Shown here one piece after another: positions 1-64,000 of a stretch of 64,000 nt of DNA. Each line of letters begins with the position of its first letter. The first letter of the stretch is position 1. Source of the stretch: Auricularia sp. M13 (lineage: Eukaryota; Basidiomycota; Agaricomycetes; Auriculariales; Auriculariaceae). The stretch is from contig CM073193.1 of assembly GCA_037042915.1 (NCBI GenBank), positions 5,084,001 through 5,148,000 on the forward strand. Reading direction: 5' to 3'. The translations under genes were made by a program, and so were the position numbers. The notes below the pieces were generated by a model. It was not told the origin of the DNA. It did no database searches and was given only the letters and a program-made list of their open reading frames with translations.

Positions 1-416
1 ACGCGTGATCTAACACATTTTGGACGCCAGGAAGTCCAAGTTGTTCGCCACTCGCAACTTGAATACCATTCTGGATTCTAACCCATGCCGAGCAAGCTCG
101 CGCCCCCACGCAAACCACGACTGCGCGCAGCAGCGAGGCTGATGGCGAGGCAACTGAGCAGGAAGCCAGAAAACCTGCGTAAAGAGTGAGGACGACGGGG
201 TACGTAGCGTTTCGAGGAAGTCGGTCGCGAACCTGAAGAACGCCGTGCGCGAGATGGACCGCTCCTCCATCGCACTGCGCGACGACGCGAAGATGGACCT
301 GAGCACGGCGGGCGTCACTGGGATGCGGCTGCGCGCGGTCGGCGTCGAGTCTGAGGACGAGCTGGTAGAGGATGGCATGGCATCGAGAGCGGTGCCGGTG
401 TTTGCTCCTGTTTGGA
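1..416 (+). other. unassigned, possible coding fragment
   Basis: No recognisable gene. On the + strand a frame is open from about 190 into the gap. It contains a charged stretch (NLKNAVREMDRSS, then an acidic ESEDELVED) that looks more protein-like than its surroundings. It could be an exon of the gene upstream of APN1 or an upstream part of APN1. I see no family match. The minus strand is also open here, as expected in GC-rich DNA. Confidence 0.2.
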
Positions 417-516
417 NNNNNNNNNNNNNNNNNNNNNNNNNNNNNNNNNNNNNNNNNNNNNNNNNNNNNNNNNNNNNNNNNNNNNNNNNNNNNNNNNNNN
501 NNNNNNNNNNNNNNNN
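417..516. other. assembly gap (100 N)
   Basis: A run of exactly 100 N, the usual filler for a scaffold gap of unknown size. It hides the start of APN1 and whatever separates it from the sequence at 1-416. Confidence 0.99.
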
Positions 517-3137
517 AAAGCGAAACGCGCGGCGCCAGCGAAGCCGCGCGGCAAAAAGGCTGCCGGTGCAGACGACGACGCGCCGACGCCAGCCAAGCGC
601 GGGCGGAAGGCCAAGGCGAAGGAGGAGGATGCGCCGCTGCCGGTGCGCGTGCAGAGCGCGTGGCGCGTCGGCGCGCACGTCAGCGCCGCCGGCGGGGTCG
701 AGAATGCCGTCCTGAACGCCGCTAAGATCGGGTGCGTCTCTCCTTCCCCACCTTCCCCGCGTCCTGCTCCGCCCTTGCTTTGCTGACGCCCGCCCACCAG
801 CGCCGGCGCCTTCGCCCTCTTCCTCAAATCGCAGCGCAAATGGGTCTCGCCGCCGCTCAAGCCCGCCAACATCGCGGCCTTCAAAGCGGCCATGCAGACG
901 CACGGGTACGAGCCGCAGGACGTGCTCCCGCACGGCAGCTACCTGCTCAACCTCGGCAACCCGGACGCCGCGAAGCGCGAGCAGAGCTACGAGTGTTTCT
1001 TGGACGACTTGAAGCGCTGCGAGCAGCTCAGGCTGATGCTCTACAACTTCCAGTGAGTGCCGCGGCGCTCGCTGCTGTCCTCCGCCTATGCAGCTGCGCC
1101 ATCGTTCCTCGTAGCGCTCGGCTAACGCCTCGCCAGCCCAGGCTCGACGGTGGGCGCGTGCACCATCGCCGAATCGTGCGCGACCATCGCGGCGTCCCTC
1201 AACCGCGCGCACAAGGCGACGGCGCGCGTGGTGACCGTGCTGGAGAACATGGCGGGCCAGGGCAACGTCGTCGGCTCGCGCTTCGAGGACCTGTGCGACA
1301 TCATCGCCGGCGTCGAGGATAAGCGCCGTGTGGGTGTGCTTGGATACTTGTGAGTTTGCCGTCGCCTTTGTCTGTCTGTTTCTTCACTTGTTTCGTTGTC
1401 GGCTCACGCCGGCTGCTGCGTTCCCCGATTCTTTGCTGCTTATGCTTTCTTCGTTCGCTGACGCTGACGCTCGCGCAGGCCACATGTTCGCCGCGGGGTA
1501 CGACATCCGGACCAAAGAGGCGTACAGTACGTCTTTCTTCCCTCTCCTCTCTCCTTCTCGCACGACGTCTGGCGCTGCCGGCACCGCATCCTCGCGCCGC
1601 GGGCCCCATCCTCGCATCCCGCTGTCGGCGCGCACAACATCGCGCTCGCAGCGCCCAAGTCCTCGCGCCACGCGCACCCACATCCTCGCGCCCATCCTCG
1701 CTCAGTCGTCGACCTACCTTCACGCGCCAAGGCACCCAAAGCTGACGCCGCGCCCATTCTCGCAGGAAGACGATGGCCGAGTTCGACGCGGTCGTCGGGC
1801 GGGAGTACCTGCGCGGGATGCACCTGAACGACTCGAAGGGCGCGCTGGGGTGCAGAAGGACCGGCATGAGAATCTTGGGGTGTGCGTTGATTTCTTTCGT
1901 TCACCATTTTGTTCTTTGTGCTTGGTTTTCTTCATGTCGCTGTTTCGTGCGCTGCGCTCGCTGTCTCGCTATGCTCGGCCGGCACGCAACGCTCGTTGGC
2001 ATATGCGCACCGGTTCTGTGCATGCTGCCGTAGCAGAATGCGCGCGTGGGCGGCGCTAGCCCGCGAGTGTTCCCGCGCATGTGCTTCGGGTCGCCGTCGC
2101 CTCGTCGCCTCGTCGCCGGGCGTTGCTTCTGAAGGAAGCGAGCCGCTGGCCGGCGCGCGTTTGACATTGCGCGAGGTCCGCACATGCGCGCAATTGGACA
2201 CTGGACAGCACTCGTACTCAGCCTTGCCCATGCCCATCGTGTCCACACCGCACGTCGTCGTCCACAACCCGTCCCAGCCGCCAGCGCATCTCTTTCGCTT
2301 CGCGCTCGCGCTGCGCAATTGTAGCGTCTTGCCCCATCATCCGTCGTCCTTCCCACGACGCGCTCTACTCCGTCTCCAAGCCGCTTCGCCGCTTCACGCG
2401 ACCGTCCCGATTCTCATCGTGCTGCTTGCTGCTTCCCGCACCGTATCGTCTTGCTAAAATGCGCTGTTGCTGACACCTGCTGCAGCGGCCAACTGGGCCT
2501 GGCGCCGTTCGCGCACATCGTGCGCGACGCGCGCGCGCGCGGCGTGCCGCTCGTGCTCGAGACGCCGAACGAGGACGACCCGGGCGTGTGGGCCGTCGAG
2601 GTCGGCGTGCTGCATGCGCTCGTTGGGGATGCCGAAGCGGGTGGTGCGGATGGTGTGAAAGTCGGTGCGGGTGGTGAGTGCAAAGGGTTTGCGTTCGTTT
2701 GTCGGCTGGGAGCTGATGAGCGTGGTGCAGAGGGTGTGAGTGTTAGGGAGACGGTGGGGAAAGTCAGCGCGGCGGTCGGGTTTGAGGCGGCGGGCGTGAC
2801 GGTGCCCGCTGAAGCCGCATCGTCGACTGGTGCCGCGCCAGCGACCGCGGAGCTGCAGCAGACGGCGCCCGCGGACGGCGTCGCGGCCATCGCACCTCTC
2901 CCAGCGGACGGCATCGCCCCTCTTCCATCCACGCAGCTGGAGCTCACGCCCGCACGCGCCGCCGAGCTGGTGCAGCGCGTGAAAGACGCCGTGGCGAAGG
3001 CGTCCGCGGGGAAGAAGAAGCCCGCCGCGAAGAAAGTGCCTGCGAAGCGCGGGCGGGGGAGGAAGAAGGCTGAGAGTGACGAAGATGAGGAGGAGGATGG
3101 GGATGGGGAGGGGCATGAGCATGGGGATGATGATTAG
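517..3137 (+). CDS. APN1: AP endonuclease 1 (endonuclease IV family), 5' end in gap
   Basis: Cleaves the phosphodiester bond 5' of abasic sites in base-excision repair, in nucleus and mitochondria. Likely exons are 517-731, 801-1052, 1137-1349, 1479-1526 (or 1530), 1766-1881 and 2486-3137, with a possible in-frame 57-nt intron at 2674-2730. All the metal ligands of the family can be seen: the His of LPHGSYLLN, the His of NFHPGS, Glu in LENMAGQG, Asp and His in CLDTCH, His in GMHLNDSKG, Asp and His in KDRHENLG, and Glu in LVLETP. A Lys/Arg-rich segment lies before the barrel. The C-terminal extension ends in a basic then acidic nuclear-type tail. The frame is off by about 2 nt just before CLDTC (near 1337) and by 1 nt just before KDRHENLG (near 1855). 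The canonical donor at 1527 also leaves the phase one base out, while a GT at 1531 fixes it. Intron 1882-2485 is unusually long (604 nt). Family certain; integrity uncertain. Confidence 0.88.
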
Positions 3138-3893
3138 GTTAGGACGGACAGATCGTGGCGGAGGCGCCAACGTCTAGTATCTACCTATGGTGCGCTTTGC
3201 ATTGCGATCGCGTCGTTGAACTGTTGTGCTGATGCGCGCTCAGTACAGTACAGAGAACGTCTTGCTTGTGATATGCTATCGAGTGCTTTTCTTGCTCTGC
3301 TCGGAGGTCACGCTCGCAGTCAGTCTATTGGACACTCGACGTTGAACAGCTCCGTTCTTGTCACGCACGGGCGACATGGTCTGAATGCTCTGCCGTCTCT
3401 TATCGCACGCCGTCCTCGCCCAATTTCTCCGCTGCGGATGACCAAGTAAGTACCCAGGTCGTTGAGGTCGGGCTTGTTCCCCCACACCCGAAGCGCGCCT
3501 CTGATTCACACCGCTCGACGCCGTGCACGTGGAATCCTGGGCTGTGCCTGTATCTGGGTTGCGCCGCGCCGCTCCTTGGCGGCGTATGAGTTGCCTCACC
3601 TAGGATTCGACACGCTTGCTGAACTCGTGTTCGGCTTCTTGGCCGTGTCTCAGCCCTTGGGAACGTTTTGCCACATCCCATATAGAGTAAATGAAAATGC
3701 GTGCTTGAACGAGGCCGATTATCACCACTGAGACAACGCAGATGATCGATGAAGAACGCAACCCTCAGTGAGCTACAGTATTTAATTCTTTCGACCCAAA
3801 TTTTCCATCTCCCATTATTCAGTGAGCTAAACTAACGGGCCTGATGTTTTAGTTGGTTCGACACTGAAGATGCGCGATGCGCGAATGGTTCTG
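3138..3893. other. intergenic, nothing recognised
   Basis: Sequence between the APN1 stop and the 3' end of the minus-strand DUF6534 gene. The two genes converge, so it should hold both 3' UTRs. The open frames are short and show no family motif. Confidence 0.5.
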
Positions 3894-5234
3894 TCATACT
3901 GGCCCGGGCATACTGAGCGCGTCGCCGGCGCCCTGCAGCACGCTGGCGGTGCGACACTGGCACCCGCCGAGGCGGAATGCCACCGCGGTGACGGCGCGTC
4001 GGGTGTGTTCGCGTTCGTTGATGGAGGCGAGCAGCGAGTTTGTGTATAGCTTGGAGGTGACTGTGAATGGCACGAGGAAGGCGTCTGCCAGGGGATATTC
4101 ATGCGTGTGAGCTGACGGAGATTCTGACCATTGGCGCTACGTACAATTATGGAATCCGAGGTACTGTCGTTGCACATGTCGATCAGGAGAGTCTTCATTA
4201 GTGCGCGTGTAAACCGGGATGATGCATTACTTACGATTATGCACTCCATGAGCGAGACTATGCTCGTCGAGAGACCCGATCCTTCTCGTCTATCAGCAAC
4301 CAGCCCGGAGAAATATGCGGAAATAGAATGCCACCTATTGTGAGGGCGACAAGCCCGTCCACAAGCCGATCTGAAAGACTGAAACCCGTGCGGAGGCGTA
4401 TGAGAGCGGCGCAGACCGCCGTGGCGATTGCGACGTCCGCGGCAGTACCCACGGCGAGCAGGGTGGTCAACTCCCAGCGGTATATGGCTAACCGGTCGAC
4501 AGCCCAGCGTCCGGTGCGAATTATGGTTGTCGATGTTGCGATGTTGAATGCGAGGCGCGAAAGGGTGAGCACGAAGCAGAGTGCAGTGACGGACGCGCTC
4601 GACGTCAGATGGTAAACGCGTGCGCAGTAGTATGCCTGCCTCAGAGACGTCATTGATCAATTGGTATGAGATGCCGTGCGTGCGTGATCGATCTCACCTG
4701 CACCACGAATGCGATGATGCCTGTCAGCAGTACTGAAAGTTGTATAGACCAGGTCAGGGCCTCCAGAGCTCCGGGTTTACCGTCAAATGCGAGCAATGTG
4801 TACGTGTAACTTGGTGCAGCAAAAGCCCCGAGTGAAAGGCGTCGGCGCAGCTTGCGGTCGAAAGCACGGTCAGTGCTGCGAGTCATTGCGTTGAATGACG
4901 AACGAACGAACAATACGGCGCAAACCTAAATAGCAGTGTTCAATTCAACACTCAGCAGAGAACTCATGACTTTACCAGGAATTTCATCCGTGAAGTATCA
5001 TCCTTGAAATTGCGGAAATACTGAGATACGCTGGATGAACAGGGAGTGCAAGGCGTGCTGCAGGGAATTCGCACGTTCCAAACCTGCAACACCGCAATCC
5101 CCGTGAACCTTGACACAAGTTTGTCACTTTAGCAGTGAAGTCTGGATGGTGGCAACGTACAACATCGAAAGAGCCATGCCGATTTCGATCATCCCGACGG
5201 TCAGCGGCGTCGCAGTAGAGTCTATAGAGTCCAT
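3894..5234 (-). CDS. DUF6534 seven-helix membrane protein A (one frame break)
   Basis: Basidiomycete DUF6534 family: multi-pass membrane proteins of unknown function. The gene reads in nine exons on the minus strand: 5161-5234, 5075-5108, 4976-5020, 4912-4925, 4698-4850, 4335-4635, 4235-4281, 4141-4192 and 3894-4084. Family landmarks in order are GMIEIGMALSML, TGIAVLQVWN, YFRNF, a helix ending IIAFVVQ, AYYCARVYHL, the SDRLVDGLV motif before the sixth helix, and KLYTNSLLASIN before a short cytoplasmic tail. Exons 2, 3, 4 and 7 have exactly the lengths (34, 45, 14, 47 nt) of the two other copies in this window. Summed exon length is 911 nt, one short of a multiple of three. The break falls near 4810, between LLLHQ and YTYTLL. 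It is either a decayed gene of about 303 codons or a one-base sequence error. Confidence 0.8.
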
Positions 5235-6282
5235 GATTCTGATGGTGACCGGGGCGCGACGCACTGCGATCTCCGTGGTGAAACCTATATAGAGGATGCA
5301 CCGCGCTTAGATATGTATGTCGTCGGGCCTGTGTGGCCGCCATGTCGGACGCGAGAACTGCAAACACCGACATCGGCGCTGCAGCAAATATGATATCGAC
5401 TTCAGAATGACAGACCAGAGCTGGAAGGTTGATGTTTTGTATTTTAAGGCAGCCCGTGACTCCATGCAAAGATATAAACCAGGCGCATCGCCGGCGGGCA
5501 GGTGGCTGACCGAGCGCCCAAATCGCCGCAGAGCCCGAGAGTCGGCAAGAGACCGTCGACTATATGCATGAAGCCAAATGAAGAGGCGCAACAGCCAGCT
5601 AAGGGTATCACCACAGCCTCGGTCAGGAAAGCATGCCAGCAAGTGAAAATCGCGTCGCTCGAGGAACACATGGCACCACAGTCACTGCTCGAACAGCAGG
5701 GTAATAGACCAAGTATATTTGACGTGCATCCATTGCAAGATACTGTAATGAGGCCGCGTGAGTTCTTGGCGTAGGAAAAGGCTTTTCTCTGCGTGGGCCG
5801 GTCAAGCAGCCGTCGAGGCGTGCTCTGTGCAATAAACGCAGTAACAATGACAGCTTGGACGTTCGTGCAACCCGCAGAGCGGTCGTAGACCTCAAGAAGC
5901 GCATTGAATTGACAACGTCGAGTCGATTCCAGCAGTGGGCAAGCGCCAAGAACGGATACCGGCTATCACCGGTTGTTCGCCTCGTCAAAAATTGCTGATT
6001 CGCCTTCCGGAGGACAAGATTCGGGGTCGACTGCACACTGTGACTGCTATTCGACAGAGCTACTCCTACGTGTAGTGTTGATGGTTCCTGGCGCGCAACG
6101 GCAATGTTCCTCGGGCCGTTCCATGCCCAGTTCCCCAGTGCGACCGACCCGATTTGCGTTCAATTGGAGGCTGCAAGTCTAACGCCGTTATATTTGGGAA
6201 CCTGGCTGGTTTCCCGCCTATCGCCTCCGACGGCCCATATTAACAAGACATGCCGGGCCATATGGATCCTCGCTCGCCCACA
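5235..6282. other. divergent intergenic region, nothing recognised
   Basis: Shared upstream region of the minus-strand DUF6534 gene and the plus-strand NMT1-like gene. Minus-strand frames at 5307-5671 are open and partly hydrophobic, but they lack any motif and contain no convincing splice structure. Promoters of both flanking genes should lie here. Confidence 0.4.
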
Positions 6283-7568
6283 ATGCGTTCAAGTTCCATT
6301 CTCCTCGCCACCATCCACACCGTTGCAGGCGTACACGCCACTCTTGATTCCTTCGTCCTCGGAAGTTTCACACCCACGGCAACATTTGTTCTGGCGCAGC
6401 AACTAGGATTATTCGAAGCTCAAGGCCTCAACGTGACGCTGGCCCCTGCATGTCGATTTACTCCCATAATATATGACAAGGACTGACCTGCACGCATAAA
6501 GATTCCAAACTCGACTTTTGGTTATGCTAGGCTGCTCGACGGCACGTTCGACATGCTCACAGGGACGATTGATAACGCCGTCAACATGCGGTTCAACTCC
6601 AACCAGGACCTAGTTGTCGCCGGGCAGCTTGACCAGGGCCCCGATATCGTGTTGGCCAGCGTCCCGGGCATAAACAGTGTTCTAGACCTGCGCGGAAAGC
6701 CTATTATGGTCGATTCGCCAGTTTCGGGATATGTGTACGCTATTTTCGGCCATCCGACGCCGCTGCGACTGTCCTCACACTGTGTGATGCTAGATTCTTG
6801 CTGCAAGAGATACTAGCACTGCATGGTCTCCCTCCGAGTGATTACACATTCCAGGTTCGCGTCGTGCTCCCGCAAAATGCGGTGCACTGACACTCACCAC
6901 TCGCAGGTTGTAGGCGCCACCAAAACCCGGTTCCAGTTGCTGGCAAATGGGACCCTTCCGGACGGCACACCGGTGTTTGGCACTATTCTTACCTATCCAC
7001 TCAGTGCGTCGTCTGAGGTCCACTCGTCCCTCGTTTCGCTCAGTCTCACACAACGATCTGCTTGACAGCCGAGTTCGCGACGCACCTGGGGCGGCCGCTG
7101 CCCATTCTGGCGCGAGCATCTGACTTTGTCAACCCTTTCTCGTCTACCGCACTCACCGTCACCTCCTCCGCGTTCGAGAACCTGACGCCGTCGTCGCCTC
7201 ACGCGCGCGCAATCGCGGCGCTGCTTGCGGCCAACGCATTTCTCACGAACAGTACAAATGCGGTATGCAGTCGCGCAGCTATAGCGGCGGATCTCGGCAT
7301 TCCGCCCGACTCAGACCTCGCGCAAGCCGAGTTGGACGCGGCGACAGACCCGCAGACGGGCGAAACAGCGCAAGTCGACTTCGAGGTCAATCAACTCGCG
7401 CTCTTCAATGTCATCAATGTCCGGGCACTGCAACGAGGCTTTTCCGGTGCAGGGGATCGATTTGACTTTGTTGACGCCGTCACACCTGGGCCTGGCAAGC
7501 TGATTGACTATCGGCTGCGCGATCTAGCCAAGACGCTGCTCACCAGCGCTCCAATGCTCGTTTGTTGA
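6283..7568 (+). CDS. secreted NMT1/THI5-type substrate-binding-like protein
   Basis: Resembles the periplasmic-binding fold of NMT1/THI5 and SsuA proteins. In fungi, secreted members of this type are of unknown function and probably bind a small ligand. The start at 6283 gives an N-terminal signal peptide (MRSSSILLATIHTVAGVHA). Exons are 6283 to about 6451, 6502-6734, 6794-6854, 6907-7003 and 7069-7568; the first junction is the least certain. Visible landmarks are LGLFEAQGLNVT near the start, the diagnostic GTIDNAVNMRFN, DLRGKPIMVDSP, LPPSDYTF, VVGATKTRFQLL and a long helical C-terminal part. The last three junctions restore the frame exactly. The gene lies between two DUF6534 genes but shares no obvious pathway with them. 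No break seen. It could instead be called an ABC-type substrate-binding homologue without a transporter partner. Confidence 0.8.
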
Positions 7569-8825
7569 GTGTCGATTAAGTTGGCGCGTCTCAACGGCGC
7601 GTCTCCGCAGCGGCTACCATTTGTTTCATTATATAAACTCACCTGTGTTATCAGTCGATCCCTCATTTGTTTGCCACTTGTGGCACTGTATAGTTTATTT
7701 CGATTTCAAACGCCCCCGGACTGGTCGGAGTTAAAACTTGCGACTCGCCTTTCTGCCGACCGGTTCACCGAACCCGAAGTCTGGGGCGCTCGCCTCGTAC
7801 TTGTAGTGTATAGCCCTCAAAACGGGTTGCGTGTCTGTGCGCCTGTCGATGCGCGGCCCATTTCACACATTCTGCGCATTGGGCTGTCTGATTGCGACTC
7901 GCATTGCATTTGCTGACGGCTCCTCAGTGCTGTGGGCCAATACACACGCCACGCGTGCGTATCTAGGAGCCTAGACGTCTGGACTCAACCGCTGGCGTCG
8001 TTACGACCTTGCCCCTCGTCCACAGCCCGATGTGTTCGCAGTTCCTTGGCCCACCTACCCTTCTTGACTCTGCTTCAACGATAACACAGCATATGGATTC
8101 CCGGGCTGCAGATGACTCTTTCTTCCGACACCAGGAACTGCCATCTGGCGCCTTTCTGGCCACAGCAGACTCACTGCAGCTCACATCCGCAGTCGTGTGA
8201 ACCCGACACCCACTGCAACGGCTCCCAGCTTTTCCATCCATAATCCATCCATAATTTGTGGCTTCTAAACCTCCTTTTACCCGCCTAAAGCATCGGAAAT
8301 ATGCTCTTTGACTACGTCGCCCTCTCTGAAGTCGAAGAACTGAGGCGTTCCTACATTTAGGGCGACTTGGCGTTGATCTTACCTTGCAGTGGTCATCGGG
8401 AATTCAGCCGTCCCCGCTTTTGAAGCATGGCGGAGCCGGTGGACCTGGGCACTGCGGATCTCTGCCCTTCGCCTTGATCGAGCGATCGATCTTGGACTGG
8501 ACGCCCTGCATCCGTGGTATTGCTGCGGGGGCGCAAAGTGTCATTGACTCATCCCTGTCTGTGCGATGCATCCCAACGACGTCCAAGGGCAGAAATGCGC
8601 GCCGGTCATCATTCGCGACCTCAGGAAAGCTGAACTAAACACATTGCCTCGGGGTGGAGCACTGTCAATGTCAACTTTTCGACACAATCTTCTCCGCCCT
8701 CGCAGCCGCAGCCAATGGCGATGATCTCGTGCAACATTAATCCGGAACGCTATCCAGTGTATAAAGGTTCGGGATACCCATAACCCTTGAACCTGATCTC
8801 GCATTGCAGACCCCAAGGACGCATT
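7569..8825. other. intergenic, nothing recognised
   Basis: About 1.26 kb between two same-strand genes. Short open frames at 7569-7916, 8009-8200 and 8384-8638 show no domain or convincing splice pattern. The 3' part should contain the promoter of the DUF6534 gene starting at 8826. Confidence 0.4.
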
Positions 8826-10086
8826 ATGGGTCTCGAGTTAACCATTGGAGCGATAGAGATCGGTCTCGGCTTTGCTCTATTGTACGTCTCGATGTTCCTC
8901 TTCAAGTTTACGCGTCTCACTCCAAGTTCCAGCCTAACTGGAATAATGACCATGCAAACCTTCAACGTAGGTAGAGTTCACCCTCTCTGTGCCACGACAG
9001 GCTTTCACATTGCGCAGTATTTCCGTAATTACGAAACGGATTCGCTTTATATTCGCTTGCTGGTGAGTCATACTTGGCCTCCTCGCGTAGCTCGAATGAC
9101 GATTGAGATGCAGGTAGCGACTATTGGGTGCGCCGACATTTTGTCACCGTGCGCCTCATCGGCTGACGCGGCTGCGTCCACATCGCCAGGCTCGCGGAGA
9201 TCTGCCACACGGCGCTACTTTCGCATGCCATATACTATTACACCATCACCTCCGATGGCTCTCCGGCACGGCGTGGGGCTATAATTCGCACAATGCAGGC
9301 ATCGATGGCGTTCATAGGACCGATCCAATTCGCTGTGCGAGTGCGTACTTCCAATTGCATCACGCATCAACTTGTTCTTCAACTGACTAACGCAATCCGG
9401 TGCAGACATGGTTCTGCTTCGTCCGCATCCACAGGCTGACCGGGCGCCTTCTCCTCAGCGCTGTCTGCTGGATTCCAGCGGTAGCCGCCCTCACTCTGGC
9501 CATGTGCACAGTCATAACGAGCGCGAAGGCGCCGGTGTGGGAAGTGGCTGCGACAGCTACGTTTCGCGGACTCGCGATCTCGATGTTCTGCATGAACGCA
9601 GCAGCGGATATGCTGATTGCAGGCGTAACATGTTGGAACATGTGTCGCATGCGCTCGGGACTCGCGTCCGGGGACAAACTTGTCGACAGGCTTGTGCGCG
9701 GCATGCTGTGTGCGTTTCCGCCAGGATGTCTGGAATACCAGTGCCTGCAGCTGACATCTTTCTCGCATAGGTTCCGGACTTCTCACGAGCGTCGGCTCGA
9801 TCGCTGAGGCAGTGACGGTGCGTCACTGGTAGCTTTGCTTCACATCGTATACAGTACGCTGACAGTACTGTGCCCAGTACCTCACATGGCATAACTGTGC
9901 GTACGCCATATTCCCGTTATTTTGCAAATCTGCTGAAACGGATGCCCAGTCGTATTCCTAGCGTTCTGCGTCGTGGTGGCCAAACTCTTCAGCATTTCGT
10001 TACTTGCATCCTTGAACGACCGCCAGAAGCTGCGACAAAGCCTCGAAGGAGCCCATACGCTTAACTGGGATAAAGACCACGTGTAA
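8826..10086 (+). CDS. DUF6534 seven-helix membrane protein B
   Basis: Intact member of the basidiomycete DUF6534 family, of unknown function. Nine exons join without a frame break to 272 residues: 8826-8881, 8933-8966, 9018-9062, 9114-9127, 9190-9340, 9406-9709, 9771-9817, 9866-9896 and 9950-10086. Landmarks are IGAIEIGLGFALL, TGIMTMQTFN, YFRNYETDS, LAEICHTALLSHAIYYYT, FAVRTWFCFVRIHRLTGR, SGDKLVDRLV, SGLLTSVGSIAEAVT and KLFSISLLASLNDR. About seven hydrophobic segments are present. The final exon encodes a short hydrophilic tail. The first and third exons are read as in the two paralogues, which supports the start at 8826. It lies downstream of the NMT1-like gene on the same strand and about 3.6 kb from its minus-strand paralogue A. 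Confidence 0.88.
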
Positions 10087-10144
10087 TGGTAGGGCTTGCG
10101 ATCGAGCGCGGATGAATGTAGAATTGTAAGCTATGAGTTATAAC

Positions 10145-10746
10145 AATATTGTTATTAAGAGACATATAATCATATTCACCGTCCTCGCAACCCACTCAAG
10201 GCCCGAGTATGCTTCCATTTGCCAGAGGTTGTCCCTAATCAGGCTATACGGCGAGACGGAACCGTACGGCAGGCCGCAGGATGCGACCGTGGCAGAATCG
10301 TGATACATAACAACGAAATATTCCGTCTGGGCGTGCAACGATGGCCGTTGTCGACCGCGACGCATTCCTCTGAGAAGAGGTCCGTCCTCAGCCTGCGGTC
10401 TGCCAAAGCAGTCGCACGCCCCTCCCGACCGACCTAGCTCGCGGCCATGCATTCCGTAAAGTCCAGGCGAGAGAGGATCTCATAGAGCAGCTCGTATAAA
10501 AGCTTCAGGATCCATGGTGCGCGAGGACGACGAATCCAAGAGCGCCTGAAGTCCGCACACGCTGCGTAGATGACGGCAAACGCAGCAAACGAAAAGTAGG
10601 CGATATGCAGCGAGCTGGAACTCCATTGAGTACGTTCAAATCGTCGCCAAGTACAGCATTTGCATTGTAAGTAATTGCGGGCAGCCTCGCAGGATGGCAA
10701 ACACGCATGCGTGCACCGCGGCGCGGTGGTTTGCGATCAGAATCAT
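10145..10746 (-). pseudogene. F-box family I relic (N-terminal half)
   Basis: Degenerate copy of the F-box gene at 18250-19908. Reading on the minus strand, it begins with MILIANHRAAVHACVFAILRG (family: MILAPNHRDALHANVLGILRG), continues through an F-box-like ILKLLYELLYEILSRLDF and ends after NLWQMEAYSGLEW (family: NIWRLESYSG). The pieces lie in different frames and the C-terminal half is absent. The leader just upstream (around 10750) also matches the relic near 50300. Confidence 0.75.
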
Positions 10747-11150
10747 ATTTGTTGTCCCATGTTTGGTCCTCTTTTCGTCCCGTCTTCCGGCTGCTGGCGT
10801 AGACGACCCTCTGAAACTGCGTTGGTGCTGATAGATAGCGGGACTCGGCATTTAACTATAAGAGCCCTCTGCAAAAGGCGCAGTTCAGGCTGTTCAGCCC
10901 TCGAGCTCGCGGCCTCGCATAACTTCGCTCGAAGTCTCGAGCTTCCTCCCGCCAACGCGCTGCTCCGAGTGATGCGCTAAGCACGCTTTTATCTTCTCGG
11001 GGACATGCCCGCGCTCAACATTCTTGGGCTGGTGTACACGGGTATTTTGGTCGATGGTGAGGCGCGAGCTCGGTATGGCTGTTCTTAAACCTCCGCTGGC
11101 GGATCTTGTTCCCAGCTTAAGCGTCTCCCCATACCGACACTCTCAGACAG

Positions 11151-11767
11151 ATGAGCGAACCGGCGTTAGACTCACTTGCAACATCGACCGAAATTCGACC
11201 TAGCGCAGGTACGCCACCTCATTCACAAGTACTTAGCTGTCAATTCGACGTTCATAACCAAGCAAGGATCCTCCCCTTCGGCAGGAAAAGCTCGCACGGT
11301 CGCCTACAATTTGCTTAAATCCGCGATCGCCGGAGCGGCCGTCGCATACACTGCGCCAGCCGTCGCAGCCTGCGCGTGTATGGGCGCGATATTCGTCGTT
11401 GTGAACGGCCTTCACTTCGATCCGGCAGTACGTGTTCATTTCCTCCAGCTCCATTTCACCTGCATTTGCACACATTCACGACTCTGAGCAGACGCTAAAT
11501 GCGGATCGCGAGGCGCGTATAGCTGAGCTGGAAGCGCTGCTGAAAGAACGGGAGGCGCGAATTGCGGAGCGGGAGGAACGTGTAGCCCATCGCGAGGAAC
11601 GCGTGGCAGAGCGAGAGGCGCGGATCGTCGTGGCGGATGGGAACCGTGGGGACTGCGAACGAGCGCAAAGTCACAGCCCTCCCTTCTTTCCGCAGGTCCC
11701 CCATGATGTCCCGGGAAACCTCGCTGCGACGGCGATTAGATGTCCGCAATGCCTGCCCATTTCCTAG
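11151..11767 (+). CDS. IFI6/27-like hydrophobic segment joined to a coiled coil
   Basis: Three exons (11151-11208, 11267-11427, 11492-11767) join in phase to 164 residues. Exon 2 carries a hydrophobic stretch, LLKSAIAGAAVAYTAPAVAA, that aligns with the first half of the IFI-like protein at 12033. Exon 3 replaces the family's second half with about 45 residues of charged heptad-like repeats (REARIAELEALLKEREARIA and variants of EREERVA), a predicted coiled coil. The last 35 codons lie in DNA that is duplicated upstream of the next pseudogene, so the C-terminus may be a recent acquisition. It is plausibly a small membrane protein with a cytoplasmic coiled coil for oligomerisation. Its function is unknown. 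Splice phases are consistent, but expression is unproven. Confidence 0.55.
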
Positions 11768-11917
11768 ATGTCGCATGCATGCATTCGTTTGTTTATTGAT
11801 TGACTCCTCTCGGGATCGCTAGGGAACCGAGGAAGGGAATATGGCCTCATGTTCGTGCTGCGTGTAAAGCACGCCCTCACCCTATCCTAAGCCGCGCGAC
11901 CCTCGTAATATCAGGAG
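11671..11917 (+). repeat. direct duplication, copy 1
   Basis: This stretch recurs at 12775-12973 in the same orientation, starting with CAGCCCTCCCTTCTTTCCGC and ending around the CACGCCCTCACCCTATCCTA block, with scattered substitutions and small gaps. It covers the end of the coiled-coil gene and the upstream region of the IFI-like gene at 12033. Confidence 0.8.
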
Positions 11918-12032
11918 GGATTACTGGCCGGGAGGATACCAACCTGCCTACTTAAATAGCGCATAGTTGCGGCAAGCTGGGGAGCCAGACCTCGCCTTCA
12001 GTTTGCCACGGACTCTGCATCCCGCCCGTGCA

Positions 12033-12640
12033 ATGGCAAGCAACAACCAAAACAGCGGTGCTGCGGTGCTTCGTCGGTTCTGTGCTTCAAAACGCTGATA
12101 TATTTCTTAACGGCAGATGACAAGGTTGCCAAGACGGTCATGAAAGCAGTCGCCGTCGGAGCTGCAGTCACCGTTGCCGCGCCCGTCGCCGCGGCGGTCA
12201 TTCTCCCTATAGTCGGATTCGGCGCTGGGGGGATCATAGGCGGTGAGTCAGAGGTAATACCGAGTATCGCTCGCATTTCCTGAATTTCAACTGCAGGCTC
12301 TATCGCGGCCCTCTGGCAGTCGTGCATCGGCAACGTCGTGGCGGGCTCGGCATTCGCGCTGCTCCAGTCGGCCGGGGCTGCAGGCATTTCCGCAAGCACT
12401 GCCGTTGCTGCAGGGGGCATCGCTGCTGCGGGCACGGTCATTGCCAATAACAACGGCGGTGGCGGTGATGGCGGTGGCAGCGGCGTTGTAGTCGTCGTAG
12501 GTGACGACGGCGACGACGGCGACGACGACGGAGACGAAGACGGCGAAGGCGACGGCGAAGACAGTGCCGTGGAGAAGCCGCACAGTCCGGCGCCCGATAT
12601 CTCCCCTCATAACCCTGCTCCCGATGTCTCCCGAGCATGA
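12033..12640 (+). CDS. IFI6/IFI27-like small membrane protein, acidic tail
   Basis: Member of the interferon-inducible 6-16/IFI27 (ISG12) family by its motif. In animals these are small hydrophobic proteins of mitochondrial or ER membranes; their fungal role is not known. Exons 12033-12072, 12117-12242 and 12297-12640 give 169 residues. Residues about 16-55 are hydrophobic (VAVGAAVTVAAPVAAAVILP), and 56-105 hold the signature SIAALWQSCIGN followed by VAGSAFALLQSAGAAGIS. From about 109 there is a Gly/Asp/Glu-rich low-complexity tract, then a Pro-containing end. The first donor (GTCGGT) is weaker than the others, so exon 1 is the least sure part. A TATA-like TTAAATA lies about 80 nt upstream. 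It is the best preserved of the four family copies here. Confidence 0.75.
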
Positions 12641-12774
12641 GTGCATTGTGTAGGGTTCGCTCCATCCCATTTCTCCTGCGTACGCATCTTGTCAATCATG
12701 TCTTTCGGTACTTCGTTGTCAATGAGGACATTAAACACCTAACACAAAGCTCCCTTTACGCATAGCTCCTTCCC
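12641..12774. other. short spacer
   Basis: 3' flank of the IFI-like gene leading into the second copy of the direct duplication. No other feature seen. Confidence 0.5.
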
Positions 12775-12973
12775 GAGTCGCAGCCCTCCCTTCTTTCCGC
12801 CAGTCCCCATAGCGTCCCGTGAGACCTCGCAGCGACACGGCGAGATATCGTTTCTTTATCGACTCCTCTCGGGATTGCGAGGAAACCACGGAAGGGAAGA
12901 TGGCCTCATGTTCATACAGCATGTGAACCACGCCCTCACCCTATCCTAAGCCGTGCGCCCCTCGTGATATTAA
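12775..12973 (+). repeat. direct duplication, copy 2
   Basis: Second copy of 11671-11917, directly upstream of the IFI-like pseudogene. After GTGATATTA the sequence jumps to the equivalent of exon 2 of the 12033 gene, so the promoter-proximal part, exon 1 and intron 1 are missing from this unit. Confidence 0.8.
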
Positions 12974-13306
12974 TGAGAGAGTGTTAACGGCGCTGAAGGC
13001 ATTGGCCGTCGGCACCGCAGTGACCTTGTCAGCTCCAATTGTTGCGGGCGGCGCTCTCCACGCCATATGATTCGGCATCACAGACATCACAGCTCGTGAG
13101 TCTCGAATCGTCTCACTGTCAGAGTGCATTAACGTGCTTGGCTGACGGTGCACAGATTCGCTCGCGGCAGTCTGGCAGGCCTCGCTCGCCAACGTCGCCG
13201 CAGGTTCGATCTTCGCAACGCTCCAATCGGCCGGAGCAGCGGGGATTGGAGCAGTGACATCAACGGCGATGGGAGGCATCGCGGCGTTCGTGGCAGTCTT
13301 CATCTG
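12974..13306 (+). pseudogene. IFI6/27-like copy 2, 5'-deleted
   Basis: Aligns with exons 2 and 3 of the gene at 12033: LKALAVGTAVTLSAPIVAGG, then SLAAVWQASLANVAAGSIFA, TLQSAGAAGIG and a hydrophobic end at a stop at 13304-13306. The equivalent of exon 1 is lost, and an in-frame TGA occurs after LHAI (about 13068). It therefore looks like a pseudogene. The intron (donor GTGAGT near 13096, acceptor before 13157) is preserved, and the acidic tail of copy 1 is missing. Confidence 0.75.
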
Positions 13307-13861
13307 ACATAACGCCGGCGGCCGAAGGCAATCCGGAGAGTATTGGAGTTGCCTATAATTGTGTAGACGCTCTCTTCCTGTTCATTGATCTCTCACCTCA
13401 GTTCTTATCTCACCTTTGCGCGTCCCCTGCATCTTCCATCCGGTGTCAATCGTCCGCGCGTGGCTAAGTGACCCAGAGCTCAATGCAAGAAGACGGCCTC
13501 ATGTCTCAACGACCTAATTTTTCTCTAATCGTGTAAGACGGCATGGCCGGACCCTTCTCTTTCATTGACATCTCATCTCAGTTCCTATCTCACCTTCGCG
13601 CTTCCTTTGCATAAGTATTCCACCCGATGTCAATCTTCCGCGCGTTGCCAAGTGGCTCACATCTCATGTCTCAGCAGGAGGAGACAACAGCCCAGTTGAG
13701 TTGCGTCTCACCTCATTGAACCTGGTCTCTACATTCCGCAGCTGCCACGCCCTCTCCGCGCGCCGCAAACATCTAGACGTCTATAGAATGCAGAATCGCA
13801 CATATAGAAGCTGCATCTGCTCTCCTCCCGCACTCCACGCCAGCACGCTCATACTCTTGCA
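13307..13861 (+). repeat. non-coding, tandem duplicated about 145-bp unit
   Basis: No gene seen. Two diverged direct copies, about 13361-13505 and 13531-13676, share blocks such as CTCACCTCAGTTC, TATCTCACCTT, GGTGTCAATC and CATGTCTCA. Both are pyrimidine-rich. The last about 180 nt should be the promoter and leader of the small gene starting at 13862. Confidence 0.6.
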
Positions 13862-14130
13862 ATGGCCCACAAGTACACCACCGCCGAACAAGCCCGCATC
13901 GACGCCGTAGTCCGCCAGTGTGCGTCTTCTATCTCCATGCAGTAACTGACCCGCACTCAATGTTCAATGTGCGCCTCGCAGTGAGGCAGATCGGTTGGAA
14001 ACTCAAGATGTCTGTCGGCTTCGGGTTGGCAGTCGCCGCGGCGAACGGCTTCCAAATGCCTCTCCTGGCCGTCTGCGCCGTCGCGGGGCTCGCGTTCATC
14101 GCAATTGCCCGGGTCGACCTCCAGATATAA
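13862..14130 (+). CDS. small hydrophobic protein, unknown
   Basis: Two exons (13862-13919, 13982-14130) join with a GTGCGT donor and CGCAG acceptor to give 68 residues. The N-terminus is hydrophilic (MAHKYTTAEQARIDAVVRQ). It is followed by RQIGWKLKMSVGFGLAVAAA and a second hydrophobic stretch, LLAVCAVAGLAFIAIA, so one or two membrane helices are likely. No family recognised. It lies at the end of the IFI-like cluster and may belong to the same set of small membrane proteins, but the IFI signature is absent. Confidence 0.5.
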
Positions 14131-14453
14131 CTTGAATAAGCAAGTGCATAATATACAGTAGTCGATACTGTAAAATCCCCTGCTTACATGTATGCAGGTT
14201 GCGGCCTCAGCGTGTAATCTGACTGAGGGCGTCACGGTGCTCGAGAGTCTACTATGTATGGGTTTCTTATGTCAAACATTTCTATTCCCGCGTCAAGCGC
14301 GACGTCACATCCGAATCTGAACACAGAAAGGAACGAAGACATACTGTAGAGTACTTTCAAACGACGATGGATACAATTCACACTGAATCGCTAAATACAA
14401 ACACCGCCCCGCGCTCCTATGTATCTATCTAACCCCATCATCGGGGCAGCCAC
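14131..14453. other. convergent intergenic region, nothing recognised
   Basis: Lies between the small plus-strand gene and the 3' end of the RSC8/SWI3 gene. No motif or open frame of note. Confidence 0.5.
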
Positions 14454-16574
14454 CTAAGCGAGACTGCCCAAACTGCCGCCCTCGACGGGCCCCCCGCCCT
14501 CGCCGACATTCGCAGGCTGGACGTTACTCGCGCCCGCCCCCGCCGAACCTACACACGCGAAACCAGAGCATCAGGATTCAGCGCAAATGCAGAGACACAA
14601 CGACACGCACCACCCGCCCCGGCCGCAGAGAGCGGCAGCCCAAGCGCCCCGCGCGCCTTGCGCAACGCCACACGCTCCGCGACGAGCGCGACGCGCGCGC
14701 GCTCGAGCGACGCGCGCTCCTCCTCGAGCACGGCCTCGAGCTCGTCGAAGGCGTCCATTTTCAGCTCCAGTTTCCTGTCAACGTAGACGTTAGCACCGGT
14801 CCGCGCGACGCGAGTAAATGATGCAAAATAGACCACGGGAACGGCGAACCAGCCGGTAGCACCAGGGAAGAGAGCGAGGAGAGACAAGGACTCACTTCAG
14901 CGTCAAACTGACGAGCTTCCGCACGCCCGCAGCGACCTGCGCCTCCTCCGCGCCCGCAAGGCTCGCCGCACTGCGCGCGCTAGCCGCAAGCGCCAACCTC
15001 GCAGCAGTCGTAGGCGGGACACCCTTCCCTCCCGCACCCGCACCCGCATTCCCACTCCCATTCACCGCACCACTTTCACCTGCCTCCGCACTCCCACCCT
15101 CCGCACCGCCAACCTGCACACTGGTCCCCAACGCCGTCTTCGCCGCCTCAGCGGCGACAGCGGGGCCCACGGCGCCCGCGAGGAACGCGACGACGCTCAT
15201 GACGGGGTTGTCAGCCTTCTCGAACGGGATGCGCTGCGCGTAGCCCAGCGCGGCGCCCTCGCGGCCGAGGAAGGAGTCCTCGATGGGCAGCGAGACGAAT
15301 TGGCGGATGCACTGCTGCGCGGTGCGCGTGCCGACGTGCTCGGCGACGCGCGCCCAGTCGTCGTCATACATCTCCACGCCCTCGAGCAGCAGCAGCGTTT
15401 CGGCGTCGCTCCAGTCGCTGCCCGTGCCTAATCACCGCACAAATTCAGCGATAAGATGAGGGAGGTGGAGGGAAGGCAAAGCACGCACCGTCAAGATGCG
15501 CATTCCCGCCCGGGGCACCATGCGTGAGCTTGACAAAGTCGCCTGAGAACATCGTGCTCGGAAAGCGTCCGTCCGCATAACAGCTCGGGCAAATCTCGAT
15601 GCGCGCCTTCAAGCTATGGTAGCGCACTCTCGAGCAGTCGACGCCGCACGTGTCGCACGCCCAGCTGCGGCCGGCCGCGCCGGCGGCGCTGTCGGCGAGC
15701 GACGCGGCCTCGGTGGCGGAGAGCGGCTTGGAGGCCTTGGACGTCGTCTGGTAGAGCGACTGGCGCAGCTCGAGCGAGGCGGGCGTCTGTTGGTGATTTT
15801 GTTGGTTTTGCTGGGGCCGCGGGGCCGTGCCGGGGTTGAGGGTGGTCAGGACGCCCGGGGCGGAGGAGAGGCCGCGCGGGGTGTCTACGATGACGCGGAA
15901 GTGGCCTGTGAACGGCGGTGCGAGCGCTGACGGCCGTGTTTCCGGGTCAACCTTGAGTATTAATCCGTGAGTTAATATAGTAATATTTAGTTGAATAATA
16001 GACTTGCCTGATAATTTATAAGCCCCCATTGCTCAAGGAAAGCGTGTACGCGCATGATGGTGCAGACGTCGCCGGCGAGGTTGCGGCGGCAGGCGGTGAC
16101 GGTGAGATACTCGGTCGGGCGGAGGCGGTAGGTGTTGACCATAAAGTCGCGGTAGTCCTTGTATATGGCGGGGGTCTTGCTGCGGTTGCGGCCGTTGAAG
16201 AACTCGGGCAGGGCGCGGCGCTCGACGGCGTGGACGGTGCTCATGTCGAACCAGGCGGCGTAGCTCGGGATGACGACCTCGTGCGTCTGCGCCGCGAGGT
16301 ACCGCCGCGCCGTCTCCTCGAGCCGCGCGCGCGCCGCCTCCAGCAGCGCCGGGTTGTCGTCCTCGTCCGACTCGCTGCTGTCCGACTCGCCGCCGCCGGA
16401 CGTGTCGCCGCCCATCTCGACGTCGTCCCCGCCGCCGCCGCCGGACGGCCCGCCGAGGTTGCCGATGTCGCCGCCCAGGACGGGCTCCAGCTCGTGCCGC
16501 TTGCCCGCCGCCGTCGCGTACTCGACCGCGCGCACGCGCTCGTCGGCGCTGGGTGAGGCCTGCGGCGATGACAT
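14454..16574 (-). CDS. RSC8: SWIRM-ZZ-SANT chromatin-remodelling subunit (Rsc8/Swi3/Ssr2 type)
   Basis: Core subunit of SWI/SNF or RSC-type nucleosome remodelling complexes, nuclear. Five exons (16008-16574, 15489-15951, 14896-15427, 14614-14774, 14454-14548) join in phase to 605 residues. The order is an acidic Ser/Asp-rich N-terminus; a SWIRM domain at about 95-195 ([18 protein letters not shown] through [11 protein letters not shown]); a linker; a ZZ-type zinc finger (CDTCGVDC, then CPSCYADG); a SANT domain ([20 protein letters not shown] ... [19 protein letters not shown]); and a C-terminal helical segment with a Glu-rich coiled coil ([20 protein letters not shown]). The order SWIRM, ZZ, SANT, coil is that of Rsc8/Ssr2. 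Intron 1 (15952-16007) has a GC donor, CAG|GCAAGT. An in-frame ATG at 16601 is an alternative start. Confidence 0.92.
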
Positions 16575-16768
16575 CCGAAACGCGAAGAGAGGTTGCTTCA
16601 AACTCCGACCAACCGCGCCCGCCTTTCTCCCGCTCGTCGGCGCGCAACGACAAAATTTTCTGCTTAATTTTCACGCTCATTGCAGTCCCAATGTCCAATT
16701 TATTTGGGCGCTTTAACTAGGCGAGCGGCCGGCATTTTATAAGCTCTCAGCACACAGATGCCTGGGCT

Positions 16769-17161
16769 TTATAGCCCCAGCAGCCATCTCATACACGCCA
16801 CGACGACCCCCGCAACCTTCCCACTAGCAGCGAATCTGCGAACCCCCGCGGCCCCGAGCGACTGGAAAAAAGCGAACAACGATCCCTTCGCGACGTTTCC
16901 TATGCACGACTGCCACCACGCGGCGAAAGAACCTGCCGTTTTGCTCGCGTCAGTACTAACTTGATGGCAGCTGGACGGCTTGGACTCACCGAATACGACG
17001 CCGCCGCTGCCGAATCCCAGAACGCCGAGCACCACGCGGAGAAGTGCGGGCGTGAAGGTGAGCACCGTCTCCATGAGCAGCGCCAGTATGTTTACTGTTG
17101 GTTTGGGTTACTTTGTTGGAACGGAGAGAACTTGACTGCACATACGTATGAAGACCGCCAT
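16769..17161 (-). CDS. IFI6/IFI27-like small membrane protein, copy 4
   Basis: Three exons on the minus strand (17146-17161, 16990-17094, 16769-16932) give 94 residues in phase. The protein starts MAVFI, has a hydrophobic segment (LRVVLGVLGFGSGGVVFGSF) and then the family core AAWWQSCIGNVAKGSLFAFF with QSLGAAGV. The splice site inside the core (before SFAAWW) is at the same place as in the copies at 12033 and 12974, which supports common origin. It is separated from the other copies by the RSC8 gene and lies on the opposite strand. The very short first exon is the weakest part of the model. Confidence 0.65.
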
Positions 17162-17514
17162 CGTATGGCTGGCGATGGCAAAGTATGAGCGAGGTTAAGT
17201 TGAGGGCTTGGAGGGCGAGCTTCCGGTCGCCCCAGGGTCGCCCGCGTCTCAGCTATATGAGGGCCGCCCTCGTAATTACACATAGTAGGACGAAGCAGGG
17301 GCGATGACGTGGTACAGTATACAGAACTGACGATACGTGGACGTGAGGGTTTTTTCAGCCCCCCTGCAGCCTCTTTCTAGAGCCTGAGATGAGTCTATCG
17401 TCACTTGAACTGAACTTCAGGTCAGGGACGACATCTCGCGCCAGCCACAAAGTTCTATTACAGTCAGTGATCTGCAAGTGGAGCAACTGAGTCTCTACCA
17501 TTGACAGAGCGACG

Positions 17515-18105
17515 CAATTTAGTCTGAAAGCCAAATACGACCTCACGCTCATAGGGACGACCGGCACTCGCTACTCGATCAGCTCTCCCCGGGCTGGCCG
17601 TGTACCAGCACACCCGGCGCATCGAGCGCCTGACACTACAATATCCTGGCCGAAGCTCCCAGCTCTACCTCCCCGCGCTCCGCTCGCTGCAGGTTCTCAG
17701 TCTACCAGAGAGCGAATACTCGCGCGGGCAGCGATACGACCAGCAGCCCGGTGCTCTGGTCGCGCCGGCGTTACGCAGGCTCGATCTGGCGTGGCTGGCG
17801 CTGCGCATGCCGCTTAAGAAGGCCGACATACACTACATCTGTCAGAGGCTGCGCCGTCTTTCTGCACTCCACCGTTCCACCGCCGCCGATTCAGAAGTTG
17901 TGCTAGAGCGAGAGACAGTGACCATGGTCGGCCCGCCGAAGATTCAGAAGGAACATGAGACCAACACGCTCGCGGCGCTCGTGCAAGAGGTCGTGATTAT
18001 ACATCGCCCGATCTCACCTTGTCTACAGCGTGTTCGATGATCTCGCGAAGTTCTCTTCCATCGTAAAGTCTGCAAAGGAGACTACGAAGTTCCCTACCGA
18101 CCCTG
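17515..18105 (+). pseudogene. F-box family I relic (C-terminal part)
   Basis: Matches only the C-terminal third of the F-box protein encoded just downstream: KAKYDLTLIG (family AKDDLTLSAP), HTRRIERLTLQYPG, LYLPALRSLQVLSL, ALVAPALRRLDLAW and VQEVVIIHRP, then a short VFDDLAKF remnant. N-terminal and F-box parts are absent and the first block is out of frame with the rest. It ends about 145 nt before the start of the intact paralogue, suggesting a tandem duplication whose first copy decayed. Confidence 0.75.
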
Positions 18106-18249
18106 AAACTCTGGCTCAGATATCCTTGTCTTCGTCATCGGAGCCTAGCATGTCACAACGCTTCCGACTATCCGGATACTCGGTCTCTACGTAATGGGTG
18201 TGGTGGCGTTCAATTGAAAGGGGAGGAAGTCAAACACGTTCAAACAACC

Positions 18250-19908
18250 ATGATCTTAGCTCCGAACCACCGCGACGCGCTGCACGCAAACGTCCTTGGA
18301 ATCCTGCGAGGCTACGCCCATACATTGGACAGGTGCGTGTATGATGATGGGATGTACAGTACGGACGAATGGGCTAAATGGAGTGCCAGCACGCAGGATG
18401 TCGCGGACGCGATGTCCGCCGTTTTTGGCGTCGTCCACGAGGCGTGTGCGGACTTCAAGAATTCGTGGAACTGTCGCCCTCGCGCAGCATGGATCATGCG
18501 GCTCCCCGACGAGCTCCTCGCTGCAACATTCCATTTCATGGATTTCAAGCAACGGATGGTCGCGAGCCAGGTGTGTCGGGCGTGGCGTGCCACTGCATTG
18601 TCGGCTCGCACGCTCTGGACCGACATCATTTTGTATTATGACCGCAAAAGCGGCAACCCTTCGGCGCTTTGTTCACTGCTCATCCCGCGGAGCCACCCCG
18701 TACCGTTCCGACTCACCATCGTAATGGGGAATTATTACCAGGATCCGGGCCCTGACACCGTTGCCATCTTGAGGCGCAATATCTGGCGCTTGGAATCGTA
18801 CTCGGGCAACGGTCGTCTTGCATTGATGGCCGAGCTCGGCCAGTGTCGTGCTCCTGCCCTCATTTCCGTCAACTTTGGCTTTGGAGGCGGTGACGTGCTG
18901 CGCATCTCGAATCTTTGGGGTGGTGGGGGTTCCAGCCATCTCTACAGCATGAGGATAGGCAGCTTCAGCTTCGCATCGGACATTAGACCGTTCACCGCGC
19001 TCCAACATTTTTCCGGGCGCCTCACTCTCAACGGACGCGAGGCCATACACTTGTTTCAACTCTGCCCTCGACTTCTAACTCTCCGTCTTTCCAACGTGTT
19101 TGAAACGTCAGTGCTCCCATCTCCTCCTATTCCACCCTTTCTGCAGGAGGTTACGCTCGAAATGGCTTCGATCCATGGCTATGCGGGTGTACAGTCTCAG
19201 GATCCCAGTACTGCGCTCTCAGCTTGGAAAGGCTGGCGTCTCCGTTGCCTGAATCTGCTTGCAGTAGACACCATAGATCCGGGTGTGAGGCTGTTTACCA
19301 AAGCCTGTCGCGGCCCTTGGAGTCTCTTCGTTTCTGCCAAGGACGATTTGACACTCTCTGCCCCAGACGACGTCAGGTACACGATTTGCCTCACTCAGAC
19401 CGCATTTTACAATCCATTTCGCGCGCTGGCCATACATACAAGCAGGATCGAACGACTGGCCATCACCGCACCTTGTCTCCTAGGGATGCACTCCGCTAAG
19501 ATACACCTGCCGGCCCTTCACTCCCTGCAGATTTTATTTCGCAGAGAGTTCTCTGATCAGCAATGGCAATACATCTCGGCTTCTGCGAGCGGCATCGTTG
19601 CGCCGTTACTGGCGACGATGGACCTGATCTTGATACCGTTTCGCCCACACCTCGAGGCCGCTGCTCTGCGTTGTATTTGCCACCGGCTACCGCTTCACCT
19701 GCGCGAGTTGATCTCCTTCCACGCGACTATTTTACGACGGGTGACGTTGACGCTTGTCGGTGAGCAGCAGAGCGTGCCCAGCACCGATGACCTCGCCCCG
19801 CTGGCTCAGGAGGTCGCGCTGATACTTCGTCCTGATCTTTCCCCCGACGTGTTCGATGATTTGAGTATTTTCCCTGCCGACCCCAAATCTCTCTTGACTG
19901 ATGTATGA
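18250..19908 (+). CDS. F-box protein, family I (intact)
   Basis: Uninterrupted single-exon gene of 552 codons. ATG at 18250 is chosen because all relatives align from MIL..NHR. The F-box lies at about residues 88-130 (WIMRLPDELLAATFHFMDF, then SQVCRAWRATALSARTLWTD), so it is expected to bind Skp1 in an SCF ubiquitin ligase. The remainder is a leucine-rich region without regular repeats (for example IHLPALHSLQILF, ERLAITAP), the presumed substrate-recognition part. An Agaricomycete-type expanded family: this window also holds relics of it at 10145, 17515 and 50230 and a further copy at 62959. Substrate unknown. Confidence 0.88.
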   Translation: MILAPNHRDALHANVLGILRGYAHTLDRCVYDDGMYSTDEWAKWSASTQDVADAMSAVFGVVHEACADFKNSWNCRPRAAWIMRLPDELLAATFHFMDFKQRMVASQVCRAWRATALSARTLWTDIILYYDRKSGNPSALCSLLIPRSHPVPFRLTIVMGNYYQDPGPDTVAILRRNIWRLESYSGNGRLALMAELGQCRAPALISVNFGFGGGDVLRISNLWGGGGSSHLYSMRIGSFSFASDIRPFTALQHFSGRLTLNGREAIHLFQLCPRLLTLRLSNVFETSVLPSPPIPPFLQEVTLEMASIHGYAGVQSQDPSTALSAWKGWRLRCLNLLAVDTIDPGVRLFTKACRGPWSLFVSAKDDLTLSAPDDVRYTICLTQTAFYNPFRALAIHTSRIERLAITAPCLLGMHSAKIHLPALHSLQILFRREFSDQQWQYISASASGIVAPLLATMDLILIPFRPHLEAAALRCICHRLPLHLRELISFHATILRRVTLTLVGEQQSVPSTDDLAPLAQEVALILRPDLSPDVFDDLSIFPADPKSLLTDV

Positions 19909-20076
19909 GACGAGAATATGGTTCGCATTTGATTTGTACCTGTTACCCTCACAGTAAGTACTAAGTGCGGTACAACGTTGCGCCGGATGCGGAGGTCCGC
20001 CTCGGGAAGCGACGCCATTCCCACGCATCGACGCGCGGAGGTTGAACACAACTTGTCTTCCTCCGCTTCAGACCGC

Positions 20077-21524
20077 ATGTCGCTGCAGTTCCGAGTGCCA
20101 GACACGCTGCGCTCACCGCGCACTATCGGCGCATTGACCGCCGTCGCGTCGCTGGCTCTGCTCGCCCGGTCCGTGCTCGCATTCCGCCCGCCAAAGCCTC
20201 TGTCAGTCGCGCCTTCAATCAAAAACGCGCCGCCGCACGTATTGCTGCAGCAACTGCGCGAGCTCTATCCCGAGGATACATACCCCAATGGCGCGTACTT
20301 TCATACGCCCTGGGGCCAGGTGCGCCATTTGAAATGCGTCTCGCAATCACACCGTTGACAGGAATTGCGTGATTCTCAGGTTCGCTATTGGGTCGTTGGT
20401 GAAGGCGGTCCGAAGGTTAGCACGCAAATCCGAAAGGTACTCATACTCATTGTTGACGGAAGGTCGTCCTCATTCACGGCCTGAGCATCCCGTCACTCGT
20501 GTGGCGCCAGACGGTGCAAGGCCTCGTAAAACACGGGTACCAGGTACTCGTGTTCGGTACGAACTGCATTCCTACCGCCTGGGCACAACGGCCTTATCAT
20601 TTGTGATAATCTAACTCTCAGATCTGTTCGGACGCGGTTATACTGACGCGCCGGACGTACCATACACGCCGGTGCTTTACACGACACAGCTTGCGCTGCT
20701 TCTCCAGCACCTGAATTGGCCAAAGGCGCATATCGTTGGCTTATCTATGGTACGTACGCTGCTAGTCTAGACTCTAGTACTTGTCCAACACAGTGAACTC
20801 CGCGCAGGGCGGCGCTATCGCAACCGCGTTCGCCGCAGATTATCCCGAGCTGGTCGATGGTGGCATCGCGCTCATAGCGCCGGTCGGATTGATTGAGGTA
20901 TGGACACAGTGCATCGCTCGTAGCCATCTCAACAATCTGCAGCCAGAGGAACTAGGCTCCCGGATGGTGTTCTCATCTTCCCGCCTCGCGCAGACGTTAT
21001 TCCGTTCATCAATCGTCAAGGTCCGATACAACACTCCCTTGCGCGTCATCTTCTTTAACCTGTTCCCTCTAGTTATTCTACAACCCAGTGGCGAAAGCGC
21101 TTGCGAACACCGACGGTGTGAAGACGACCGACGCAGATACAGCTCTCGTCGAGCGCGTCGTCGCGTTGCAGTTGGCAGTCCTGCCCGGCTTCTCTGGCGC
21201 ACTGGCCTCCTAGCTGCGCGACGGCCCGTTGACGGGGCTAGAATGGGCGTACACGCGTGCCGCGGAAACGGGCGTCCGCGTCCTTCATATCCACGTGCGT
21301 ATATGTGCACGTCGAAGTTTCAGCCTCTCAAAAGACTTTCACGGTAGGGCGACGAAGACCGTGTTGTACCCTTCGAGAGCACAGCGCGCAAGATCAGTGC
21401 GCTCGTCCCACAGTCTGTGCTGGTTCCCATTGCTGGAGCTGGTCATGATGTGCCCTATGATGATCGCTATGCAGGACGGGTGGTAGACGAGTTGGACGCA
21501 TTTCTTCGAGAGTTGGTTATGTAA
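20077..21524 (+). pseudogene. alpha/beta hydrolase A (in-frame stop)
   Basis: Alpha/beta-hydrolase fold enzyme; substrate unknown. Eight exons: 20077-20319, 20380-20415, 20463-20556, 20622-20749, 20808-20897, 20943-21020, 21073-21294 and 21348-21524. An N-terminal membrane anchor or signal (ALTAVASLALLARSVLAF) is followed by the oxyanion-hole region VVLIHGLSIPSLVW, the nucleophile elbow GLSMGG, the acid region GDEDRVVP and the catalytic His in GAGHDVPYDD. All junctions are in phase, giving 355 residues. However, a TAG at 21211-21213 follows LASS-equivalent 'LAS', where the paralogue at 52231-53683 has TCG in ALASSLRDG. The stop removes the acid and His, so this copy is probably inactive, unless it is a sequencing error. 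It begins 168 nt downstream of the F-box gene. Confidence 0.82.
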
Positions 21525-21656
21525 CCGGCGCTAACACCACTCGGGCGCTCATCAGCAACACAATTGGGTAGACGGCGTGTGCTAAGTAACACAATTACAA
21601 TAGGAGACAACATTTTAAGCATTCGACATTGATTCCTACCTCCCTTGTGAGTCGGG

Positions 21657-22339
21657 TTAGGCACCGAATATCGCATTGCGTATTATACATATCGACGCCA
21701 ATGAAAATGACAGTCTCCAATGCTCAGCGGTTTGCTCTGCAGGACGCTTCGCAGTGTTCGGTGGGTTTTGGGCCACCTTCGCCGGAGCCGACACGCCAGA
21801 AGGACCCTTCGCGACGCCGCCATTCGTTCCCAAAGATACGCGCTTCATGGACGTCCCGTCAGGTTGCTTGGTCGGCTTTGGCTTCCGCTTCAGTGCTGGG
21901 ATCTGCTCCTGTCAGCATAACGCATCTCAGGAATGCCTATACGTACTGGAGTCTTATGTGTTGTGTACGATGCAAACGCGGACATAATTAGATGGTCCAC
22001 CCAGCGCCGCAGCTTGCAGGTAGCCTTATCCTGGCCGTCGCCAATGTGATTGCGAAGCACTTCGACGACTGCTTCCAAGCCCGAGCTCCGTTCCACGAAG
22101 AAAGCCATCGGGCCTGAGTCCAATTGACCGAAGCAGAGTGCGAGATGTAGATCCACAGCACCCTGAGCTGAACCCGTAGACTCGATGTCCCACTCTGCAG
22201 CTACGAAGCGCTGGAATTTGTAGACACGACTGTCGGTTGGAATGGCCTTCGGCAAATTTTGTAGAAGCAGGAGCAAGTAGTCCAGCTTGGAGCTGGTGTC
22301 GAGGGCATTAACAAAGTCCCTGGCCTGCGCATCCGCCAT
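21657..22339 (-). CDS. unknown two-exon protein
   Basis: Start MADAQARDFVNALDTSSK at 22339 (a further in-frame ATG lies at 22402). Exon 1 is 21947-22339 and exon 2 is 21657-21908, joined by a GTACGT donor and GACAG acceptor. The intron is only 38 nt, which is at the short limit. The result is about 214 residues: a helical, acidic N-terminal part with LDYLLLLLQNLPKAIP and EVLRNHIGDGQDKATCKLRR, then a Lys/Pro/Ala-rich tail. No family recognised. It converges with the hydrolase gene upstream. If the intron is not real, the first frame runs to about 21890. Confidence 0.4.
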
Positions 22340-23110
22340 TGTGCAGTACACACGAAGAGTTGCCGCGTCAATGAGCAGCGGACAGGGAAGCAACAGCAGC
22401 ACTGCCGCTGATGATTCCGGTTGCGCACAAATGAGTAATGATTGCCATTAGAGTTCCAATGTTACCTGGTTTCAGCACTTCCGATTGCTCATACATACTG
22501 GAACACTTTTTTGTTTTTAACAAGGCTCTCGCGGACCTCGGTGTTAATAACGTGTTATTAACACTTTGTTAATAACATTGTTATTAACAAAGCGTTTTCA
22601 ACAGCACCCTAGTCTCCATCATATGTACATCGACATGGAATGAAATTTACTGGACGATAAATTCTGTGTGGTCGATCCAGAACGCACAATAGGTGCCCAG
22701 AAGTCAGTTGGTTACAATATGTCCCATGACAACCTCGTATGCATAAGAGCTGGACGCAAGAGACCGTTACCAGATTTCCCTGATTTGAACTCAGTCCAGC
22801 ATGTATACCACAGTCAGCAATGATCAGTCGCGCTCTCGAAAGCTCGGAGTCGCCTCTCTCAGCTCGCGGCGACGACTGGGAGATCGCCAACCACATCCAA
22901 GGCTGCTCGCCAGCATTGAGGGCAGGACAGCTGACCAAGGTTCCTCGCCCCCTGTTCCAGCCGCAAGGAAGGATAGCGTGTTCGTTCGTCTGATGCGCCT
23001 GCTTGGTATCCTTCTCGTGGTTTTGCCTGGCGCGGTTGCCGATTTCAGGCAACGCTTCATTGGGAAGGCGAGAGCCAAAACAGGTGATGACTGCCCCTCG
23101 AAACTAGTTA
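22340..23110. other. intergenic with AT-rich palindromes, no supported gene
   Basis: Open frames on both strands at 22609-23136 overlap each other and show no motif. The notable feature is a cluster of palindromes at 22543-22592, listed separately. Confidence 0.4.
22543..22592. repeat. paired AT-rich hairpins
   Basis: Two inverted repeats in tandem. 22543-22562 has 9-nt arms (GTTAATAAC / GTTATTAAC) around 2 nt. 22564-22592 has 13-nt perfect arms (CTTTGTTAATAAC / GTTATTAACAAAG) around a 3-nt loop. They share the GTTAATAAC core. They could be a MITE remnant, a terminator-like structure or a protein-binding site. Confidence 0.85.
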
Positions 23111-24352
23111 TCACTGTGACTCACGAGAGCTTATAGTCAATGATGCTGGGCACAACAGTGACGTTGGCGTAGCTACAATCAACGCTGCTTCAGCCCCATC
23201 TACTCCGAAGACGGAGCATGGACGAGCAGCAAGCGGGATATCAGCATCAAGAACGACGATAACCACCTCGAGTGCTGGCAGACTGTCCGGCCGAAGCCAA
23301 GGGACGACCAGATCCCAAAGGGATACGAAGATGGCAAGCTCTACGAGTTGCTTGTCAAGCGAGGGTAGATTTAAGAAGCGGACCACGGCGAGTCCGCCTG
23401 GCGGAGTGTCGGCAGACACTGAGTTTTCTTCGATGGCCCTGACGATGCCAGACGAGGTGCAGATGATCGATCGCATGTTGCATTGCCCTAGAGTCGGAAT
23501 GGCTTCTATGGTAACAGTCAAATGCTCTTGCACATGGCTGGCAAGAGCCAGTAGCTCAGCAGCGACTGGACACGCGATGACGAGGGCAGAGATAGGATAT
23601 GTGTCCAAGTTCTGCAAGAGAGCAAGGTTATTGCCATCCTCGAGGGCAAGGTCGAGATACGTCAGCTGCGCAAATCTGCGCATAAATTCGGAGGATATGC
23701 GCTGTGAGAATTCCACCCATCCTCCTGTCATTACGAGCCTATCAAGACACGGGAAAACGGAGAAGATGTGGTGGGGAAAGCGGTGTCCGCTGTCAATCCA
23801 CCAAGACATGATCACGATGCGGCCGTGTGTGAAGGCTGCAGCAGGAGTTTCCGGTATGTCTACACCGTTAAGTTCTACCTCCACAAGTGCCGGAGCTGTG
23901 CCGCCAAAGATGCTCGCGGGTATGGAATACGAGTTTCGAAGGCCGGCCTGACTGATGGTAAGCTGGAGGTGCTCCATGTGCGGCGCCCCCTGTTTGAGCA
24001 TGTCGCAGATGGCATCGAAGTAGACTGGATTCAATTCAAGTTGGAGCCTGCGTAATCGAGGCAGTAGCTCCGGTAGCCAGTAAAGTAGCGTAACGATGAC
24101 CGGATCCTCATCAGTCAATTCTACGCACAGGTTGCATATCCGAGTTCCGCCCAAGTCCAAGCGAGCTCTAGCCGACCTGAAAGCGCTGCGACTGAGCGCG
24201 TGGATGGATATGTCGCGCCAAAAGGTAGGATGGTTATGAACAACGGAGCGCCAGAGGCTACAGACACCAGCGGCCAGCCATAGCTCGCTGAGGGTGAGCC
24301 AGTCGAAGACAAGGAGCCAAATTTCGGGAGGTAGGCGACTGAGTAGCGACAT
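23111..24352 (-). CDS. F-box protein, family III
   Basis: Uninterrupted 413-codon gene. ATG at 24352 gives MSLLSRLPPEIWLLVFDWLT at the very N-terminus, an F-box (LPPEIW ... AGVCSLWRSVVHNHPTFWRD) expected to contact Skp1. The rest is leucine-rich (LPELLPRLRRLQLELNP, VFPCLDRLVMTGGW, FAQLTYLDLAL), consistent with a substrate-binding solenoid. It differs in sequence from the other two F-box families here. A TATATA element lies about 35 nt upstream of the ATG, flanked by a C-rich stretch on the coding strand. An earlier in-frame ATG exists at 24445. No breaks seen. Confidence 0.82.
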   Translation of the reverse strand: MSLLSRLPPEIWLLVFDWLTLSELWLAAGVCSLWRSVVHNHPTFWRDISIHALSRSAFRSARARLDLGGTRICNLCVELTDEDPVIVTLLYWLPELLPRLRRLQLELNPVYFDAICDMLKQGAPHMEHLQLTISQAGLRNSYSIPASIFGGTAPALVEVELNGVDIPETPAAAFTHGRIVIMSWWIDSGHRFPHHIFSVFPCLDRLVMTGGWVEFSQRISSEFMRRFAQLTYLDLALEDGNNLALLQNLDTYPISALVIACPVAAELLALASHVQEHLTVTIEAIPTLGQCNMRSIICTSSGIVRAIEENSVSADTPPGGLAVVRFLNLPSLDKQLVELAIFVSLWDLVVPWLRPDSLPALEVVIVVLDADIPLAARPCSVFGVDGAEAALIVATPTSLLCPASLTISSRESQ

Positions 24353-24720
24353 TGTGTCGTTTGTACAACGATGATGACGGCCGGGTATATAAGGGGGCAA
24401 AGAACAACGCACCGTCATGCCAATGAAAGTACAAGGCGTTGGCAATGGTCAGCCAGGCCGCAGAGAGCCTGCCCAGCGCACGGAGTCCAGGATTGTGCGA
24501 TAGCGTCGCATGTTCGTCGGTATGCCACGTAGAGTCAGTAGTGGTGGTTGTAGTAGTAGCAAATTCAACCTCTGGCCCGCGAGATTCGGAAGCATTGCAT
24601 GCAATCTAATGCTTCCGAAACCTTTTGGCACGGAAAGAATGGAACTACCGGTAAGAAGGGTAGAGCGAATATATGAAGGAAATAAGTTTGTGAAATTATC
24701 TTCACTCTGTAATATTATCT
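24353..24720. other. spacer with a hairpin and a short tandem repeat
   Basis: Upstream region of the F-box gene at 23111 and 3' flank of the split F-box gene. It holds a 12-bp-stem inverted repeat at 24585-24619 (TTCGGAAGCATT / AATGCTTCCGAA, 11-nt loop) and a 19-bp tandem repeat at 24695-24733 (ATTATCTTCACTCTGTAAT, one mismatch) that runs over the stop codon of the split gene. The minus-strand frame at 24449-24724 is not recognisable. Confidence 0.6.
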
Positions 24721-24981
24721 TCACTCAGTAATGTGAGGTATATTACTAGGATTACGAATGATCTCTCCAAATTTTGCCCCCAACCCACCGAGTCCCTGGT
24801 GTAGAGTCACATTGACTAGCTCCAGCTTCAAGGGCCCAATAGTTATGCGTTCTACGAACGCCGTTAGATCATCGATTTGGACGCTCACCTCTCCCGCGCC
24901 ACACCGGGCGTGGAGAGCCAGTGTCTCCAATCGAGGAAACATAATTGCGTCCCCGGGAAAGACATCAGTCGACGCAGTGGG
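24721..24981 (-). pseudogene. 3' end of F-box gene II, separated by a mobile-element nest
   Basis: Encodes the C-terminus of the F-box protein whose N-terminal part lies at 38912-40192: FPRLETLALHARCGAG, a DDLTAFVERI segment, then GPLKLELVNVTLHQG, aligned with SLETLGLHARRGHLS, ADLIQFVDRI and RPLKLELFNVSLSEK of the paralogue at 50405. Stop at 24721-24723. The insertion lies exactly at the duplicated GTGGG (24977-24981 and 38912-38916), and the two coding parts meet in the same frame there. Confidence 0.9.
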
Positions 24982-25175
24982 TGTTAGCTTTCGCCGTGCC
25001 CGATGCGCGAAGGGTCTGGTTGGTATTCCGTTTGTCCCGCGTGTAGCTACAGAGCGTTGCGGACAAACGGATGCGGAACGTAATGAACTCCGACGCCCAT
25101 ATGAACGGAGCGCGGACATAAGCTCAAATGCTAACACTCCCCCTGGACGCGCGAAGAGAATACTCCCCCAGGAAA

Positions 25176-26072
25176 TTACCACTCAAAACCGGTAAACGAT
25201 TCTACGTCACCAGGAGACGCTGCGAGCGCTGCGACGTGCGCGGAGCCAGAGAGCGAAGCGAGCTCCTTGTCCGTCATGAAGCGGTCGCCCTCAAGGCAAA
25301 TGTTGCAGTCGGCGGCGAAGTGGCCCTGCAGGTGACAGCGGTGGCACGTCTTCTCACCGCTCGGGGTGCGCAATGCACCAGCGGCGGGGCGTGCAGGACG
25401 CCGAGGGCCCGAACTCGTGGCCGAGGTGGATGGCCGATAGCGGGCAGCAAGCGCGCGGTTCTCCTCGCGCGACTCGTCGATCCCCGAATTGCGGTCGGAC
25501 GAGCGGCGGGTCCACTCGTTAACAATGCAACGCTTGACGTAGTCCGGTTTCATGGCGTTCTTGTCGAAACCATCGAGCGTCTGGATGAAAACCTCCCAGT
25601 CGGAGCCAAGGCCGTTGAGCATGACGTAGACAACGAGGAAGTCGGGTATCGTGATGCCGAGTCCACAAAGTCGGGTTGCGTTGGATTCAACGCGGCCAGT
25701 CCAGGTCGCACCGGTGTCGTCCTCATGGAAATGCATCTTCAAGAATTCGCGGAAGAGGGTGAAGCCAGTTCCGAAGCCCTTCGGACGGAACGTGTCCTGC
25801 AGACGCGCAAACGCTTCCGAAGCCGAGTCCGAGTCCTTGATGTAGCCCAGCATGTCAAAGCCCACACATACAACGAGCAGCGATTTGGCGGCAGTCTGGG
25901 CCTGCGCATAGGCAGCGGAAGAGTCGTAATCGGTGACGGCGGCGGTACCCTCGAGGATCTTGCGGTAGCCGCGGACATCGGCGATGGCGAGCAGCATCTG
26001 GCGCCAGGGTTCGTAGTTGGACAGCGACAGGGGCCAGATGGAGTAGCCATCAGCACGGATGTGGTCGGTCAT
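25176..26072 (-). CDS. copia-type gag-like frame of the short LTR element
   Basis: Part of the LTR fossil at 24982-38911. A 298-codon open frame with the copia-type nucleocapsid organisation: a helical gag region, a basic Arg/Pro-rich linker and one CCHC zinc knuckle (CHRCHLQGHFAADC). It ends about 40 nt before the LTR. Confidence 0.8.
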   Translation of the reverse strand: MTDHIRADGYSIWPLSLSNYEPWRQMLLAIADVRGYRKILEGTAAVTDYDSSAAYAQAQTAAKSLLVVCVGFDMLGYIKDSDSASEAFARLQDTFRPKGFGTGFTLFREFLKMHFHEDDTGATWTGRVESNATRLCGLGITIPDFLVVYVMLNGLGSDWEVFIQTLDGFDKNAMKPDYVKRCIVNEWTRRSSDRNSGIDESREENRALAARYRPSTSATSSGPRRPARPAAGALRTPSGEKTCHRCHLQGHFAADCNICLEGDRFMTDKELASLSGSAHVAALAASPGDVESFTGFEW

Positions 26073-26199
26073 GTGGGAGATAGCGCGGGCCGGGCAGGTG
26101 CGGAGCGTGGGGAAAAGAAGAGGATGGGGTCAGGATAACCCGAATCAACAAAACAAGGTTTGAGATAAGCAAAGCGAGCACCGCGCCCTCTGGCGACGG

Positions 26200-26340
26200 T
26201 GTGGGTGTCGGATCCTCTGACCAGCAACTCGAAGGACTGCCCGATCCACTGACCAGGGGCAGGGGTGGAGGCGGTGGATCCCCTGACCAGCACACAACCT
26301 CCAGCAGCCGCCGATCCTCTGACCAGGGCGTACCACAACG
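26200..26340. repeat. tandem motif in the leader of the short LTR element
   Basis: The motif CTGACCAG, mostly preceded by GATCC, occurs about five times with irregular spacing. On the element's own strand it reads CTGGTCAG and lies between the LTR and the gag-like frame, where the primer-binding and packaging signals of such elements are found. Confidence 0.6.
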
Positions 26341-26699
26341 TAGCTTTGGTGAACGGGAGCCAACCGTGATCCGTCTGTGTTAGCTTTCGCCGTGCCCGAT
26401 GCGCGAAGGGTCTGGTTGGTATTCCGTTTGTCCCGCGTGTAGCTACAGCACCCTAGGCAATCAGTTTGTGACCCCTCAGGCCTCTAGCCGAGACCACTGA
26501 TGTGGGGCCAGAGGGGTCACAAACAAACACGCACTGAGCACAGCCACCATCATCGGCCGCCTCTGAAACCAAATTCCCACCTGGCCAGGTTGTTGCTGGC
26601 GCATTCCAGCGCATTTTGGCGACAAATGTGACATTCTACAACACTAATATACACTCAGAGGGACGCATGGTGCATTCTCAGACGTCCTGGACGTTGTGG

Positions 26700-27430
26700 G
26701 CTTTCCAGCGGCAGCCGCGGTATTTGCACAGCCACCAGCCACACACAGCAGCAGCAGTTCCAGCGGCGGCCGCGGGTTTTGCACAGCCACGGATTGCACT
26801 GGTGGATTGCTTTCCAGCGGCGGCCGAGGGAAAGCACAGCCACAATCCCGCGGTCGTTGCCAGCAGCAACAAGCAGCGCATTACAGCGCGCAGAGCGCAA
26901 CGGCGCCGCGGCAGCCTGTTAGGACAGCCAATACATGCTGCATGAGCCGAGAAGTCACCAAAACTGACATTCTAGAGGTTGCTGGTTGCACTCCTCAGCG
27001 CCGGCAGCAGCGTTGAAACTGCAGCGGCAGCGGCGAGCCCAGTTGCAGTTCCCGCACTGCAGCACGCTCAAGAACACTGACCAGCGTCGTCTGGGATGTG
27101 TTGGATCGCAGGACAATGCACTAGGTGGTCTCCGCACTGTTGCTCTCGTTTCATCGGCGGCCGCGGGAAAGCACAGCCACAATGTCGCAACCGCGATGAG
27201 CAGCAATGAGCAGCGCATTGCAGTGGCAATTGCAGATGCTTTCTGTGCTTCAGAACGTTTGTTGTGACTCAATAACGCAGATAGGCTCAGTATATTGTCG
27301 ATGACAGTGCTCTGGGACGCTGGGTACAGTGTGCAGGTGCAGGCAGTCAATTGCGCGGCGGCCGAGGGAATGCACAAACAATGCCAAACAATGCACACAT
27401 CGCAACCGCGGCGGCCGAGGGAAAGCAGTC
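26700..27430. repeat. reiterated GC-rich motif in the left foldback arm
   Basis: Six copies of a motif resembling CGGCGGCCGNGGGAAAGCAC, mostly followed by AGCCAC, at about 26706, 26762, 26815, 27154, 27354 and 27408. A related copy lies near 36256, and the right arm (37800-38560) has the same set inverted. Arrays like this in subterminal regions commonly serve as transposase-binding sites. That role is inferred. Confidence 0.7.
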
Positions 27431-28265
27431 TCGAGTTCTCCTGACTTGCCTCTCATTCTGCAACGCAAAACACACATCCAAGGGGACTATCTGAGTGTTA
27501 GGGACGTTGTGTTACGCCCGTGCCCCGGTCCGCGGACCTCACGTGCTCTCGGCATCACTCGGCGTCATTCTACGTCACTCGGTCAACTCGGTCAACTCGG
27601 TCAAGCTCCCGAATACCCGGCTTATCTCCCCTCGTGTTCATATGCTCGGGATATGTTCTCCTCATCGTCCTCTACCTCTAGACCTCTCCCTCACTTCTCT
27701 AGCTTCTCTCCTTACTCGCATACATCCACCTAACTCGCCTTGTCCCTACTGTATCGATAGTGTTCATATCCGGTTCGCCCCACTCGTCTTAGTCATTCGC
27801 CTCTCGTCATTCGTCCGATCCCCCGATACCTTACCCACTCGCTCTTACTCATCCTATCGGCCGATGACGACGATCTCTATTGATCTGAGGCCCCCTCTCC
27901 TTCGTCTCTAGGATACACTCCGAGTACATCGGATCACCTCCCCAGGTATAAAAGACCCTCGACTTTGTATCTAGCTCCCCAGTTACGAAATCGACATAGT
28001 CGTGCCCCTCGCACGCTCTATCTCTCTCTCTCGACTTCGCCTCTGGGTTCTCCCCTCGCCCGACTTACTCGTCTGAGTCCTCTGCTGCTCGCGGTCCCTT
28101 CGGTCGTGCTACTCGACGTAGCCGGTGTGCTCAATAACGCACTGAAGGCTCTAGTTGTTCGTTCGAGTGTTCTCTGCGCCCGGACGTTCGACTATCCTTG
28201 CAACCAAACCCCCAAGGCACAGCAGGCTTAACAGTATTTCGTAACTCGAGCTCCGCTCGAGTTGT

Positions 28266-29748
28266 ATGGCCTTTGAAACTCGACAGAATCTCAGAAGAAA
28301 CCAGGAAGAACCTCATCCTCTACTCGACTCCCCCGATGCTATTCTTCGCGAAGCTCGTCGTCAGGCTCGTCTTCGCGACCAACAACCTCCTCAGCCGGCT
28401 ACGCCTTCGCCATCAGTCTCGATGTCGGGCACTAGCCGCTTCGGATCATCTCGGCACTCACAACCGCCGAACGATGATGACGAAATCCTCTCGCAACACA
28501 CTCTCTCCGGCTCGCTTCACACCTCGCGTTTCTTGCCGGCCCAGTCCACACTACGCGCGGACCCGAGCGGTTCCTACCCTCCCTCAAGTCACACGACGCG
28601 ATCGCCTTCGCATCCCTCGACTCACTCGCTCGGCTCTCGACACCCTCTCGCGCTCGTTCCGTACACCGGCTCTCGCTCGACTCCTCGTTTTTTGCAGCAC
28701 TCCTCGTCGTTCCGCGGCTTCTTCCCATCCGGCACCCCTAACACGCCCCGGCGTGGCGGCGGGGGTGGCGGAGGAGGCGGCGGAGGTGGCGGCGGTGGAG
28801 GCGGAGGCGGCGGAGACGGCGGTGGCGGTGGTGGTCATCGAGGTGCTCCCTCGCCCTCATTGCACCACTCGCACCACTCGCACCACTCGCACCACTCGCA
28901 CGGCTCGCATCCTCCGAACCCTCCTCCCGGAGGTGGCGGCGGTGGGGGCGGTGGTGGCGGTAACGGTCCTCCTGGTCCCCGGGACCTCCCTTTGACCCTC
29001 CGTCGGACGGCTACGACTCGGACGTCGATCGCGAACGACAATTCCACGATCAACACGACAACGTCCCTCGTGTCTACTTCGTCGACCGCGACAGCGGCTC
29101 TCGCATCGACGCCGCCAAACCCGACAAATTCGACGGCGAAAACGCCAACAAACTTCGCGGATTCCTCATCGACTGCGAAACCTACTTCCTCGCCAACCCT
29201 CGGAAGTACCAGACGTCCCGCGAGAAGATTCTCTTCACCGCGACCTATCTCTCGGGTCGGGCGAAGGAATGGTGGGGCGGCTACGTTCCTCTCGCCCCGA
29301 ATCCGCCTCCCGGTTACGAGTTCCTCGAAGACTGGAACGAATTCAAGAACGAACTCACGATCACCTTCGGCGTCACGAACGAACGCGAACGCGCCGAAGT
29401 CAAGATTCGACGACTGCAAATGGCCGACAACGGCAAGGTCGCCCGCTACAAGCTCCAGTTCGACGAATACGCCAAACTACTCGGCTGGGACGACGCTGCA
29501 CTCGCCTCGCAATTCTATCGCGGACTCCCTCGCCGCATCAAATCTGTCTTCGCTGCTCAAGTAGCTCAACGCCCGGCTTCTCTGACGCCACTCGCTGCGC
29601 TCGCTCTTAGCATCGACGCCAACTACTGGATCGATAAGGACGAGCAAGCTCTCGAGCACGCGAACGAACCCCGTAAAGCGCAGAAGACCACCTCGACCGC
29701 GACGCCTCAATCGGGCTCCCGATCGAACACCAAGTCCAACGCGCGCTC

Positions 29749-29779
<31 letters not shown>

Positions 29780-29929
29780 TCGAACAACCACTCGAACTCG
29801 AGGGGTCAGTCCTCGACCTCGGCCCGCTCGTCTTCGAAGACCACGACCAAGTCGAAGGGACGACGTCGCGAAGAACCTCAACTCGAACGGCAAGCTCAAC
29901 GACGCCGAACGACGCCGTCGCCTCGATAA
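28266..29929 (+). CDS. gag-like region of the Ty3/gypsy element
   Basis: Part of the LTR fossil. It contains low-complexity Pro/Ser, poly-Gly and His-Ser repeat tracts, then a capsid-like segment. A CCHC-type knuckle (CLYCGHAGHTASEC) lies just downstream. Frames overlap here, and I do not resolve them further. Confidence 0.7.
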
Positions 29930-30151
29930 CAACCTCTGCCTCTACTGTGGCCATGCCGGCCACACCGCGTCCGAGTGCCGCAAGGCCGCTCACAATCGTG
30001 AGTCGAAGGGTCGCGCCGCTAAGGCTCAACCCGCGACTTCCTCGACGCCGGCTCCCGCTCCCTCGGGCGCCGCCGCTTCTGCCCCGGCGGAAGCGAAAAA
30101 CTAACGGGCAGTTCCCCACGGGCATCTAGGGCCAACTGCGTCAAGCCCAAG

Positions 30152-33100
30152 ATGCCTTACACTCGGTTGAACGCTGCCGCGCTCACCGATCAAGACGCTC
30201 TCATCGTCGTCCTTTCCTCCGACGCTGTCCCATCCTTTCGCACACTCGTCGACTCCGGCTCCGAAGATCAGTTCCTCGATACTCAGTTCGCCGAGAGTCT
30301 TCGACTCCCTCAAAAGTCTCTCGATCAACCGCTACGCCTTCGGCTCTTCGACGGCTCCTATCGCAGCGTTATCTCCAAATACGTGTCGCTTCCCGTCCGC
30401 TTCCCTTGCGGAACTTCGATGATCATCAACTTCCTCCTCACCACTCTAGATCCGACTTGCTCTGCAGTGCTGGGATACCGCTGGTTGGCCCGCTACAATC
30501 CTAGGATTGACTGGTTCCATCACCACATCTCTTTCCCCACTCGTGTCTCGCCCTCGGATCCCTCGGGTTTCGTCCCTGGGTTCTCGCTCGACTCGGATCC
30601 TCCGACTCCATCGTCACCTCCTCCCGCGCCACGTACTCTGCCTCCCGAACCGCCGATGGACGAAACCGCCCTTCGCGCGGCCGCTGCTCGCGTCGACATC
30701 AAAATCATCGGCGCCGCAGCCTTCGACACCTCTCGTCGACTTCGCGGCTCGATGGTCTCGGCCATCTACATTCGAGATCCATCGCTGCCCGCTCGCTCTG
30801 CGTCTGCCAACCCGGCCTCGGAAACCGGCGAAGGCATCCCCGAGTGTTATCACGAGTTTCTCGACGTCTTCTCAAAGGAGGCCTCGAATCGACTCCCTGA
30901 ACATCGACCGTACGATCTCAAGATCGACATGGAAGAAGGCAAGCCTCTCCCATCCGGTCCGATCTACTCGCTCTCCGAGCCCGAGCAACTCGCGCTTCGG
31001 GAGTACATTCAGGATAACCTCAGCAAAGGACACATTCGCTCTTCGTCGTCCCCGGGTGGCGCCCCGGTTCTCTTCGTCAAGAAGGCCGACGGTTCTCTTC
31101 GCCTATGCGTCGATTATCGTGGGCTCAACAAGATCACTCGGAAGGACAAGTACCCGCTTCCGCTCATCTCGTCCACGCTCGACCGCCTTCGCACCGCCAA
31201 GAAGTTCACCAAGCTCGATCTTCGTCTCAGATACAGCAACGTTCGCATCGCGGCCGGCGACGAGTGGAAGACTGCCTTTCGAACGCGCTACGGCACCTAC
31301 GAGTATCTCGTCATGCCTTTCGGTCTCACGAACGCTCCAGCCGCTTTCCAGCGCTTCATGAACGACATCTTCTCCGATCTCCTCGACGTCACGGTCACCG
31401 TCTACCTCGACGACATCCTTATCTACTCGGACGATCCCTCGAAGCATGAGGAACACGTTCGAGAGGTCCTTCGACGGCTGCGGGAGAATGACCTCTTCTG
31501 TAAGCCCGAGAAGTGCGAGTTCCATGCTGACACCATTGAGTACCTCGGGTACATCATCAGCCCCGAGGGCATCAGCATGGACCCGAAGAAGATTGCCACC
31601 CTCCTCGAGTGGCCCGTTCCTCGCAACGTTTGCGACATCCAGTCGTTCCTCGGCTTCGCGAACTTCTATCGACGATTCATCTACGATTACTCCGATATCG
31701 TCGTCCCGCTCACTCGTCTCACTCGAAAGACCGCAACGTGGAACTTCACTCCGCAATGCCTCGCTGCGTTCAACGAGCTCAAGAAGGCGTTCACTTGCGC
31801 TCCCGTCCTTCACCACTTCGATCCCGCTCTCCCTCGCGTCGTCGAGACTGACGCTTCCGACTACGCGATCGCGGCGATCTTCTCGCACGTCCTCCCGGAC
31901 GGCTCTGTTCACCCCGTCGCTTTCCATTCGCGCACGCTCACTCCCACCGAGCTCAACTACGACACGCACGACAAGGAGCTACTCGCGATATTCGAGGCGT
32001 TCGAACTATGGCGACACTACCTCGAAGGGGCCGAGACCCCAATAGACGTCGTCACGGACCACAAGAACCTCGAGTATTTCTCTACCACAAAGATGCTCAC
32101 TCGTCGGCAAGCTCGCTGGTCCGAGTACCTTTCTACCTTCAACCTCCTCATTCGCTTTCGACCCGGTCGACTCGGCGGCAAACCCGATGCTCTCACTCGC
32201 CGCCATGACGTCTATCTCAAAAGGGGGGATGGTGGCTACGCCAGCGCAAACCCGCAGAACTTCCGACCCGTTTTTACTTCGGAACAGTTCGCCGCTTCCC
32301 TTCGCGCGACGTATGCTGAAGAGACTTTCCTTCGCGCAGCCACGATCATGGACACTCAGTCCATTCGGGATGACATTCGCGCCTCGTACGACTCGGACGA
32401 ACTCGCTCTCGACATTCGCCCGAAACTCGGCACCGATGATGCGATCAACTGGTCGGCCTCGGACGATGGATTCTTGCTGTTCAAGGGCAGGATCTACGTA
32501 CCGAACGCTCTCGATTGTCGCCTTCGTATCCTTCGCGAAAAGCACGATCACCCGCTCGCTGGCCATCCGGGTCAGAACAAGACACTCAAGATGGTCGCCC
32601 GCAAGTACTACTGGCCCGACCTGCGCGACTCGATTCGTACCTACATCCAGGCCTGCGTCACCTGTGGGCGCAGCAAACCTCGACGACACAAGCCGTACGG
32701 TCGACTTCAACCGCTCCCGATTCCGCTTCGCAACTGGGACTCGATCTCGATGGACTTCATCGAACAACTCCCTGAGTCCAACGGTTACACCGCGATCCTC
32801 GTCATTATTGATCGCCTCTCGAAGCAGGGTATCTTCGTCCCGACCAAGGGCAAGATCACCTCCGAAGAACTCGCGCGTCTCTTCCTCATCCACGTCTTCG
32901 CCAAACATGGCGCTCCCTCGCACGTCTCTACCGACCGCGGCTCCGAATTCGTCTCCTGCTTCTTTCGCGCACTCGGCTCGCTCCTCAACATGACCATGCA
33001 CTTCACCTCGGGTCACCACCCGGAGGCGAACGGTCAAGTCGAACGCACGAACCAGACGCTCGAGCAGTACCTCCGTCTCTACTGCAACTACGAGCAGGAC

Positions 33101-34390
33101 AACTGGTCCGAGCTACTCCCTCTCGCCGAATTCACGTACAACAACACCCCGAACGACTCGACTGGTGTCTCGCCTTTCTTCGCCAACAAGGGTTTTCACC
33201 CGAACATCTCCGTCTACCCCGAGCGCGACGTTGCCTCTGCTCGCGCCTGCGACTTCGCTGTCGACATCCACGAACTGCAGGACGTCCTGAAGGAGCAGAT
33301 CGCTGCCGCTCAGAAACGTTACACTGCATCTGCGAATGCTCGACGCACTCCCCCGCCTGACTTCAAGGTCGGCGACATGGCCTACGTCCTCTCGGAACAC
33401 ATCAAGACGACGCAGCCCACCCGCAAACTCGCCGATCGCTACCTAGGCCCGTTCCTGATCGTCGATCAACCTAGCTCGCAATCGTTCACCCTCAGCCTAC
33501 CCGACTACCTCGCTCGCGTACACCCGGTCTTTCACGTCTCGCAACTCGAACCCCACCCTCGAGAAGCGTTCCCCGGTCAACGTCAAGAACCTCCTCCGCC
33601 CGTCGTCGTCGACGGCGAGCAGGAGTACGAGCTCGAAGTACTCAGCGTACGCATCGACAATCGCCATCGTCACTCGCGCCTTCGTTTCGCATTCGCTGGA
33701 TCGGTCACATCGGCACTCCCGACGACCCCGAGACCACCGAGATGGGCTCCGAAAATCTCGAACACGCGCAAGAAGCAGTTCAAGACTTCTATGCTGCAAA
33801 TCCCAGCGCTCCCGGCAGTTATCAAGAGTTCCAGCAAATCCTCAAGAAATTCGAAAACATCTAAGCACTCGCTTTTTCACTCGCTATTTCTTCGCTCACT
33901 CGCTTTTCACCCGATTCCAAGAAACAGTCATTTATTACATTTTGGGCGACTTTGGTCGCACCCGCTACTACTCTACCCTATCGCCTACTCGTCCGCGTCC
34001 TCGGTCGCTTCCTCGACCGCTTCCTCGGACTCCTCCTCGGACTCCTCCTCGACCTCCTCCTCGGCCTCCTCTTCCTCCTCGCTCGTGAACGGGTCGTCGA
34101 TCGAATCATCGATCGACTGGCCGAACTGCTGCGCTTGCCACTGCAGCATCCGGTACAACATCCGCTCGATGTTGTGCACGGAGTTGTTCGTCCACAGGGC
34201 GTGGTTCTCCACGACCCTGCGATGCTCGGCCGTCTTCGCGCGGTCCTCGGCCGCCCTCGTCCCCAGCGTCGTCCCCTCGACGATGCGCACCTTCTTGGGG
34301 CGCTCGGGCGACGCACTCGGCGACGCCGCCCTCTTCTCGCCGCGCGGCACGAACGGCTTGCCCGAGTGCGTACACTTGCCCCGGGTCTGA
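30152..34390 (+). CDS. pol-like frame of the Ty3/gypsy element
   Basis: Part of the LTR fossil: a 1412-codon open frame. Visible are the protease motif VDSGSEDQF, the reverse transcriptase core VYLDDILIYS with LVMPFGLTNAPAAFQ, the RNase H motif ETDASDYAI, the HHCC integrase zinc region (HPLAGHPG ... CVTCGRSK) and the catalytic integrase core (MDFIEQLP, STDRGSEF, HHPEANGQVERTNQ). The tail after about 33860 is low-complexity and probably not functional protein. Confidence 0.92.
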   Translation: MPYTRLNAAALTDQDALIVVLSSDAVPSFRTLVDSGSEDQFLDTQFAESLRLPQKSLDQPLRLRLFDGSYRSVISKYVSLPVRFPCGTSMIINFLLTTLDPTCSAVLGYRWLARYNPRIDWFHHHISFPTRVSPSDPSGFVPGFSLDSDPPTPSSPPPAPRTLPPEPPMDETALRAAAARVDIKIIGAAAFDTSRRLRGSMVSAIYIRDPSLPARSASANPASETGEGIPECYHEFLDVFSKEASNRLPEHRPYDLKIDMEEGKPLPSGPIYSLSEPEQLALREYIQDNLSKGHIRSSSSPGGAPVLFVKKADGSLRLCVDYRGLNKITRKDKYPLPLISSTLDRLRTAKKFTKLDLRLRYSNVRIAAGDEWKTAFRTRYGTYEYLVMPFGLTNAPAAFQRFMNDIFSDLLDVTVTVYLDDILIYSDDPSKHEEHVREVLRRLRENDLFCKPEKCEFHADTIEYLGYIISPEGISMDPKKIATLLEWPVPRNVCDIQSFLGFANFYRRFIYDYSDIVVPLTRLTRKTATWNFTPQCLAAFNELKKAFTCAPVLHHFDPALPRVVETDASDYAIAAIFSHVLPDGSVHPVAFHSRTLTPTELNYDTHDKELLAIFEAFELWRHYLEGAETPIDVVTDHKNLEYFSTTKMLTRRQARWSEYLSTFNLLIRFRPGRLGGKPDALTRRHDVYLKRGDGGYASANPQNFRPVFTSEQFAASLRATYAEETFLRAATIMDTQSIRDDIRASYDSDELALDIRPKLGTDDAINWSASDDGFLLFKGRIYVPNALDCRLRILREKHDHPLAGHPGQNKTLKMVARKYYWPDLRDSIRTYIQACVTCGRSKPRRHKPYGRLQPLPIPLRNWDSISMDFIEQLPESNGYTAILVIIDRLSKQGIFVPTKGKITSEELARLFLIHVFAKHGAPSHVSTDRGSEFVSCFFRALGSLLNMTMHFTSGHHPEANGQVERTNQTLEQYLRLYCNYEQDNWSELLPLAEFTYNNTPNDSTGVSPFFANKGFHPNISVYPERDVASARACDFAVDIHELQDVLKEQIAAAQKRYTASANARRTPPPDFKVGDMAYVLSEHIKTTQPTRKLADRYLGPFLIVDQPSSQSFTLSLPDYLARVHPVFHVSQLEPHPREAFPGQRQEPPPPVVVDGEQEYELEVLSVRIDNRHRHSRLRFAFAGSVTSALPTTPRPPRWAPKISNTRKKQFKTSMLQIPALPAVIKSSSKSSRNSKTSKHSLFHSLFLRSLAFHPIPRNSHLLHFGRLWSHPLLLYPIAYSSASSVASSTASSDSSSDSSSTSSSASSSSSLVNGSSIESSIDWPNCCACHCSIRYNIRSMLCTELFVHRAWFSTTLRCSAVFARSSAALVPSVVPSTMRTFLGRSGDALGDAALFSPRGTNGLPECVHLPRV

Positions 34391-35226
34391 TGACACGCGG
34401 TGCATGTGTTCGACCGGTGCTGCCGAACGCACTGGCCGCCGCGCTTGGCGCAAGCCTTGCACTGCTCGATGTCAGCCCCGGCGAGCAAAACACGAACGAC
34501 CGAAAACTTACCTGGCTCGGGAACCGCGTCCCGTACGGCACCTCCGGCCACCTGTCCGTGAACTTGCCGCCTGCGCGCGGCTTGGGCTTGGGCTTGGGCT
34601 TCGCGGCCGGCGCCACCGGGCTCGCGATCTCCTCGACCTCGTCGTCGTCCTCGAGCGTCTCGCCCGCCCCGAGCGACGGCGAGCGAGCGACCGCGACCGG
34701 CGCGGGTTTTGGCGCGACCTTGCGCGGCGCCTGAGCCGTCTTCGCGACATCGACCTAAAAAACAAAAGCGCACCTTAGCCAGATCGCGCAGTCGAGGTAA
34801 CTCGACCCATACCTCCATGGCCTTCCGCCTCTTCGGCGGCGACTCGGTCTCCCTCGCGTCCTTCGCCGGTGCCTTCGTGCTCGTGGTCGGCACTTTCGCC
34901 GGCGACGCCTGGCTCTTCGTCGCCTTGGCGCCCGCGTCCGCCGCGATCTTGGCCACGCGCTCGGCCAGCATCCCGAAGCGTCGCTGCGCCGCCAGGCGCA
35001 GCTCGGCCTTCGCCTGGCGTCTGCGCGCGCTGAACGCCTCGATCGCGTCGAGGTCCTCCTCGTCGACGGCCTCTTGCTGCAGGCCGCCGAGCGTCCGCTT
35101 CGCGTCCTCGTGCGCCGCGATCAGCGCCTCCATCGTCGGGTCGTCCTCGAGCGACCTCATGACGGCGCCGACGGTCTTGCGGTCGTACGTGGCGGCGACG
35201 TCCTCGAGCGATTCGTATCGTGGCAT
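33985..35226 (-). CDS. antisense Cys-rich frame inside the Ty3/gypsy element
   Basis: A 413-codon frame opposite to pol, between the end of pol and the 3' LTR. N-terminal part: helical, charged (LEDVAATYDRKTVGAVMRSL). C-terminal part: a cysteine-rich segment (CKACAKRGGQCV ... CTACHQTRGKCTHSGK) resembling fungal zinc-cluster proteins, then a basic Pro/Lys segment and a long acidic Glu/Ser tail. The centre is Arg/Ala-rich and less protein-like, and may hold an intron. It is either a cargo gene carried by the element or a host-type DNA-binding gene captured by it. Coding status is unproven. Confidence 0.55.
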   Translation of the reverse strand: MPRYESLEDVAATYDRKTVGAVMRSLEDDPTMEALIAAHEDAKRTLGGLQQEAVDEEDLDAIEAFSARRRQAKAELRLAAQRRFGMLAERVAKIAADAGAKATKSQASPAKVPTTSTKAPAKDARETESPPKRRKAMEVWVELPRLRDLAKVRFCFLGRCREDGSGAAQGRAKTRAGRGRSLAVARGGRDARGRRRGRGDREPGGAGREAQAQAQAARRRQVHGQVAGGAVRDAVPEPGKFSVVRVLLAGADIEQCKACAKRGGQCVRQHRSNTCTACHQTRGKCTHSGKPFVPRGEKRAASPSASPERPKKVRIVEGTTLGTRAAEDRAKTAEHRRVVENHALWTNNSVHNIERMLYRMLQWQAQQFGQSIDDSIDDPFTSEEEEEAEEEVEEESEEESEEAVEEATEDADE

Positions 35227-38200
35227 GGTGGGCGGCGGGCAGAAGACAAAGAGTGGTTCGACGATTCAACTCCCGACCCAACCACTTTTAATCTGCGTCC
35301 GACCCGTTCCGACCCGACCCGATCTTTTGGCCCCATTCGGACTCGAGTGCGCACTATCTCATTTTTCGTATTCACCTTGTGTTGCTGCAGTCCTTCGTGG
35401 GCTCAGGACGTAAAGGGGGGATACTGTTACGCCCGTGCCCCGGTCCGCGGACCTCACGTGCTCTCGGCATCACTCGGCGTCATTCTATGTCACTCGGTCA
35501 ACTCGGTCAACTCGGTCAAGCTCCCGAATACCCGGCTTATCTCCCCTCGTGTTCATATGCTCGGGATATGTTCTCCTCATCGTCCTCTACCTCTAGACCT
35601 CTCCCTCACTTCTCTAGCTTCTCTCCTTACTCGCATACATCCACCTAACTCGCCTTGTCCCTACTGTATCGATAGTGTTCATATCCGGTTCGCCCCACTC
35701 GTCTTAGTCATTCGCCTCTCGTCATTCGTCCGATCCCCCGATACCTTACCCACTCGCTCTTACTCATCCTATCGGCCGATGACGACGATCTCTATTGATC
35801 TGAGGCCCCCTCTCCTTCGTCTCTAGGATACACTCCGAGTACATCGGATCACCTCCCCAGGTATAAAAGACCCTCGACTTTGTATCTAGCTCCCCAGTTA
35901 CGAAATCGACATAGTCGTGCCCCTCGCACGCTCTATCTCTCTCTCTCGACTTCGCCTCTGGGTTCTCCCCTCGCCCGACTTACTCGTCTGAGTCCTCTGC
36001 TGCTCGCGGTCCCTTCGGTCGTGCTACTCGACGTAGCCGGTGTGCTCAATAACGCACCGAAGGCTCTAGTTGTTCGTTCGAGTGTTCTCTGCGCCCGGAC
36101 GTTCGACTATCCTTGCAACCAAACCCCCAAGGCACAGCAGGCTTAACACGTTGTAATTGCGCAGAACACGCAGCAAAACGTCATATGTTTGACTTTGGGT
36201 GCTCCAGTGGCAGCCTTTGATGAGCTCTGGGGATCGCCCTGCATCAAAAAACACCAAACACTTCCCGCGGCGGCCGCAGAAATGCGTCAAAGAGGATTGC
36301 CCAGTCTCTGGGGCTTGAGCCAGGTGCCCGGAGATAAGGGTCCGAGCTTTCTCTAACCTAAGTGCATGTTCAAAGTCATTCCCTGCGCAATATGAGCATG
36401 TAGTTATGTTCCTTTATGTTTTCTCAGCAATAATATACTGTTTCCGAGCCCTTGGAACTCTGTGTTGAGCTGCTATGCAGGGTTCAAGACCTAGAAATGC
36501 GAGGTGAATAGAAACTGAGATACCAGTGAACACCCTTCGCACTCATATTAAAAAACCGTCGCCGTCGTGCCCCAAACGTGCTCCAACTTACGCCATTTGT
36601 GTAGCTGCGCTCTCAAACTCAGGGTGCATGGTGCTTTCTCCCTGATGGGGGACCATTTGCACCCACAGCCATACAGCCCAGGGGAAGCTCTGAGACGCTG
36701 GGGATACTCACTTCATACTCACAAACTCCTATTCCGGCCATGTGCCTAGTCAGATATGTTGCCGTCTGCATGGAAAAAGCGTGGAAACAGGAGGTCAGGG
36801 TCTCATACAGATGCATGAATTCACCACCATCCCTCGCATTTCAGGCATTTTTTTGGGTCATATTCAACTCATATTACATTGTCCTAGGACCTCCAAATAA
36901 AATTAGGCTGGCCCTGCATCAGTTTCTCCTGAGATTACATGTTGTCAGCTTTGTGAGAGTCTGACCAGAGTTTGCACTGAGAACCTACTCCAGGTTTCTA
37001 CTGACTCCAGTTTTTGTTGGAAAAGTTAGATTTAGGACTAATAACTAGGAACTGACTGAAATAGGGACCTGGAATGCGAGGAATGGTGGGGAATTCATGC
37101 ATTTGTATGAGACCCTGACCTACTGTTACCTCGCTTCCAGGGTGCTATTTCCTGCCTCTCTCGCCAGGCACAACACAAAGAATGCTTTCTATGAGCACCT
37201 AGAGTGTACTTCTAGCTTCGTAGACCAAGCCCTGCATTGGTTGTCTCTGGGTGCAAGTACCTCCCCATCACTGGGAACAACACTTGCATCCAGAGCTGCA
37301 GAGTGGATATTTTGCCCTGCTGTAACCTCGATATCTACTATTGATGTAAACCAAGGTATTTTTACTATTTGAGCTAAGGGGAAGGAGAGGTATTCCATGT
37401 TCCATTGACTTCGCATTTCTGGGTTTTGAACCCTGAATACCAGCTCATCCAAGGGCTCCTAGAGCTTGAGAACATGATATTATTGCTGAGAAAACATAAA
37501 GGAACATAAATACATGCTCAAAATGCGCAGGGGATGACTTTGAACCTGCACTTAGGTTAGAGGAAGCTCGGACCCTTATCTCCGGGCACCTGGCTCAAGC
37601 CCCAGAGACTGGGCAATCCTCTTTGACGCATTTCCGCGGCCGCCGCGGGAAGTGTTTGGTGCTGTTGATGTAGGGCAATCATCCAAACTCATCAGAGGCT
37701 GCCACTGGAGCACCCAAAGTCGAACATATGACTTTTGCAGTGCATTCTGCGCAATTGTAATGTTCTAATCACTCACACAGTCCCCTAGGATGCGTATTCT
37801 GCACTGCAGAGCAAGGGGAAAGTCAGGAAAACACAAGGTTGCTTTCCCTCGGCGGCCGCGGTTGCGATGTGTGCATTGTTTGGCATTGTTCGTGCATTCC
37901 CTCGGCCGCCGCGCAATTGACTGCCTGCACCTGCACACTGTACCCAGCGTCCCAGAGCACTGTCATCGACAATATACTGAGCCTATCTGCGTTATTGAGT
38001 CACAACAAACGTTCTGAAGCACAGAAAGCATCTGCAATTGCCACTGCAATGCGCTGCTCATTGCTGCTCATCGCGGTTGCGACATTGTGGCTGTGCTTTC
38101 CCGCGGCCGCCGATGAAACGAGAGCAACAGTGCGGAGACCACCTAGTGCATTGTCCTGCGATCCAACACATCCCAGACGTCGCTGGTCAGTGTTCTTGAG

Positions 38201-38911
38201 CATGCTGCAGTGCAGGAACTGCAATTGGGCTCGCCGCTGCCGCTGCAGTTTCAACGCTGCTGCCGGCGCTGAGGAGTGCAACCAGCAACCTCTAGAATGT
38301 CAGTTTTGGTGACTTCTCGGGCTCATGCAGCATGTATTGGCTGTCCTAACAGGCTGCCGCGGCGCCGTTGCGCTCTGCGCGCTGTAATGCGCTGCTTGTT
38401 GCTGCTGGCAACGACCGCGGGATTGTGGCTGTGCTTTCCCTCGGCCGCCGCTGGAAAGCAATCCACCAGTGCAATCCGTGGCTGTGCAAAACCCGCGGCC
38501 GCCGCTGGAACTGCTGCTGCTGTGTGTGGCTGGTGGCTGTGCAAATACCGCGGCTGCCGCTGGAAAGCCCACAACGTCCAGGACGTCTGAGAATGCACCA
38601 TGCGTCCCTCTGAGTGTATATTAGTGTTGTACAATGTCACATTTGTCGCCAAAATGCGCTGGAATGCGCCAGCAACAACCTGGCCAGGTGGGAATTTGGT
38701 TTCAGAGGCGGCCGATGATGGTGGCTGTGCTCAGTGCGTGTTTGTTTGTGACCCCTCTGGCCCCACATCAGTGGTCTCGGCTAGAGGCCTGAGGGGTCAC
38801 AAACTGATCGCCTAGGGTGAGCTACAGAGCGTTGCGGACAAACGGATGCGGAACGGAATGAACTCCGATGCCCATATGAACGGAGCGCGGACATAAGCTC
38901 AAATGCTAACA

Positions 38912-40192
38912 GTGGGTTGGTCAATTGCCAGTCTCAGTGTAGTGAGTAATTGATAGTCTGGCAAGAAGGGTCGCATGAGAGACCAGATTGAGGCGTCAAT
39001 CATCAGGGAAGAAAGCTGGTTAGCGAAAGCTTGATCCTCCAGCAAGGGATTAGGATCGCACTCCACGTCTGACGCACTGTACATGTCGCGCGCATCGATA
39101 AAATGACGGATACGGTCAGTATGACTCGAGTAAACACTCAGCCAGATTGTCTGCTGGAACTCCCTGATGCGCAGATGCAACAGCGTGAGAATACCCGAGA
39201 GAGCATCGTATACTGTATCAAACTCCGGGCAGGAAATATGTAGGTCCGGTATGCGTTCCATGGGAAGTTGCTCAAAGAGCCATGACATTGTATTGCCATT
39301 GACCACAATCTCGAAGCCTTTCAAGCGCGAAAAGCCTTCGACTACCCGTGCTGGTAAAGGGCCCGACGGAGCGCAAGGCATAACGGAGTGCCCACCAATT
39401 CGAAATTCTTCTAGCCGGGGAAATACGGAGAAGACGTGACTTGTCACTTGGGAGCAGGATGCACAACTCCTCGTGAAACATGAAATAGAGCATTGTGACC
39501 TCAGACATGCCTGGCACAGAAAAAATGGGCAGATAAACGTTTTCGAGAGACACAAAGTGGAGCTGTGGAACGGACGTCCTCCCAAAGATAGATGTCCGTA
39601 GCGGATACCTCGATATCCCAATGACATCGCTGGGATTATCGACATGCAGGTGGAGACTGAAGCATTCCAAATTCGGTGCAGGGTCGTCCAAAATATCCCA
39701 GAGGCTTAGTGTGAAGATGTTATTGATGCGCACTTCTAGCTCGGAGACTGATGGAAGAGCGCTGGCGAGCAGCTTCAGCAAATCAGTCTCCACTCTGCGA
39801 TGTTCGGCCGTGTAGTCGATTGAAAGTAGGAACGGCCTGCTTCCTGCTGTGGCAACCTGGAGCGCAGCTAAGCGTAGAGAGCGAGGACTGATCGAGTCGA
39901 CATGTATCCTCCTCCAGAATCGCAAATCGTCCAGAGCAAGGCGCCGGAAAGCCCGAGAAACACAACTAATGTCAATTAGCTCGTAAATGTCGAACTCCAT
40001 GAGAATGCGAAACATCAGCTCGCTTGGAAGAGAGGAGAGGGATGGGCGGAGCGGCTCGGCCGGCGGCTGAACCGGGAGTGCGGTCCGCGAGAAGAGAGCA
40101 CGGGAGCGTAGACCCTGCAGAATACGCCCTGCTACAACCCTCAAGTCAAAGTATCCCAGAATGACCGATGCCCAGCGTCGGATGCGGGACAT
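38912..40192 (-). pseudogene. F-box gene II, 5' part (split by insertion, frame break)
   Basis: Starts MSRIRRWASVILGYFD at 40192. The F-box is at about residues 53-95 (LSSLPSELMFRILMEFDIYE, then SCVSRAFRRLALDDLRFW), followed by a leucine-rich region that aligns over its whole length with the gene at 50405-51930. A one-base shift occurs near 39450, between CILLPS and HVFSVFPRLEEF. The 3' quarter lies at 24721-24981 beyond the mobile-element nest, and the paralogue reads straight across the junction. A MITE touches the start codon. The gene is therefore dead or truncated. A protein ending in transposon sequence, after IDQP, is all that could be made. Confidence 0.88.
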
Positions 40193-40199
40193 ATCGAGT

Positions 40200-40566
40200 C
40201 AAGGGGTCACCACAATTAAAATTAAGGATATCACGTCGTTTTTTCTTGTAACCCCTCTGAGCCAGGACTAACTAACTGATTTGCTTCCGGGCTTCCTGAT
40301 TTGGCATATCCGGATCTATATTCTGACAAATCCCGGACCTGAAGGACTTGATCCCGAGGCTGAGGCCAGTGAACTGTAATGTTCAGATGATTGGCTGGGC
40401 TCCTGAGTGAGTTTCTGCTCACAGGAGTCTCTCAAACTTCTGCCTGCACTTCTAAGTGCCAATAGTGCGCTTATTTTCTATTCAAAATATTTATTTTGTA
40501 AGGTGTCCACTGGCTGGACTAACTAACCAACGTGATATCCCGGAAGCAAAATGTGAAGACCCCTTG
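40200..40566. mobile_element. 367-bp MITE with 8-bp target duplication
   Basis: Terminal inverted repeats CAAGGGGTC / GACCCCTTG are flanked by the direct duplication TATCGAGT (40192-40199 and 40567-40574). Subterminal blocks GATATCACGT, GACTAACTAAC and TGCTTCCGGG occur in both halves in inverted or direct form. The interior is non-coding. The 8-bp duplication points to a hAT-like transposase in trans. The left duplication overlaps the first base of the ATG of F-box gene II, so the element replaced that gene's leader and promoter. Confidence 0.85.
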
Positions 40567-40574
40567 TATCGAGT

Positions 40575-42472
40575 GGTCGGACGTCTGGGAGAGCAGTCGG
40601 AGTGCAAAGCCGCTGCAAAGCTGCGCGGCGTCTATCTGGCACGATCAAGCGCGTGCGGGCGCCAATCAAGATCTGAAGTAATCTTTATGATTATGTCTCT
40701 AGGGAATAGTGTAGTCGCCGCGTGGCAGCTACGCTGCCTTGGGAGTAGAACCACGACGATCTGAGTGATCGCAGTTTCGCGCGCTTAGTTATGCTTTCAC
40801 CCTGACATGCATTGCTACATATTATTAACATGGTAGCTGACTTCAGACATTTGCCACAAGAAGCCAGCATGACGGCTTGCTGAATCTTCACATAGGCTCA
40901 GGCACGCTGATCATGATGTCCTGACCTCTGTCTTCTGTAAAAACCGGGGGTTGCTGTGGAGTGCGTTGGAGCTTCCAGAGCACTCAAAGCAGCCATAGAC
41001 ACGTACCCCCTTTAGTAGCAAGGGCTCTTCTCCAAAGCAGTCGGCTTGCTATGAAAGCGCTCTCATAGCGCTCTCATAGCGCTATGGAGCGGCCGCTTTA
41101 GGCAACTCCGTGATATCCAGACCGCCGCTGATACCGGCATGCGCACAGCCCATCATTTGATAGATTGGTTCAGGATTACTTTGGTGCTTGCTGACTTCCT
41201 CTCTGGCTCTCGAGACACAAATACGAATGATAAGTAGGATATATATTAACAAGTACTACTAGCGTAACAAATAATCACGCCCCCACGCTCGACATGAGGA
41301 AGGCGCGAGATGAGCGTCGCGTGTATTGAACTCGCGAACTGTGCGTAAAACGTTGAACCTGTACAAATATGAGAATGAAGTTCTTCGACATAGAATATGA
41401 ATGAACGTACATATCGTTGCGGGTGTCGCGCGATGCCTGGTAAGAAGACTTGTCAGTATACACAGCAACGATGCCGAACAGTCAGCGAGCCCAACAGCTT
41501 AGCAACCAGGTGCAGCCGGATCCAAAGGAGTAAAGCCCAGAGCCGCAAGAGAGCCGACACCCCAGAGCAGCAGATGAGTCCAGATCAGCAAGAGCACCAC
41601 AGCAGAGCCTAAATACCAGAGCCATGAAGGGTCGAAGTGCGAGAGACGAGACAGTGACACGAGACGTTGACGACTTCCTGGGCTTGCCGACAGACAGCCT
41701 TGACAGGAAGGCTTTGAGGAGCGAGGGAGAACGAGTGGGGACAGGCGGGCGACCAGCGCTGTGAGCACGGCGCGGCATGTTGGGAAGGGGGAAGAAGAGA
41801 CTTAGGCTGTTCGAACTCAGCGAAAACCCAACCAAGTCTTCCTGGCGACCATCGTGATGAGCGTGGGCCGATGGCAACGAGCCGGCCACGGCAGAATGAG
41901 GTGGGGCTGCGGCGGAAGCCAAAGCGCGCGAAAGCGGCCATGTTTAGCTTTCGAGTGCTTTGAAGCATCAATTGATTGCTCTGGGATGCTATGGCGCATT
42001 AAACGGCTGCTCTGGAATGCTCTCAAGTGCTATACAGCGACCCGGTTGCTCTGGAATGCACAAGGAGCTGTCGCTGCAGCTGCAGAGCATTCGGGTTTTT
42101 GCAGAAGGTGTCACCCCACTGTGTTGTAACTGGTGCACTGCAAACTGACTGCAACTTTCCAGTTTCGACCTGCGCCTTTGCGCAAGCATCCAGTGATCTA
42201 CGCGGCTCCGAGCTGTCATCCACGCCTATCGATACTTCATCCAACCGAAGTGATTTGCAAACAAGGAATCGCCCTACCACCAGATGTTCACGCGAACCAT
42301 CCCGTGTGAGAGTTCCACATTTCACACACTGTTAAACGTCGTGGAGCCGACGACGGCCCACGAAGAATCAGTCACGCGCAGCGTCTCGGACCCGCTCCAT
42401 GCCAGGCAAGCGCACGCATAAATCTCACTCACAGTGATGGCCATACCCCAGGATCCTCAGGAACTCACCATC
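40575..42472. other. 1.9-kb region without supported gene, possible old inverted-repeat element
   Basis: About 40940-41110 and 41930-42110 look like degraded inverted copies of each other. Both contain TTCTG(T/C)AAAAACC, CCAGAGCACTC-like, ATAGCGCTAT-like and GGCCGCTTT blocks, suggesting an old transposon with diverged ends. A short tandem GCGCTCTCATA repeat lies at 41058-41085. Between the arms, the minus strand has an open frame (about 41482-41922) rich in Ser/Leu with no family match. The last 350 nt precede the DUF6534 gene and should hold its promoter. Confidence 0.35.
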
Positions 42473-43827
42473 ATGGAGCGGCCAAATCTCCAGCCAACCT
42501 ACGGGATGATGGAGCTTGGCTCCGTTCTAGCCGTCTTGTGCGCACCAATGGGTCTCGAAGTCGACGGCGCTAATCATCTGCTACAGCCTGACGGGGATTG
42601 CGACCCTGCAGTCCTGGAACGTACGTGGGAGATGCATAATCCGCGACGAAAGGTTCTCAGTTCTATATATGCAGTATTTTCGCAACTATTGGGGGGATCC
42701 TATCACCACGAAGCTACTCGTGAGCCTTATCCCCCATTCGTCACGTCAGAAAGCCTGATTTCTGACTGTTACAGGTGGCGACTATCTAGTATGTGCGGTG
42801 CTAGCTTCACTCTGCCAGCATAGCTGACGCCGAGAAGCGTCCTTGATACAGCCCATTCTGCAACACTCATCGCAGCGGTGTACCATTATACTATCATGAA
42901 CTTCGGCGACTACGTGACGCTCGCCAGCTGGATCCTAGAGCTTCGCATCTCCATCCTGCTCAACGGGATAATCGCATTCACAGTCCAGGTAATGCGCACG
43001 CTCTGCCCTAGTACCGTATCTCCCTCAGTTCCGCTAACTCGCACCATCGTCCAGACGTACTTCTGCGACCGCGTGCGCCGCGTGCGGAAAGGGTACGTCC
43101 TCGCCGGCCTGTGCTGGATCCTCGCCATCGCGCGCTTCGCCTTCAACCTCCTGATGAGCACGACCATCTGGGAGCACCCAACCGTCACCACGCTCCTCCT
43201 CCCGCGCTTCCGCTGGCAGATCTCTGCGACGCTCATCGTGGGCGCCGCCTCGGACGTCGCCATCGCCGCGTGCATCTGCGAGCGGCTCATCCACATGCGC
43301 GGCCAGGGATTCAGGGAGACAGACCGCGCGCTGGACCGCCTGGTGGCGTTTGCCATCGGTGAGACGCTGTTGATGAGTCGACGAAGAATACTGACTGCAA
43401 TGTCCCTGCAGCGTCTGGTCTCATGACGAGTGTCGCAGCCGTGATTGAGGCCATCCTCGTGTGTCGCGCGCCCCTTCTCCGACGTGATCCCAGGCTGACC
43501 ATAGCATACCATGCACTGACAGTACCTGAAACTCGAGAACTGTGCGTCTTAGTCAAACTCCACAAATAGCGTGCCACGATCTCACCTTGAACCCGATCAG
43601 CGTTCGCCTTCCTCGTCCCATACGCAGCCGTCGCAAAGCTATTCAACAACTCGCTCCTCGCCTGGCTGAACGACAGAAACCACACGCTGCGCACCATGGT
43701 GCACACCGAGAATCCAGTGCCCAGCAGGAACACGTCCGGAGGCGGCACGTCAGTGACGGCGACCACCAACATAGAAATGGTGGTGAGCTCGTCAGACTAT
43801 TCTTTACCAGACACACTGATGACCTGA
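42473..43827 (+). CDS. DUF6534 seven-helix membrane protein C
   Basis: Intact third copy of the family. Nine exons join to 301 residues: 42473-42537, 42587-42620, 42675-42719, 42775-42788, 42838-42988, 43055-43358, 43412-43458, 43523-43541 and 43601-43827. Exons 2-7 have exactly the lengths of copy B (34, 45, 14, 151, 304, 47 nt). Landmarks are TYGMMELGSVLAV, TGIATLQSWN, YFRNYWGDP, VLDTAHSATLIAAVYHYTIM, TYFCDRVRRVRKGYVLAGLC, TDRALDRLVAFAI, SGLMTSVAAVIEAIL and AAVAKLFNNSLLAWLNDR. The tail is longer and Ser/Thr-rich. The start at 42473 matches the N-termini of copies A and B; an in-frame ATG at 42437 is possible. Confidence 0.88.
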
Positions 43828-44143
43828 AACCCTCTGCCAGTTCAATCACAAGCAGCACGACTACTATGGGAGCAAGGCGGAGGATTCAAATGGCGTGATC
43901 TCTGTAGTTTGACGGCCTGTTCTCAGTGCGCGAGCGCAATGCACCCACCTTCCTTGTACTCTATGTGTAGCAATTCAGGTCCTGAAGAACCGGAAGTTGA
44001 TCTTCCACCGTCGCGCGATTAGAACACTGAACAGAGCGGGGGATAACGACCATCCTGATTACACGTTTTAGCTTTGCTTCACATCCGAGTCGGATTCCAT
44101 GCACGATAGCAACACCGTCCAGTCAAGTCCGGTCTACCCAGTC
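43828..44143. other. convergent intergenic region, nothing recognised
   Basis: 3' flanks of the DUF6534 gene C and NAA25, which converge here. No motif seen. Confidence 0.5.
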
Positions 44144-47100
44144 TCAAGAGGATAAACTGACGCGCGCAATGCCGCGCGCGAGTCCCTCGAACGCCGCTCG
44201 GCGCGCCGTCGCGAGGCCCTCCATCGTGCTTTTTATGTCCACATCCACGCCCTGTTGCACGCATAAGCGGACGCCCTGGACACAGCGAGACGGGAAACGG
44301 AGAACGTACCTCCAGGACAGCGCTACATCGCTCGACGAGTGCAGCCGCATCCTCCCTGGCAGCGCGCGCGGTGAGCGCCGCGCAGACGCCCTTGAGCGCC
44401 GCGGTGCTGCGTGTGCGCAGTGTGCGAATGCCTTGCAGCATCTATGGACGCGGTTTAGCGAAAATGGCAGCATTGAGAAACGGAGAGGACGCACGGGGTC
44501 GTTCCGCTTCTTGCCCTTCACGCGCGCGCTGATGATCGAGAAGAGGACAACACGCTGCAGCGGAGCATCAGCACCTGCACCTGCGCGAAATGGCGGGGGC
44601 AAGGACGTACCTCATGTAAGAGCGTCGCGACGTGCAGCAGCTCCCAATCGAGCACAGACGCATCCCCCGCGAGCGTCTCGGCGCGCGCAAGGGCATCTGC
44701 ACACACGGGCGAAGGTCAGCACAGCAGAATTGCAGCACGAAGAATGGGACGGTACCTTCGCAGCTCTTGGATAACCGCTCCGCAACGTCCTCCGACGCAT
44801 CCTCCGTCGCATGCCCGTTGCCATTAGCGGCAGCATCCGTCGCGAAGACGGCGGGCTCGATCCACGCGAGCAGCTCGGAGACGAACGCGACGAACGCACG
44901 CTCGTCGTCGGTCAACTATTAGTGGGCAAAGGGAGCGGTTGCGCGTCCCCGCAGCAAGGAATGAGGACAAGAGAGTATCAGCGCGGGTCCAAGTGGGATG
45001 GGCACGGGTACACCAGGCCAGGAGCAACGAATGAGGGCAAGGGAGCATGAGCGTAGTCAGGCGAAGGATGGCGCTACGCACCTCTGCAAGATCCTCCTCC
45101 CCGATCTTGCGCACGCGCACCGAAACAGGTTCGTCCTGCTTGGGCAGCTCGACGCCGAGCTTGCGCAGCAGCTCCGGGTCCTGCTGCCGGTCGAGCTCCT
45201 CGGGCGCGACGAACGTGCGCAGGTAGAGCTTGATGAACGCGTTTGCCCATCCACCCTGTGATGGGACGAAGCGATGGGACGAAGACGTAGCACAGCGATG
45301 GGGCGAGGGAGCGGCACGGCGACCAGGTCAAAGACGCAGCGCAACGTGACGAAGCCGTGCGCGGTGAAGACGCAGCGCGACGTGTGACGCAAATGGATCA
45401 CGGCGACGAAGACGTGACGAAGAAGAAACGAAGACAACGTCAACACACAGTCAAGTCAAGAAGAAAGGAGAACGAGGGAGCAAGCACGCACCCCAGGCGA
45501 GCACGGCCCGAGCGTCGTCTGCTTGTCGAACGACTCGCCGTCGAGCGGCTGCACGTTCGGCAGCACGCCAAAGTCGCGGTTGTCGTAGCGGTCGCCCACT
45601 GCTTTGGCGCGGACGCGAAGCGGCACAGCCGACGCGGACGTTCATGAGCAGCCACAGTCGCGAAAAGAGTCAAGAAAGCGAGAGCAAGCGCGTCAGCAAC
45701 CACCCCTTCCCACCGCAAGGCAAAATAGCACAACACGCACGACGATCGAACACGCCGCGCATGTCCAGCAGCTCGCCCTCGCCGACGCCCGCGCCGTGCG
45801 TGAGGCGCATGCGCGCGAGCTCGAGCGTCGTCAGGTCGCGCTGCAGCGAGCAGTCCAGCCGGTCCTGGAACGTCATGAAGTCGGTGATCTGCGAGGGCGG
45901 GTATCAGCGAGCTGCTCATGGACGGACGGACGGGAGAGCGGGGGCGGCAGCGAGGGCGAGGTAAAGGAGGAGGCACTCAGGACAAGCCAACCCAGGACGA
46001 TGCGGCGGACAAGCTGAGTGGCAGCGAGGCCGATGCCAAGTCGGGCAACTGCGCGCGGTCTGACGGGAAGACAGCGACGCAGACGACACGGCAGGACGAG
46101 GGCGTGGGCGTTCAGCAGCAACGCGGACGCACCTGCGAGTACTTCTCATTGAGGAACGCCTTGACGAGCATCTCGGGCGTCTACGCGACCCGACACCACC
46201 TCAATATCGCTGACTGACGAAAATAAGAGGCAGTAACGACGCACCTCGGCGCTGTTAGCAAGATAAATGACGCCCGCGTCGGCCGCCTCGCCGAGCATGG
46301 CGAGGTCGCCGTCGGCCGCGAGGCTGAACGTCGCGCCGCGCGCGAGGACGAAGTGCGAGAGCGTGTCGGTTTGCACCTGGTGCGGGCGAGCGAGCGTTAG
46401 CGAGCTGTGGTGAGCGGCAAGCGAGCTGGGGTGAGCCGCAAGCGAGCTGGGGTGAGCCGCAAGCGGACTAAGGTGATGGGAAGCGAGCTGTTGAGAGCGG
46501 CACGCGAGCTGGCGGGCGCCGCGCCTTCGAGGGGCAACGGGCGCGCGCCGAGAACGCGCAGACGCAGCTGCGTGACTTGTGCGCGCAACTCGGCACGCGC
46601 AACGCCGAACTAAGCACGCGCCCCTCCATAACGGGCACGCACACCACTGCAACATGCACGCGCCCCTCCACAACGGGCACGCACACCACTTCAACACGCA
46701 CGCGCCCCTCAATAACGGGCACGCACACCACTGCAAGATGCACGCACCCCTCTAGCAACGCTGGGGCACACGGGCAAAACAGAAGAAGGAAGTAACGACA
46801 GGACCGTAGGAAACCGCACCTGCTTAACCCCCAACAGCCGATAATGCGCCAACGCCAGCGCGCCCGCGCCGAGCATCCTGTAGACGCGCACGAGGCACAG
46901 CCGCAGGCCGTACGCGTAGCGCGAGCGCGCGCACGCGGCCTCCAGGAAGGACGCGGCGGCGAGGAGGTGGGCTTGGTCGTCTGTTTTCGTGTCGCAGGAC
47001 GACGGCGCGGAAGTAGTATGATGAGCGTGACGGGACGACGGCGCGGACGAGTGGGATGGAGAGCGTGGCGAAGGGGAAGGAGGGACGAGCACCGCACCGC

Positions 47101-49412
47101 CAATTAGACGACGGCGGGTAGGGCGCGGGCGGTGGCGAGGAGAAAGAGGTACGAATCAGCAACGGCGGACAAAACGAAGGAAATACGCACGCGAAGCCGC
47201 AAACGCGCCGACGAGCGCCTGGGCAGCGAGCACGCCCAGCTCGTCCGCCGGCTGGAGCTCCGTCCGCGCGAGGTCCTTTCCTTCACATCGCATCAGCTCG
47301 ACCTTGGCACAACGGCATCGAACAAAGTAGCGCACCCAAGGGCAGGGCGGCAAAGTACAGCCCCGCATACCGCCTCGCGTCCGCGAGCTCGTCCTCCGCA
47401 GAGCGCGGCACGGGCGCCAGCGCGCGCGCGAGTTTGAGCGCTGTGACAGTCCGCTGGAGGGCGTCGGTCGTCGTCTATCGCACCGACAATTTCCAGACAT
47501 CAGCATCTCTCCAGCACAACGCGGGCAAGAGCAAGAAAAAAAACGCACAACGTCCACCGGAAGCCCTTGCACAAACGCCCGCAGCCTCTCCCTCCCCTCC
47601 TGCCCGAGACTCGGCACAACAGGCAACACATCCTCCACACACACGCTCTTCCCGCCAAACAACGCAATATACCTCTCCAAAAGCGCCCCAACCCCTCCCT
47701 CACCCAGCACGCCCTCCTCGCCCTCGCATCCCTCATACGCCCTCACGCGCTTCTGCACCTCCAAGACGGCCAGCAGAGGCGTCCTGTCGGTCTCGACATC
47801 CGGCAGCGCCAGGAAGAACTCCTTCGCGGCTTTTGCAGCCGCAAGGAGCTGTTCGCGGTGGGCGTCAGAGGGGAGCGGCGGCGCGGGCCAGGGGGGCGGG
47901 GGGCCGGGCAGGCCGGGGTCGACGACGGGGATGGTGTCCGTTGCGGGCGGCGCGACGGCGTACAGGTGCGCGTTGATGTGGGAGATGACGACTTCCCAGG
48001 AGCGTTCGCTGTGCGTGCAGGCGTCAGCGCGATGGCTTGCTTCATTCGCACAGACGCAAAGACGGGGGGAAGGGCGGCGGGTTTGGGAGAAGGGGGAGCG
48101 CGACGTGGGGGAAGGGAAGAATGGGCGGGGCAGATGTTAGAGGTGGACGAAGACGACGTACCCATCAAGCAGCGCCTGCGCGGTGGCGGCGCGCTCGGCG
48201 TCCCACGCGCTGGCGCGGAGGACGAGCTCGCGCCGGATCTCCTGCACGACGGGGCTCGTGGCGAGCATGTGCGCGCCCGCGGCGGACTCGAGCAGCTTGA
48301 GCGCCTCCGGCGCGCGTTCCAGTGCCTTTGGCGTCAGTCAGCACCGCGGCAATAAATGAAGGAGGCAGGCCGACCTGGAGGATGTCGAGCCACAACGCAA
48401 AGCGGTCGGGCAGGGCATACGCGCTCTCCGGCGCGCGCTCGATGAGGCGCAGGGCGAGGCTGAGCAGCAGGTTGCGCACGTCGGGCGCCGTGGCCGGGTC
48501 CGCGCTCTGTGTGGGGTTGGGGTTGGGGTTGGGGTGGAGGGCGGCGAGGTTGGCGGCGTTGTAGTGGATGGACTGTCGCGTCAGTCAGCTGCGCACGGCG
48601 CGCGGGCGGCGCGTAACTACTGACCTGCATACACCAAAATTCGCACAAAGGCAAAAAAACAAGTAAGATATTAACAAGTCAGCGCGTGGAGTGTGTAGAC
48701 GCGCGGCTACTGACCTACAACACAACGTCAATCAGCCATTGCAGAATGTCTAATACTTTGAGAAGGGACGGACCTGGAGGACGGCGCACATGACGGCCCA
48801 CCAGAGCATGCGCGGCTGGGCAAAGACCTTGTGCATGCGCGTCGCGAGCAGCTGGGCGGGCTTCCAGTTACCCAGCTTGATGTTGGCCATAAAGGCCTGC
48901 GCGCCGAGCTCCTCGTCCTGCGGGTGCTGCTTGTACGCCTGCTCGAACATCGTGATTGTCTCGATGGCTGCAGCGCCGCGAGCTTTAGCGAGTTAACCGC
49001 AAATAGTGAGGGGCGTACGCTTGTTGAGCGCATTAAGCGTATGCTGCATAAGCCCGAGGACGGCGGGGTCGCTCGGCCGCGTCGCGAGGACCTGCTCGGC
49101 CAGCGCGTCCGCCTCGGCGTGCTCCTCCAGCCGGTTCGTGCGCGTCAGCGCAAAGCATTTCAGCGCCTACACGCCGTCCAATCAGCATACAGCAGACAGC
49201 ATACACCCTCGCATGATCAACGCATACCTGGTAAAGCGTGTTGTTCGGCTGGCGCTTGAGCAGCTTGGCCGCCTGCTGCACCGCGTTTTTGTGCGCGCCC
49301 GTCTCTATCGACTCTGCAAAAAAAAGGCACAAATGAGTGCAACGGATGTATGCACAGTGGGCTGCATACCGTATACGGCGCGCACCTGGCGCTCCTCAAG
49401 CTGGCGCGACAT
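44144..49412 (-). CDS. NAA25: N-terminal acetyltransferase B auxiliary subunit (NAA25/MDM20)
   Basis: Non-catalytic TPR subunit of the ribosome-bound NatB complex, which acetylates Met-Asp/Glu/Asn N-termini. The start MSRQLEERQVRAVY at 49412 matches the family N-terminus. The second exon (49228-49313) gives SIETGAHKNAVQQAAKLLKR. Further landmarks are QAYKQHPQDEELGAQAFMAN with LGNWKPAQLLATRMHKVF and RMLWWAVMCAVLQ (48780-48970), RYIALFGGK (about 47660), RYAYGLRLCLVRVYRMLGAG (46820-46970), ITDFMTFQDRLDCSLQRDLT (about 45850), DNRDFGVLPNVQPLDGESFD (about 45570) and FIKLYLRTFVAPEELDRQQD (about 45220). The stop is at 44144-44146. The gene is cut into at least 15 exons by introns of mostly 50-90 nt. 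Intron 46377-46819 is enlarged by minisatellites. I did not resolve every junction. Confidence 0.88.
46407..46760. repeat. two minisatellites in a NAA25 intron
   Basis: A 21-bp unit (containing GAGCCGCAAGCGAGCTGG) repeats about three times at 46407-46470. A 42-bp unit (containing CACGCGCCCCTC and AACGGGCACGCACACCACT) repeats about 3.4 times at 46615-46760. Both lie inside intron 46377-46819, which explains its 443-nt size. Confidence 0.8.
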
Positions 49413-50229
49413 GGGATGCGAGTGCGAGGCGCGAAAAAGTACAGAGCAGCCGTAAGCGCCCGTCGCCGCGACCGACCGTGCTTGAAGTTGTTTCCGTCCC
49501 GTCCCGCTCCGCACTCCCGACCCGAGAAATCACTCATCCTCCGCGGCCCCGCGGACCGTGTTTTCCATCCGAGAAATACTGTACTTGTGTATCTCCGTTG
49601 CGTCTGCGGTGAAAATGTAGGCCAACGCGTACGACGCGCTTGGCGAATCCAGATATATGTACTTGCAACTGTATAAATAACCAGGCATACTGTACACGGA
49701 CACCAACCAGTGTCTATTATGGCACTAGGACGTACTCGTAGCATATCGGTCACTCTCACAAGTCAAGCATCGGCCCCACTCACAAGCGTTTCGGGGTCGG
49801 CAGCCTGAGGGAACATCATCGAACACGTCGCAGGGCGGCGAACGATCACGAACTGCCGGGCGAGCGCTCCCTTTGCGGCGCGCGCGATGTCCAAGGAGAC
49901 TCCCAGGGAGTTCGAAGCGTCTGCAACATATACATATCGCGTGGGCTAGCTAGCCTTCTCGATTGGCACGCACAGCGGGCTCAAAAGCGGGGCGAGGATC
50001 TGGATAGCGGGTCCATATATAGTCGTTCTACTTCTCTCGCATACTAGTACAGCGAGACGAGGGCTGCGCGTGACCTAGCTTGCGGAGACGGGACGCGGTC
50101 AGGCGGTCAAGGCGGTCGGCCAGCGCGGGGAGAGTCGAGAGTCGAGACGGGGATGATCGTCCAGGAAAAGCTGATCGTGGAATTCCACTCAGTCTTTTGG
50201 AAGCGTCGTCAAGAGCGGCACTCGCATTT
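49413..50229. other. upstream region of NAA25, nothing recognised
   Basis: It should contain the NAA25 promoter. The open frames are short and without motif. A stretch at 50028-50229 continues, in highly diverged form, from the F-box relic that follows. Confidence 0.4.
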
Positions 50230-50330
50230 CCAATAGACGCGCACAGCCCCAATGCAGGATGGCAAGCACGCTTGCCTTGCGTACACCGCGGCGCGGTGGT
50301 TTGCGGTCAAAAGCCTATTTATTTGCCCAT
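50230..50330 (-). pseudogene. F-box family I relic (first codons and leader)
   Basis: On the minus strand the block TTGACCGCAAACCACCGCGC, followed by GTGTACGCAAG, and a downstream GCTGTGCGCG match the start of the family I gene at 62959 (LTANHRDTLHASVFG...). The upstream CATGGGCAAATAA also resembles the leader at 10750. It is not translatable, and everything beyond the first about 25 codons is lost. Confidence 0.5.
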
Positions 50331-50404
50331 GTTTGGCACTCTCACAACGCGCAATATGAGATGTACTGTATCAAAGGCCGTAGTACAGTACAGAACAAAC
50401 TGAA

Positions 50405-51930
50405 TCACGCAAGAGACCCAATACAGAATGCCTGACCCTCTATGGCAATCCTCGGGTTATAGACGACCTCCACAAATCGAGAAACTGGCCCATCATCTTT
50501 CTCTGACAGGCTGACGTTGAACAGCTCCAGCTTGAGAGGCCGCAATGCGATGCGGTCGACAAACTGGATGAGATCGGCCGTATTGACGCTCAGGTGACCT
50601 CTGCGAGCGTGGAGGCCCAGTGTTTCCAAGCTCGGGAATAAAATGATCTCTGGCGGAAACGAGATATCCTGGTCGACGACGAGTCTCAGAGTGGATAAAA
50701 GAGAATAGTCGGGCAGGAATGGACGCATGAGAGACCAGATAGAGGCGTCAATCATCACCGACGAAAGCTGGTTGGCGAATACCTGATCCTCGAGCAAGGG
50801 GTTAGGGTATAGCTCTGCAGGGTCATAGTACATGTCTCGCTGATCAATGAAATGGCGCACATGGTCCGTCTGAGTTGAGTAAACACTCAGCCGTATCGTC
50901 TCGTAGTGCTCCCGGATGCGCAAGTGCAATGGCGTACGCAGACACGCGAGAGCATCGTATATAATATCGAAGTCTGGGCACGAAATGTGCACATCGGGTA
51001 TGCGGTCCATGGGGAGATGCTCAAATAGCCAAGACATCGTACTGCCGTTGAACAGTGCCTCGAAGGCTGTCAGGCACGAAAATCCTTCGACGAATGCTGC
51101 TGGCACCTTTCCATTGACGAGGCATGGTAACGACGAATGTGAACCTATTCGTAGCCTCTTAATGGCAGGAAGGACGGTGAACAGTGCGCTCGGGAAAATA
51201 ATGCAAAGTTCCTCGTGAAACACGAAATGTAGGACAGTGACGTGAGACAGACTGCGAATAGGAGTTGTAGGGAGAAAGACATTTTCGAGGGACAGAAATC
51301 GAAGATGAGGCGCTGGTGCTCCAGTGAAGATGGCTGGCGGCAGCGGAAATGGAAACATGCCCCTGATATCTCGGGGATGGTCCATGTACATGTGGAGGCT
51401 GAGTCTATGCAAGCCCGGTGCTGGCTGTTTAACTAGCACATCGAAGAGGGCGAGGGTGAAGATACTGTTATAGCGAATCCATAGCTCAGAAACCGACGGA
51501 AGTGCGCTGGCGAGCAGTCTGAGTAGCTGTGTCTCGACCAAGTAATGCTCGGCAGTGTAGTCGATGGTCAGGCAGAACGGTCTACTGCCTGCAGTAGAGA
51601 TCCGCAGAGCTGCCAGGTAAAGGGAGCGGGGCGAAATGGATGTGATCAGGATGTCCTTCCAGAACCGCAAGTCGTTCAGTGCAAGGTGCCTCAAACGACG
51701 ACAGACACGACTGATGCCCGTAGCTCATGAACGTCAAATTCCGATAGAATGCGCAGGGAAAGCTCGCTTGGTAGCGATTCAAGCAGTGTGAGGGCTGGGA
51801 GTTGCACAGGTGGGTGGTCTAAGCGCATGCGATGCCGAAAGAGGGCGGGAAAAGCATGCTGAATACGTCGTACCGCCGCGAAGCACAGCTGCATAGCGAG
51901 CTCCAACGCCCAGTGCCAGAGATGATGCAT
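50405..51930 (-). CDS. F-box protein, family II (one frame break near the F-box)
   Basis: Closest relative of the split gene at 38912-40192. The N-terminus MHHLWHWALELAMQLCFA at 51930 leads into the F-box LESLPSELSLRILSEFDVHE. A one-base shift near 51720 then moves to the frame of SRVCRRLRHLALNDLRFWKD, which stays open for 429 codons to the stop at 50405. The leucine-rich body includes FPSLETLGLHARRGH and RPLKLELFNVSL at the C-terminus. It is expected to be an SCF substrate adaptor if the shift is a sequence error. Otherwise it is a recent pseudogene. It is transcribed towards NAA25, with hydrolase B upstream on the same strand. Confidence 0.78.
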
Positions 51931-52230
51931 GTTGAATAGTCCAACGTTGACCTGCGCGTACGGTCTGAGTCATTGGTCCTCAGTCAAGGTGCGCGCTGAG
52001 CCGAAGAGTCGGCAGACTTGCCATCGGCCCGATCCACGTGGCATCCGCCATTGAGCACACAGATAGGGCGCCAATCACCTGGAATGTAAATGCACTGTCT
52101 TTTTTGTCCTAACAACCTACTAATGCGCACAACACGCGAAATACCCGTTCCCCTTGGCTTTGTCTGGCAAATTCTTTGCTATCCGTTGCAAGTTGGATAC
52201 TGTACAGTACACAGAAATTCCTCCGGTAGA
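51931..52230. other. spacer
   Basis: Between hydrolase B and the F-box gene on the same strand. It should contain the F-box promoter. Nothing recognised. Confidence 0.5.
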
Positions 52231-53683
52231 TCAAACTGCTCGAATGAACGAATCCAACTCCTCCGACACGCGACTCGCATAGCGATCATCATAGCAGACA
52301 TCATGTCCAGCACCCTCCATCTTCACCAAAATCGAGTGAGGAATAAGCGCTTTGATCTTGCGCGCTGTGCTTTCAAACGGTACGACCCTATCGTCGTCGC
52401 CCTGCCAGTGGAATGTGAGTCGAACGTGAAATCAGGCTGAAACATGGGGTTGAGGCACGTACGTGGATATGCAGAACGCGAACTCCCGTCGCAGCCGCAC
52501 GAGTGTACGCCCATTCCAGTCCCGTGAGCGGGCCGTCACGCAGCGAGGAAGCCAGCGCGCGCGCGTACCCGGGGAGGATGACGGACTGCAACGCAACGAT
52601 GCGATCGACCGCGGCCTTGTCCGCATCGCTGGTCTTTACGCCCTGCGTGTTTGCTACCGTCTTCCCGGCGGGGTTGAAGAATGACTATACGGTAACTATT
52701 CGATGGGCACGTTTAGAACGTGTACGCGAGAGCTTACGGACCTTCACTATGGGCGACCTGAGCAGAGCCTGAGCTGCACGCGAGGTCGCAAAGACCGCGC
52801 GCGACTTCAGTTCCTCCGGCTGGAGAAGCTTGAGTTAATAATAATGATGAGTTAAGTAAGAGGCGTACCTCAACAAGGCCTGCGGGCGCGATGAGTGCAA
52901 TGCAGCCGTCGACTAGGTCGGGATGGTCCGCTGCAAACGCCGTTGCGATCGCGCCTCCCTGGCCTACGTTACTCGCCTTTGCACAGGTCATGAAAAGATT
53001 CTACACACCATAGACAGTCCAACGATGTGCGCCTTCGGCCATTGAACGTGTTGCAGAAGCAGCGCGAGCTGTGTCGTGTACAACGCAGCCGTGTACGGCA
53101 CATCCGGCGCGTCGGTATAACCGCGCCCAAATAGGTCTAGAGGGCCAGATGAGGCTGAAGTTCCCGGCGTCGCCAACTACCATATACTTGCCGAAGACGA
53201 GCACCTGATGACCGCGCTGCACGAGGCCATCGACTATCTTGCGCCACACGAGCGACGGGATGCTCAGGCCGTGGATGAGGACGACCTAAGCGTCAACGCT
53301 CAATACGATCGATACTGCTTGTTAGTTGAAGGTAACCCACCTTCGGACCAGCGTCGCCCACGATCCAATAGCGCACCTGCAATTCGCACAATGTGCAGCG
53401 AAATCCAGTAACAATTGACGAAATGAATGATACGCCGCACCTCGCCCCATGGCGTATGGAAGTACGCTCCATTCGGGTATATATCCTCGGGATAGAGCTC
53501 GCGCAGCTGCTGTAGCAAGTTGTGCGGCGGCGCGTTCTTGATTGAAGGCGCGATTGACAAAGGCTTTGGCGGCTGGAACGCCAGTACAGACCGAGCGAGC
53601 AGCGCTACCGAGGCAACCGCAGTCAATGCTCCGATAGTACGGGCGGAGCGCAGTGAATCTGGCACGCGAAATGGCAGGGACAT
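52231..53683 (-). CDS. alpha/beta hydrolase B (intact)
   Basis: Intact paralogue of hydrolase A at 20077, with the same eight-exon plan on the minus strand. The start MSLPFRVPDSLRSARTIG at 53683 leads into a hydrophobic anchor or signal (ALTAVASVALLARSVLAF). The oxyanion region is VVLIHGLSIPSLVW, the nucleophile elbow GLSMGG, the acid GDDDRVVP and the catalytic His GAGHDVCYDD; the stop is at 52231-52233. At the place where copy A has a stop, this copy reads ALASSLRDG. The intron after VLVF uses a GC donor (TTCG|GCAAGT) where copy A has GTACGA. The leader is also similar to that of copy A, so the duplication included upstream DNA. Substrate unknown; it is likely membrane-anchored or secreted. 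Confidence 0.85.
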
Positions 53684-54741
53684 GTCTGCCCTCCGATAGT
53701 GAGCAGTCTAAGTCGTGTTCAATCTCCGCGCGGCCTCGCGTGGGAACGCGTCGTGGTTTATTAAAACTCAATGCATGAGGCGTGATCGAACTGCACGACG
53801 CTCACAAGACGGCGAGGAATGCGCCGAGTTCCATCAACCCGTACGTTGTCTCAATGTTTGGTCGCTCCATATTGAGGGATGTGACTTGGGACCAGAATGG
53901 TGCTGCCTGGGTTATTTATGCTCATACGTTGGATGGGCAGTGAACCCATGACGCAGCGCCTGGGAGATGTCCATGTCCAATGGTTCAAGGACGACTTTGA
54001 CGGCGTGAAAGGCGACTCTCACACGCCATGGTTTCAGATGGGAATATGAACTGCTTCACGTTGGCGATCCACTGTTGGAGATCGTCGTACAGGCATCCAC
54101 AACACTGCGGAGCCGCATGGTGAATGCGCATTGATAGCGCACAGCAAGGATGCAGTCATGCTTGGACTTGGGTTTTCGACATTAGCAGTGCACCGCTGCC
54201 TCGTCGACTGCAATGATGTGTCCAAGCATTCTTGTTCCATTGTGCACAAAGAACCACCAGGGCGTCCGAAGCGAGACTACCTAAGAGAACAGATCTACGG
54301 GCTAGATTATCTACTCGGGGCCAGGGGGTCATGTTAGTAAATTGAGTGCGACGAAAGAGAGAGGAGGCGGGTGGTAATGCAATGGGAGGAAGGGAACGAG
54401 CGTATGCGGGTGAGACAGAAAGGAGCGTGGACGGTCAATGAGCGAGTGAGCTAGTCGGGATGCAAAAGTGTATGCTATGCTGGAAAATGGTGTGTAGATG
54501 TTGAGTTGCGAAATAAATACCTGCTGTGATGTAGGCGCGAAGAACAGAGACGTGGAAGAGAACGAAGAACGGGATGGAAACACAAACACTCCGGCACTCC
54601 AGACAAAAGAGGTAAAGAAACAGAGAGAAGAAGAAAAGAGAGAGAGAAAAAGAGTTCGGTACTTGGTCTCTGTAGCAAAGACTCGAGCCGCACTGGGGAC
54701 GTAGCCCCAGGGACGCGCGCAACGCAGCAGGAAAGGGGAGC
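53684..54741. other. about 1-kb intergenic region, nothing recognised
   Basis: Contains the promoter of hydrolase B and the 3' flank of the large minus-strand gene that ends at 54742. It is purine-rich on the + strand at 54340-54700 (a pyrimidine-rich transcript 3' region). Short open frames without motifs. Confidence 0.4.
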
Positions 54742-57700
54742 TTATCCCATCCAGCCACTGCGCATCTCCTGCGTCGAGCTCTTGTTTTTAACACCGAGGC
54801 CACCGAGCCGTGCGAAGCCGAACCCGCCACCGCTGCTGTTGCTACTGCCGCTGCCCCCCGGGGACTTGGACTTGCTCGGCAGGCTCTTCAACCTGAGGCG
54901 CTTGGCGAGCCCGGCGAACCCTCCGCCGCCGCTCGAGGCAGGCGTGGAGGGCGACTCGCTGCCAGCGCCGGGACTGTGCACGGACGGCGCACGCGCGAGG
55001 CGCGTAACGGACGGCGAGTTGAGGTTCGTGCGGCTCGCCTGTTTGCTGGGCGCCTTTTCGCGCGGCGGCGCGTGGCGCGTGCTGTCCTCGCTCCACCGGC
55101 TCGCGCTCTTAGGCGCCGGCTCCGGCGAGAGCACCTCCTCGTCGGGAACATACACAGATGTCTGCTGCGCGAATGCGCGGCCGCGTGCGGAGGAGATGGT
55201 CGCGTTCCCCAGGGCCGGGCCCGCGGCGGCACCGCGGCGTATGGCCTCCTGGCTACGTTGGCTACGCAACACGTTCTTCTGCGCGGCGGATTTCGTGGCG
55301 GAGAACGCGTACTCCCAGTCCGCGTCGGCCGGTGTGGGCGGGAACGAGCTCCACGAGCTCTCGGCGCTGGCACTGGCGCTGACGCTGGCATACGCCACGA
55401 CGGTTGACGGCTCCGTCGACGAAGGCACATGCGACAGGTCGGACGTCCCAGTCTGGGTCGCAGTGACGAATGTGTGGTGCGTGCTGTCGCTGCCGGCGCC
55501 ATAGCGCTCCCTGAACGCCGCAAAGCGCTCCGCAGACGCAAAGCGCTCGGTCGACGGCATCGTCCTGATGGCGGCAGCGGCGCTCGCCACGGGAGGCGGT
55601 GGCGCAAAGCGCTCCGTCGACGGTATTTGCCTTATCGAGGGGAACTTCTCCGTCGACTGCCCGCGCTTGTGCGAAGCCGCGGTGTGCGTGGTGGTAACCG
55701 GCGGCGGCAGGAGGAGGCGCTCGGTGGACCGCGTGGGCTTGAGCAACGGCGCGGGTGCCGCAGTCGTCGAGACGGTGTGCAGCTTCTCGAGCGCGCTGAC
55801 GAACGAGCGCCCGCCGGGGAGCACGATCTCGTTCACGTCGCTCGAGAAGAAGCTGCTTGCGTTGCTCATTCCGCTCATCATGCTCATTGTGCGCTCGTGG
55901 CTCGTCACCGGCGCCGTCTTCGGCCCAGCAGCGGCGGCAGCGGGCGCATGAGACGCGAAGAGCGCGCTGTTCAGCCGGGCCAGCGAGTCGCGGCGATCGT
56001 GCGTATGCCGCGGCGGGATGGGCGCGCCAACCACGCTGGATGCCGAGTCCTTGCGGTCATGCAAGGTCGCTCTCCTCTGCGCGCACCGTCAGCACTCAGC
56101 GCACACCGCTCCAGATCCCGGCAAAACGCACCGGCAGTCCTCTAGGATAACCAACACTGCTGGCCTCCGAGTCCTTCCGCTCATGCCTGACTGAGCGCGA
56201 GCTCGACCGCCGAACGAGTCCGGGGCCAGGAACGGGCGCGGCGTGCGCGAGCACGCACTCGCCCGAGTCGCGCTCGAACCCGCACCGGTCGCACATCTCC
56301 ACGACGGGCACGCGCTTCTTGCGCACCCTGCTGCGCGGCGGCGTCTTGGCCTGCGCCGCAGGCTCCTCTATCATCACCGGCGCGCGCTTTTCGTCCTGAG
56401 GCTACGTCGCACAACCGTCAGCACTTCCAGTTGAATAGTAAATAATCGTAGGCGCACCTTCCGCCTGGCAGCTTCCTGCTCAGCGAATGCCCGCTTTTCG
56501 CTCTACAAACAGACGGTGTCAGACGTCTGCAGCCCAATCAACACCGAGGAGACACACCTCGCGCGCGACACCGTCCCTCCACTGCATCATCTCGCGCTTG
56601 AGCGCCTCCAGCGCATCCTCCTGCTCGCGCATCCCATCCTGCGCATCCTCCTCGTCCGAGTCAAAATACCCGCTCTCCGCCCTCAACGCGCCAATCCGCG
56701 CCTTCTGCCTCAACGCCTGGTCGCTCTGGCTGCGCAGCATACCCGGCCGCTCGACAGGCGACGCGAACTTGAACGCGCTCGGCGCGGCGGACGCCGACGC
56801 CGGCGGCAGCGAGCCCTTGCGCTGGTGCGGCGCCGGCGGCGGGAGCGGGAACTGCAGCCGCAGCGGCGCGAGCGTCGAGCCGGCGCTGGCGTTCGACAGC
56901 GCGCGGACGTGCTGCGCGGGGTGCGCGGGCAGCCCAGCCGCTGCGGGCGCGGCGGGCAAGGGAATCGGCGGCGGCCCCGGCTCCTGGGTGTGGACGGGCG
57001 CCGGGAGGTGCAACGCGCCCTCCTCCTCCTCCATCTCGCGCTGCGCCTGCACGCGCTGCGCGAGCCGCAGCACCGAGTTCGTCTTGGGCGGCGGCGTCGG
57101 CGCGGGCGGCGAGAGCGGCGGCGCAAGCGAGTCGCTGCGCTGCCGCCGGTCCAGCGAGTCCTCCCGATTCCGGACATCGAGCGAGTCCTGGCGCATCGAG
57201 TCGTTCCTGGGCCGCCGGTCGTCCGAGTCCACCCTCTGCCGCTGATCAACCGAGTCGTTCCGCTGCCTCGCCCCAACAAACGGCATCGAGTCGTTCCTCG
57301 TGCGCTGCAAATGCGGGAAATGCGTCTTCTCGGGCGGCGTCGACCTCGGGAACTCCTGCACCGGGATGGGCTTGGATATCTCCGGGCGCGGCGACGACGC
57401 CGAGGACGACGAGGGCGGGTGGAGGAGCGTCATGACCTGAAAAAAGCGCGGGAACGTCAGCATCGTCTGCTCTCTCCTCTCTCGCATCACGGCCAGCGCG
57501 AAGTATTGTGGAATCGAATAGTGGGGCAGCTGGAATTCGAAAGAGCGAGGAAGCGAAAGAAAGGCCAAACGGGGAAAGGGGAGCGTTGGAAAGGCAGAGT
57601 CGGAATGAGATGTGAGGATAACATTATGGGTCGTCGGGCGCGGACGGCGGGCGTTGCGGATGCGCGAGGGACGGGAGGGACGCAGGCGAAGGCGCGGGGA

Positions 57701-60700
57701 TCTTGGTCAGGGCGCGGTTGGCGTCGCCCGCTGGCAACAACCGTCCCGAGCGGCGGCGCCCCCAGATCCCCCAGAATCCAAGATTCCATCGCCAAATCTT
57801 TTCCCATGACGCGCTCTGCTTGGCCGGCGCCCAATTGCGGCGCGTGCGAAAACAAAAGACGCAAGGGGCCCAGCGAAATAGAGATGACTGGCAGGGTCGG
57901 CGGGGCGAGGATCGCGGGCGAAGCACCCAATGGCAGGCTCTGTCTGTGGCGGCGGCGCCGCCGTGCAGGAACGTGTGAAATGTTAATAAGCCAGCAATGT
58001 GGCTCAGCGGGCGCAGTTTGCTCGCTGCGCTCAGCCCAGCCCGAGGGTACAGTGCGAGAATGCGAGTGGAAATGAGAGAAGAAAGAGTGAGAGAAGAAAG
58101 AGAGTAGGCTGGTGCTTGAGGGGCGACGCAACAGAACCGGCGTGCAGGGCACCGCTGCCGTAACCACAGACGCCGCCGCCGCACTGCCGAAACGGCAACA
58201 GCAACGGGGCCGAGTGCGGGGTAGGGTAAAGCAGGAAATCCAAAATGCAGGACGATATGGACGGCAAGGCGATATTCGAAAAGAGTGGAGCTCAAAGCCC
58301 TGCAGGATGCGCGGACGGTGTTCGCGATTTGGGGCAAACCAGAGCCCGGTCGCGCACATCGTGCTCCCGGGCCCATCCAACCGCTGAGGCCAGGGGCGCA
58401 TGAAAAGCGCAAGCCGGGGAAACGGGTTTAGGGGGGAGAAAATAGGGCTGCGGCAGGTACAATGTGGAACAGCCAAGGTCCCTGCAGGACGAACAACAGC
58501 GCAGGGCGGGTAGCCCAGCTCCCAGCTCCAGCCCCAGCCCCATGTTGCCGTCGCGTATCCTTCACGACGACTGGAGAATGGAAAAAGAAAAAAAAAATAA
58601 AAATAAAAAAATAAAAAAAATAAAAATAGGAGAAGAGAAAGTACCAGAGGCGGCAAGTCGGGGACGGTCTGACAACGGCAAGTGCAGGAGAGGGATGACG
58701 GCCGCGCGGCGGGAAGAAAACACGAAATGAAGACGTATGCCTGGGCGGGGCAGGCCAGGGCGCGCAGTCCCTTCAGGACAAAAAACACGCGCGCGATGCA
58801 GGGCGAGCAGTCCAGCCTACCGTCGCGACGTCGGCGTGGCGAGGTGAAAAGGAGAGAAAGCATAAAGCAGGGCGCAGGTTAGAAGCAGAGTGCGACGCTC
58901 GACAAAGAAAACGCAACAAGGAGGGCAGAGGAAAAAGAATAGATCAATGGGCGACATGAAAGACCAGGAAAGACGACAGGGGAACAAAAAAAAAAAAAAA
59001 AAAAAAAAAAAGAAAAGAAAACTGCACGAAAAGGGCTCACCTGCTCATAGGCAACCGTCGGCGAGATACTGGGCACACCGCGACTCGTCGCCGCCAAACT
59101 GAACTCGCTGAACCTCCTCCCATCCACCTCCAGCTCCACCTCCCCGCTCATCCTCCTCCCTTCTCCATCTCCATCCCCACCCACACCACGCCCTCCATCA
59201 GCCCCAAAGCTGAACCGCTGCCCCCCGTCAGCGCTAAACCGCCGACTATCGACCCCGCGAAAATGCGCAGTCGTAGCGGTCAAAAGCGGCATGCGGTCGT
59301 CGTACACCGCACTCAGCCTGAGCCGCGCGTCGTCGTTCAGGCCGAAGCCGAGCGTGAGGACGCTGTGCCGCGGCTCGGACTGGAAATGCGCGCTGCGGCG
59401 CGGGGAGAGGATGTCCATCTCGGCGTCGGTGAGGGCGTCGTCTTCGTCTGAAGGATGTTGGGGTTGGGGTTGGGGTTGGGGTTGGGGTGAGCGGGAGGCG
59501 GGTGAACGAGAGGCGGGCGAACGAGAGGCAGGCGAACGGGAGGTGGGCGACGCAGAATGGGCGGGCGACGCAGAATGGGAACTGGGCGGCGCCGGCGAAT
59601 GGTCATGTGAACGGGCATCAGGTGCCGGCGTGAGCGTCGCGGTGCTCGCATTATTCGGCGGGAGCGGGAAGACAAACGCGTCCAGCGGCGTCATCGACAT
59701 CGTCGCGTGGCTCAAATGCGCAATCGTGCTCGCGCTGGGCGTCTGGAGGCCTCCAAACACCATTTCGGAATAAGCAGGTGTCGCCATATCCCCGTAAGCA
59801 ACAGAGGGCGCGAGCGATGCCCTGTCGCGGGCATCGGGGTGCAGCAGCGAGGGGTAGCTCTCGGGCGGGAACGAGTCGGAGTCGGAGCGGGGGCGTTGGG
59901 GCGAGCGCGGCGCCTCCGTCTCGAGGTACAGGCGGGCCTCATCCTCCTGCCCCTCTCCATGGAAGAACACGGACGACGGGCTGCGCGGGGCTTCGGTCTC
60001 GGGGTAGAGCGACCTATGTCTCTCCCTGTCCGCGGGGAAGACAGAGTCGGTCTCCCGCCCGTCCACGGGAAAGACGGAATCCGACGGCGAGCGCGGCGCC
60101 TCGGTCTCGGGGTACATCGACTGGCGGTTGCCCAGAGGGAAGATGGAGCGCGTGTACGCGGGCGTGTGCATCGCCACGTCGCCGTCGAGGGGGTCGCTGA
60201 GCGGGAAGCCGGACTCGGTGTCGGTGAAGGCGGGCGTGTGCGGGAAGGACATGGCGCTGGGCGGCTCGGCGTAGCAGATGCCGAGGTGGATGCCGACGTC
60301 GAGGTGGGCGGAGTCGCGGTCGACGGCGAAGAGGGTGCCGGAGGGCGAGGGCGGCGGCATGGGCGAGCGGTCGGGGGTGCGGGAGGCGTCGAGCGAGGCC
60401 TGCGCGGCGTCCTCGGCCTCCTGCGCCGCGAGGATTTCGGCCATCGTCGGGAAGTACTCGTCCTGCTGCAACAAGCGTCAGCGCCATAGGTGTGGAGTCG
60501 GGCAAATCACTCACAGGCTGCATGACGCTGGGCGCGGTGCTCGGGCCCGCCGCGTACTCGTCCTCCTCGCGCACCGGCAGCGGCAGCGGCACAGGCTCCA
60601 GATCCTGCGGGCTGAGCGCGTCGTCGTACAGCGACAGGCGGCCGAGCACGTCGTCCGGCTCGTAGTCGAGCGCGCGGCTCTCGCGCTCGCGCAACATGCC

Positions 60701-61102
60701 GTGCTGCAGCGTGATGCAGCGCTCCAGGTGCGCCTTGCGCACGCGGCGCCGCGGCGGCGGCAGGCTGCTCAGGTCCACCTCCAGCTGCGGTCGCAGGCTG
60801 GCCGTTGCTGGGCTTGTCGACTGCGCGGGTGCAGCAGGAGGCGGGCTGGGGATGTTGCGCGCGGCGTCCCAGAGCGGGTCGTTCGTCAGGACCGACACCG
60901 GCACCGGCGCGCGCGGCCGCCCCGACTTGAGCTTCAGCGTCCCGCCGCCGCCGGCGCTGCTGAACGAGCCGTTGGACGCGGCGGACCGCAGCTGCCGCGG
61001 CGGGGAAGTCGCCGTCGCCGTCGCCGCAGCTATCTCGTCTTCTACAACGGGCAAACGCGCGTCAGCACCAGGCGCGACGACGGGCTCGGACGCACTGTGC
61101 AT
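54742..61102 (-). CDS. large disordered Ser/Pro-rich protein (one gene or two)
   Basis: Not a recognised family. Exon 1 (60515-61102) starts MHSASEPVVAPGADARLP and holds a basic patch (PPPRRRVRKAHLERC). Exon 2 (59041-60465) is Ser/Pro-rich, with three YPETEAPRSP-like repeats, an ASRSP array and a Pro-Gln run. After a 1.6-kb gap, exons resume at 57436 with RNDS/RQDS-type repeats, a coiled segment (SEKRAFAEQEAARRK), a short CDRCGFERDSGEC motif, then IPSTERF/MPSTERF repeats and a Gly/Ser-rich end at 54742. The exon 2 donor (CAG|GTGAGC) and the acceptor at 57437 (TTTTCAG) fit in phase, so one gene is possible. The CT-rich 1.6-kb interval could equally be a promoter of a second gene starting near MTLLHPP. 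The basic-phospho-site repeats suggest a regulated scaffold. That is inference. Confidence 0.55.
58986..59011. repeat. A26 homopolymer
   Basis: 26 consecutive A on the + strand (T on the sense strand of the surrounding gene), just inside the intron or promoter after exon 2. A second A-rich tract lies at 58580-58625. Confidence 0.95.
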
Positions 61103-62189
61103 GGGCGGCACCGAGGCGGGCGGGCGTGTATCTGGAGGGCGGGCGGGCGTCGAACGCGGGACGGACGGACGGACAGGAAAGAAGCAGAGCAGGGGGATGA
61201 ACAGATCACGCGCCAATTTCGCGAAGCGAAGCGACGCTCCGCCCCTTTTCCTTTTCCGGTCTCCCGCATCGCATAGGTAATAATCCTGGGATTATCCCAC
61301 ACCCTTTCCTAATTTATATGTACCTATATTCCTCGTCCCCTCGCCGCCCTCGACGCCCAGCGCAAAAAATTGGCAATTTCCCCTCCCCCCTGGGCCCTAT
61401 CAGAAAAGAATCCCAAATCGAGATCCTGAGATCCAAGTTGCCGGGTCGCGGTTGCGGTTGCGGTTGCTCGCGATCGGAGTCGATGGCACCGGTGGGCTAG
61501 GCAACCCCCTCGAGCGCCCCTCACCGTCATCACGAAGCGTCGCTGGAATTCGCGATGGGTCAGCAATTTATCAATACATACTTACGCTGGCCTGAGCAAG
61601 TCAGGATACGGTCGACGATGATAATGAGCTCCAATGCCGGCGCCGCGCATGATCACGACACACCGACACCGACACAAATGATGTCTATTTCGCTTGCGAA
61701 GCACGCAACTCAATTGGGCGCAATAATCGCTGACACTGACAGTTCCGTCAACGTCGAACGTCGAACCTTCGCGGCGGCAGATCAGATTCACTGCGCGGGG
61801 AAGCCCACAGTGACTGACAGCACTTGCTGAAGCTCGTTCTGAATCTGAATGCACACGTTGAAGTCGAAATGCACGGGCGAGAGACACTGCACAACGCGAT
61901 GGGCGGATGGTACCTGGACCTCAATATTCAATATCCAATGCCGATCTTGAGCCTCGGGGTGCGCGGGGTACTGCCACTGCCACAGACAAGAACACGTGAT
62001 GTCCCGGGTCCCCGGCCGGGCCTATCTTACGCGGTGCCATGCGCGCAGTTGCTGCGCTATGTCCGCTGTCAGTATCAGATCCGTACGCGAGGGGAAGAAA
62101 GAGGTGGGGAAAGAAGGATCTGGCCTTGTTGGTAGCCTCGATAATCCAGGCTCTGTGTTTCATTTGGCCTGTGCCTGGTTGGGGCCATA
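61103..62189. other. intergenic, nothing recognised
   Basis: Upstream region of the large minus-strand gene; an upstream in-frame ATG lies at 61216. Short tandem GGTTGC near 61447 and a GACACC run near 61657. No gene supported. Confidence 0.4.
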
Positions 62190-62730
62190 GAGTCCTGAAT
62201 GAGGCTCTACATGATATTCTAAGTTCTAACGGATTCCACGCAACTCTCGATTCACCTCGCCTCACGATCTCAATCAAATCGATAACTCGGACGGATGGGC
62301 GTACCCGCCACTTTATCCAGCTCAAGTCGGCTTATACCAAGCCCCCAACGACGTCCTGCGTCGACGGCATGCGCTCGCTTGTCATTTCGACGCCAATCTG
62401 GGAAATGATATATCCGACCCTACCCAGTTTTGATTTGCTAACGACGCTGGTCGTCTTCATCCACAACAGGCCGCCGAACGGGAGGCTCAACATGCCCGTG
62501 CCATGTCTCAGCCAAGCCTCACAGTAATGACGGTGGAATTGCGCGGGGAGCTGTGCTTTGTCAGAGCATCAGCCTTGTGGCGTTCAAGAAACAAACTACG
62601 CAGGCGAGCTGCGTGAAACTGCACACCATCAACGTCGAAGTCGAAGGAACAACCTCTCTGGCTGGGCATTTTGAGGTGATGAAAAATTTGCCGGGACCAT
62701 TTGAACGAGCGCAAAGCTTCAGCTATTTCT
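62190..62730 (+). pseudogene. F-box family II relic (C-terminal part)
   Basis: Matches the region of the F-box gene at 50405 that contains YDALACLRTPLHLRIREH and MIDASIWSLMRPFLPDYSLL. Here it reads NEALHDILSSNGFHATLDSP, RTRHFIQLKSAYT and LVISTPIWEMIYPTLPSFDL, with LLTTLVVF. The following about 200 nt are a frame-shifted remnant of the C-terminus. The N-terminus and F-box are absent. Confidence 0.65.
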
Positions 62731-62958
62731 AGTTAGTGCTCGCTTGTAAATGGTGTATGTAGTAGGACTGCATGAGTTACTACTAGTTTCAATTTCGATA
62801 ACCGACTGGATCTACAAACGATGGATCCAGGGTTACCTTTTCGCGTCAAAAACGGTGGGAAAGAGATAAGTCGTTGTTCGAGTGCGTATCCCAGCGAGGT
62901 CAAGAATTGTTACGTCGGAAGTCCTTGGACAAGGCGGAGCAAACAGCATCAAACAACC

Positions 62959-64000
62959 ATGATCTTGACCGCGAACCACCGCGACACGCTGCACGCAAGT
63001 GTGTTCGGCATACTGAGAGGCTGCGCGCATACCTTGGAAAGGTACGCGCTCTTTAACGAGTCGACCCGCGCGCTCAACGATGTGTCCAGCCCGGATGATG
63101 TTGCCGACTCAATTGCCGCCATTTGTGCCGTCGTCCACGCGGCCTGTACTGACTTCAAACACTCGTGGAACTGTCGTCCTGGTGCCTCGCCGATTCTGAA
63201 GCTCCCAAATGAGCTGCTCGTAGCGATATTTCACATGCTAGACTTTACTCAACGCATCGGCGCCAGCCATGTGTGCCGGCGGTGGCGCGCAGCTGCTGTA
63301 TCGGCTCGTACGCTCTGGACTGAAATCTCCCTGGGTTTCCGCGGAGAGGACAAGCACGTCTCGTCGCTTGCTTTGTGTCTTATAGATCGCTCGCATCCCG
63401 TGCCGTTCCGCCTCACCGTTTGGACGCGCGGTCATCCATATCAGTTGCTCAGCGTCGAAGTCTATACTGTTATTCGGCATAACATCTGGAGACTGGAATC
63501 ATACTCCGGCTTGGACAGCGTGGCTTTCGAGCTTGGCCTTCACCTCAGCAGCTGCTTGCCGTCCCTCACGTTTATTGGTTTCGGTTGCTCCGGTGGAACA
63601 CTCGATATTCCCTACCTGTGGTGTGGAGAGGGCGCACCTCGTCTGTCCAGCATGAATATTCTCGGCTTCACATTTCCTCGCACGTCCACGCCATTTACTG
63701 CCCTTCGACATTTTTCGGGACGACTGTCGCACGACGGACGCGAGGCCGCTTGTCTATTTGAGTACTGTCCCCAACTTCAGACTTTACGCCTCTGGGATGT
63801 TCATGAGACATCTGTACTTCCGTCAGGCCCATTTCCACAGCCGATAGAGCAGATTACCCTTGAGTTGTCTTCAAGGAGCGCGCGCCCTCACGATCCTGGT
63901 CGCCTCCTCGCGACCTGGCAAGGCTATCCTCCCTGTCGCTTGAAGCTGGATGCCGTCGACAATATTAGCCGGTAGTGAGGCTTTTTACACAGGCGCATCA
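62959..64000 (+). CDS. F-box protein, family I (cut by window end, frame break)
   Basis: Paralogue of the intact gene at 18250, aligned from MILTANHRDTLHASVFGILR. F-box: ILKLPNELLVAIFHMLDF, then SHVCRRWRAAAVSARTLW. The leucine-rich part follows to about 63974. There VDNIS runs into a stop in frame, while the next frame continues VRLFTQAH like the paralogue's VRLFTKAC. One base is therefore missing near 63973, or the gene has recently died. The remaining about 190 codons expected from the paralogue lie beyond the window. Confidence 0.8.

Follow-up and report, generated by a model that had tools for sequence, protein, structure and literature searches.

Galileo, an element of the P superfamily in Drosophila, has long inverted arms and arms-only copies, with several binding sites within the arms and arm lengthening, as described in passages of two papers (PMC3573991, PMC3688188). 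Arm conversion has been proposed there too, and chimeric copies combine the arms of one subfamily with the centre of another. The mobile elements Tm1, FARE and perhaps Tetris are Mutator-type foldbacks, presented in extracts of PMC3169594 and PMC4079207 as having composite inverted arms with repeated motifs and 8-10-bp duplications. Tm1 arms are alike at 93% on average (PMC3169594), and homogenisation is considered possible in Tetris (PMC4079207). In the KDZ (Kyakuja-Dileera-Zisupton) superfamily, the relevant sections of Kojima 2025 (PMC12730594) assign 8-bp duplications to Zisupton and also to Zisupton-1_PGr, a Dileera member in that classification. According to the same sections, Kyakuja has 7-bp duplications and CA..TG termini without terminal inverted repeats (TIRs), and Auriculariales have TET-bearing Zisupton. 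For nematode Zisupton, the corresponding part of PMC9297572 reports that TIRs were found and duplications were not.

We analysed a window of 64,000 nucleotides from Auricularia sp. M13. Once an 8.6-kb Gypsy-type LTR element is subtracted, positions 26449-38819 form a palindromic element of 3,727 bp with exact CACCCTAGGC ends. The 8-bp duplication AGCTACAG is present in exact copies on both sides (26441-26448 and 38820-38827). A previous sequence-only reading had given these coordinates, duplication and ends exactly. Its estimates of about 1.7 kb for the arms and about 220 bp for the centre were close for the former and too high for the latter: an inverted-repeat scan yielded a left arm of 1,768 bp, a right arm of 1,767 bp and a centre of 192 bp. 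Together with alignments, the scan places the left arm on the forward strand in an outer part (26449-27509) and an inner part (36154-36860), the centre at 36861-37052, and the right arm on the reverse strand at 37053-38819. The term near-complete palindrome fits the outer part, where the two arms, compared in 100-bp steps with gaps included, are 97-100% identical for the first 900 bp; at 1,000 bp the value is 92%. It does not fit the inner part, where identity is 45-88% except in one 98% block; within this inner part, 36247-36554 and 37359-37666 are 86% identical without gaps. Since the arms differ at only 2 sites in the outer 500 bp, are 95% complementary over the next 562 bp and recur with the same architecture on other contigs, their complementarity is far beyond chance.

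The two parts of the left arm are separated by a later Ty3/Gypsy-type LTR retroelement (27510-36148, forward strand), identified by its LTRs, duplication and domains, which is not palindrome sequence. Its LTRs (27510-28233 and 35425-36148) are 724 bp each and differ at 2 sites, and its 5-bp duplication, CGTTG, lies at 27505-27509 and 36149-36153. Long near-identical inverted arms, a short centre and internal repeated motifs, the features of the foldback class, are all present. The earlier description of a foldback transposon with 8-bp duplications and a later LTR insertion is thus supported.

The search for relatives covered the host genome. Besides the window palindrome, it holds five two-ended giant palindromes and a truncated one, the two-ended copies being spread over four contigs (C1, C7, C8, C10). 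A scan of the genome with the end pattern gave 21 matches, against 0 for the reversed-pattern control, corresponding to nine two-ended elements and three lone ends. Five of these nine elements are giant palindromes. The other four, all non-palindromic, contain KDZ transposase matches (4/4), to be taken as sequence matches that do not imply full gene integrity. Identical 8-bp duplications flank 9 of 11 two-ended elements (palindromes 5/6, KDZ-bearing 4/5); the C5 and C10 elements are without matching ones. Both items of the check proposed in the sequence-only reading were recovered: additional copies in which the arms remain inverted and the duplication is mostly present, and relatives that combine these ends with a transposase. 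Because the other copies in the host genome retain this structure, and mostly also the duplication, the assembly inversion considered in that reading is very unlikely. More generally, long reads are known to give foldback artefacts (extract of PMC12870357), but an assembly or chimeric-read artefact has a negligible chance of explaining two-ended copies on four contigs with differing duplications, non-identical arms and an LTR insertion in one arm.

The tie to KDZ is closest in the element at C4:2923622-2934880, which carries KDZ between long arms and is flanked by duplications GGCTGTGA. The KDZ matches in this element, which was read in part, have E values of 2.7e-40 and 4.3e-22. Upstream, on the same strand, lies a CxC1-like stretch (E 2.2e-5, just below Pfam's cut-off). 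The right arm of this element and the C10 palindrome arm are identical at 1002 of 1025 ungapped sites (97%; 88% with gaps counted). Moreover, the L033 lone end matches a palindrome over 330 bp at 87%. TIRs reach at least 118 bp in three KDZ elements, and one KDZ exon matches a protein of Auricularia subglabra at 82% identity over 70% of the exon length. Two 16-kb KDZ element copies are 99.8% identical and each has its own duplication; they are therefore counted as evidence that KDZ elements probably moved recently in this host. In the 16-kb element, a second reading frame of 713 aa had no relatives among 7,993 candidates scored, and a reading frame at 50405-51724 of the window had none among 7,995.

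Given the shared ends, the KDZ-bearing relatives, the common arms of C4 and C10 and the prevalence of identical 8-bp duplications, we consider the window element to be a non-autonomous foldback DNA transposon of the KDZ superfamily, with a probability of about 0.86. The best likeness is to Zisupton/Dileera (PF18758), a candidate branch that resembles them in its 8-bp duplications, its TIRs and the KDZ domain, which is present in elements sharing the ends or arms of the palindromes. Unlike Zisupton/Dileera, the palindromes lack a transposase, and their arms measure about 1-2.4 kb. The Kyakuja branch is a poorer match, given its 7-bp duplications and lack of TIRs.

Mutator and hAT elements also produce 8-9-bp duplications. 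A foldback of either type, with KDZ-like ends due to chance or exchange, would agree with the statement in part of PMC4079207 that the majority of foldbacks seem to be Mutator. We nevertheless regard it as very improbable, as KDZ, the superfamily covered by this search, was found in all four non-palindromic two-ended elements with the same ends, and 1.1 kb of the C10 arms aligns with the arms of a KDZ element. In the published extracts, a Mutator-type transposase is assigned for Tm1 and FARE and merely suggested for Tetris, and their termini differ from those of the palindromes. Tm1 motif units measure 13-15 bp there, whereas the GC-rich motif described below occurs mostly at 40-57-bp steps.

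As the sequence-only reading had stated, no transposase was seen in the palindrome's own sequence. The reading frames in the arms of its sisters L025 and L027 match KDZ elements nowhere beyond the shared ends, and the idea of coding remnants in the arms was rejected. Apart from the C10/C4 arms and L033, the palindromes have about 50-120 bp of end sequence in common with the KDZ elements examined, further sharing being limited to weak 64% stretches in L026. An origin of the palindromes as internal deletions of these KDZ elements was thus rejected, and for the same reason the palindrome interior is, judged by DNA matches, a lineage of its own. Known RNAs were searched for in L025, L027 and L072, and none came near the gathering score; four weak matches were seen, every one in L072.

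The arms of a palindrome evolve in concert. In four comparisons, the ratio of within-element to arm-specific sites in the arms was 58:0, 66:0, 57:0 and 37:0. The window/L025 and L027/L028 centres retain 116 and 30 arm-specific sites; these were scored as crossed, since a palindrome can be read in either orientation, and are taken as retained asymmetry. Concerted arms beside an old asymmetry in the centres point to gene conversion as the probable cause. One comparison was less clear-cut: the L028 arms differ from each other at 17 of 827 sites, versus 20-33 from the L027 arms; they were ungrouped in the 827-bp tree (support 62) and grouped over 2.3 kb (91).

Arms that are alike within each element and different between elements might also be explained by recent independent fold-back (inverted) duplications of one transposon end, arm identity then reflecting the age of the inversion rather than conversion. 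We find this unlikely, because independent events would not yield a common asymmetric centre. In six palindromes one and the same inner block is present twice, in inverted orientation, the copies lying 258 or 268 bp from each other; in the seventh, C10, a single copy fits the pattern. The arm-specific sites kept in both pairs of centres argue in the same direction, as does the patchy identity of the L027 arms, where 100% blocks lie beside 81-86% blocks. In the window, the left copy of the inner block (36814-36841, forward strand) has 2 mismatches to the pattern CATGAATTCCYCACYATYCCTCGCATTC and the right copy (37072-37099, reverse strand) has 0. The block is confined to these palindromes (13 of 13 genome matches, up to 3 mismatches).

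Although they share this block, the arms of the palindromes fall into three types, associated with two and perhaps three KDZ lineages, so the palindromic core may have changed arms. Unlike in Galileo, the KDZ proteins associated with the arm types have about 23-41% identity where short parts could be aligned, the KDZ exons being compared only among themselves. Galileo also belongs to another transposase superfamily and, in the passages available, has 7-bp duplications and arms of at most 1.26 kb in D. mojavensis, against up to 2.37 kb here. A tentative extension, which we rate as possible but somewhat doubtful, is that recombination, together with conversion between arms, has let one core lineage persist by acquiring ends from two KDZ lineages, probably from three.

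The motif arrays of the sequence-only reading are real and occur in a KDZ element as well. In the left arm of the window palindrome, GCGGCCGCC-like sites (9-mers with at most one mismatch, overlapping matches merged) span 26553-27416 on the forward strand and start 105, 260, 315, 369, 460, 708, 907 and 960 bp from the end. A regularly spaced GC-rich motif is abundant in the arms of the window subfamily and also lines both ends of the KDZ element L026, with six sites at 52-56-bp steps, even though the TIR match of L026 stops at about 178 bp. The L027 subfamily has few GC-rich sites and none close to its ends. Most of the 39 motif spacings, which range up to 260 bp, fall at 40-42 and 50-57 bp. 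Helical phasing was rejected: the Rayleigh test was stronger at 11-12 than at 10.5 bp, and the spacings are not independent. By their motifs, these sites are candidate counterparts of the binding sites in Galileo arms.

The end hairpin is real in the window element (26464-26524, forward strand; DNA fold z -6.5); an alignment finds the same sequence at 38744-38804 on the reverse strand, the fold being computed for the left one. Folding covered 6 of the 21 ends, with z -3.9 in L026, -3.05 in C11, -2.3 in L027 and about 0 in L035 and C2, both from transposase-bearing elements. In 500 shuffles, the covariation score for paired cells was reached by 25, that for both-side pair changes by 274 and that for further pair types by 448, a version slid by +2 following close behind. 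With the hairpin absent in L035 and C2 and covariation weak, a functional structure shared by all relatives was rejected.

The palindromes were most likely moved in trans by the transposase of larger elements. A KDZ transposase supplied by another element would bind the arm motifs and cut at CACCY..., and would then insert the palindrome, leaving a stagger of 8 bp. The arms would be kept alike by gene conversion or by the use of one arm as template for repairing the other, and either process would also let them be replaced in pairs. Genes, if there were any, would have been lost long ago, and the palindromic core inherited since.

Galileo and the Mutator-type foldbacks are precedents for long inverted arms in general, which the sequence-only reading had set far beyond ordinary MITEs. 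Its suggestion of an undescribed fungal family holds in that these palindromes were not found in searches of open-licence literature, and fails in that they attach to a known superfamily. Foldbacks and KDZ elements are each known; no report of their combination was found in these searches. KDZ, the superfamily that carries TET/JBP genes in some fungi, thus appears to join the superfamilies with foldback-like elements: Mutator, P and, in milder form, Tc1/Mariner (as listed in an extract of PMC3169594). A further class of mobile elements thus seems to have evolved the mirror-image design.

One genome holds related elements with and without transposase, and because the centres keep an old asymmetry that the arms do not, arm-to-arm conversion can be separated from age. 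The formation and survival of multi-kilobase palindromes in a eukaryotic genome become directly testable in a mushroom. If arm exchange is true, the core would be a parasite of transposons, switching to whichever transposase is available, and the inner block would be a cis-acting core element, for example in hairpin replication, repair or silencing of helpers. These elements would also offer a natural setting for testing whether a non-autonomous element can exchange its ends and so acquire a new helper.

The palindromic element that the sequence-only reading had placed at 26449-38819 of the window is real, with both ends, flanking duplications and inverted arms present. In the sequence, both ends read CACCCTAGGC inward, and AGCTACAG flanks the element on both sides. 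The retrotransposon that it contains had been described as a later arrival, and indeed an LTR element (27510-36148), bordered by the 5-bp duplication CGTTG, sits inside the left arm. This LTR element displays matches to gag, reverse transcriptase, RNase H and integrase, and its LTRs (724 bp each) differ at 2 sites. Once it is subtracted, the palindrome measures 3,727 bp: the arms span 1,768 and 1,767 bp, and the centre between them takes up 192 bp. Calculated per 100 bp with gaps counted, identity between the arms was 97-100% over the outer 900 bp and fell to 92% at 1,000 bp; deeper inside, values were 45-88%, except for one block at 98%. The outer 500 bp of the two arms differed at 2 sites. 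The window also holds a Copia-type gag reading frame immediately left of the palindrome (25176-26129; PF14223, E 7e-14), four F-box-like reading frames (18067-19908, E 2.3e-8; 23111-24448, E 5.2e-9; 39272-40198, E 1.7e-10; 62776-63975, E 2.1e-12) and a run of 100 N (417-516).

Other palindromes were detected in the host genome (52.1 Mb, 14 contigs, window included; contigs are designated C). L025 (C1:4403684-4407182), flanked by the 8-bp duplication GTTTTACA, belongs to the same subfamily as the window element; its right arm is shorter, a few hundred of the bases present in the left arm being absent. A second arm type is carried by L027 (C8:3319494-3324384; arms of about 2,374 bp, 96.8% identical, 146 bp between), L028 (C7:2876949-2881838; arms of 2,373 bp, 99.2% identical) and the interrupted palindrome L029/L030 (C1:2153068-2163881). 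A sixth palindrome, on C10 (positions 558-3389 of locus L072, 2,832 bp), has CACCTCAGGCAT ends and represents a third type of arm; its two arms, about 0.97 kb long, are 93% identical. In the seventh (C2:1912071-1912366), the core and a single arm were found.

The genome was scanned for the end pattern CACCYYAGGCRATCWGTTTNNGACCCCY with up to 3 mismatches, the reversed pattern serving as control. The scan gave 21 matches (versus 0 for the control), which resolve into nine two-ended elements plus three ends without a partner. Five of the nine are palindromes; the other four (C5:3016988-3026079, C1:2664111-2680306, C1:2693247-2709449 and C2:5047463-5064563) all contain matches to the Kyakuja-Dileera-Zisupton (KDZ) transposase superfamily. 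Relatives with transposase matches and the same ends, candidates for the autonomous relative that the sequence-only reading proposed to look for, are therefore present in the host genome, and the 8-bp duplication was likewise recovered in other copies: it was identical on both sides in 9 of 11 two-ended elements examined (AGCTACAG for the window element, GTTTTACA for L025, then ACCTCGGC, CGGAGACC, TTCGCCGG, GGGACGGT, GTCACGTC, TCCGCTCG, and GGCTGTGA for an element on C4). The flanks of the C5 and C10 elements held no matching 8-bp duplication. Terminal inverted repeats (TIRs) are short, 118-178 bp, in three of the non-palindromic KDZ-bearing elements; for the C2 element, the comparison covered the outer 110 bp. 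The two elements on C1 lie 13 kb apart in inverted relative orientation; they have different duplications and are 99.8% identical to each other. The first contains cyclin-like (PF00134, E 5.3e-10) and Ulp1-protease-like (PF02902, E 7.8e-9) frames.

A captured cyclin-like frame is common to the KDZ elements L035 (1833-2738, PF00134) and L026 (minus-strand frame), the two versions being 87% identical across 115 aa. A further large reading frame (L036 3740-5881; L026 7365-8540) is 36% alike over 120 aa between the two, and had no Pfam match; its 713-aa version had no relative among the 7,993 candidates scored. At least 149 KDZ-domain matches were counted in the 52 Mb genome, many of them exon pieces and hence representing fewer genes; the superfamily is strongly expanded in this host.

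Whole arms also link one palindrome, that on C10, to a KDZ-bearing element. C4:2923622-2934880, with GGCTGTGA duplicated on either side, has a pair of inverted arms, both 1,129 bp long and both 88% identical to the arm of the C10 palindrome. Gaps account for most of this difference: over the first 1.1 kb, 1002 of 1025 ungapped sites agree between the C4 right arm and the C10 arm (88% with gaps counted). In the part of the C4 element's sequence examined, KDZ matches had E values of 2.7e-40 and 4.3e-22, and a CxC1-like stretch, slightly below the Pfam cut-off, lies upstream on the same strand. In L033, a lone end located at C1:2336096, a KDZ C-terminal part is attached to a 330-bp stretch of arm of the L027 type (87% identical).

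The inner block CATGAATTCCYCACYATYCCTCGCATTC, with up to 3 mismatches, matched the genome 13 times, always within the seven palindromes (control: 0); six of them hold it as an inverted pair (spacing 258 or 268 bp), and C10 has a single match. In alignment the block is kept across the centres of L025, L027, L028, L072 and locus L073; no Rfam family matched it in the three loci searched. The palindromes thus bear three arm types on a related core: the C10 core resembles that of L027 (77% identical), yet the C10 arm matched neither L027 nor window arms and showed only a weak 66-bp match to L025. About 120 bp of end and a common motif connect the window type with the L026 lineage; whole arms connect the C10 type with C4, and L033 is the link for the L027 type. 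Between L026 and L035, the KDZ parts share 78-88% identity; comparing those of L033 and C4 with these, and with one another, gave about 23-41% over short aligned stretches. A third KDZ lineage behind the arm types is likely but not firm, because the L033 link is one-ended and the outermost 78 bp of the L027 type also match L035 (83%).

The four arms of two elements at a time were aligned. Sites were scored as concerted when both arms of one element agreed against both of the other, and as arm-specific when left matched left and right matched right. No arm-specific site was found in any comparison. Concerted sites numbered 58 for L027/L028 (2,439 columns; 108 other, 30 'crossed'), 66 for L027 and L029/L030 (827 columns; 3 other), 57 for L028 and L029/L030 (827 columns; 17 other), 37 for the outer part of the window element and L025 (724 columns; 29 other) and 2 for the outer 119 bp of C10 and C4 (3 other). 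The inner part of the window element and L025 (628 columns) gave 4 concerted, 116 crossed and 68 other sites, and all 30 crossed sites of L027/L028 lie beyond position 2300, at the centre. As palindrome orientation is arbitrary, crossed sites represent arm differences predating the copies; such differences have been retained in the centre and wiped out in the arms. Within one element, arms differed at 0/827 sites in L029/L030 (versus 64-69/827 from other elements), 0/662 in L025 and 7/951 in the window element. From the window arms, the L025 left arm differed at 62-63 of about 945 sites and its right arm at 35-36 of about 615. The pattern is less clear for L028, whose arms differ at 17/827 sites (20-33 from L027 arms), and for L027 (72/2,299, versus 82-119 from L028 arms). 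The two L028 arms group in a tree over 2.3 kb (support 91) but fail to do so in the 827-bp tree (support 62). When the two arms of an element carry the same mutations, arm-to-arm copying is required to explain them, and conversion between arms is most likely the process behind this pattern.

Altogether, the common ends, duplications and shared arms point to cut-and-paste movement of the palindromes in trans by KDZ transposase as the most likely reading, with arm-to-arm conversion probably accompanying it. KDZ elements and their duplications (PMC12730594, PMC12477816, PMC9297572) and foldbacks (PMC4079207, PMC3169594, PMC3573991, PMC3688188) are each treated in the literature. Among the titles and abstract openings listed from open-access literature, a set with few subscription papers and without the original KDZ and Zisupton ones, no report of a KDZ foldback was found, so one may exist elsewhere in print.

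A GC-rich motif is found in the arms. Counted from the end, its first GCGGCCGCC-like site begins at 103-105 bp in the window element, in L025 and at both ends of L026 and of L035/L036. In L026, the first six sites follow at 52-56-bp steps on both sides, the intervening sequence being unrelated beyond the TIR. GCGGCNGCSG occurs, per kb, 10.4 and 6.4 times in the left and right pieces of the window element, 7.1 in L025, 7.7 in L026, 1.5-2.3 in L035/L036, 0.4-1.2 in L027/L028 and 0.2 in the window flank (50 kb). By analogy with Galileo, whose arms contain binding sites (PMC3688188), these may be considered putative binding sites. If they do bind, the L027 subfamily would need other sites.
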